A stretch of DNA of 35,595 nucleotides from a virus: positions 1 through 35,595 of the IMG/VR virus record IMGVR_UViG_3300032047_000052; one strand, given 5' to 3'. The notes under the pieces are model-generated. The model was not told the DNA's origin and ran no database searches. It worked only from the letters and a program-made list of their open reading frames with translations. Below, piece by piece: positions 1-35,595 of this stretch; positions within the stretch are counted from its first letter, which is position 1, and every line of letters begins with the position of its first letter. The translations under genes and the position numbers were made by a program.

Positions 1-778
1 TACTCAATGCACCTGATGATGAAATTGAAGTAGTTGATTCTCCGTTAATTGTTATTGCTCCACTAGCATCTACATCTAAAGTAGCTGATGATGATAAATG
101 TAGGTATCCACTAGCTCCTATATTTAAAGTAGAAACTTCAACATCCATTGGAGAATCCCCAACGTGCCCAATATTAAATCGAGTTGCATCTAAAGTTAAA
201 GTTGAACTAGCATCTACATCAAAGGTAGTAGCATCTATATTGATTGGTACGTCTTGTGCAGTACCTATTGTAATCGAGTTTGTAGAATCCAAACTTAGTA
301 CTCCACCAGCATCTACATCGAATCTACTAGCTGCATTTAAATCAATAAATGAATCTGAATCGAAATCAAAATGACCTCCACTAGCGGATATTGCTCCACT
401 AATGTATAAATCATTCCATCGTTGTGCATCTGAACCTAAGTTGAAACTATTGTTTGAATCGGGAATTATTGAAGAGCTGATATCTGCTTTGAATACTATG
501 TTATCATCTGATGCATCACCGAAGTCTAATCCACTTCCTCCCATAGTGATGTTACCACGTATTGTAGCGTTACCATCTAATAATAAATTCGAGCCACTAA
601 AATCACCAGTTGTGTGAATTGAACCCGTATTTATTTTATCTACTAAAGCTAGTCTATACGTCCTACTATCCGAACCACTTATTACTAAAGTATTCGAAGG
701 TGTGTGAAATATTGGTTCAGCGTATGCTAACGAACCCGTTTCACTATCTAATCCTTGTTTGAATATTAATATCGCCAT
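1..778 (-). CDS. Tail fibre protein, 3' end outside window
   Basis: The frame opens with ATG at 778 (MAILIFKQGLDSETG) and stays open to base 1, so about 259 N-terminal residues are visible. Residues about 110-130 contain the phrase FNLGSDAQRWNDLYISG, which is common in marine phage tail fibres. After it comes a repetitive beta-rich stretch built on the pattern DVDASGxLxLDxT, as expected of a trimeric beta-structured fibre. The N-terminus shares TPSN followed by a hydrophobic/SGS stretch with the next fibre upstream (TPSNKILTGS), which suggests a common virion-attachment region. A terminator and 120 bases separate it from that gene, so it probably has its own transcript start. Fibre identity is an inference from composition and the shared phrases. 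The receptor-binding tip lies outside the window. Confidence 0.75.
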   Translation of the reverse strand, partial: MAILIFKQGLDSETGSLAYAEPIFHTPSNTLVISGSDSRTYRLALVDKINTGSIHTTGDFSGSNLLLDGNATIRGNITMGGSGLDFGDASDDNIVFKADISSSIIPDSNNSFNLGSDAQRWNDLYISGAISASGGHFDFDSDSFIDLNAASRFDVDAGGVLSLDSTNSITIGTAQDVPINIDATTFDVDASSTLTLDATRFNIGHVGDSPMDVEVSTLNIGASGYLHLSSSATLDVDASGAITINGESTTSISSSGALS

Positions 779-836
779 CTAATCTGAAACCCCTATAAGT
801 TGTTATAGTAATAAATATACCATTTATAAATTAACC

Positions 837-864
837 AAAAAAAATCCCCTATATAAATAGGGGA
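837..864 (-). terminator. Intrinsic terminator after the 693-aa fibre gene
   Basis: In the sense direction an 8-bp perfect stem, TCCCCTAT with ATAGGGGA and a 4-base loop, is followed by eight T. It begins 35 bases past the fibre stop codon. The stem and loop also contain TATTTATATA, which overlaps the promoter-like motif seen elsewhere in this window. Confidence 0.88.
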
Positions 865-898
865 CTCTTTAGTTATTAAGTAAATTTCAAGAACTTAA

Positions 899-2980
899 TT
901 AAAATTCTCCTCCATCTAACGTTAACGTTAGTGCTGAAATATCAGTTGAAGATGTTAATTGTTTTGAACCATTAGTTACTACTAATTGAGAAGCAGTTAA
1001 TCCACTAACTATTACATCATTTGAAATTGTTAATGTTGTACCACTTTCTGAAAGTATGGAATCAGTAATTACACCATCTGCTGAGAATTTAGTTATCTTA
1101 CCAGCGGTATCAGTACCATTACCTACAATTACTCTTCCTTCTGAACCTAATGCCCCAGCAATCCAATAATCTGCAGATGCATCCCATAGTAAAGAACCAC
1201 TTACGTTAGCTCCACCAACTGCATCTTTTACTAAGATACCAGCATCAGCGGCTGTTCCAGCGTAGTTCAATTCTAAGATATTATCACCAATGTTTACAGT
1301 TGTAGAATCAACAGTTGTAGTTGTTCCATTTACCTGTAAATCACCAGTTACTGTCACACTACCACCAAATGTCATCTTATCATCTGTTTGAGTACCAATT
1401 TGTTTATCTCCACCTAAATCAGAGTTTAATAAATTAATAATCTCAATTGCTGTTTGGTCAGCGGTTGCACTAGCTTCAATACCATCTAATTTATCGTGAT
1501 GAGTAGTACTCATTAAACCAGCAATACTATCAGATGCTTCAGCAACTACGATATTCGTACCTGTTGAAGATTCTATTGTAAGTTGAGCTGCTGCCGTTGT
1601 TTGTGAAAGGTTAGTAGCAACATTTACTTCTGCACCAGTCGCTATACCATCTAATTTATCGTGGTGAGTTGTACTCATTAAACCAGCGATTGTAGCGGAT
1701 GCTTCAGCGATTACAACGTTATTACCTGTTGATGAATTAATTGTAAGTTGAGCTGCTGCTGTTGTTCCTGATAAATCAGTAGCAACGTTTGCTGCTGCTC
1801 CATCTGCAACGTTTAACATTGTTCTAAGGTTAGCTGGTGTTATTTCTTCAATTACACCTGCACCTGATGAATCTCTACCTAAGATTCTGTTAGTTGCCGA
1901 TACATTTTGGATTTTAGCGTATGTTACACCATCATCTTTAATTCTTACTGTATCTGAATTGATTTCAATTGTTGAATCATCAACATTTACATTGATTGCT
2001 CCACCTGCAGGTGCAACTAAACCACTACCAGCTAATGAACCTGAATCTACACCAACTACAACAGTACCTGATGTTCCACCTTGTGTAATACCCGAACCAG
2101 CAGTTACACCTTCGATATCACCACTTGAGAATGATAATGCACCTTGCATATAAGTTGCCAATCTACTCATTGTAGCTTTTCTGTTAGTACCACCTGCTCC
2201 ATTATCAACAATCATTAAATCAGCATCTACTAGCGCTTCACCGATATCAGTACCGCCATCTATTTCTAATGCTGATAAAGCAACTTTACCTGCAGTAGTT
2301 AATTGACTTAATTTAGAATCTCCAATTGAACCAGCTAATTTTGAAGCTCCAATTGAACCAGCAAGCATATCGTTATCAATACCACCATCTTTTACTTGTA
2401 GTGCATTAGAACCATTTACTTCAATAGATGAATCATCTACGTTAACATCTAATTCTTCATTTGTGTTATCAGCAACTATACCTACACCAGCCATAGCATC
2501 TACATCAATATCTAATGTTACTGAAGAATCTCCACTTTGGTTAGTAGTAAATGTACCACCAGTTTTTAAACCATCACCAGCGGTAATAGTTAAAGTTGAA
2601 TCATTGATACCTGCTAATGCTGATACCTGTGAAGATGAAGATACAATACCTGAACCTTTGAAATCAATCTGTCCATGTGCTAATTCTACATCTGTGTTAC
2701 CTCCGTGCCCTAAAATTGTTAATTTTTTTGCATCGGTTTCGTAGTACGGAATACCATCGACTGAGTGGTCAAAATCACTCGTTGTTACGTCTAAGGTTGC
2801 CGAACCTGTTAATATTTTGTTCGAGGGAGTTAATACGTTTCCTTCAACTCCGACAAACAGTAAACCCTCTTGGTGTACCGATAAGTCAGAACCCGAAGCG
2901 ATGATTAACTCACCATTAATCGGGGTTATGTCTTTAATACTCTCGAGTTTACCTCTTCTATGTTTAATAGTTTGAGCCAT
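899..2980 (-). CDS. Long tail fibre protein with tandem 55-aa repeat
   Basis: This 693-aa protein has stock phage-fibre modules. They include an N-terminal region with GLLFVGVEGNVLTPSNK (about residues 39-55), AKIQNVSATNRILGRDSSG (about 355-373) and GDLQVNGTTTTVDSTTVNIG (about 546-565). Residues 400-509 are two tandem copies of a 55-residue unit, each holding IAGLMSTTHHDKLDGI. The composition is rich in Ser, Thr, Gly and Asp with no predicted membrane segment, as in trimeric fibres. It ends with LDGGEF, almost the same tail as the 196-aa protein encoded upstream (LDGGEV). The ATG at 2980 has no clear ribosome binding site, only A-rich sequence. A strong terminator follows the gene. It probably forms part of a tail fibre that touches the host surface, but its place in the fibre is unknown. 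Confidence 0.82.
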   Translation of the reverse strand: MAQTIKHRRGKLESIKDITPINGELIIASGSDLSVHQEGLLFVGVEGNVLTPSNKILTGSATLDVTTSDFDHSVDGIPYYETDAKKLTILGHGGNTDVELAHGQIDFKGSGIVSSSSQVSALAGINDSTLTITAGDGLKTGGTFTTNQSGDSSVTLDIDVDAMAGVGIVADNTNEELDVNVDDSSIEVNGSNALQVKDGGIDNDMLAGSIGASKLAGSIGDSKLSQLTTAGKVALSALEIDGGTDIGEALVDADLMIVDNGAGGTNRKATMSRLATYMQGALSFSSGDIEGVTAGSGITQGGTSGTVVVGVDSGSLAGSGLVAPAGGAINVNVDDSTIEINSDTVRIKDDGVTYAKIQNVSATNRILGRDSSGAGVIEEITPANLRTMLNVADGAAANVATDLSGTTAAAQLTINSSTGNNVVIAEASATIAGLMSTTHHDKLDGIATGAEVNVATNLSQTTAAAQLTIESSTGTNIVVAEASDSIAGLMSTTHHDKLDGIEASATADQTAIEIINLLNSDLGGDKQIGTQTDDKMTFGGSVTVTGDLQVNGTTTTVDSTTVNIGDNILELNYAGTAADAGILVKDAVGGANVSGSLLWDASADYWIAGALGSEGRVIVGNGTDTAGKITKFSADGVITDSILSESGTTLTISNDVIVSGLTASQLVVTNGSKQLTSSTDISALTLTLDGGEF
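1454..1783 (-). repeat. Tandem 165-bp repeat within fibre gene
   Basis: Two adjacent 165-bp (55-codon) units encode residues 400-454 and 455-509 of the fibre. The best-preserved DNA stretches start at 1481 and 1646, exactly 165 bases apart. The units differ at scattered positions, so the duplication is not very recent. Confidence 0.85.
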
Positions 2981-3054
2981 AATTTTTCTTTTGTTTTCTC
3001 GTTTTGTTAATTAAAAATAATATAACCAATTTATTAGAGTATATACCCCGATTA

Positions 3055-3070
3055 AATCCTATATAGGATT
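3055..3070. promoter_or_regulatory. 16-bp perfect palindrome in fibre intergenic gap
   Basis: AATCCTATATAGGATT is its own reverse complement. It lies in the 113-base gap between the 196-aa and 693-aa genes, just downstream (in sense) of an ATATTTATA motif. No T-run follows, so it is a poor terminator. A protein-binding site or an RNA hairpin with a 5-bp stem is possible. Confidence 0.4.
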
Positions 3071-3077
3071 ATTCTTT

Positions 3078-3086
3078 TATAAATAT
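3078..3086 (-). promoter_or_regulatory. Recurrent ATATTTATA element
   Basis: Sense ATATTTATA lies 8 bases past the stop of the 196-aa gene and 97 bases before the 693-aa fibre start. This is the longest distance of the set. Promoter function is inferred only from recurrence in gaps. Confidence 0.3.
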
Positions 3087-3093
3087 ATGATGA

Positions 3094-3684
3094 TTAAACT
3101 TCACCACCATCTAAATTTGTTTTTTGTACACCAGCCGTAAAATGTGCTGAACCTGTATCTACTGTAACTCCTCCTACTAAAGAAATTCCCTTTCCTGCAT
3201 CCACTTCTAAAGTAGCGTTACCACTTGAAGCTCCACCAGTTAAACCATCTCCTGCAAATACTGCTGTAATATCACCACTACCACCACCTCCACCACCAGA
3301 ACCCGTCAATTCTGATAAATCAACAGACATTGATATTTGGTCTGAACCACTAAGTTCTTGTCCAAAGAAAGTTAGATGTGCCGTTGAACTATTATAAGAT
3401 GCCGATACAAATGAACCAGTTATATAACTAAATGGTTTAAATGCTACAGTATCTGCGAAGGTATCAATATAATTTGCAGGTGTAACAGTTGCTTGAAATA
3501 AAGAACCACTATCCTCTACCCAAAGTATTTGTTTATCCGAAAAATAATTAACGGATGTTGCGTTCATTACAGATGCAGATACATAGGTTTTAAAAGCACC
3601 TTTGATTCTTTCAACATCTGCTAATACGACGTTTGAACCAGTTGCTAAATCTGTTAATTGTACTCTTGAACTAAACGATGGCAT
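3094..3684 (-). CDS. Fibre-associated structural protein (196 aa)
   Basis: I do not recognise a named family. The protein has an N-terminal globular part (about residues 1-120), then a glycine linker GSGGGGGGSG at about 128-137. A short fibre-like C-terminal part follows (AGDGLTGGASSGNATLEV and onward), with wording typical of phage fibre repeats. It ends in LDGGEV, which nearly matches the end of the next gene's product (LDGGEF). It lies between two large fibre or adhesin genes, 24 bases downstream of the cadherin-repeat gene. The region before ATG 3684 reads AAAAAAGGAAAAAGAAT, a weak ribosome binding site. A role as a fibre connector or short fibre is plausible but only inferred from context and composition. 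Confidence 0.65.
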   Translation of the reverse strand: MPSFSSRVQLTDLATGSNVVLADVERIKGAFKTYVSASVMNATSVNYFSDKQILWVEDSGSLFQATVTPANYIDTFADTVAFKPFSYITGSFVSASYNSSTAHLTFFGQELSGSDQISMSVDLSELTGSGGGGGGSGDITAVFAGDGLTGGASSGNATLEVDAGKGISLVGGVTVDTGSAHFTAGVQKTNLDGGEV

Positions 3685-3708
3685 ATTCTTTTTCCTTTTT
3701 TATATATA

Positions 3709-6700
3709 TTACGATGGTAAAGAACCTGAACTTGCAATTATTCTCATTAATACTGTATTTGCTGCGTTGTGTCCTTTCCTACCTATTACAAAGTGTTTAT
3801 CATATCCGTTAACCGAGCCCGATGTATCTAATAAATGTACTATCGAACTTTCTGCTCCCCAACTACCTCCATCTGCATTTATAGCCATAACATATTGTCC
3901 AGCGGTACTTCCACCGAATGAATCAGTCATCGATGTTGGTACTCCAATCATATCTGAACCTGATGGTGCTATTACTATGTATTGATTTGCTGCTCCACCC
4001 ATTGAGAATGAACTAGCACTTAATATTGTATCTAAGTTTGAACCACTTAGTATTGCTACTCTCGTAGCTGTTCCTCCACCTGCTAAACTTAATGATGCAT
4101 CTCCTAAAGATGAACTTATCAATCTCATTGGTGAAGTATCATTTGCGGAGAATCCAGTTACTTCAGGTGGTGTTGATGAATCTGTTGAACTAATTCCCAT
4201 CACTGCTGAGTAATTTGAACTTAATCCACTATCAGAACCATAATCTGAACGATATACATAAGTTTTACCATAATCAGCTGATGTTGCTACAGTGAAACTT
4301 CTATCACTATAAGTTTGTGATTTACCAAATTGGTCTGTAATTGTTACACTATAAAAATATTCTCTAGCAGTTGCATTTTGTGTTAAATGCAATCCAATTG
4401 ATGATGAATTAGCGTTTGAATAAACTAATTGTAAATCTGAACCACTTAGTGATGCACTAAATGGAGTATCCGATTCATCATCACTTACACTCATACTTAC
4501 CATAGTTACACCACTCAATGCTAACTCTGTTTCGAACTTAGCTGATTGGTTTGTAAATGATATAGATGGTGCTTGGTTAGCTGCTACACTTGTAGTAAAT
4601 GGTGTTTCCGTAGTTGTACCGAATGTATTGGTTGCTATTGAACTTCCACTTAGTAAATCTCCACTTGATGTTGTAGAACCACTTAAATTAGTTTTTATGG
4701 ATAATCTACCATTTGAAGAATTTATATCAAATACTCCACTACCACTATTTAAAGTCCAAGTTACTGATTGATTTGCTGAAAATGCTGCTATTGTACCACT
4801 TCTACCATTTGAACTAACATAAACACTAGCACCACTTACCGCTGATTCGATAACATATGGAGTAGTCCAGTTATCAGATACTGTTGGTGCAGTATCATCT
4901 GTAATTGGAATTGTAATTACTGCTTCGTTAGATGCTGTATTATATGAATCTCTAATTCTCACTGTATATTGATATTCGTTGATTAAATCAGAATTTATAT
5001 GTACACCATTTTTTCTTGTTACTTGCCCAGTTCCACTACATTGGAATGCATCGTTTGTTGGGTCAGTATGTGATGTACCTCCATATGATGCACTTGAAAC
5101 ATTAGCGTTATCTAATTCTAATTTATATAATGTAAAATCACTAAATGTTATTGTATCTCCTTCATTATCTGTAGCTGATATTGTTGCTACAGTTGCCCCA
5201 TTTGAACTATTTTCACTAATTGATGATAGTGTTTGGTTATTAATAGTAGGGTGCACATTATCAGTTACACTTACAGATACAGGTAAAATTGATTGCCCCA
5301 CTGTACCTTGTGATGCTGATAAGAAATGTTCATCAGATGCGGTTACTGAGAATGTATATAATGATTGAACTTCATAATCCAATGAACCTGTATTTTGTCT
5401 AATATCAAAGTAGTTTGAATAAATTGTAATATCAAAATGTTCGTTATCAATAGAACTTGATGTAATTGTTATTGAATCACTTTCATCATCTGTAAAGTAA
5501 ACTCTTTTTACCAAAGAGTTATTAGATGAATTTTCATTGAAGCTTGAAGCTACTGATGTAATTTGAGTTCCCCCCGCTGAACCTTCTCTAAATTTAGGTG
5601 CGGTATTAGGTGTTACTCTAATATGAATTGTTTTGTTTGTTGTACCACTAAATGTATCTGTTGCCTTTATTAAGAATGGATGTGCTCCACCAGCGTAAAC
5701 AGATGTATCTGTATTTAGTGATGATGTTGTTCTTGCTCTAGCGGTTATAACACCTGTTGATGGGTGTATTGCGAATTTGTCTGCGGAATATCCACTTTGA
5801 GTAGCGAATGTTATTGTTTGTCCTTCTGCATCTGTTGCTGATACAGTTCCGATAATTGAATTAGTATCTTCGTATTCATCAATACTAAATGATACCGAGT
5901 TTATTGCTGGTGCAGTATTTGGAAAAAATACTGATTCTACAAACTCCATTATAGAGCCACTTGTTCCGAAGTTGTTATTATAAACTCCACTTGGTAAATC
6001 TGTATTTGATACTACTCTATTTCCATCAAATGAAATTGAAGATGAAACCTGAGAACCACTTATGTATCCCAACCCTCCAATTTGACCTGCTCCACTAACT
6101 ATTCCACTATCTAATCCACTTATATAAGAACCAGTTGCGGATGCTAATTGATTTATTCTTACATCTGTAGATGATGTATATGAATTTAAAGATGTTGTTG
6201 AATCAGAGGATGATATAAATCCTAAAGATGTTATCTGCCCAGAACCACTAATTGTTCCAGCTGGTACTGAAGAACTTGCTGATACAAATCCTAATGCTGT
6301 AATTTGTGCTGAACTACTTACTGTACCACTTGGTATTTCTGTTTTTGAACCACTTAATAATCCACTTGGAAGTGAAGTAATATATGATGAAGTTGCTGCA
6401 CTTAATCCATCAACCTCTGTTTGTATGGAAGAAGTAAATGTATTAAGATGAGTTACATCTCCACCACCACCTCCACTATATGAACCTGTGTTTGATTCTA
6501 TCTCTCCAACTCTTTGTTCTAATGAAGAAGTTGTAGAATGTATATTTGTAATATTAATATCATTTGATGCAGTATATGCATTTAATGAAGTATTTTCTGC
6601 AGATTCCGATATAAATCCAAAATCTGTAATTTGTTCTGAACTACTTAAAATACCACTTGGTACTGAAGTTAAATCAGTATAATCAACTGAACCACTTGAT

Positions 6701-7626
6701 GTTAAATAAGATGAAGTAGCTGCGCTTATTCCATCAACCTCTGTTTGTATAGATGAGGTAAATGTATTTAATGAAGTTGTTGAGTCTGATGAAGAAATAA
6801 ATCCTAAATCTGTTATTTGCTCTGAACCACTAATAGTTCCTGCTGGTGTACTATCTCCACTTTCAGAAACAAATCCTAAATCAGTAATTTGTCCTGAACC
6901 ACTAATTAAACCACTTGGAATATTTGATAGGTTTACGTTCCAATTAGCACCACTACCACTTGCACTAATACCATCTATTCTTGTATCAAATGATGCTGAA
7001 TCGGTATAGTAAGATGCGGTAAATGAATTTAAAGATTCATTTGAACCTCCACCTCCACCACTCTCACTTACAAATCCTAATGCTGTGATTTGTGCTGAAC
7101 TACTTACTATATCAGTTCCATTTAAAGTTCTTATTACAGAACCACTTACTATATCAGTTCCACCCAATATTTGGATAGAAGCACTTACCAAGCCTTCTGG
7201 TGTATTTTGTAAACTATTATAATTTACTTGAGCTGAACTTGATATTACGGAATCACCACCTGGTCTTAAAACAGAACCACTTACTAAACCATCACCTAAT
7301 TCATTACCATATCTAGCATCTAAATCAGTATATAGTTGAGATGAACCACTAACAAGACCGCTTGGAAATTGTTCTGATGAACTTATTAATCCAGTTGGTA
7401 ATTGTTGTGAACCTGAGAATATTCCTCTACCTGTTGATTCTACACCTGATAGTAAAGAACCATCTCCTTTGAATGTTGTAGCTTGGATATCTCCACTTGC
7501 CGTTACCGAACCCTGAACTTCTAATGAACCAGTATGTTGAAATGAACCACTAACTTGAAAATCTCCACTAACGGCGGATGCGGTTACTGTTCCTTGTATT
7601 TGTTTACTTTTAATTAGTGTTGCCAT
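3709..7626 (-). CDS. Giant fibre/adhesin with cadherin-like repeats
   Basis: This 1305-aa virion protein has three visible regions. Residues 1 to about 60 contain the fibre-type opening (SGDFQVSGSFQHTGSLEVQG). Residues about 165-525 carry about seven copies of the phrase QITxLGF(V/I)S, spaced by Ser/Thr/Gly-rich coil-like segments such as LNTFTSSIQTEVDG. Residues about 568-1110 hold roughly five cadherin-like or Ig-like beta domains that start with phrases like NTAPxI and carry ATDxxGDTITF and GxI/VxR motifs. Such repeats often bind calcium and mediate adhesion. The last ~190 residues are a separate domain ending in IASSGSLPS. Its stop is followed after 24 bases by the 196-aa gene. It is probably a host-recognition or decoration fibre. 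The exact virion location cannot be read from sequence. Confidence 0.8.
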   Translation of the reverse strand: MATLIKSKQIQGTVTASAVSGDFQVSGSFQHTGSLEVQGSVTASGDIQATTFKGDGSLLSGVESTGRGIFSGSQQLPTGLISSSEQFPSGLVSGSSQLYTDLDARYGNELGDGLVSGSVLRPGGDSVISSSAQVNYNSLQNTPEGLVSASIQILGGTDIVSGSVIRTLNGTDIVSSSAQITALGFVSESGGGGGSNESLNSFTASYYTDSASFDTRIDGISASGSGANWNVNLSNIPSGLISGSGQITDLGFVSESGDSTPAGTISGSEQITDLGFISSSDSTTSLNTFTSSIQTEVDGISAATSSYLTSSGSVDYTDLTSVPSGILSSSEQITDFGFISESAENTSLNAYTASNDINITNIHSTTSSLEQRVGEIESNTGSYSGGGGGDVTHLNTFTSSIQTEVDGLSAATSSYITSLPSGLLSGSKTEIPSGTVSSSAQITALGFVSASSSVPAGTISGSGQITSLGFISSSDSTTSLNSYTSSTDVRINQLASATGSYISGLDSGIVSGAGQIGGLGYISGSQVSSSISFDGNRVVSNTDLPSGVYNNNFGTSGSIMEFVESVFFPNTAPAINSVSFSIDEYEDTNSIIGTVSATDAEGQTITFATQSGYSADKFAIHPSTGVITARARTTSSLNTDTSVYAGGAHPFLIKATDTFSGTTNKTIHIRVTPNTAPKFREGSAGGTQITSVASSFNENSSNNSLVKRVYFTDDESDSITITSSSIDNEHFDITIYSNYFDIRQNTGSLDYEVQSLYTFSVTASDEHFLSASQGTVGQSILPVSVSVTDNVHPTINNQTLSSISENSSNGATVATISATDNEGDTITFSDFTLYKLELDNANVSSASYGGTSHTDPTNDAFQCSGTGQVTRKNGVHINSDLINEYQYTVRIRDSYNTASNEAVITIPITDDTAPTVSDNWTTPYVIESAVSGASVYVSSNGRSGTIAAFSANQSVTWTLNSGSGVFDINSSNGRLSIKTNLSGSTTSSGDLLSGSSIATNTFGTTTETPFTTSVAANQAPSISFTNQSAKFETELALSGVTMVSMSVSDDESDTPFSASLSGSDLQLVYSNANSSSIGLHLTQNATAREYFYSVTITDQFGKSQTYSDRSFTVATSADYGKTYVYRSDYGSDSGLSSNYSAVMGISSTDSSTPPEVTGFSANDTSPMRLISSSLGDASLSLAGGGTATRVAILSGSNLDTILSASSFSMGGAANQYIVIAPSGSDMIGVPTSMTDSFGGSTAGQYVMAINADGGSWGAESSIVHLLDTSGSVNGYDKHFVIGRKGHNAANTVLMRIIASSGSLPS

Positions 7627-7627
7627 A

Positions 7628-7993
7628 TTATCTACTCACTATTTTTCCTCTTATTTGAAAATCATCAGCTACAATATCTCCCGGTTCAAAAGATATAGCT
7701 TGATTAAAAGTAACCTTAATATTATTTCCATCCTCTACAATTGTATATGCGGATGCCTTTTGCTTTATTGTTTGTAAATAAATATCAACGTAGTCAGAAG
7801 AAACATCAACTTTAACCTCTTCATATGTAAATTTTTTATTTAATAGTGTTAATGTGAATAAAGTACCACTTAAACTAAGTGAATCTGGTGTATGTGATGA
7901 TACAAAAGAATCGCTAAAAACGTTCAATACTAAATCATTAAATGCCCCCTTATCATTGTGAGGTGTTATAATATTTGGTTTTTTTCTACTCAT
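7628..7993 (-). CDS. Small structural protein with shared beta domain (121 aa)
   Basis: There is no recognised family. The C-terminal ~55 residues (VDIYLQ, then YTIVEDGNNIKVTFN, then GDIVADDFQIRGKI) follow the same strand pattern as the C-termini of the two genes upstream. That pattern is a hydrophobic VxIY opening, a YxF/I turn, a hydrophobic strand, and a closing GDxIxIxGxI. The ATG at 7993 overlaps the previous stop by four bases (ATGA), which implies translational coupling. It ends one base before the giant adhesin gene. Its place between the tail-completion protein and the fibres suggests an adaptor or neck/whisker component, but this is inference. Confidence 0.6.
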   Translation of the reverse strand: MSRKKPNIITPHNDKGAFNDLVLNVFSDSFVSSHTPDSLSLSGTLFTLTLLNKKFTYEEVKVDVSSDYVDIYLQTIKQKASAYTIVEDGNNIKVTFNQAISFEPGDIVADDFQIRGKIVSR

Positions 7994-8322
7994 ATTCTAT
8001 CTATATCACCTTCGATTGTTATCACATCACTTCCAACTAATACATAGGGAAAATTTGCTTTTTTAAAATTAATTATAAAATCATTATTTTTTTGTTCAAA
8101 TATGTAATCGTTTTCAATAATAAATTGTCCATTTATAAATACATCAAATTTAGAATGGTCTTGTCTCAAATCCTCAAATCTTTTATCAAAATTTCTTAGT
8201 TTACAATTACTAGCTTTCCATATGTAATATAAATTATTAGTAGATAAATTGACCTCTTCTAATTGTACTTCATTAGGAGCGTTTAGTTGTGAAATTATAT
8301 CTTTAATTTGTTTTAGACTCAT
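7990..8322 (-). CDS. Small structural protein with shared beta domain (110 aa)
   Basis: There is no recognised family. The N-terminal ~50 residues are charged and helical. The C-terminal ~55 contain FDVFINGQFIIENDYIF, then a hydrophobic strand, and end GSDVITIEGDIDRI. This closely follows the end of the gp15-like protein upstream (FRIYINGLLIDNKKYTF ... GSDEIGITGKY). It overlaps the genes on both sides by four bases (ATGA), so the three are co-translated. It may be a duplicated domain that now serves as a separate tail or neck component. Confidence 0.6.
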   Translation of the reverse strand: MSLKQIKDIISQLNAPNEVQLEEVNLSTNNLYYIWKASNCKLRNFDKRFEDLRQDHSKFDVFINGQFIIENDYIFEQKNNDFIINFKKANFPYVLVGSDVITIEGDIDRI

Positions 8323-9458
8323 AACTCTATATATTTTCCAGTTATACCAATCTCATCACTCCCAGTCAATATATAACCAAGTGATGAAGTTGTTGCTATT
8401 AAATCATCAGGATATGTTCCACCTTCTGATAGTGAACCTGTTGTAACTGTAAACTCCACTGCATTAGCTGAACTACTCACAGCGAAAGTATATTTTTTAT
8501 TATCAATCAATAATCCGTTTATATAAATTCTAAAGTACTCATCTGTATTGAAACTATCAACCAATGCTGGAGGTAATTTTGGTACTTCCACATTTTCTAA
8601 TCTAAAGGTATCTGCATCTACAAAACTTCCTGTCCCAGAACCTCTCATTCCTAAGAAATCTAAAACATCACCATACTGATTAACGCTTGATTGTTTACTT
8701 AGAGTATTATTACCTCCCGTTAAATCAGCTTCAATACCAAAAGATACTCTTTTTGGAGTGTATTCTTTTGCAGTTGTTGGTCTATTATCAAACTCAGCTG
8801 GAAGTAAGTATGCGTTAACTGCCATAGTAAATGTAGTTCTAACTATACGTTCCGTTCCTTCACCTACTTCAGTTTGATTATCAAATGAATCGATTCTTAC
8901 TCTAAATTTATATTTTTGTCTATCACCCCAATATTCATCTGTAGCATATTGAAAAGCTTCTACTATCTTATTCATATGTTCTGTAAAGTTTGACCAAATC
9001 ATTACTTCATATGAAATTGTTACATAATCAGGAATAGATACATTAAATGCTTCTCTATTTGGATTAACTCCATTCATAATAGAAAATTTATCGTATTTCT
9101 GATTTTTATTATATTTTGTTAAGGTTGGATATGATACATTTCTATTCATAGTATTAGCAAAAGAATCATCTCTACTTATACTATTTCTTTTGTACATTAC
9201 TAATGGTATTTGAATCTTCCCTCTAACATCTCTTATAAAACCATCTTTAGATGCAGCTTTCCATCTTTCTGGATTTCCGTATATAAGAGGTACTTTAACT
9301 TTAGTACCATTTTCTTCAACATCAGGAATTACAACATCAGTCATATATTCCATCATAGCATAATCTATATCATATAAAGTTATACCAACTTTATTTTCTT
9401 TTTTATGAGAAAATTGTTGTGCTCTATTTTTTGGTTTCTTTAACGGGTCGTTTGCCAT
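8319..9458 (-). CDS. gp15-like tail terminator/completion protein with C-terminal extension
   Basis: This 379-aa protein has a gp15-like core over residues about 25-230. It contains KVPLIYGNPERW, then IQIPLVMYKRN, then VTISYEVMIWSNFTEHMNKIVE and a final strand ending AVNAYLLP. T4 gp15 and its cyanophage relatives show the same order (a V-P-hydrophobic-Y-G strand, an IP-strand, a hydrophobic W-S/T-N-x2 helix start). T4 gp15 is 272 aa. The extra ~130 residues here include a beta domain (FRIYINGLLIDNKKYTF to GITGKYIEL) also found in the two following small genes. The protein would cap the tail tube and sheath and join tail to head. The start overlaps the upstream stop by one base (TAATG). Assignment is by eye. 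Confidence 0.65.
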   Translation of the reverse strand: MANDPLKKPKNRAQQFSHKKENKVGITLYDIDYAMMEYMTDVVIPDVEENGTKVKVPLIYGNPERWKAASKDGFIRDVRGKIQIPLVMYKRNSISRDDSFANTMNRNVSYPTLTKYNKNQKYDKFSIMNGVNPNREAFNVSIPDYVTISYEVMIWSNFTEHMNKIVEAFQYATDEYWGDRQKYKFRVRIDSFDNQTEVGEGTERIVRTTFTMAVNAYLLPAEFDNRPTTAKEYTPKRVSFGIEADLTGGNNTLSKQSSVNQYGDVLDFLGMRGSGTGSFVDADTFRLENVEVPKLPPALVDSFNTDEYFRIYINGLLIDNKKYTFAVSSSANAVEFTVTTGSLSEGGTYPDDLIATTSSLGYILTGSDEIGITGKYIEL

Positions 9459-9913
9459 TATGCTATTCTAGTTTCTAAATTTAATTGAGAACGTCTACTC
9501 ATAAATGTTGAACAAATTATAGAGAATCTATTTCCACTTCTTCCACCAATCATTTGGTCCTCTCTAACATTACTTATTTCAAAGTATGCCTCATTATGGA
9601 AAATTATATCTCCAATTTCAGGATATACATCTTTAGTTGATAAAGTGTGTCTGTTAAATCTGTATTCTACATTTTGAGCCGTATCCGGTCCAAATCCTTC
9701 ATAGTTTGTAACTGAATCTTCTCTTTCAATAACTGCATTTATATTTACTCCTTGGTGGTAAGATTTAGCCAATGATTCTCCATACAGATTTGTTTTACTT
9801 TCACCAATTGAAAGTTTAAAAAACTGAATAGTTGTTTCAATTACATCATCTACTAACTCAGATGATATCTTCTCAAAAAAAGATATATCATTTGCTGTTA
9901 AAAACCTTGCCAT
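9458..9913 (-). CDS. Neck/head-completion protein, gp14-like
   Basis: This 151-aa protein lies between the gp13-like and gp15-like genes, the position of gp14 in T4-like phages. Visible features are NLYGESLAKSYHQGVNINAV at about residues 42-61, VIEREDSVTNYEGFGPD at about 60-76 and EIGDIIFHNEAYFEISNV at about 98-115. These resemble head-closure or neck proteins of marine T4-like phages, though T4 gp14 itself is longer (256 aa). The ATG at 9913 is three bases after the previous stop, with AGGA six bases upstream. It would join the portal-neck to the tail terminator. Neck role moderately sure, exact family less so. Confidence 0.6.
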   Translation of the reverse strand: MARFLTANDISFFEKISSELVDDVIETTIQFFKLSIGESKTNLYGESLAKSYHQGVNINAVIEREDSVTNYEGFGPDTAQNVEYRFNRHTLSTKDVYPEIGDIIFHNEAYFEISNVREDQMIGGRSGNRFSIICSTFMSRRSQLNLETRIA

Positions 9914-9916
9914 AAT

Positions 9917-11062
9917 TTATCCTATATAAATGTTTAATGGTATTTTAGATACTACCCTTTGTTGAGCATCCGCTTGGTCTGCTTCACTTGTATATCGTTC
10001 TTTATCCGAAATATCATTTAAATTATCTCTTAATTGTTCTATAAGAGTATCCTTTTCACTCTGTGCTTCAGCTCGTAAAGCAGCTCCATCTAAATTTACT
10101 TCTGAACCAGGAATTGGTACTGAAGAATATTTTTCTCTAATTGCTCCAAGTAACTCCTTAGCCAATGCTAATGCGTATTTTCTAATCCATTGTTTACCAA
10201 CATCATTTATCCTACTATATACATGAAAATCATATTCAGTATTTGAATAATCTGCTATAACACCATCTGTTACTAATGTAGATGATGAATCAAATTCTTC
10301 TTTTACAATGTATTCAAACCATAGTTCATATTCATGCGTTGGATATGGAAATATTTTTAATTTATTATTTACAATATTAAATGAATGAGCTGATTTTCTA
10401 ATTTGGTCATTAAATTCTATACCCTGTACTCTTAGTAAATCTTCATATACAGGCATCATTATAAATTGAGTACCTGGTGATAATCTACTCATACCCATAT
10501 CATTCATTAGATTCATAGTTCCGTTCCCACTTACAGAATAAGGGTCATAGAATCTTTGCATCGCAGGAGCAGCTTCGTAATATACTTTAGTAATGTTTAA
10601 TCGTTTTCCACTTTCAGATACATCACCAACTAAAGCTTGTAAATCATAATCTTGTGAACCACTACCAACTGTTATAGAACCTTTTTTAACATCAGTTCTA
10701 CCACCAACATTAGCATATGTTCCATAAGCTTGTGATATATCTATTAGGTTTGATAAAGGATTACCTTTAATGTTTTTCTGAGTATAGTTAGAACCTGTTT
10801 CTTGTCCTTGAAGTGAGGTAAGGTTATTCTTTATTTGGAATTGATTTACTTGTGCTGAGTATTCGGATACCGATTCTTCAAAACAAGCATAAAAACTTAA
10901 ATCAATTAGTTCAACATCAACGATTGGATACCCCAATCTTTTAGCACACCAAGATGCCACTTTCGGTCCATCAGTTTGAAACTGAGAATCCGTATCATAT
11001 ATTCCAAATGGTGTTGAACCCGATATTACGTTTTCAACAGAACCTGTCCAAAAATTACTCAT
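9917..11062 (-). CDS. Neck protein, gp13-like
   Basis: This 381-aa protein is encoded directly after the major capsid gene and its terminator. The segment VASWCAKRLGYPIVDVELID (about residues 35-54), followed by FEESVSEYSAQVNQ, fits the N-terminal helical part of gp13/neck proteins in marine T4-like phages. The central and C-terminal parts are mixed, with a helical region about 285-360 (WIRKYALALAKELLGAIREK) that is typical of connector proteins. The start ATG 11062 has a clear AGGAG six bases upstream. It begins a new transcription unit, with terminator, ATATTTATA motif and two Shine-Dalgarno-like sites in its leader. It probably forms the neck ring below the portal. Confidence 0.6.
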   Translation of the reverse strand: MSNFWTGSVENVISGSTPFGIYDTDSQFQTDGPKVASWCAKRLGYPIVDVELIDLSFYACFEESVSEYSAQVNQFQIKNNLTSLQGQETGSNYTQKNIKGNPLSNLIDISQAYGTYANVGGRTDVKKGSITVGSGSQDYDLQALVGDVSESGKRLNITKVYYEAAPAMQRFYDPYSVSGNGTMNLMNDMGMSRLSPGTQFIMMPVYEDLLRVQGIEFNDQIRKSAHSFNIVNNKLKIFPYPTHEYELWFEYIVKEEFDSSSTLVTDGVIADYSNTEYDFHVYSRINDVGKQWIRKYALALAKELLGAIREKYSSVPIPGSEVNLDGAALRAEAQSEKDTLIEQLRDNLNDISDKERYTSEADQADAQQRVVSKIPLNIYIG

Positions 11063-11068
11063 ATTAAT

Positions 11069-11090
11069 CTCCTATAATAGTTTACCTCCT
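11069..11090 (-). promoter_or_regulatory. Two tandem Shine-Dalgarno-like sites before gp13-like gene
   Basis: AGGAG (11069-11073) sits six bases before ATG 11062, the normal distance. A second, perfect AGGAGG (11085-11090) is 22 bases before the ATG. No start codon follows the distal site at a usable distance, so it may act as a ribosome standby site or be incidental. Confidence 0.5.
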
Positions 11091-11091
11091 A

Positions 11092-11100
11092 TATAAATAT
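11092..11100 (-). promoter_or_regulatory. Recurrent ATATTTATA element
   Basis: Sense ATATTTATA ends 29 bases before the gp13-like start and lies just downstream of the capsid-gene terminator. That is a sensible place for a promoter starting the neck/fibre unit. Confidence 0.4.
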
Positions 11101-11130
11101 CAATTTATTTTGAATTGGAAAAAAAGACAC

Positions 11131-11159
11131 AAAAAAAGGGGAAACTTTCGTTCCCCCTT
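11131..11159 (-). terminator. Intrinsic terminator after major capsid gene
   Basis: In sense, AAGGGGGAAC and GTTTCCCCTT form a 10-bp stem with one G-U pair and a GAAA tetraloop, followed by seven T. It starts 24 bases past the capsid stop. This is the strongest terminator in the window and fits a heavily transcribed capsid gene. Confidence 0.92.
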
Positions 11160-11183
11160 AATTTATTTAAGATTTAATCGTTA

Positions 11184-12806
11184 TTAAATAGCGTTTAAGT
11201 CTTTTACATAGATTTTACCATAGAATTCTGGTCTTACCATTTTCTTAGCGTATCTAGTCATTACACCTCTTCGAGGAGTAAAGTTCGCTGGGTCATATAC
11301 CAACGGTGTCATAATTAGCGGTACATATGGTGCGTAAACTGCTCCACTTTCAAGGAAATTACTTCCTTTAAAGCCCATTAAGATTTCGTTAGAAGTCATA
11401 TATGGGTTTTTGTACACTGTGTATCTGTTAGATAATGCTCCAACTGCACTTACACCAGCTGCAAACTCCATAGAGTCTTTACCAGCGTTTACAGAGAAAC
11501 CAGGAATTGATTCTAAGATAGTACATACGTCAGGACTAGCCACAACGAAATTAGCACCACCTCTAAGAGTCAATGCATGAATCTTATTAGATACTTTGTT
11601 TAATTTAACACCTAAAGTAGCGAACCAGTTATTTTTCTGATATGCTACAGATGAATTTGGTGCAGTCCAACCTGTTCCATCCCACTCTTGTCCGATAGTA
11701 ACTGACCATTTTTCTTCAGTTAAAGCGTTAGCTTTTAACATATCTAAGATTTCTAAGTCAATCTCTAATGAGATGTACTCAGATAACATAGAAGTTAATT
11801 CAGCTTCAGCGTCAATTGAATGGTAAGCGTTAAGGTCTTGAGCAAGTTCAGGAGTCCATACTGCCTTCAACTTTCTAGTCTTAGCAACGATAGCCTCTGA
11901 TTTCAACTCTAGGTCGATTTCAGGAATATCAAGTACAGTTCCACTTGAATCAGGTGTGTTTAATACAGGACTCTTATCTTCAAAGTCACCTCTGTTCTCA
12001 GCAGCAGGTACGTTAGCGAAGTTTACTGATACTGCATCTAATCCAGCATCAGAAGATGCAGATACGATAAATACAGCGTTAGCTCCAGCTACGTGTGCAA
12101 ACTCACCAATTGTTTCTTTGATGTTTCCACCAACTTCATCACCAACAGTAAATGCTTTAATCGCATCTTTGTCGATAGTTGAAGAAATATTAGCGTGAGG
12201 AATAGTAATCTTAATCAGTTCATTAGCTGCTAAAGAAGCAGTATATCTACTGTCATGATTAAGGTCTACCATACTTGCAGTTGCAACAGTTGTGTTTCCA
12301 CTTGCTACGTCTACTGATTGGTCATTTAGCGTATAGCCAAATCTACCAGCTCCATACAAACCATTTTTAGCAACGTTAGTTGAACCTAAGTCCGAACCAT
12401 CACCACCAAAGATAGATGAGTTTTGATAAGGTTGTTGTGAACCTGTACCAAACTGAGCGTTATTGTATTTAAAGTCTAAGTAAAATATTAGACCTGATGG
12501 TAAGTTCATTGGTTGAACAGAAACGAAATTCTTCGCACTGATTTCACCAAAGATTCTTCTTACCAATGGTAAAGCTACACCATTCCACTCTTCATTTCCT
12601 GAAGTAGTTGAAGTAGCGTTTGCTTCATCAAGCAATTGTTTTGCTTGGTTTTCTAAAAGAACACTCATCTGAGATTGTTCTCTTTCGTTTAAACCTTCTA
12701 GAAGTCCAGTTTGTTCCCATTTGTTTTTCAAACCACGAGTTTGCTCAAGCATTACTGCTTGTGGGTTCTTTCCTTCCATAAGTTTAGATAAATCAAAATT
12801 TGCCAT
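11184..12806 (-). CDS. gp23: Major capsid protein (gp23 family)
   Basis: This 540-aa protein has the T4 gp23 hallmarks. They include a charged, helical N-terminal region (residues 1-65), then LPLVRRIFGEISAKNFVSVQPM and LPSGLIFYLDFKY at about 79-113, which match the gp23 phrase ending VQPMxxPxGLxFxLxFKY. The C-terminus has PYVPLIMTPLVYDP and a final YGKIYVKDL stretch. T4 gp23 is 521 aa, so the length fits. The N-terminal region has several (L)-x-E sites where the prohead protease could remove a propeptide, but I cannot choose one. AAGGAG lies seven bases before ATG 12806, among the best ribosome binding sites here. It follows the scaffold gene by 27 bases, and a strong terminator follows it. 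HK97-fold shell subunit. Confidence 0.95.
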   Translation of the reverse strand: MANFDLSKLMEGKNPQAVMLEQTRGLKNKWEQTGLLEGLNEREQSQMSVLLENQAKQLLDEANATSTTSGNEEWNGVALPLVRRIFGEISAKNFVSVQPMNLPSGLIFYLDFKYNNAQFGTGSQQPYQNSSIFGGDGSDLGSTNVAKNGLYGAGRFGYTLNDQSVDVASGNTTVATASMVDLNHDSRYTASLAANELIKITIPHANISSTIDKDAIKAFTVGDEVGGNIKETIGEFAHVAGANAVFIVSASSDAGLDAVSVNFANVPAAENRGDFEDKSPVLNTPDSSGTVLDIPEIDLELKSEAIVAKTRKLKAVWTPELAQDLNAYHSIDAEAELTSMLSEYISLEIDLEILDMLKANALTEEKWSVTIGQEWDGTGWTAPNSSVAYQKNNWFATLGVKLNKVSNKIHALTLRGGANFVVASPDVCTILESIPGFSVNAGKDSMEFAAGVSAVGALSNRYTVYKNPYMTSNEILMGFKGSNFLESGAVYAPYVPLIMTPLVYDPANFTPRRGVMTRYAKKMVRPEFYGKIYVKDLNAI

Positions 12807-12833
12807 TTTTTCTCTCCTTATTAGATTAATTAA

Positions 12834-13946
12834 TTATTTAATGTTTGCTAACTTTTTAAATCTGTTAGCTACTTCGTTACTTTCAGAAATAATTTCTTTC
12901 TTTGGAGCAGTTGACTTAGTTACTTTAGACGCAATGCCTTCTGTAATTTTAGTTTTCTTTTTTGTGTCTCCACCGAATTTCATCGATTCTGCTAATGTAG
13001 CGAATACTAGTTTTACTTCTCTTACAGATTTTGTTCTGTCAAGAGTTTCAACAACTTTTACTTTTTGGTCATTATTCAATGCGTAAGAACGGAATAATTT
13101 GTTCGCATAAAGTAATTTTGCGTTAAGAAGATTTACTTCATTGATTGTACCTTGTAATTCTTTGATAGTAGCGTATGCTTCTTCAAGTTCTTTCGCAGTT
13201 TCATCAACTTTGTTTTCTTCTACTTCCTTAGATTCTTCTACTTCATCAGATTCTTCATCCTCACCGTAGCCCATCTCTTTTAAGATTTCATCCAAGTCAA
13301 TATCATCATCTTCTTCTTCAGCTTCTTCTTCTTCCATTTCCTCTTCTTCAGATTCTTCTTCAGATACTTCTTCATCAGATTCTTCATCTTCTTCGTAAGT
13401 TTCTTCCATTTCTTCTTCATCAGATTCTTCTTCTGATAGTTCAGCTTCTAATTCTTTGATAATAGATTCTAAGTCTAGTTCTTCATCCATGTCATCTTCA
13501 TCAGATTCCATTTCGTCTTTACCATGCATTTCATCCATATCATCATCACCTTCTTCATCTTCTGTTTCAGTTACAGTAATCGTAGTTGCTTCTTCAACTT
13601 CTTCAGCTTCTTCATTAACTTCAGCTTCCTCAGATACTTCTTCAGTTTTTTCAGATACTTCTTCAGTTTCCTCTTTAACTTCTTCAGCTTCTTCGTTTAC
13701 TTCAGTTTCTTCAGTTACTTCTTCAGTAGCTTCTTCAACTTTTTCTTCAGTTACTTCTTCTACGTTTTCCTCTACTTCTTCCTCATCTTCTTCTTCATTC
13801 ATTTCTGCTTGAAGTTTCTGAGATAGAATAGATTGTAAACGTGGAGTAAATGCTTCTTCTAATGCTATCTTAGCGTTAGCGATTGCAGTTTCTTTCACAG
13901 CTTTTGCGTCAGCGATGGCTTCTTTTAATAATTTAGAATTTGCCAT
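12834..13946 (-). CDS. gp22: Prohead core scaffold protein (gp22-like)
   Basis: This 370-aa protein lies directly upstream of the capsid gene, the T4 position of gp22. The N-terminal ~50 residues are helical and Ala/Lys-rich (LLKEAIADAKAVKETAIANA). Residues about 50-235 are an extreme acidic low-complexity stretch of Glu, Asp, Val and Ser. The C-terminal ~130 residues are helical, with YALNNDQKVKVVETLDR and a final ESNEVANRFKKLANIK. An acidic helical scaffold ending in such a tail is typical of gp22, which fills the prohead and is destroyed by the prohead protease. Many V/L-x-E sites are present. The region before ATG 13946 reads AAGGAAGGCAATT. A terminator-like hairpin precedes it, so a promoter may lie in the 169-base leader, but I see no clear motif there. 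Confidence 0.85.
   Translation of the reverse strand: MANSKLLKEAIADAKAVKETAIANAKIALEEAFTPRLQSILSQKLQAEMNEEEDEEEVEENVEEVTEEKVEEATEEVTEETEVNEEAEEVKEETEEVSEKTEEVSEEAEVNEEAEEVEEATTITVTETEDEEGDDDMDEMHGKDEMESDEDDMDEELDLESIIKELEAELSEEESDEEEMEETYEEDEESDEEVSEEESEEEEMEEEEAEEEDDDIDLDEILKEMGYGEDEESDEVEESKEVEENKVDETAKELEEAYATIKELQGTINEVNLLNAKLLYANKLFRSYALNNDQKVKVVETLDRTKSVREVKLVFATLAESMKFGGDTKKKTKITEGIASKVTKSTAPKKEIISESNEVANRFKKLANIK
13215..13810 (-). repeat. Strand-biased polypurine low-complexity tract in scaffold gene
   Basis: About 600 bases are almost entirely GAA/GAG/GAT/GTT codons on the sense strand, so the plus strand is a TTC/TCA-rich polypyrimidine run. It encodes the acidic part of the scaffold. 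Imperfect repeats of EEVxEE and VNEEAEEV are visible. The false plus-strand Ser-rich and Phe-rich frames in this tract are consequences of this bias. Confidence 0.8.
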
Positions 13947-14046
13947 AATTGCCTTCCTTTTTGTTTTCCTGAAAATATTTGGATTCTCAATAGAGTTAGG
14001 TCGGTTGTTCGGTTACCACTTAAAAAAGGGTATTCATTAACCAACT

Positions 14047-14077
14047 AAAATATAAAACACACATAGATTAGTGTGTT
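14047..14077 (-). terminator. Probable terminator after bS21 gene
   Basis: In sense, AACACAC and GTGTGTT pair (7 bp) around an 8-base loop, followed by TTATATTTT. It lies about 40 bases past the bS21 stop and before the scaffold leader. The stem is shorter and the T-run broken, so it is weaker than the other two terminators. Confidence 0.6.
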
Positions 14078-14115
14078 ACTTAGTATAAGTATCATAATAG
14101 TGAAGAAAACGAAAA

Positions 14116-14388
14116 TTATTTCCTTCTACTACCTTTTTTCTTTTTCTTTTGGAATATTCTGATTGAAGTATCCCCACCCTCTATCTTCTCCAATAGAGTT
14201 AATTTGTTCTGAGCTCTTACTGCTAATTGCTTCTCTCTTCTACGAACTGTGGTTGGTTTTGTGTAGGTTTGTTTTTCTCTAAGTAATTGAAGATGTCCAG
14301 AATCTTCCATTCTTCTTTTAAACAACCTTAATGCTTTTTGTATGTTCCCTTTCTGAACTTTTACTGAAACCTGTTTTTTATTAGCCAC
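14116..14388 (-). CDS. rpsU: Phage-encoded ribosomal protein bS21
   Basis: This 90-aa basic protein matches bS21: VSVKVQKGNIQKALRLFKRR (about residues 7-26), a D/K-S/A-G turn, then REKQTYTKPTTVRRREKQLA (about 37-56). E. coli bS21 has the same helix-turn layout and KPTTxRxR phrase. A further ~30 residues with a Lys/Arg tail (KKKKKGSRRK) exceed the usual ~65-71 aa. bS21 sits on the 30S platform near the 3' end of 16S rRNA and affects initiation. Phage copies are known in marine viruses. The start is GTG, because no ATG precedes the conserved region. It follows the previous stop by six bases (AGGAGA) and sits inside the head-gene block upstream of the scaffold. Confidence 0.92.
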   Translation of the reverse strand: MANKKQVSVKVQKGNIQKALRLFKRRMEDSGHLQLLREKQTYTKPTTVRRREKQLAVRAQNKLTLLEKIEGGDTSIRIFQKKKKKGSRRK

Positions 14389-14394
14389 TCTCCT
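14389..14394 (-). promoter_or_regulatory. Unusually tight Shine-Dalgarno site for bS21
   Basis: The whole spacer between the upstream TAA and the bS21 GTG is AGGAGA. The GGAG core therefore ends one base before the start codon, much closer than the usual 5-9. Translation may depend on reinitiation or on an altered ribosome. Confidence 0.55.
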
Positions 14395-14727
14395 TTATTT
14401 AAGTTTTTTTCCGATAAAATTCATATCCACTTGAATTGCGTATCCAGCACCTTCATAATTATCAAATGGTACAAACTTTAAAGGTTTCATTCTTTTCATA
14501 GCAAATATTGCTAATTGTTTACAGATATCTCTTTTTGTTGTATCACCGAGTTTATCTATTTTATCTAAGTCCTTAGATGTTTTGGCCATAAAGACAATAG
14601 TATTACCACCACTTGTAGGCGTCATTACCTTAAATTCAGGATATACACTTGGTGATACATTTGGATTTTTATCAGTAGATGTTACTACTATCTTTCCTTC
14701 GTTAAGTATAGATGTAAGTTTTATCAT
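14395..14727 (-). CDS. Candidate internal head protein with (L)xE leader (110 aa)
   Basis: There is no recognised family. The N-terminus MIKLTSILNEGK resembles T4 capsid-targeting leaders (MKTYQEFIAE for internal proteins, MELITELFDE for Alt), which gp21 cuts after Glu in an (L/I)-x-E site. Here LNE would end at residue 10. The remainder (about 100 aa) looks like a small alpha/beta fold, with TIVFMAKTSKDLDKIDKLGD and a basic C-terminus. The ATG overlaps the upstream stop (ATGA), so it is translationally coupled to the modular 485-aa protein. It has no Shine-Dalgarno of its own. A packaged head protein is my inference from leader and position. Confidence 0.55.
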   Translation of the reverse strand: MIKLTSILNEGKIVVTSTDKNPNVSPSVYPEFKVMTPTSGGNTIVFMAKTSKDLDKIDKLGDTTKRDICKQLAIFAMKRMKPLKFVPFDNYEGAGYAIQVDMNFIGKKLK

Positions 14728-16181
14728 TTTGCTAATTGAAATAGTTTTTCTTCAGCAGCTCCATTACCTCTGTAATCGTAATGTTTTGGATTTATTTTAA
14801 AATCAGATAATCCTTTTTCTAAAAATGCTCTGTAGTTTTTCTTACCTAATTTTTTTTCTATTTTTGATAATGCATCATAGAATTTGATTTCAGATTTTCC
14901 AACTTTCTTTTTAAGTTGAACTATTTGGTTTTTATCTTCTTTAATTTCATTTTTTGGTACACAATTGGGAACTTGTTTTCCTCCTTTTGTTTTCATACCA
15001 ACTTGCTTATGTGTATCCCAACATGGTGCATCTTCGTTTACTGATTCAAATGTTTTCTTCTTAGACTTAGATACAATTTTTAAATCTTTTTCTTTTGCTA
15101 AAATGTATTTTTCAAATCTACCATCTTTACCTAAGTTAACTTTGTATTCACCATTATCATATCTAACTACATCACCAACAAACTTTTTCTTACTCTTAGG
15201 GTCTATGTATTGAACTCTTGCATCGTAGAACTTTGGATTTATTCTTTCGTTTACTGATTCACCGAATTGTTTGGTAATCATTTTAAACATTTTGTTATTA
15301 GGTCTACCAGCTATTGCTGCTACAAATGTCATTCTATCTTTTAGATTTCCTTTTTTTACAAAGTTAAAAAGTTTCTTTGCATCAATTTTATGTTTTTGAA
15401 TAAAATCATCAACTGCAACACCACGAGTACCAGTGAATCCAGCAATACCCATAGCTAATTTACTAGCTGATTCATCAATACCTTTTACTTTCCTTTTAAC
15501 TATCATTGTGATGCCACCTAAATCCTTTGCCCACTTTTGAGCATCTTTCTTATCTTTGTAAGCAGCGGTTGTTACTGGCTTCACTCCTTTTTTTGGTGAG
15601 TACAATACAATATATGCTTCATCTATTGATTCGTTCTTTTTCTTCCCCTTTTTACCTTTAGCTTTATATCCACTAGCGAATGCTGCTTTCCTTTGAGCGT
15701 TTGATGCGAATCCTTCTTCTACTTCTTCTTCATCATCATAACTTCTAAAGTTCCTATCCATATTTTCTGATGTTTTTTCTTCTGAATCTAAATAGTGATA
15801 TGCAGCTGATACATAATCTCTAGCTAAAATTAATTTCTTTTGCCACCAATTAGGAAAATCAACTTCACCATCCATATCATCATACTTATCTAACATATCA
15901 GTTAGCTTTTTACCATACTCCATTATTTCTAATGTAGTTGATTTCAACATATTTGGTTCATCATCCTGATGTCCTACATCAGTATCTTCATCGATTCCTT
16001 TTGGGTATTTTGTTTTTTTAGCGAGTTGTAGAAGTTTTTTAACATCAGCTGGTTTGTTTCTATTGAACTTATCAGCGTTCTTCTTATCTTTGAATATAGC
16101 AGAAACCAGTTTGCTTCCATCACGAATCATAATGATAATACCCTTTTTACCGAAATATCTTTCTGTTTCTACCTTAGCCAT
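14724..16181 (-). CDS. Modular head polyprotein candidate (485 aa)
   Basis: I place the start at ATG 16181 (MAKVETERYFG), one base after the previous stop and with GGAG about 8 bases upstream. A longer frame would overlap the neighbour. The protein is a chain of small modules joined by (I/V)-x-E linkers: IDE ending at residue 65, VEE 156, IDE 188, IDE 237, VNE 312, VNE 383 and IKE 415. Modules familiar from marine phage proteins include GFASNAQRKAAFASGYK (157-173), FVKKGNLKDRMTFVAAIAG (274-292) and CWDTHKQVGMKTKGGKQVPN (387-406). The linkers fit a prohead-protease-like specificity. Two Cys (387, 407) flank the last of these modules. Functions of the modules are unknown. I infer a processed internal head protein. 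Confidence 0.6.
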   Translation of the reverse strand: MAKVETERYFGKKGIIIMIRDGSKLVSAIFKDKKNADKFNRNKPADVKKLLQLAKKTKYPKGIDEDTDVGHQDDEPNMLKSTTLEIMEYGKKLTDMLDKYDDMDGEVDFPNWWQKKLILARDYVSAAYHYLDSEEKTSENMDRNFRSYDDEEEVEEGFASNAQRKAAFASGYKAKGKKGKKKNESIDEAYIVLYSPKKGVKPVTTAAYKDKKDAQKWAKDLGGITMIVKRKVKGIDESASKLAMGIAGFTGTRGVAVDDFIQKHKIDAKKLFNFVKKGNLKDRMTFVAAIAGRPNNKMFKMITKQFGESVNERINPKFYDARVQYIDPKSKKKFVGDVVRYDNGEYKVNLGKDGRFEKYILAKEKDLKIVSKSKKKTFESVNEDAPCWDTHKQVGMKTKGGKQVPNCVPKNEIKEDKNQIVQLKKKVGKSEIKFYDALSKIEKKLGKKNYRAFLEKGLSDFKINPKHYDYRGNGAAEEKLFQLAK

Positions 16182-16182
16182 A

Positions 16183-17058
16183 TTACACTCCGATTTTGGA
16201 AAACTTTTCCATATCACCTAATGCTTTTAGTGCTCTCTTTCGTGCACTTTCGAATTCTCTAGCATATCTGTTACCTGCTCCACCCTTTTGTAATCTTGAT
16301 GTTTGAGTAAATATATTTTGTATTGCCTTTACATTAGGATTCTTTTTCATCTTAGGTGCAGCTTCATTTGTAGTAGTACCTTCGTAAATAGATTTAAGAT
16401 ATTTGATAAACTCTTTATCATTTTTCATTTTCTTAAAATCGTTATCTGCAAAAACATTCTTTACGAAATCTCTAACATCTTTGGAATCTTGTCTAATTTG
16501 GTCTATTGTTCCGAACATACCTTCTTTAATTCTGGTAGTGATATTTCCTGAATTATCTCTTGTAGCTACAGCCACTTGCTCTTCTTCCAATTTAGAATCT
16601 CCACATCCTCCTTCAGTTACTCCACCACATCCACATCCACAATCTCCTTTGGATTCTTTTAAACCTAATCTTTCTTTCATTTCATCTTCAGTAACTTCAC
16701 CAATTTTGTAATATCTTGAAAGTACGTTACCCATATCTTCATATAATCCAGCCATTCGTTGGTCAAGTGATTTAGCTTCGTTAGCAACTTTATCGAATTG
16801 TTTACCTAACTTATCTAATTCAGACATATTTCTTTTTATAGTATGCTTATCAAACCAATCATCAGATTCTCTTAGTGCAAGTTCTCTAGCAGCTTCTGTA
16901 ATACCACCCAAAGTTTCTGCTACTTTAATAATATCTGATTTTCTACCCATTTGTTCTTGGTAGGTATTGTATGTAGAAATGATTTCTAAGAAGTGTTTTT
17001 TAACTTCATTAGATAATCCTCTTTCTTCTGATTCATTAAGTATATCTATTAATTTCAT
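16183..17058 (-). CDS. Head protein candidate with targeting leader and Cys cluster (291 aa)
   Basis: The leader MKLIDILNESEE carries an LNE site at residue 9, like T4 capsid-targeting sequences. Residues about 60-120 (LRESDDWFDKHTIKRNMSEL to MGNVLSRYYKIGEV) are a helical segment that I recall from marine T4-like head regions. Residues 140-152 contain CGCGCGGVTEGGC, four Cys that could bind metal or form disulfides. Later linker-like sites include VTE (149), EGM and a TNEA segment near 235. The C-terminus is basic and helical (YAREFESARKRALKALGD). AGGAG is six bases before ATG 17058. It lies between two other leader-bearing proteins, so a packaged role is likely but unproven. Confidence 0.58.
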   Translation of the reverse strand: MKLIDILNESEERGLSNEVKKHFLEIISTYNTYQEQMGRKSDIIKVAETLGGITEAARELALRESDDWFDKHTIKRNMSELDKLGKQFDKVANEAKSLDQRMAGLYEDMGNVLSRYYKIGEVTEDEMKERLGLKESKGDCGCGCGGVTEGGCGDSKLEEEQVAVATRDNSGNITTRIKEGMFGTIDQIRQDSKDVRDFVKNVFADNDFKKMKNDKEFIKYLKSIYEGTTTNEAAPKMKKNPNVKAIQNIFTQTSRLQKGGAGNRYAREFESARKRALKALGDMEKFSKIGV

Positions 17059-17060
17059 TT

Positions 17061-17840
17061 TTATCTCCTATCGATTAAATCTTTTAATTTTGTTGATGAT
17101 TCGTTTGTATCATCAATAATTCCTTGCAATTTAGCTGCTAATTTTTTACTTCCATTCATTTTCAAATCATATGCTATAGCATCTAATGCAGCAACACCAT
17201 CCCAACCAGATTCACCAGTTGCAGAGTGTGCTAAATCATCAGTACCTTCAGCAGAATCATAGAATGTAGAAGAATATACACTTGTTTTTTGCCACTTTTC
17301 ATATTCAGGTGACATTATATCTGGCATCTTAGGGTCTTTTCTTGGGTCATTCGCCCATTCTGGTTTATCTTCTAATACTGCTATTAGTTTTCTTGCTTCA
17401 GAATGAAAGTTTGCATCAGTTAGAGCTTCAACAGCTGCTTTACTCATTCTACTTTCGTATTCTTCTTTACCTAACTTCTGTGGAGTAATTCCTAAACTTT
17501 GTGCTTTCTTACGAACAACTTTGTTTACTTGAGGATTACCAGGTCTACTATTAGCAGAATCTTTTGGTTCATCCTTTTTAGGTTCATCTTTCTTCGGTTT
17601 ATCAAAGATATTTACTTTAGGTTTATCTTTTTCACCGGCAGAAGAATCACCTCCCTTCGCTGCCTTATCTGAGGTTGGAATATATTTACCACTATCATCT
17701 TTTTTGAATGTAGGAGCATCTTCATCATCTTCCTTACCTTTTTCTTTAAATCTACCAAAACCGATAGATACATATTTGTCATCTTCGGCTTCGTTTAACC
17801 ATTGCGGTTCTAAGTCTATTAATCCACCTAATTTTATCAT
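17061..17840 (-). CDS. Head protein candidate with targeting leader (259 aa)
   Basis: There is no named family. The N-terminus MIKLGGLIDLEPQWLNEAED contains an LNE site at residue 17, similar to the neighbouring leaders. KYVSIGFGRFKEKGKEDDED (about 22-41) is a phrase I recall from marine phage proteins. Residues about 75-105 are a Lys/Pro/Asp-rich flexible linker (repeats of KKDEPK). The C-terminal ~150 residues are folded and partly helical (FHSEARKLIAVLEDKPEW, then WDGVAALDAIAYDLKMNG). The ATG overlaps the protease gene's stop (17837-17840, ATGA), so it is translationally coupled to the prohead protease. No Shine-Dalgarno is visible. Likely a substrate of that protease. Confidence 0.55.
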   Translation of the reverse strand: MIKLGGLIDLEPQWLNEAEDDKYVSIGFGRFKEKGKEDDEDAPTFKKDDSGKYIPTSDKAAKGGDSSAGEKDKPKVNIFDKPKKDEPKKDEPKDSANSRPGNPQVNKVVRKKAQSLGITPQKLGKEEYESRMSKAAVEALTDANFHSEARKLIAVLEDKPEWANDPRKDPKMPDIMSPEYEKWQKTSVYSSTFYDSAEGTDDLAHSATGESGWDGVAALDAIAYDLKMNGSKKLAAKLQGIIDDTNESSTKLKDLIDRR

Positions 17841-18421
17841 GTCAGTTCCGTAATTATTTCTCTTATTAAATTATGTGCTTTACAATAATCTCCACAAACC
17901 TCATTAACCTTCATTTGTTTAGATTCGTTTACTGGAGTCATAAATGCACCATGCGTAGATGGGTTGGATACAAAATCCCAACCTATTAGTTCGAAATCTT
18001 CTCCTACTTCAACCCCACCACCTCTTCTTTGTGATACAGAGCCCATACCTCTTGATGAGATACCTAATAGAATACCAGCTTTCAATAATTCTTTTAGTAT
18101 ATTACCTGATGGTGTTGGGAGTATTTCTACTGTTCCCATTAAGTCATTGCCATCCCAATGTATTTCTCTTATGTTATGTGAAACGTTTTTTAAATTTATT
18201 ACAGAAGATTCAGGATGGTCTAACTCACCCAATGCTCTTCTCTCCTTAATAAGAGTTTCGTATTTCTTAGCTTCTCTCATTAAGATTTGCTTAGGATATA
18301 CTCTCTCATTTTGGTTTGGAGCTTCAGCACGTTGTAAAACACCCTTAACGATAGTTCTACCACTAGCATCTTCATTAATCTTACCTTCGAATAATTGTGT
18401 TTCTATTAATAAATTTTTCAT
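17837..18421 (-). CDS. gp21: Prohead protease (gp21 family)
   Basis: This is a serine protease that matures the prohead by cutting scaffold and capsid proteins. The 194-aa protein has the family's landmarks: VLQRAEAPNQNERVYPKQIL (28-47), His69 in GELDHPE, Ser122/123 in LGISSRGMGSV, and ELIGWDFVSNPSTHGAF (144-160). I start at ATG 18421 (MKNLLIETQLFEG). A TTG nine bases upstream is less likely. The N-terminus has an LFE|G-like self-processing site at residue 12. The start overlaps the stop of the 58-aa gene (ATGA). Upstream reads TTGGGGAGC, a Shine-Dalgarno very close to the ATG. It lies between portal and scaffold as in T4. Confidence 0.92.
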   Translation of the reverse strand: MKNLLIETQLFEGKINEDASGRTIVKGVLQRAEAPNQNERVYPKQILMREAKKYETLIKERRALGELDHPESSVINLKNVSHNIREIHWDGNDLMGTVEILPTPSGNILKELLKAGILLGISSRGMGSVSQRRGGGVEVGEDFELIGWDFVSNPSTHGAFMTPVNESKQMKVNEVCGDYCKAHNLIREIITELT

Positions 18422-18594
18422 GCTCCCCAACTTCTACGTTTTTTAAATAATTCAAAAAATATAGCTGAAACCTCTTGTCTTATGATTCTACGAATTTCCA
18501 ATTCATCAGACGTGGAAATTTCTTCTTTGTATATCCCTAACTTTTCGTTATGGATTTCCTCCTTAACAATTTGCTTCAACTCCTTTAATGTCAT
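18418..18594 (-). CDS. Small core-like protein (58 aa)
   Basis: This gene was found by direct reading. ATG is at 18594 and TGA at 18418-18420 overlaps the protease start by four bases. The product starts MTLKELKQIVKEEIHNEKLG and ends ELFKKRRSWGA. It is a charged helical peptide with an N-terminal half like the next small protein upstream (MKITKERLKEIITDVLKEES). It fills the 167-base gap between that gene and the protease. In T4 the genes between portal and protease encode small prohead core proteins (gp67, gp68). A similar role is suggested by position and size only. The close packing on both sides makes it a credible gene. Confidence 0.68.
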   Translation of the reverse strand: MTLKELKQIVKEEIHNEKLGIYKEEISTSDELEIRRIIRQEVSAIFFELFKKRRSWGA

Positions 18595-18597
18595 TTT

Positions 18598-18795
18598 TTA
18601 ACCTTCTTTTTTCTCGCCTTTGCCCTTCCAAGCAGTATCGATTTTGTTAAAAAATGCTTTTTTCTCTTCATCAGACATTTGAGGAATGGATTTACCACTC
18701 TTCTTTAATGCTTTTGCGAAAAACTTTTGATATTCTGATTCTTCTTTCAAAACATCTGTTATGATTTCTTTTAATCTTTCTTTTGTTATTTTCAT
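18598..18795 (-). CDS. Small helical core-like protein (65 aa)
   Basis: The product starts MKITKERLKEIITDVLKEES and is followed by EYQKFFAKALKKSGKSIPQM and a segment rich in Asp, Glu and Lys (SDEEKKAFFNKIDTAWKGKG). The second half matches a phrase I recall from marine phage proteins that end FFNxIDxxWK. It is entirely helical and charged, with no membrane segment. The ATG overlaps the previous stop by four bases (18792-18795), with GGAG eight bases upstream. It lies in the gp67/gp68 position between portal and protease. A prohead core role is a positional inference. LKE and similar sites are present. Confidence 0.62.
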   Translation of the reverse strand: MKITKERLKEIITDVLKEESEYQKFFAKALKKSGKSIPQMSDEEKKAFFNKIDTAWKGKGEKKEG

Positions 18796-19247
18796 TGGTC
18801 TAACTCCTTTATACTATTTGCTATGTTAACTAATCTTTCCTTCACATTATAAATATGACGATTTGTTCTTTTCCAATATTTATCTCTACTCAGTTCATTC
18901 ATAGAACGAATCTTATTGTACCATCTAAAAAACATTTCGACTTCAGCTAATTGATACTTTAGTTCTTTTAACCCTAAAGCCAATTTTTGATTTGGAGTTC
19001 GACTTTCATCATTTTTTAATTCCAGCCATCTATTTACTGGTCTTTTAACCTTCTTACCCTCACCAACAATTGTCATTCCAAATTGGGTAGCTATTTTTTT
19101 TCGTTTTTTCTCGTTACTTTTCTTACCACCTGTGAAAGCATTTGGTGTTTGGTAACCATCAATGTTACCAGTCACATTTACTTCATCCAATTCAGTTTCA
19201 ATCTCTTTGATAAGTTCTTGAATATATCTTCTAAGATTCTTTGACAT
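18792..19247 (-). CDS. Core-like protein (151 aa)
   Basis: There is no named family, though VNVTGNIDGYQTPNAFTGGK (about 23-42) is a phrase I recall in marine T4-like phages between portal and protease. The N-terminus is a helical acidic stretch (YIQELIKEIETELDE). The rest is basic and helical, with WLELKNDESRTPNQKLALGL and an FFRWYNKIRSMNELSR segment. The ATG at 19247 overlaps the upstream stop by 17 bases, and no Shine-Dalgarno is visible, so translation is probably coupled. It may be a prohead core component. Confidence 0.62.
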   Translation of the reverse strand: MSKNLRRYIQELIKEIETELDEVNVTGNIDGYQTPNAFTGGKKSNEKKRKKIATQFGMTIVGEGKKVKRPVNRWLELKNDESRTPNQKLALGLKELKYQLAEVEMFFRWYNKIRSMNELSRDKYWKRTNRHIYNVKERLVNIANSIKELDQ

Positions 19248-20103
19248 TTTTTATTTCTTGAATCAGTTCATAAGCTATCATCATAGCGGTAACCTGGTTA
19301 TCCGATACAACTCTACCAATTTTTGCTTTTTTCAAAACATTGATAGTTTCTTTAAGTTTTATTTTAGTTACTTTATCTTTTATTGTTTTATGAGCTGATA
19401 CTAAGTTTGTAATTACTTCTTTTAGTTGTTGAGTATAGTATTCTTTAAATTTGGAAGTATTACTTACATTATTGATGTATTCTCTCAATAATGATTTTTG
19501 AGATTCATTTAATTTAGTATGTTTTTTATTGAAAGTTTCTAACAAAACTCCATAAGTTAAGAATCTATCTTCTTTACTTTGTTTTTTGAATTCTGCTAAT
19601 GCTTTTGCTTCTACGATTTTTGCTTTGTTTTTAACATCTTTACCAATTAAGTTTTCTACAATTGTATATTTACAATTAAAAACTTCTTTTATATCATAGT
19701 TTTCTTGATTCTGAGATTCGAATATTTTATATATGGATGCCATCACCTTATAGTTTGTGATAGGTGAGGATAAAAATTGATTAATATCAAATGATTCCTG
19801 AATTTTCTTTATCAGATTATATTTTTCTTTAGTAAGTTTTTTTACATCTATTCTTTTTCTGGCTTCTAATATAGTATCAATAAATTTTTCAGCTCTATTT
19901 TCAGCTTTGTACTTCTCTTGACTTAGTAATTGATATAATCTCAATTCTTTACCAATTTCAGTATTTTGATTGAAGTGTTCGCTTAGTATTCCTTTAGCTT
20001 TTTCATTCTTATCACCATTCAATACCTCAAGCGTTATTTGTCTAATTAGAAGCTCAAATAATACACCTGTATTTTTAAACTTGCTATGTTTTATTTTTTT
20101 CAT
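19231..20103 (-). CDS. Conserved phage protein downstream of portal (290 aa)
   Basis: There is no known function. The N-terminal phrase KNTGVLFELLIRQITLEVLN (about 11-30) is typical of a family seen in marine T4-like phages beside the portal gene. The protein is mostly helical and rich in Lys, Glu and Asn, without membrane segments or signal peptide. It is longer than T4 gp67 (80 aa) or gp68 (141 aa). It starts a new unit, with a 72-base gap after the portal that holds an ATATTTATA motif 39 bases before ATG 20103. GGAA is about ten bases upstream. A scaffold or core function is possible. Confidence 0.6.
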   Translation of the reverse strand: MKKIKHSKFKNTGVLFELLIRQITLEVLNGDKNEKAKGILSEHFNQNTEIGKELRLYQLLSQEKYKAENRAEKFIDTILEARKRIDVKKLTKEKYNLIKKIQESFDINQFLSSPITNYKVMASIYKIFESQNQENYDIKEVFNCKYTIVENLIGKDVKNKAKIVEAKALAEFKKQSKEDRFLTYGVLLETFNKKHTKLNESQKSLLREYINNVSNTSKFKEYYTQQLKEVITNLVSAHKTIKDKVTKIKLKETINVLKKAKIGRVVSDNQVTAMMIAYELIQEIKNVKES

Positions 20104-20142
20104 ACTATTAATTCCAATTTTGATAGAATACTAAATCTCACA

Positions 20143-20151
20143 TATAAATAT
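20143..20151 (-). promoter_or_regulatory. Recurrent ATATTTATA element
   Basis: Sense ATATTTATA, followed by TGTGAG, ends 39 bases before ATG 20103. It would start transcription of the core/protease block. Confidence 0.4.
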
Positions 20152-20175
20152 AAAAATATTTACTTAAAGTAAAAT

Positions 20176-21900
20176 TTACTCGTCTATAATGTTATTTTCA
20201 TCCAACATATCCGTTTCATGTAAAAATTTCTTTTTAGCCGAAACTCCATTTATTACGGACTTAACTCTAAGTTTAGCTTTTTGTGATTCTTTCTTTAAAG
20301 CTGCTTTTCTTTCTTCATCACCAAGAGGGTCTCTTCCAAAAGGATTTTTATCCTTTTTATAAGTTCCACCTTCACGAGGTCTACCTCCTTTATCTTTGAG
20401 TTCATTTTTTAGTTGTTCCAATGATTCTTCTACATCTTCTGCTTCTTCTTCAACCGCAGGGTCACTACCCTCATCTTCAATAGAACGGAATCTGTATCTA
20501 TCTTTTAAATCATTTAACAAAGTACTTCTTTCTTTTTGACTTTCATCTGTTGAAAGTTTAAAGATATTATCATAAACCCATTCTTTCGATAACATATTTA
20601 ATCCTTGTATGTCTTGAGCTAATCTAATTTTCTCACTCCACAAGTTTACTTTCTCTTGTTCGTAAATTGTAGATGGGTTTACTAATTGTAATTCAAAGTT
20701 AGTTAACCTATCATCACTTATCCCCTGTGAGTATAAATGAACAATTGCAATTTTGGATAATTCTGAAACAACTATTCTTTGTATTCTTTCGATTGTTCTT
20801 GCGAACCTAACATCTTCAGCTGCTAATGTTGCTTTACCATTAACATTCTCATCATATCCTAAATATGCTTTTGGTATTTTAAGTGCAGCAAATAATTTGT
20901 TCTTTAGGTAATCGATATCATCAATTGATGAGTATTCTAATCCACTAAGATTATCTATTTGTGTTCCACTATCACCACCCCTAACTGGTAGATAAAAATC
21001 TTCTGTTAGGTTTTGCATATTATATTTTAAGTTGTAATCACCATTTTTATCAGCGAAAGGAACTTTTTTCATTTTATTGATAATTCTTTGCATATAGTTA
21101 TCCACTTCGTTTGGTGGAATATTACCAATATCAATTTTAAAAACCCTTTTTTCAGGTGCTCTCATTATTCTATGAATTAACATAGCATCTTCCATAAGAG
21201 ATAATTGTTTCCACAATCTTCTACCATTTTCAATCATAGCTTTACCATATGGTAACCAATTAGTATCTGCTAATAATCTAAAATGTGCTATTTCATAGTT
21301 TTCATAATCAACCTTACCCATAGTATCATCTTCTACATGAAATTTTACATAATTTGGGTTTGTTTCATCTGTACCTTCTAATCTTTCAGTATTGTAAACA
21401 GAATATGGGGTTACATTTACGATACCCTTTCCTTCTGCCATTTCTAAACCTAAGAAGAAATCTCCATACTTACATAAGTTTCTTACCCAAGGCCAAAGAT
21501 TGAATTCTATGTTTATTACATCATAGAATAAGTTATTTAATATAGCTCTTACTTCTTCATCTGATGAACGAATTGTTAAGATATCACCATACTCATTTTT
21601 AAGAGTTGATTCATCAGCGTATATATCTAATGCGGATGCTAATATTGGGTCATTATCCATCGCATCGTAATCTCTAAATATTTCTCTACGAACTTGTTGG
21701 TAAGCCATTGATTGTGCTTTACCAGATTGTTCATAAAATGATTTTTGTAATTTTGTATATCTATCTCTAAGTGCGGATAGATTTGTTTGTTGTTTTTCAT
21801 CCGAGTCAACTACTTTGCGCTTACCATCTTTATCAACAGTCACAATTGCTTGTGATGAAAATAGTTTAGTTAACCTACCGAAAAATGAAGTATCTGCCAT
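20176..21900 (-). CDS. gp20: Portal vertex protein (gp20 family)
   Basis: This 574-aa protein is a clear T4 gp20 relative. Landmarks are ALDIYADESTLKNEYGDIL (about 89-107), IHRIMRAPEKRVFKIDIGNI (about 242-261, T4 has RAPERRVFYIDVGNLP), LTEDFYLPVRGGDSGTQID (about 298-316) and LFAALKIPKAYLGYDENV (about 339-356). T4 gp20 is 524 aa. The C-terminal ~100 residues add an acidic-then-basic tail (EEEAEDVEESLEQLKNELKD, then GGRPREGGTYKKDKNPFG). The portal forms the dodecameric DNA channel and nucleates prohead assembly. It starts 31 bases after the previous gene with no good Shine-Dalgarno. Confidence 0.95.
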   Translation of the reverse strand: MADTSFFGRLTKLFSSQAIVTVDKDGKRKVVDSDEKQQTNLSALRDRYTKLQKSFYEQSGKAQSMAYQQVRREIFRDYDAMDNDPILASALDIYADESTLKNEYGDILTIRSSDEEVRAILNNLFYDVINIEFNLWPWVRNLCKYGDFFLGLEMAEGKGIVNVTPYSVYNTERLEGTDETNPNYVKFHVEDDTMGKVDYENYEIAHFRLLADTNWLPYGKAMIENGRRLWKQLSLMEDAMLIHRIMRAPEKRVFKIDIGNIPPNEVDNYMQRIINKMKKVPFADKNGDYNLKYNMQNLTEDFYLPVRGGDSGTQIDNLSGLEYSSIDDIDYLKNKLFAALKIPKAYLGYDENVNGKATLAAEDVRFARTIERIQRIVVSELSKIAIVHLYSQGISDDRLTNFELQLVNPSTIYEQEKVNLWSEKIRLAQDIQGLNMLSKEWVYDNIFKLSTDESQKERSTLLNDLKDRYRFRSIEDEGSDPAVEEEAEDVEESLEQLKNELKDKGGRPREGGTYKKDKNPFGRDPLGDEERKAALKKESQKAKLRVKSVINGVSAKKKFLHETDMLDENNIIDE

Positions 21901-21931
21901 TGTTTGTTTCTTTTAAATTATAACCTTTATT

Positions 21932-22348
21932 TTACCAAGCTCTACAACTCCAATACCTAGCCTTATGTCTTGGACCTGGATTATCACAATTGTGTCTTGC
22001 TCTAAATGCTTTTCTTCTAGATGGTATATCTTTCTGAATCTGCATTGTTTTTTCACCTTTTTTCTTAGCTGATGTACCACCATGTCCAAAGTTTACTTTA
22101 ACCACATTACCTTTTGGGTTTTTTACATAAACTTTAAATTTTTTAGTATCTCCTCTCGTTGGTTTACCTAACTTAACTTTTCTACCCTGATATTCTGCTT
22201 CGTTTACATCAGGTTTGTAAGTTTTTAGATATTCCACTAATTCTCTAATATCACTCTCATTAACAACATCATATTCTTCTACCTCTTCGGCTTCATTTCT
22301 AATGATGTTTATGTGATTGCTATACAATGCTTTCGTTATTTCGCTCAT
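21932..22348 (-). CDS. Conserved basic protein, DUF5872-like (138 aa)
   Basis: The C-terminal part starts EYQGRKVKLGKPTRGDTKKF (about 52-71), continues NPKGNVVKVNFGHGG (about 77-91) and ends FRARHNCDNPGPRHKARYWS before the final CRAW. It matches from memory a small domain family of unknown function common in marine phages (I recall DUF5872). It has two Cys in the conserved tail. The first ~50 residues are acidic, ending VNEAEY, another V-x-E site that could be cut to release the basic domain. AAGGAG is nine bases before ATG 22348. An ATATTTATA motif lies 32 bases upstream. It sits between terminase and portal, so a virion or packaging role is possible. Confidence 0.75.
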   Translation of the reverse strand: MSEITKALYSNHINIIRNEAEEVEEYDVVNESDIRELVEYLKTYKPDVNEAEYQGRKVKLGKPTRGDTKKFKVYVKNPKGNVVKVNFGHGGTSAKKKGEKTMQIQKDIPSRRKAFRARHNCDNPGPRHKARYWSCRAW

Positions 22349-22380
22349 AATTGATATCTCCTTAATTAACTCCTATACTC

Positions 22381-22389
22381 TATAAATAT
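22381..22389 (-). promoter_or_regulatory. Recurrent ATATTTATA element
   Basis: Sense ATATTTATA lies 32 bases before ATG 22348, in the gap after the terminase gene, and is followed by GAGTATAGGAG. Likely start of the portal-region transcript. Confidence 0.4.
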
Positions 22390-22402
22390 ATACTTTTTCA
22401 TA

Positions 22403-23986
22403 TTATCGAATTAACCAGGTCAAATCTTCATCTTCACCATTAATCTTTTGTGACCAAGGGTTGTGGTCGGGTTGATTTCCACCATATACAGCCGTTCCAT
22501 GTGTTGCTTGTCCTATACCACCTAAAGCTTGTTTGGTTAAATCTATCCCCTCTTGTCTTAATCGTAGTGCAGTATCCCTTACCCACAATCCAATTGAGAA
22601 TGCCATAACTAAATCATCATTGTAACCCTTCATTGCTTCAGCACGATTTCCGTTCCATATAAATGTAAATAATTCATCTACTAATCTAGCAGAACGAACT
22701 GTTACTGATTTTTCTCTAAAGTAATCATCTAACTTAGAAATAATAAGTGGTCTTGTTTTAGATGTTGTACTAAATCCAGCTACCATTCCTCTTTCTTCTG
22801 CTCTATATTTGTTATGCAATTGATGTTCTACATCTACATACTTTAAATCTTTACTCATATAAAATAGATTCTTATAATCTCTATCTATTACTTGTTGGAT
22901 TACTGCCCAACCAATATTAGCGTTTTCAACTACAAGTAAAGCGTTATTATATTCGGTTGCCAATGCTACTAAAAAGTTTCCAAAATCTTTTGTATCTAAT
23001 TTACCTTTATATTCTGCTACCTGTTCAGCTAACTCTACATCCATAACGTGACATGCTGAATAATCTCCCCCATCTCCCCTAGCGACATCCGCTACTATCA
23101 TATATGATTTGTTATAATCTGGATATTGCCATTTCCAAAGGTTTCCATCGAATCCTGTTTTTTCTAATGGTTCTTGACAATAAGTTTCTTTGTAAAATTG
23201 TAAAAGTTGTGGTTCAATTACAGTATCACCTGAAGATACGAAATCACAATCACATTCTTGAGCCGCTCCTTTTGCTCCTAATAGTGTTTCTTGTTCATCT
23301 CTCCAACTTTGGTCTCTTTCAGGATGTACACTCCAATGTAATCTTATTGTATTAAATGAGTTAGTTTCATCTTCCGCACCTACCCAAGTTTTGTGAAAGA
23401 AATTACCCACACCATTTGGTGTAGAAAGTATAATTGCGTTACCACCCGTTGATAATGTAGATTGTGCTGATATCCAAATCTCTTCAATGTTATCAATAAA
23501 AGCGGCTTCATCAAATACCAAAAGAGATAGTGCTTCAGAACGACCAGCATCACCACTTGAAGATGTTGCTTTTATCTGAGAACCATTTGAGTATCGAAGG
23601 GATAGTTTGTTATCCTCTACTGTTGTTTGTTTTAACCAAGATGGTAAGTTTTCATTCATATACCTCACCTTAGTTACTAAGTTCTTAGCTACCTCTTGTT
23701 TAGTTGCGATTACCAAACAATTAAAATCATTGTTAAATAACATTTTCCAAAGAGAAAACCCCGCAGTTAAGGTTGAGATACCTGTTTGTCGAGATTTAAG
23801 GATGATGTTGTATCTTTCTTTATCAAATTCTGTAAGTGTTTTTTCTTGAAATGGATATAAGTGAAATGGAATCCTACCCCTAACAGGATGTTGAATCATA
23901 CAATACTTTTTCATAAAGTAGATTGGGTCTTTAGAACACTTTACATATTCTAACTTTATAATATCCTTTAAGGATTGCTTAGCCAT
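22403..23986 (-). CDS. terL: Terminase large subunit (gp17-like)
   Basis: This is the DNA-packaging motor: an N-terminal ATPase with a C-terminal RNase H-fold nuclease. The 527-aa protein shows a Walker A-like SRQTGIST (65-72), Walker B LLVFDE (155-160), the coupling motif ILSTPNG (186-192) and nuclease acidic residues Asp300 (VAD), Glu354 (VVEN) and Asp457/458 (YNDD). The Walker A lacks the usual Lys after Gly (Ile70 instead). Arg66 may serve, as in other deviant viral motors. It ends LTWLIR, a usual short motif at the end of T4-like terminases. T4 gp17 is 610 aa. The ATG follows the membrane-protein stop without a gap. Confidence 0.95.
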   Translation of the reverse strand: MAKQSLKDIIKLEYVKCSKDPIYFMKKYCMIQHPVRGRIPFHLYPFQEKTLTEFDKERYNIILKSRQTGISTLTAGFSLWKMLFNNDFNCLVIATKQEVAKNLVTKVRYMNENLPSWLKQTTVEDNKLSLRYSNGSQIKATSSSGDAGRSEALSLLVFDEAAFIDNIEEIWISAQSTLSTGGNAIILSTPNGVGNFFHKTWVGAEDETNSFNTIRLHWSVHPERDQSWRDEQETLLGAKGAAQECDCDFVSSGDTVIEPQLLQFYKETYCQEPLEKTGFDGNLWKWQYPDYNKSYMIVADVARGDGGDYSACHVMDVELAEQVAEYKGKLDTKDFGNFLVALATEYNNALLVVENANIGWAVIQQVIDRDYKNLFYMSKDLKYVDVEHQLHNKYRAEERGMVAGFSTTSKTRPLIISKLDDYFREKSVTVRSARLVDELFTFIWNGNRAEAMKGYNDDLVMAFSIGLWVRDTALRLRQEGIDLTKQALGGIGQATHGTAVYGGNQPDHNPWSQKINGEDEDLTWLIR

Positions 23987-24694
23987 TTACTTTTTCTTCT
24001 TAAATGAAAGTTTCCAATACATAGAACCACCTATAAATGGTGTAACATCGTTATTTGAATTTAGTACACCCAAGTTTAATCCAAAAACTTTATTTTGTTT
24101 ATCTTTGTATAAAATTCCAAAGTTTGCACTTTGAATAAAATCAGTTTTATTGAAAGCACCACCAAATCCGTAATATAATTCTCTTTTAGGTAACTCTTTT
24201 ACTATCTTTGTATTATAGATTGTTGGAATCTGAAAGTTCCATTCTATTTTTCTACTTAGAATTCTATTTTGTGATATTGTATCTGTAAGAAACCCAAAAC
24301 CTAAAGATGGGTTTGGTTTTGTTCCCAGTGAATCAATTGTTATTTCAGGTCCAAAATCATATGTTAGATTCAAAGTATCTGTTACAATATATTTTGCGTA
24401 ATAATCTTCAACTACTTTTAAAGAATCAACATCAGCTGGAACTTCTACAGTAACTGTTTCTACTTTGGTAATATATTTTGGTACATACTTTGGAACTTCA
24501 ATTACTTTTTCAACAAATACAGTATCTACTTTTTGTTCCAATAGTTCATAGTCTTTTCCATCCACCTTTACTATATCTTTCGGGTCTATGGATGAATCTC
24601 CACTACATGCTCTCATTAATAGTATAACAACTATCAATCCTACTATTAGTATCTCCTTGAAATACTTTCGTAGTATGCTAAAGAATATGCTCAT
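23987..24694 (-). CDS. Membrane-anchored protein, possible spanin-like (235 aa)
   Basis: Residues about 14-28 (EILIVGLIVVILLMR) form one N-terminal membrane segment after a short basic stretch. A Cys follows at residue 30. The next part has repeated VDTVFVEKVIEVPKYVPKYI (about 56-75) with alternating Val/Glu/Lys residues, then a beta-rich C-terminal half with YYGFGGAFNKTDF and VFGLNLGVLN, ending WKLSFKKKK. Such N-terminally anchored VDTV...VPKY proteins are familiar from Bacteroidota phages. They may help lysis (spanin role) or sit in the envelope, but no function is proven. The start overlaps the upstream stop by 17 bases. No holin or endolysin is visible in the window. Confidence 0.5.
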   Translation of the reverse strand: MSIFFSILRKYFKEILIVGLIVVILLMRACSGDSSIDPKDIVKVDGKDYELLEQKVDTVFVEKVIEVPKYVPKYITKVETVTVEVPADVDSLKVVEDYYAKYIVTDTLNLTYDFGPEITIDSLGTKPNPSLGFGFLTDTISQNRILSRKIEWNFQIPTIYNTKIVKELPKRELYYGFGGAFNKTDFIQSANFGILYKDKQNKVFGLNLGVLNSNNDVTPFIGGSMYWKLSFKKKK

Positions 24695-25343
24695 AATTTT
24701 TATCTTTTATTTTATCAAATGCTTTGTTACGCTTTTTTGATATTTCTTCTATTTCCTTTTTACCTCGTTTGATGAAATCTTTCATTTCTTTTTTCATCTC
24801 ATCTACTGGTCTTGGTAGTACATAAGAATTCATTACATTCCCATCTTCACCGATTTCATCATATTGTTGTTTTAGATTTTCAATATCTTGCTCTATTAGG
24901 TCTAATTTTATCAAACCTTCTGCAATCATATTACCATAAATCTTATATTCTTGATAACTATCCCAAACTCCATTGATTCTGAGTTCTCTTTCTAAGATTT
25001 TATTACAATCTATACACCAACCTGTTTTTTGTATTAGTTTTCTATTGGTTGGTCCGAAATCACCCTCATGTTTACAATTATTGTTTTTACATTCACCTAA
25101 ATCCTTCAAGTATTTTCTTACTTGTTGTAAAGCATCTGAGTTTTTACCCGTTTTTAGGATATACCCATCTTTTTTTTCAAATTTATGGTGTTCCGTTTCC
25201 CAAACATCTCCAACTTCTCTATTTTCTTCTGCTTTGGTGTATCCTAATTGAGTACTCTTTTCATACTCACCAGTTTGAACCATATCTGCCAACTTTCTAC
25301 GAGTTGGATGCATAAATTTCCGTTTGAATTCCTTTTGTGCCAT
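24678..25343 (-). CDS. Zinc-binding coiled-coil protein, terminase-region (221 aa)
   Basis: I know of no functional name. Four Cys arranged as C85-x4-C90 and C110-x2-C113 (ECKNNNC, GWCIDC) suggest a zinc ribbon. The N-terminal part (KFMHPTRRKLADMVQTGEYE) is basic and is followed by WETEHHKFEKKDGYILKTGK. The C-terminal ~75 residues are a charged coiled coil (IEQDIENLKQQYDE, then EMKKEMKDFIKRGKKEIEE). It is encoded two genes before the large terminase, near where T4 has gp16, the small terminase. A DNA-recognition packaging role is therefore possible but only positional. AAGG is about 7 bases before ATG 25343. Confidence 0.5.
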   Translation of the reverse strand: MAQKEFKRKFMHPTRRKLADMVQTGEYEKSTQLGYTKAEENREVGDVWETEHHKFEKKDGYILKTGKNSDALQQVRKYLKDLGECKNNNCKHEGDFGPTNRKLIQKTGWCIDCNKILERELRINGVWDSYQEYKIYGNMIAEGLIKLDLIEQDIENLKQQYDEIGEDGNVMNSYVLPRPVDEMKKEMKDFIKRGKKEIEEISKKRNKAFDKIKDKNYEHIL

Positions 25344-25374
25344 AGTTACCTTTATTACATATTATATATGTATA

Positions 25375-25383
25375 TATAAATAT
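25375..25383 (-). promoter_or_regulatory. Recurrent ATATTTATA element
   Basis: Sense ATATTTATA is 31 bases before ATG 25343, in a 64-base AT-rich gap after the 1046-aa gene. Likely promoter for the packaging block. Confidence 0.4.
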
Positions 25384-25407
25384 CACCAAAATGTAAAAAC
25401 ATAAATT

Positions 25408-28400
25408 TTAGAAGAAAATACCCAATATTTGATTTACAGAAGCAAATGTACCTGTAAGTTTAAAGGTATTTCCTTTGTATTGAAACACAATACCTTCATT
25501 TGGTACAATCTTTTTAGCTCCACCGATAGAATTTAATCTTTTTAGTTCTAATTTAAGTTTTTCTATCTTCTTTGGGTCACCTGATTTTTTCACATCTTTA
25601 ATTGTCTTATCAATCCTTTTCTTTATATCACGAATTGCTTTATCTGGATTGACTGTTAGTGCTGATGATGTGAATTCCAACACTTCTGCTCCTAAACCTA
25701 AGAATATTTCTTCAAACTTCATTAAGTTCTTTTTACCAATCTTCTTTTGGTCATCTTTATCTGTTTTTTTAGCCCATTCCAATGTTTTTTCATCAGTAAT
25801 GTTCTTTTTATCTAATCTAAACTTCTTATCAAAGAATGCCCATCTCTTAACTAACCCCATTTTGGTTTTGTTATCAAGTGTTGATGGTGAATTCTTATCA
25901 ACCCATTGTTCCCACCACGCTTGGTGATAGTTTGCAACACCATCGGTATCTTTTAAACTAAATTCTTTTTGTAGTTTAGATATCTTTGATGAATACTTAT
26001 TACGTTTTTTAGATAAATCAGCTGATTTAGGTAGTTTTACAACAGGTGGTCCTTGAATAGTGTAATTATCTTGTACATCTTTGTTAACTTGCTTAATCAT
26101 ACCCGCCAATACTCTAGCAGCTTCAGTATTTTCACCGATTGCGATTCCCTCATCATTATATTCCATAGTTCCATGAAATACAAGTAAAGCTTGTCCGTAT
26201 GCAATCACATTAACTGATGTTGGATATATCACCTCAAGGTTCATAAAACATGCACCTTCTTTAAATACCTTATTTCTCTGTTTATCTGAAAGAGATGAGA
26301 TAGCTTTGGATAAATCCTTCATAGCAAAATTATAAGCATCACTCAATCCACCTCTTCCTTGAAACTTATCCGATACTCCCTTTATATCCAAAGCATTCTC
26401 ACCTTTATTTTTTAAATGTCCTTTGTTTCTAGCAGCAACTAATCTACCTTCTCTCCAACTAACTGCTAATGCTTGTCCATCTGTTTTCTCTCTTGTGAAC
26501 TCAAGTGTACCTTCTAAAGCACGATTTACGATATCTTTAAGCTGTCCAAATGTTAAATTGATATCAGTATCAAATGGATGAGACATATGTCCATAGGCAC
26601 CACCTTCTGTAAGTATTGATTCCCTTACTACTCTATCCTTTTTTAGTAATCCATGCAATTCTCTACCATCTGCTTCTTTACCAAATCCTTTACCAATTTG
26701 TTTTTTCCAAAGTAATTCTAAAAAGTCCTTTTTTTGTTTTGGTGATAATCCTTTTAATTTTTGATTGATTTGTTTTCTGTTTTTATAAACATACTTTTTG
26801 AAATCCATATAAAAGAAATCATTAACTTCCTTTATAGTATCGTATTGATATTCTTTATTAGAATCTGTATTTTTTCTTTGTTTATCCAATCTTTGATGGA
26901 TTTTCTTCATATCTTCTTTACCAGGATATCCAATAGCCAATGATTCATCTGTTCCACCAAATTTTTCTGCTTCTTTTGCTCTTAACGCTGGTAAGAATCT
27001 AAACTTTGCTCTTTTTCTAACTCTTCCTTTTTTTCTTAATACATTTTTATGAACTACTTTAGCTTGTTGGATTGATAACTCTGATTTCTTTTTACCAGGA
27101 AATAAATCCTTCATAAACTCATCATAAACTTGTAGATATGCTTTTTTGTACGCAATCTTTTTAAGTTTAGCAAGAGGTTTTTTTCTTTTCATTGTTCTTT
27201 TTCTTCTTCTTGCTATAGCAGCTCGTTTACCAGCCATCGCTGCTTTTCTTCGTAAAAGGTCAGCGGGTCTTAATCTCCCCTTACTTTCATCTTGTGGCAT
27301 ATCTTCAGGAAACTCTACTTCCATTTGTTCTTTAACAAGTCGGAAAGTTACAACTTTTCTTCCATTGATAGTAGGCATCCCATGCTCATCTTTTCCAATT
27401 GATTTAACAACTGTCTTTTTATTCTTAAATCTACCAGTCATAATAGTATCTCCCACTTTAACAGGTAGTACAATATTTTCATTTAGAGATGCTTCAAATT
27501 CTTGCTCTAATTCTTTAGCTCCCCTTGCATCATCAGTAGATTCTTCCTTATCATCTTGATTAATCCCTAACCCTCTAACAACTTCATATCCTACTAATGC
27601 AGCTGTACGAGTTACGTGAGTAAACCATTTAGAATAAGCATTAGATGAATAGATATCAACTTGGTTGTTAGCGGTGGTTGTTCCAATTACACCAGCAGGA
27701 AAATAAGATACTGAAGTTTGTGGTCCTTTTGGGTATTCTGGATGTTCGTAGTAATCTTCAAATTTTTCATCACTTAACATATTGATTACACTCCACCCCA
27801 GCTTAGCTGCTCTATCTACTGATAATTTTTTGTATAGTTTGTGATTTGGTACAAAGAAATTTGGTCCATCATCTACATCTGCTCCAGTACTACTACCAAA
27901 TGAAGCTTCGTTAATTATATATTCTTCTATTCTTTCTTTGGGAACAAATAATCCTTCCGAAAGTTTATCAGTTACGAACTTAAAAATTGTTTTATTGAAT
28001 TTATTGTAAGCTCTATCTTTAAAGAACTTTTCTTTTTGTTCATCTGAACCCATTGATAATCCATTACGAACTTCAGTACCACTTACTGCACCACCTTGCA
28101 TTGGTGCTATATAAAGGTATCCCGCATCTTCATATCCTTCGGTTGGGTTACCATCCCATTTTCTAAAAAATTTACCATCTAATCTACTAGCATCTTTTTG
28201 TCCAACAACAGTTACAAATGCCGTTGTTTTTTTATTAAATCGTTTAAGTACTTCGGTTGGTACATACGGATTTTTGACTTGTACGATTTTGGATTTTGGG
28301 ATTCCAAACATCGTTGTCATAATTTTTACCTTTTCTTTGAAGTTAAAAGGTGAACGACCTTTTTCTGTTTTGTTAGATGTTCCGATAAATACATCAGATT

Positions 28401-28548
28401 TTCCAAATTTCTTTTGAAGATGTTCAAATGTTTTGTAGTGTCCTTTGTGCATGGGTTGAAATCTACCAGCGTAAACTACTACTACTTTTTTGATATTTGA
28501 TTCTTCTAATAGAATCTGTTGTACTAAATGATTACTAAGTTCGCTCAT
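25408..28548 (-). CDS. Nucleotidyltransferase + ligase-like modular protein (1046 aa)
   Basis: Residues about 20-200 are a cytidylyltransferase-like (NMNAT-type) domain with GRFQPMHKGH (28-37, the HxGH site) and VSGTEVR (155-161). Residues about 215-345 are a separate region. Residues about 358-407 resemble a small beta domain (VKVGDTIMTGRFKNKKTVVK). Residues about 420-535 are extremely basic (LLRRKAAMAGKRAAIARRRK). Residues about 649-850 look like a nucleic-acid ligase-type nucleotidyltransferase: K688-T-D-G691 (KxDG), then RNKG, then FMNLEVIYP with E772. I recall this C-terminal family as DUF6267 in marine phages. Boundaries fall at IINE|A (214), SLNE|N (357) and ILTE|G (648), sites that suit prohead-protease cutting. 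GAGG is nine bases before ATG 28548. Confidence 0.7.
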   Translation of the reverse strand: MSELSNHLVQQILLEESNIKKVVVVYAGRFQPMHKGHYKTFEHLQKKFGKSDVFIGTSNKTEKGRSPFNFKEKVKIMTTMFGIPKSKIVQVKNPYVPTEVLKRFNKKTTAFVTVVGQKDASRLDGKFFRKWDGNPTEGYEDAGYLYIAPMQGGAVSGTEVRNGLSMGSDEQKEKFFKDRAYNKFNKTIFKFVTDKLSEGLFVPKERIEEYIINEASFGSSTGADVDDGPNFFVPNHKLYKKLSVDRAAKLGWSVINMLSDEKFEDYYEHPEYPKGPQTSVSYFPAGVIGTTTANNQVDIYSSNAYSKWFTHVTRTAALVGYEVVRGLGINQDDKEESTDDARGAKELEQEFEASLNENIVLPVKVGDTIMTGRFKNKKTVVKSIGKDEHGMPTINGRKVVTFRLVKEQMEVEFPEDMPQDESKGRLRPADLLRRKAAMAGKRAAIARRRKRTMKRKKPLAKLKKIAYKKAYLQVYDEFMKDLFPGKKKSELSIQQAKVVHKNVLRKKGRVRKRAKFRFLPALRAKEAEKFGGTDESLAIGYPGKEDMKKIHQRLDKQRKNTDSNKEYQYDTIKEVNDFFYMDFKKYVYKNRKQINQKLKGLSPKQKKDFLELLWKKQIGKGFGKEADGRELHGLLKKDRVVRESILTEGGAYGHMSHPFDTDINLTFGQLKDIVNRALEGTLEFTREKTDGQALAVSWREGRLVAARNKGHLKNKGENALDIKGVSDKFQGRGGLSDAYNFAMKDLSKAISSLSDKQRNKVFKEGACFMNLEVIYPTSVNVIAYGQALLVFHGTMEYNDEGIAIGENTEAARVLAGMIKQVNKDVQDNYTIQGPPVVKLPKSADLSKKRNKYSSKISKLQKEFSLKDTDGVANYHQAWWEQWVDKNSPSTLDNKTKMGLVKRWAFFDKKFRLDKKNITDEKTLEWAKKTDKDDQKKIGKKNLMKFEEIFLGLGAEVLEFTSSALTVNPDKAIRDIKKRIDKTIKDVKKSGDPKKIEKLKLELKRLNSIGGAKKIVPNEGIVFQYKGNTFKLTGTFASVNQILGIFF

Positions 28549-28563
28549 AAGTTTGCCTCAGTA

Positions 28564-28572
28564 TATAAATAT
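28564..28572 (-). promoter_or_regulatory. Recurrent ATATTTATA element
   Basis: Sense ATATTTATA lies just 15 bases before ATG 28548 of the 1046-aa gene. If it is a -10 element the leader would be very short. Confidence 0.35.
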
Positions 28573-28591
28573 AAGATTATAATAAATGGGT

Positions 28592-28711
28592 TTATTTTTT
28601 GTAAACAAAGGGGTCTCTCTTTTTTAACTCCTTTATTTTTTTCTTATATAGCTTATCCAATTTGTAATCTTCGTATCTTTTTTTAAAGTAGTTTATTATT
28701 CTTTTTATCAT
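28592..28711 (-). CDS. Small basic protein (39 aa)
   Basis: The gene was found by direct reading: ATG at 28711, TAA at 28592-28594. The product begins MIKRIINYFKKRYEDYKLDK and ends KELKKRDPFVYKK. It is very basic and helical. The KKRDPF(V/I)Y ending recalls very small proteins of T4-like cyanophages, but I have no function for it. It lies between the glycosyltransferase and the 1046-aa gene, with an ATATTTATA motif 13 bases upstream and another just after it. The upstream sequence AAAAGATAGATA gives no clear Shine-Dalgarno. Credible because the motif, spacing and composition fit a real gene. Confidence 0.62.
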   Translation of the reverse strand: MIKRIINYFKKRYEDYKLDKLYKKKIKELKKRDPFVYKK

Positions 28712-28724
28712 TATCTATCTTTTA

Positions 28725-28733
28725 TATAAATAT
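28725..28733 (-). promoter_or_regulatory. Recurrent ATATTTATA element
   Basis: Sense ATATTTATA is 13 bases before ATG 28711 of the 39-aa gene, right after the glycosyltransferase stop. Confidence 0.35.
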
Positions 28734-28739
28734 TATTTA

Positions 28740-30188
28740 TTACAATAAAGTACTGTAATCATGTTTAATTAATTTATTTACTTCTGAATGATACTTTGCG
28801 TAATATGATTTTATATCTACAAATGAATCTAAGTGTTTACTATTATGTTTCAAAATCGGGTTTACATTATGCATCCATTCTAATTTTTCTTCATCAGATT
28901 TATTACAAAGTAATTTAACTTGTTCTAAAATTAAATTAAATCTTTTTTCTGGTGATGGTTCTTTATCATATGATTCATCTATATATGGTTCAAATGTTTT
29001 GAATCCCATTTTTTTCAAATGTTCTAATGTACCCACACTACCAAAAACTATAAATGGATGATTATGTCCTAATGGTTTTACTACCTTTTCTGAAATATAG
29101 TATTCATTGGGTAGTACTGTTGTTTCGGTAACTAATGAAAACATAGAATCTTCATATACAGATGCTCTTTCGTGATTGATTCCAAATAAAGTTTGTAAAT
29201 CATCATAATCATAAGTTTTCTTTGGTTTGTTTTCGTACAAATGTAATAAAGAATCTTTTAAAGGTTTAAAATTATAAATGTGATTGTGGGCAATATCAAA
29301 CTCTGTTAATTCAACTATATGTGGAATATTTTCTGATATAGTAAAATCATATGTTACAATATTCTCATCTAATAATCCTTCTTTTTCTAAAACTGCCAAA
29401 GTATATAATCTATGTGTTCTTAATCTTCTATTTAAACAATTAAAATTATATTTTTTTATTTCTACATTGTAATCAGTATTGATATGTTTAATTAGCTCTT
29501 TAGTTGGGTAGTCTTTATTACTCTTCCAATTATAATCTTTTTTGTAATTATCAAATTCCGAAGATTTGGTTTGCCAAACCCAGCTATGATAAACTACTTT
29601 TATTTTTTGAGTAATTCCATAGTTTCTACAAAATTGAGCATACCAATCATCTATATTGTGTCCTCCAAATGATAAAATACATTTTTCTGCAGGTATTTCT
29701 AACTTATGTAATGATTCATGCATATCCCTTAGATGAAAGTATTCTACAATACCTTCTTGAAAATAATTTAACATTATGGATATATTACTATTTTTTTTAA
29801 TAGCATTTAATGTTTTTGTAGGAATCAAATCTAAAACATTATTTTTATTTATAACATGCCCCATTCCATCACCTTCACCACTTTTTTCTTTAGCAGGAAA
29901 TGCATTACCAATACCACCATACATATCTATTCTATAAATGTACTCTTTATTATCTATTGTATTTCCGTTTTCATCTAAGATATCAAAAATTCTATTAAAT
30001 GTAGATTTTTTTACATCACATATTCTATTTCTATCAATACACCAAACACCCGGTTGGTTTACATCTGGATTAGCTGATTCAAATATTTTATACTCCTCTA
30101 TAGTATTTTTTTGAAATGGTGGATATGATTCAAAATCCCATGCATTCATAAATTTACCTTTGAAAAGATAATCGGATACAAAGTTCAT
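28740..30188 (-). CDS. Glycosyltransferase-like protein (482 aa)
   Basis: Shared features with the next gene upstream are FNCLNRRLRTHR (about residues 245-256) and a C-terminal motif VTETxxxxNEYYISEKVVKP, then HPFIVFGS, then GFKTF and DESYD. The (I/V)SEK...KP...PF segment resembles the nucleotide-sugar-binding YVTEK motif of fucosyltransferase-like (GT10 type) and related GT-B enzymes. No signal peptide or membrane segment is obvious, so it probably acts in the cytoplasm. It starts one base after the upstream stop without a Shine-Dalgarno and is the last gene of the sugar cassette. It presumably transfers a sugar to a phage or host glycan; the acceptor is unknown. Family named by motif resemblance only. 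Confidence 0.65.
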   Translation of the reverse strand: MNFVSDYLFKGKFMNAWDFESYPPFQKNTIEEYKIFESANPDVNQPGVWCIDRNRICDVKKSTFNRIFDILDENGNTIDNKEYIYRIDMYGGIGNAFPAKEKSGEGDGMGHVINKNNVLDLIPTKTLNAIKKNSNISIMLNYFQEGIVEYFHLRDMHESLHKLEIPAEKCILSFGGHNIDDWYAQFCRNYGITQKIKVVYHSWVWQTKSSEFDNYKKDYNWKSNKDYPTKELIKHINTDYNVEIKKYNFNCLNRRLRTHRLYTLAVLEKEGLLDENIVTYDFTISENIPHIVELTEFDIAHNHIYNFKPLKDSLLHLYENKPKKTYDYDDLQTLFGINHERASVYEDSMFSLVTETTVLPNEYYISEKVVKPLGHNHPFIVFGSVGTLEHLKKMGFKTFEPYIDESYDKEPSPEKRFNLILEQVKLLCNKSDEEKLEWMHNVNPILKHNSKHLDSFVDIKSYYAKYHSEVNKLIKHDYSTLL

Positions 30189-30189
30189 A

Positions 30190-31599
30190 TTAAAATAGTG
30201 TTTGCGTTAAAGATTTTTTTGGAATTATTAATGCATTTAAATACTTTTCAAAAGTTTTATTATAATCTTGTATGGGAAATGATTTAAAATGCTCATAGTT
30301 AAAATTAGCTATTTTAGCCGATTCAAACATAAATCCTTTTTTATCTTCTTCGGATAGATTACATAAATGTAAAATTTGCTCCATTGCCATCACATATCTT
30401 TTGTATGGGTCTTTTTCCGTATCATACGATTCATCCAAAAATCCAGTTTCTCCATATGTTTTAAATCCCCAATGTTGTAAATGTGCTAAGACATTTACAT
30501 TCCCAAAGATTATAAATGGATGTTTGTGTATTATTGGTTTCCATATTTTTTCTGAAATATATCCTATATTTTGATTTTCAAAGAAGTAAGATTCTGCTAC
30601 AACTGTAAACATAGAATCTTTATAGGGAATATCGGTTTCCATACCTATACCCTTTACGCCAATTATATCATCGTAATCAACTGTTTGTTTGGGTTTTTGT
30701 TTTCTAATTTTTTTAAATCTTCTCCACTCTGTATCTTTATTCTTAGGATTTATTTTTTCAATATAATTATAGTAATCGTTATCACTCGTATCGGGTTGAT
30801 TTAAATCATAAGATATTTGATTTTTATGTAGTAAACCCAATTTATCAAAATCTAATAGAAGTTTAGTTCTTAGCGGTCTTAATCTTCTCATTAAACAATT
30901 GAAATCATATTTTTTTATTTCATCAAACTCGTAATGTTCATTTAGTTGTTGATTTGAAAACCCAGAATACTTTCCCATATTTACAAACATTGGAAAAGAC
31001 CATAGATATGGAATTACAGTAAACCTCTCCATTGGTTCATCTAATTCTAATTCTTTTTGTTTTTTTGAAATCCAATCATTATACCAATGAAATATATTAT
31101 AATTAGCATTTACCAATATGAACTGAAAAAATGGGATACTATTTTGAACCCATTCATTTATATTTGATATTTCGTTATCTTCAATTAGCCCCTCCGATGA
31201 AAAGTTTAGTAGTATAAAAATATTAGGATTTTTATTAGCCATTTCTATTATCTTGTTTGGGATTTTATCTAATAAAAAATCATCTTTATTTCCAAATGCG
31301 TTTTCTGCATTCGAATATACACAAACTTCATATAATAGTATAGAATCTTTATAATCTTTTGGTTTTCTTAAATATTCATATGAGGATATAGTTTTATATT
31401 TATCTCTCAAAAACTGCATTTTATTATCAAACGATTTCGGAGGTTTTTTTAAATTCCTTTCATATGAATCTATATATTTAAACTGAGATTTGTAAAAATT
31501 ATTATTACTATCCCAATACGGATACTTCTCCCAATCTAAACTATTGGAGATATCATATTTACCACATTGATAATCGTTAAGAAAATAAATTTTATGCAT
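30190..31599 (-). CDS. Glycosyltransferase-like protein (469 aa)
   Basis: I start at ATG 31599 (MHKIYFLNDYQCGKYD). A TTG 21 bases upstream would overlap the neighbour more and has no ribosome binding site. The protein has FNCLMRRLRPLRTKLLL in the middle and a C-terminal block IGYISEKIWKPIIHKHPFII, then GFKTYGE and DESYD, the same motif order as the 482-aa paralogue. The two proteins are similar in length and layout, so they likely arose by duplication and diverged. The ATG overlaps the stop of the transketolase-like gene by eight bases. The donor sugar cannot be read from the sequence, though the neighbouring epimerases may supply it. Confidence 0.65.
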   Translation of the reverse strand: MHKIYFLNDYQCGKYDISNSLDWEKYPYWDSNNNFYKSQFKYIDSYERNLKKPPKSFDNKMQFLRDKYKTISSYEYLRKPKDYKDSILLYEVCVYSNAENAFGNKDDFLLDKIPNKIIEMANKNPNIFILLNFSSEGLIEDNEISNINEWVQNSIPFFQFILVNANYNIFHWYNDWISKKQKELELDEPMERFTVIPYLWSFPMFVNMGKYSGFSNQQLNEHYEFDEIKKYDFNCLMRRLRPLRTKLLLDFDKLGLLHKNQISYDLNQPDTSDNDYYNYIEKINPKNKDTEWRRFKKIRKQKPKQTVDYDDIIGVKGIGMETDIPYKDSMFTVVAESYFFENQNIGYISEKIWKPIIHKHPFIIFGNVNVLAHLQHWGFKTYGETGFLDESYDTEKDPYKRYVMAMEQILHLCNLSEEDKKGFMFESAKIANFNYEHFKSFPIQDYNKTFEKYLNALIIPKKSLTQTLF

Positions 31600-32137
31600 A
31601 ATATAGTTCAGGATATTCAACTAACACAGTTGGTCCTCCTCTTTGTAGAGCTTCCGTATATGCTGGTATTATTTTTTCTGCTTTATCTAATTTTTCAACA
31701 GGTGTGTGTTTTAACATTTTCCTAAACTCTTCTGTATAATCTGCTTTATGTTGATGACCAGGGTCTAATGGTTTATCTGAACCCTTTCCTACTCTAATTA
31801 ATAAACTTGGATTCCATTCTCCATCAGACATGATACGAATCTTATCTATATGGTTTATTAATTGATTAGCTGCACATATTACGAAATCCCATCTTGGATA
31901 GAATGATACAACAGAATGACCAGCCATCCCTAACCCCAATGTCATTCCCATTTGGGTTTCTTCCATTACTGGTGTTTCTATCATTCGTTCTTTTGGTAAC
32001 CCTTCTATGGTTTTACTCATCGGATTTCCATAATAAACTATTTGTTGTCCGATGAATATCATATTTGGGTCATCCATACAAAGTTTCATAGCTTCGGTTA
32101 AAGCATCTAAATAAGGTGTGTATTCTGGTTGTGCCAT
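31592..32137 (-). CDS. Transketolase/PDH-E1-beta-like pyrimidine domain alone (181 aa)
   Basis: This is a thiamin-diphosphate enzyme half. Features typical of the pyrimidine-binding domain of transketolase and pyruvate dehydrogenase E1 beta are ETPVMEETQMGMTLGLGMAG (54-73, with the Glu that contacts the cofactor aminopyrimidine), an IRVGKGS strand and GHQHKADYTEEF (127-138). It lacks the C-terminal domain of E1 beta, and no pyrophosphate-binding partner gene is in the window. It may pair with a partner encoded to the right or by the host. Split transketolases in polysaccharide loci make or rearrange unusual sugars. It is one base overlapped with the epimerase gene (TAATG) and eight bases with the next glycosyltransferase. 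Confidence 0.75.
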   Translation of the reverse strand: MAQPEYTPYLDALTEAMKLCMDDPNMIFIGQQIVYYGNPMSKTIEGLPKERMIETPVMEETQMGMTLGLGMAGHSVVSFYPRWDFVICAANQLINHIDKIRIMSDGEWNPSLLIRVGKGSDKPLDPGHQHKADYTEEFRKMLKHTPVEKLDKAEKIIPAYTEALQRGGPTVLVEYPELYYA

Positions 32138-33120
32138 TATGGTTTTGAATTTGGGTTAAACTGGTCTTTATTTTCTTTATACCATCTTAGTGCATCCTTT
32201 AATCCACTTTCTAAATCATACTTAGGTTTCCACCCTAAAGATTTTAGTTTGGTATTATCTAATAATCTTACTGGTATCATAGGTGCTTTGTTATTAACAA
32301 ATTCAATTGGATTATCATTACCTTCTAATTTTTTCAATAAGTTAAGAACCTCCATAACAGTATATCCTTCACCATAGCAAACGTTGTAGATATCATATGT
32401 ATCAACTTTTTCAGCAACTGTGATAAATCCACTAACCATATCATCTACATGGATAACATCTCTTACCTCAGTACCATCACCCCAAAGTGGGATTGGATTT
32501 AAATTATCTGCTACCTTTCTAATATTAGCAGGTGTAACGTGACACTTTTCAAAATCAAATTTGTCATTTGGTCCAAATGCATTTGAAGGTCTGATGATTA
32601 CACACTGCATAGGGTCGTGAATCTGATTTGAGAAGAAATCACAAAGTGTTTCACAATATCGTTTCATCCAACCAACTGCTTTATAAACAGGTACGATATC
32701 TGGTGTTTGTACTTCCATATCTTCCGTACAAGGAACATCTCCCATATCTGGATATGTTGTATTTGAAGATATAAACATAAACTTACGAACTTTGTTTCTC
32801 CAACTCTGTTCCATAAGATTTACATTCATTTCAATATTTGGAGTAACGTGCAGTAATGGATTGAATTTGGTATCAAGTGCATTTGATGTGTTAGCTGCAC
32901 AGTGGAATATAACATCAACATCTTTTGAAATTAAATCACAAAAAGGTGCATCTTGCAAATTACCTTTTATAAATTCAACACCCTTAAAGTTTTCTCTTAA
33001 AGTTCTACTAAATGAGGTTGCTCTTAAATTAGTGTAACCCGCTTCATAAAGGGATTTTACTAATCTTGAACCGATGAATCCAGCGGCTCCTGTAACTAAA
33101 ATTTTATCTGTTTTTTTCAT
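32137..33120 (-). CDS. NAD-dependent sugar epimerase/dehydratase (SDR, 327 aa)
   Basis: This extended short-chain dehydrogenase has a Rossmann motif GAAGFIG (11-17), CAANTS (74-79), Ser118/119 in FISSNTTYPD, RPSNAFGPND (177-186) and a typical C-terminal LRWYKENK. It would act on a nucleotide-sugar (GDP- or UDP-linked). The usual YxxxK active site is not standard: in VYKAVGWMKR the Lys is 153 but the residue four before it is Val149, with Tyr at 146. It starts ten bases after the previous gene. It probably makes a sugar precursor for the glycosyltransferases beside it. Reaction cannot be assigned. Confidence 0.82.
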   Translation of the reverse strand: MKKTDKILVTGAAGFIGSRLVKSLYEAGYTNLRATSFSRTLRENFKGVEFIKGNLQDAPFCDLISKDVDVIFHCAANTSNALDTKFNPLLHVTPNIEMNVNLMEQSWRNKVRKFMFISSNTTYPDMGDVPCTEDMEVQTPDIVPVYKAVGWMKRYCETLCDFFSNQIHDPMQCVIIRPSNAFGPNDKFDFEKCHVTPANIRKVADNLNPIPLWGDGTEVRDVIHVDDMVSGFITVAEKVDTYDIYNVCYGEGYTVMEVLNLLKKLEGNDNPIEFVNNKAPMIPVRLLDNTKLKSLGWKPKYDLESGLKDALRWYKENKDQFNPNSKP

Positions 33121-33130
33121 TGTTTATAAT

Positions 33131-34174
33131 TTATATTAAGTTTTCATTACTTTCATCAAGTATAGGTTTTTTAAGAATTGGAAGTGTATCCCATATCTCT
33201 AATATTTTTTTTCTATTTTCTTTTGCTTTTTTAAAATCACCACTGTATTTATCTTTTAATTCTGATAAAGGTGTTTTTGATATTTCTATAATTTTTTTCT
33301 GTACTTGTTTTATATTAGTTGGATTTAATTTGTGTACTTTATCATACTCTATTCCAAAGTAATTAAAATCAATTCCCATTAGATTATTGAATGTTGGATA
33401 CAGATTAATCATATTATTATTATGTAATAAAAATGGAGTACCCATTAGTAGTGGTTTTAATATTTTTTCTGTTATCATATTTGGACCTGATTCTACTACT
33501 ATTTCAATTGCACATTCCGAATAGTATTTATTTAATGCATCTGATTCATATAACCACTCTTTCCTCTGAGAAACGTTATCCAACCAGTTCTTTGATTTAT
33601 CCAAACGTATTCCCTTCCACAAAAATGATGATAGTGATTGTTCATTAACTTTTGGATATTTTTGAAAAAAATTAAAAAGTTCTTCTCTTTCCCTTTTACC
33701 TATATTATTTAATGTTAAAAAGTGATATTTTTTATCAATTGAACCAAAATCTATATCTCTTAGTTTATTAACAAGTGGTTTTATTGAATCAATTACTTGT
33801 GTGCCTGGATAATAATTTGTCTTATCACCATATGATTCTGTATTCCATATTTTTATATTTGGAACTTCAACCAATATATTATAAAATTCATTATAAATAT
33901 CATTACCATCCAAATCAAAATCAGAATAAACATCAGATGGGTAAAAGTTTATCTTATATTCATCATTAACTGCCAATCTTGTTAAATACTGTCCCTCCCA
34001 AGATAATAAAAATCGCTTAACACTATGCATATCTTCATATTGAATGTTAATAGGATTTGGTAAATCAGTAGTACACCCCATAATTAAAGGTGTTTTTTGA
34101 TTTATCAAACTCTTTCGAATTCTTCTATTACTATGATATAGGAGTTCTATATGAATATTATCCTTTGAATTCAT
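33131..34174 (-). CDS. Glycosyltransferase-like protein (347 aa)
   Basis: It has the family's C-terminal block (IEIVVESGPNMITEKILKPL, then GTPFLLHNNN) and a middle HFLTLNNIGKREREELFNFF segment that is like the FNCLxRRxRxHR part of the paralogues but less exact. It lacks the GFKTF...DESYD ending, replaced by FNNLMGIDFNYFGIEYD. It may represent a more divergent member. The ATG overlaps the upstream epimerase stop by 17 bases, so the pair is probably co-translated. There is no signal peptide. Role in cytoplasmic transfer of a sugar is inferred. Confidence 0.58.
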   Translation of the reverse strand: MNSKDNIHIELLYHSNRRIRKSLINQKTPLIMGCTTDLPNPINIQYEDMHSVKRFLLSWEGQYLTRLAVNDEYKINFYPSDVYSDFDLDGNDIYNEFYNILVEVPNIKIWNTESYGDKTNYYPGTQVIDSIKPLVNKLRDIDFGSIDKKYHFLTLNNIGKREREELFNFFQKYPKVNEQSLSSFLWKGIRLDKSKNWLDNVSQRKEWLYESDALNKYYSECAIEIVVESGPNMITEKILKPLLMGTPFLLHNNNMINLYPTFNNLMGIDFNYFGIEYDKVHKLNPTNIKQVQKKIIEISKTPLSELKDKYSGDFKKAKENRKKILEIWDTLPILKKPILDESNENLI

Positions 34175-35123
34175 TTAAATAATAATCTATTGTTTCTTTT
34201 AATCCTTCTCTTAAAGATACTTGTTGAATCACTCCGAAAGATTCTGCTCTTTCTGTACTCATCAATCTTTTTGCATCTCCATTTGGTTTAGTACTATCCC
34301 ATTCGATACCTACTTTCTTATCATACATCTCTTCATAGATATCTACAAGAGTTTCAGCAAGTTCTCTAATAGTAACACCAGTACCACTACCTAAGTTGAT
34401 TGGTTGTGTTAATTTTTGTTCATATGCTTTTATGATTCCATCAGCAACATCACCAGCATAAATAAAATCTCTGATTGGTGAACCATCTCCCCAACAAATT
34501 AGTGGATGTTCTTTTTCACCGAATAATCTTTTGATAAGTGATGCGATTACTGTTGATTCTGGTCCGAAGTTATCATGTCTACCATAAATGTTTGCTGGTC
34601 TTACAACTGATGCCTTATTCCAATCGAATGATACTGAATATACTTCAGCTTGTAGTTCACCCAATCTCTTAGCCCATCCAGCATACTTATCTTTTTCTGA
34701 TGGGAATGTTTTCCATACATCATCTTCGTAGAATACTTCAGCTGGTTGATAAACTCCAACTGTCGATGTGTAAACATACCACTCAACATCTTCTAATCGA
34801 GCCGCCTCCATCATATTAGTATTGAATTGTAACATCGGTACAAAGTAATCAGCAGGTTGCTCAGCTGCTCTCTTAGGTGAACCCTTTACACCTGCAATAT
34901 GGAATATAATATCTTGTCCTTCAACAACTCTTTTACAATTTTTAAATTCTCTTAAATCTGCATTGATGAATTGATAGTTTTCATCTTTATATTTTTCTAT
35001 TTGGTTATTTGGTTGTTTGATATCAACCGCAGTTACGAATGCACCTCTATCGATACACTTTTGAACCATATAGTTACCAACCAATCCATTGGCACCTGTT
35101 ATCAAAACCTTTTTATTTTTCAT
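34158..35123 (-). CDS. NAD-dependent sugar epimerase/dehydratase (SDR, 321 aa)
   Basis: The Rossmann motif GANGLVG (10-16), HIAGVKGS (75-82), TSTVGVYQ (119-126), RPANIYGRHDNFGPES (175-190) and GDGSPIRDF (212-220) put it in the extended SDRs, closest by eye to GDP-fucose-synthase-like enzymes (NFGPES and similar). The catalytic signature reads KYAGWAKR: Lys152 is preceded at -4 by Ala148, and the Tyr (147) is one place earlier than the canonical YxxxK. It overlaps the partial glycosyltransferase gene by four bases (ATGA) and the next gene by 17. Likely supplies an activated deoxysugar to the neighbouring transferases. Confidence 0.82.
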   Translation of the reverse strand: MKNKKVLITGANGLVGNYMVQKCIDRGAFVTAVDIKQPNNQIEKYKDENYQFINADLREFKNCKRVVEGQDIIFHIAGVKGSPKRAAEQPADYFVPMLQFNTNMMEAARLEDVEWYVYTSTVGVYQPAEVFYEDDVWKTFPSEKDKYAGWAKRLGELQAEVYSVSFDWNKASVVRPANIYGRHDNFGPESTVIASLIKRLFGEKEHPLICWGDGSPIRDFIYAGDVADGIIKAYEQKLTQPINLGSGTGVTIRELAETLVDIYEEMYDKKVGIEWDSTKPNGDAKRLMSTERAESFGVIQQVSLREGLKETIDYYLNEFKG

Positions 35124-35595
35124 ATTAAATCTTTATTTAATTTTTTAGTTGTTTTTTTATAAAAAGAATCACTTATATTTGCCATAATCTTAGGCCAAGA
35201 ATTTCTTTTCATTTTTAGTAGATGATTTCTATTATATATACATATATGTTTTAAACTTTTGTATAAATTATTTAGCTCATCAATTGATTTACTATTTAAT
35301 TCAAGAATTAATAGTAAAATTTTATTGTATCTTTCTTCCCAATCATATAAGTCATCATAACTTTCATCCCAAAACTCATCAAATGTTTTAAATCCAATTT
35401 CTTTTATTCTTTTTAGATAATGTACGCTTGAAAAAACTATAAATGGTTGATACATAACAATTGGTTTTAAAATTTTTTCTGATAAGAATAGTTCATTCAT
35501 CTGAAATGATGTTTCTGTTACTATGTTTATACAGCTATTTAAAAATAATTCTTTTTTAAATGTATCACCTGTTCTAAATCCAGAATAATCTCCCT
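35120..35595 (-). CDS. Glycosyltransferase-like protein, 5' end outside window
   Basis: The reading frame is open from the stop at 35120 to the right edge. Upstream of an internal Met (35500) it reads GDYSGFRTGDTF ... INIVTETSFQ, which continues the family motif, so the true start is beyond the window. The visible ~158 residues carry MNELFLSEKILKPIVMYQPF, then IVFSSV, then GFKTFDEFWDESYD, matching the 482-aa and 469-aa paralogues. The C-terminus is basic. It overlaps the next SDR gene by four bases. It is the third clear member of this paralogous family in the window. Confidence 0.7.
   Translation of the reverse strand, partial: GDYSGFRTGDTFKKELFLNSCINIVTETSFQMNELFLSEKILKPIVMYQPFIVFSSVHYLKRIKEIGFKTFDEFWDESYDDLYDWEERYNKILLLILELNSKSIDELNNLYKSLKHICIYNRNHLLKMKRNSWPKIMANISDSFYKKTTKKLNKDLI

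What the first reader, a model, noticed from the sequence alone, without database searches (positions are those of the whole stretch)
25408..28548. Fusion of an HxGH nucleotidyltransferase and a KxDG ligase-like domain, with possible cut sites between
The N-terminal domain has GRFQPMHKGH and VSGTEVR (NMNAT/cytidylyltransferase type). The C-terminal domain has KTDG, RNKG and a Glu-bearing hydrophobic strand in the order expected of nucleic acid ligases or capping-type enzymes. A very basic stretch lies between. (I/L)-x-E sites at residues 214, 357 and 648 fall at the apparent domain edges. It could be a packaged repair, RNA-modification or NAD-related enzyme set released on maturation.
Basis: partly seen in the sequence, partly recalled or inferred. 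Interest (0 to 1): 0.62.

Follow-up and report, generated by a model that had tools for sequence, protein, structure and literature searches.

The report
Phage-head polyprotein with RNA-ligase-like enzyme
A marine T4-like phage and hundreds of its relatives carry a modular polyprotein, apparently cut apart inside the forming phage head, that ends in a previously unnamed RNA-ligase-like enzyme and often carries other nucleotide and tRNA-repair enzymes, suggesting a toolkit injected into the host with the DNA.

Summary
ORF 25408-28548(-), 1046 aa, has an NMNAT-type HxGH nucleotidyltransferase at its N-terminus. Its C-terminus (649-1046) carries the active-site motifs of covalent nucleotidyltransferases: K688-x-D-G, R707, E772, E1018-G and K1030, invariant in 32 diverse relatives. 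The AlphaFold2 model (pLDDT 85.5) ranks RNA ligases first (Naegleria Rnl Z 8.3, T4 Rnl1 Z 7.9). No Pfam or PHROG ligase family matches it. IMG/VR holds more than 580 matching stretches.

The relatives show more. They are mostly polyproteins of 760-2463 aa with the ligase-like domain C-terminal, while modules upstream are shuffled: CCA-adding nucleotidyltransferase, HD phosphohydrolase, P-loop kinase, zinc ribbon. The T4 gp21-type cut motif (I/L)-x-E|small is 20 times denser between modules than within them; control motifs are 0.4-2.3 times. The window encodes the S77 prohead protease, and 179 of 183 loci have terminase just downstream. Cyanophages carry a similar pair (DUF6267 plus HxGH transferase), adjacent or fused in reverse order.

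Best reading: a head-packaged polyprotein, processed by the prohead protease, delivering RNA-end (perhaps tRNA) repair and nucleotide enzymes. Cleavage, packaging and activity are inferred, not shown.

The parts
25408..28548 (-). Polyprotein gene, 1046 aa
   Evidence: 95% identical intact copy L001, 134 relatives and 584 stretches with D relatives
28501..28548 (-). Residues 1-16 MSELSNHLVQQILLEE: putative capsid-targeting leader ending in an LxE site
   Evidence: similar leaders across relatives; inference by analogy with T4 CTS
27955..28500 (-). Module A, residues 17-198: HxGH nucleotidyltransferase, NMNAT-like
27904..27915 (-). Putative prohead-protease site INE|A after residue 214
27478..27906 (-). 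Module B1, residues 215-357, unknown fold, follows A in most relatives
27475..27486 (-). Putative site LNE|N after residue 357
27319..27477 (-). Module B2, residues 358-410, small module found in other orders and in jumbo phage LR756502
26629..27288 (-). Basic variable region C, residues 421-640 (421-540: 40 K/R, 10 D/E)
26602..26613 (-). Putative site LTE|G after residue 648
   Evidence: E in 116 of 120 distinct junctions, P3 only L/I, P2 free
25411..26604 (-). Module D, residues 649-1046: RNA-ligase-like nucleotidyltransferase with a helical insertion between motifs IIIa and IV
26476..26490 (-). Motif I, E687-K688-T-D-G691, predicted adenylated lysine K688
   Evidence: EKTDG or EKLDG in 239 of 240
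17837..18430 (-). Prohead protease, Peptidase_S77 (T4 gp21 type), presumed processor
   Evidence: E=4.3e-29
22403..23986 (-). Terminase large subunit, conserved downstream neighbour
20176..21900 (-). T4-type portal protein
11184..12806 (-). gp23-type major capsid protein with LDE|A at residue 61; T4 gp23 loses 65 N-terminal residues
   Evidence: PMC9958956
12834..13946 (-). Acidic protein with several (I/L)xE|A sites, gp22-like scaffold by position and composition
   Evidence: inference

Best explanation
The gene encodes a head-packaged polyprotein. An N-terminal capsid-targeting leader brings it into the prohead core (inferred). The S77 prohead protease encoded in the same cluster cuts it after (I/L)-x-E at module borders (motif pattern shown, cleavage inferred), freeing an NMNAT-like nucleotidyltransferase (A), small modules (B1, B2), basic segments (C) and a C-terminal RNA-ligase-like enzyme (D). 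The freed enzymes stay in the head and enter the host with the DNA (inferred). D probably becomes adenylated at K688 and seals RNA ends. With the CCA-adding, HD-phosphohydrolase and kinase modules that relatives carry in the same chain, the most likely role is immediate repair of RNA, plausibly tRNA, cut or trimmed by host defences, with A supplying NAD or another adenylated nucleotide.
For: D: motifs I, Ia, III, IV and V invariant in 32 diverse sequences; AF2 model pLDDT 85.5, pTM 0.80; top structural matches are RNA ligases; strong purifying selection, dN/dS about 0.07-0.11 against three relatives. Polyprotein: D is C-terminal throughout, the middle varying from almost nothing to more than 1500 aa. 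Linker density of [ILM]xE[AGSN] is 20.6 times that inside modules, control motifs 0.4-2.3 times; alignment breakpoints are 3.24 times enriched near the motif, controls [ILM]xD, xK and x[QR] 0.6-1.0. At the D junction P3 is only L/I, P2 free, P1 Glu in 116 of 120. T4 gp21 cuts after L/I-x-E (PMC9026906); an S77 gene is in the window. Terminase just downstream in 179 of 183 loci. Some relatives encode D as a separate 414-aa gene beginning MIRLKKLLSEVLLNE|GG, a targeting-peptide-like leader. Repair partners in relatives: PolyA_pol/CCA down to 1.5e-29, HD 3.4e-7, kinase 1.5e-8; the CCA module is nearest to solved CCA-adding and poly(A) enzymes. An HxGH transferase and a ligase-like DUF6267 protein are adjacent (83) or fused (55; ligase-like first in S-PM2) in 138 of 146 cyanophage-type loci.
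Against: No sequence profile links D to any named ligase family. Foldseek E-values against PDB are 0.02 or worse, and Z 8.3 is near the level that models without a clear match reach (note). The window's own protein has no CCA, HD or kinase module, so RNA repair rests on relatives; those modules may serve other substrates. I found no virion proteomics for this group. Relatives are not independent samples, so the enrichment figures overstate significance.
Confidence: 0.6

Rival explanations
1. Same head-packaged, protease-cut polyprotein, but D acts on DNA: a nick-sealing enzyme that repairs or circularises the injected genome, with A and the other modules unrelated to RNA.
For: D shares the nucleotidyltransferase core with DNA ligases (T4 DNA ligase Z 5.0, human LIG1 Z 5.0). 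Only 1 of 10 records tested has a PF01068 DNA ligase, so a DNA ligase could be wanted.
Against: RNA ligases rank consistently higher (Z 7-8.3 against 5-6.5). No room for a C-terminal OB domain after the FKLTG motif. CCA and HD companions point to RNA.
Confidence: 0.15
2. The unit is about NAD/ADP-ribose metabolism: A makes NAD to resist NAD-depleting defences, and D uses a lysyl-nucleotide step on a small molecule or protein rather than ligating RNA.
For: A is closest to NMNAT families. Virion-packaged NAD-ADPr enzymes are proposed for myoviruses (PMC9503650). A NAPRTase-family gene occurs above cut-off in 2 of 10 records.
Against: A falls well below every NMNAT equivalog cut-off. D has no NAD-ligase Ia domain. 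The CCA module does not fit NAD metabolism.
Confidence: 0.2
3. A structural or scaffold protein built from retired enzyme domains, cut during maturation with most fragments leaving the head.
For: T4 gp22, gp67 and gp68 are cut and mostly lost (PMC9958956). The basic region and B modules have no enzyme signature.
Against: Catalytic residues of D are kept in nearly all members, and those of A apart from the GPHH branch; D has dN/dS about 0.1. D also occurs alone as a small protein.
Confidence: 0.1
4. An ordinary cytoplasmic fusion enzyme made late in infection; the (I/L)xE motifs are linker coincidence.
For: No cleavage has been measured. Linkers are somewhat Glu-rich in general ([KRDENQST]xE[AGSN] is 2.3 times enriched).
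Against: 20-fold enrichment specific to I/L/M at P3, with P2 free and P1 fixed at the D junction, synteny with head genes, and separate genes with targeting-like leaders.
Confidence: 0.1

Closest known systems
Polyvalent proteins of phages (Iyer et al. 2017, PMC5512222)
   Same: Large multi-enzyme chains encoded near late genes and proposed to be packaged and injected
   Different: Those are proposed to be released by an embedded metallopeptidase; here (I/L)xE sites fit a trans-acting S77 prohead protease, and the chain ends in an RNA-ligase-like domain that I did not find described there
T4 Alt and internal proteins IPI-III processed by gp21
   Same: Head-internal, short targeting leader, cut after (I/L)xE, injected
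   Different: In T4 mainly a leader is removed from single-function proteins; here one chain carries several enzymes with sites between them, and packaging is only inferred
RNA ligases T4 Rnl1, Naegleria Rnl and fungal Trl1
   Same: Predicted nucleotidyltransferase core and motif order
   Different: No detectable sequence match; about 180-residue helical insertion between motifs IIIa and IV
DUF6267 (PF19782, phrog_455) of cyanophages
   Same: KWDGAP, GxLQGDL, VFH, PEGxV, KxV motif order with a helical insertion; paired with an HxGH transferase; BFVD structural hit to the S-PM2 fusion protein (E 8.8e-5)
   Different: No sequence or profile-profile match; fusion order reversed (ligase-like first)
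NMNAT / cytidylyltransferase-like superfamily (PF01467)
   Same: HxGH and SGTxxR motifs
   Different: Below all NMNAT equivalog cut-offs; substrate unknown
CCA-adding enzymes
   Same: A module in relatives matches the class II catalytic head; an HD module accompanies it
   Different: In relatives the head and HD are separate modules in either order with cut motifs between; absent from the window's protein

Membership tests
Covalent nucleotidyltransferase (ligase/capping) superfamily | Motif I KxDG with motifs Ia, III, IV and V in order, conserved | tested here: met
   K688, R707, E772, E1018, K1030 invariant
Covalent nucleotidyltransferase (ligase/capping) superfamily | Nucleotidyltransferase fold | tested here: inconclusive
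   RNA ligases fill the top ranks, Z up to 8.3, rmsd 4.3 over 188 residues, but Foldseek E is only 0.02
Covalent nucleotidyltransferase (ligase/capping) superfamily | Lysyl-NMP intermediate and ligation | not testable with these tools
   needs purified protein
Pfam RNA ligase families (PF09414, PF09511) | Profile match above cut-off | tested here: not met
   no hit from 10 members of D; the L011 record, which contains D, has no PF09414 or PF09511 match
DNA ligase / mRNA capping enzyme | C-terminal OB domain with motif VI | tested here: not met
   chain ends 13 residues after the FKLTG motif; no PF01068 match in 9 of 10 D-bearing records
DUF6267 (PF19782) | Profile match | tested here: not met
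   not among Pfam hits; hhalign not significant; structural resemblance only
CTP_transf_like (PF01467) | Profile match above gathering score | tested here: met
   34.9 bits, cut-off 21
NMN adenylyltransferase equivalog (TIGR01527) | Score above equivalog cut-off | tested here: not met
   26.9 bits, cut-off 181
T4 gp21-type prohead protease substrate | (I/L)xE sites at module or propeptide borders in an S77-bearing head cluster | tested here: met
T4 gp21-type prohead protease substrate | Actual cleavage and presence in the head | not testable with these tools
   needs virion proteomics
Polyvalent proteins | Several enzymatic domains in one late-gene-linked chain | tested here: met
Polyvalent proteins | Embedded releasing metallopeptidase | tested here: not met
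   no peptidase family hit in the window protein; an MPT-like module in only 5 of 241 chains

The most novel reading that the evidence does not exclude
T4-like marine phages carry in their heads an exchangeable RNA-repair kit made as one polyprotein and cut by the prohead protease, with an undescribed RNA ligase family as fixed C-terminal module and CCA-adding, HD, kinase and NMNAT-like enzymes as cargo, so that tRNAs destroyed by host defences can be repaired from the first moment of infection.
Probability: 0.4. Interest if true: 0.85.

Novelty: new variant of a known kind. Interest (0 to 1): 0.68.

Why it matters
It would give bacterial viruses a polyprotein strategy driven by the capsid protease, and a likely enzyme class for an unnamed domain found in more than 580 IMG/VR stretches. 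It also suggests a reading for DUF6267, present in 468 phage records. A virion-borne CCA-adding enzyme is a candidate counter to defences that clip tRNA tails; [quoted passage not shown]

Tried and rejected
Profile searches of D against Pfam, PHROGs and PDB sequences gave only chance hits. Profile-profile comparison of D with DUF6267 was not significant (shallow profiles), so common descent is not claimed from sequence. Foldseek of the DUF6267 model against PDB gave no ligase near the top; only the VIA-align second look ranked ligases first (Z 7.1). The kinase module had no PDB sequence match. Scanning viral contigs with the jumbo-phage copy L082 found no relative. Sullivan et al. 2010 report a 'putative citidylyltransferase (T4-GC190)' in S-SM1 virions (PMC3037559), but I could not map T4-GC190 to the HxGH family, so it is only suggestive. 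A capping-enzyme reading was dropped for lack of room for an OB domain and lower structural rank.

Full report
What is there. The ORF at 25408-28548 on the minus strand is a single 1046-aa protein, intact and 95% identical in an independent contig (L001). It lies in a T4-type head gene cluster on the same strand: terminase 22403-23986, portal 20176-21900, prohead protease 17837-18430 (Peptidase_S77, E=4.3e-29) and gp23-type capsid protein 11184-12806.

N-terminal module (A, 17-198). Pfam CTP_transf_like matches at 2.1e-8. The nearest solved structures are archaeal NMN adenylyltransferases, but every NMNAT equivalog model scores far below its cut-off. It is therefore an HxGH transferase of NMNAT type with unknown substrate. 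In a deep branch of relatives the motif reads GPHH instead of HxGH.

C-terminal module (D, 649-1046). No Pfam, PHROG or PDB sequence family matches it. In 32 diverse relatives, down to 36% identity, the invariant residues include those that define the ligase/capping superfamily: E687-K688-x-D-G, R707-N, E772, E1018-G-x-V and K1030-x-T-G. The AlphaFold2 model has pLDDT 85.5 and pTM 0.80; the motif residues lie on or between the expected strands. Against PDB the leading rows are RNA ligases: Naegleria Rnl Z 8.3 (rmsd 4.3 over 188), T4 Rnl1 7.9, T4 Rnl2 7.2, fungal Trl1 7.1, with DNA ligases and capping enzymes at 5-6.5. Foldseek alone gives only E 0.02, so the fold assignment rests on the motifs and the ranking together. 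Two features are distinctive: about 180 residues of helices inserted between motifs IIIa and IV, and no room for an OB domain, since the chain ends at residue 1046 just after FKLTG (1029-1033). D evolves under strong constraint (dN/dS about 0.07-0.11 against three relatives).

The family is a shuffled polyprotein. Among complete chains the length runs from 414 to 2463 aa, one 244-aa outlier aside. D is the C-terminal module throughout, while the middle differs: 16 of 83 distinct chains are A-B1-D, others carry up to about 12 modules. Pfam identifies PolyA_pol (CCA-type, down to 1.5e-29), HD (3.4e-7) and a P-loop kinase (1.5e-8). The CCA module's nearest solved structures are CCA-adding and poly(A) enzymes at about 1e-27; the HD module's nearest is an enzyme deposited as poly(A) polymerase, weakly (E about 1e-3). 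A metallopeptidase-like HELVH module and ParB-like modules also occur, by motif only.

Cut sites. T4 gp21 cuts after L/I-x-E (PMC9026906). In 83 distinct polyproteins, [ILM]xE[AGSN] is 20.6 times denser between modules than within them; the controls [ILM]xD, xK and x[QR] before small residues are 0.4-1.3, [VFYWA]xE 1.8, [KRDENQST]xE 2.3 and the reversed motif 2.3. Local-alignment breakpoints, a measure of shuffling that does not use my module list, lie within 8 residues of the motif 3.24 times more than coverage predicts, against 0.6-1.0 for the D, K and Q/R controls (the reversed motif gave 1.5 and [FYVW]xE 2.1). Just before D, 120 distinct junctions show only L or I at P3, a free P2, Glu at P1 in 116 and Gly at P1' in 119: the pattern of a protease site rather than of a fold. 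The sequences are related, so these ratios are descriptive. The window's capsid protein has LDE|A at residue 61; T4 gp23 loses 65 residues (PMC9958956).

Separate-gene forms. In L095, L099 and L111, D is its own 414-aa gene starting MIRLxKxLxEVLLxE|GGAYGHM. The same leader appears inside fused chains (L028, L049, L100). The jumbo-phage copy L155 starts MKFLKSYEEFLNENLILE|GG. These resemble T4 capsid-targeting leaders (PMC9026906) and suggest that genes with leaders were joined in frame.

Context and parallels. Terminase lies downstream (median 1.4 kb, same strand) in 179 of 183 loci with enough sequence. Microcystis phage Mel-JY01 has the A+D fusion upstream of terminase, prohead protease and capsid genes. 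Cyanophages carry DUF6267 (PF19782, unknown function; 468 phage records), whose invariant residues include K48-W-D-G-A-P, G117-D, V-F-H, P-E-G-x-V and K373. Its model (pLDDT 78.6) also ranks RNA ligases first in the VIA second look (Z 7.1), though plain Foldseek did not. In loci fetched with two cyanophage queries, DUF6267 and an HxGH transferase are adjacent in 83 and fused in 55 of 146; in S-PM2 the order is ligase-like first. The separate transferase often starts like MRFLDFIKE|A or MLTFHVFITE|A. Two lineages thus pair an HxGH transferase with a ligase-like protein in different arrangements, which argues for a shared function. Common descent of D and DUF6267 is suggested by structure (BFVD hit, E 8.8e-5) but not shown by sequence.

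Mechanism. Shown: sequence motifs, module shuffling, site pattern, synteny, constraint. Inferred: targeting to the core, cleavage by the S77 protease, retention and injection, lysyl adenylation, RNA-end repair. The repair role is inferred from D plus the CCA, HD and kinase companions of relatives; the window's own chain has only A and D as recognisable enzymes. Some D-bearing phages also encode conventional RNA ligases elsewhere and up to 28 tRNAs, so D may be the delivered, immediate counterpart. The rivals are DNA repair, NAD metabolism, structural fragments, or an uncut cytoplasmic enzyme.

Novelty. Packaged multi-enzyme proteins (PMC5512222) and gp21 processing are known. An RNA-ligase-like family without a name, fixed at the end of a modular chain with prohead-protease sites between modules, was not found in the papers searched; that search is limited to open-access text.

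Noticed in passing
window 14116-14388 (-): A ribosomal protein bS21 homologue (PF01165, 3.8e-14) sits between the prohead protease and the capsid gene, as in Mel-JY01.
   Followed up: partly
window 14395-14727, 16183-17058, 17061-17840, 17837-18430 (-): Several head-cluster proteins begin with leaders like MIKLTSILNE|G and MKLIDILNE|S, resembling T4 capsid-targeting sequences.
   Followed up: partly
window 24678-25343 (-): A 221-aa protein (MHPTRRKLxDMVxTGEY..., paired Cys) directly follows the polyprotein; homologues found downstream in 123 of 183 loci; unknown function, conserved partner.
   Followed up: no
L389:3132-5855: Cultured Flavobacterium phage immuto_2-6A encodes a 907-aa protein that by eye joins a Pol-beta-like motif, an NMNAT-like domain and an HEMIHH metallopeptidase motif: a similar concept in a laboratory phage.
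   Followed up: no
window 28740-35123 (-): Sugar-type genes (two NAD-dependent epimerases, a partial transketolase-like domain and two glycosyltransferase-looking proteins by eye) lie directly upstream of the polyprotein.
   Followed up: no
window 3709-7626 (-): A 1305-aa protein has cadherin domains (2.8e-13), probably a tail or adhesion protein.
   Followed up: no
L111:3-915: In L111, a segment that is an internal module elsewhere (HFFDRLNDPRN...) and another small protein carrying MIKLTDLLSE near its start occur as separate genes just upstream of a stand-alone D gene.
   Followed up: partly
L166, L238 and relatives: Module A in the deep branch has GPHH in place of HxGH; possible change of chemistry.
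   Followed up: no
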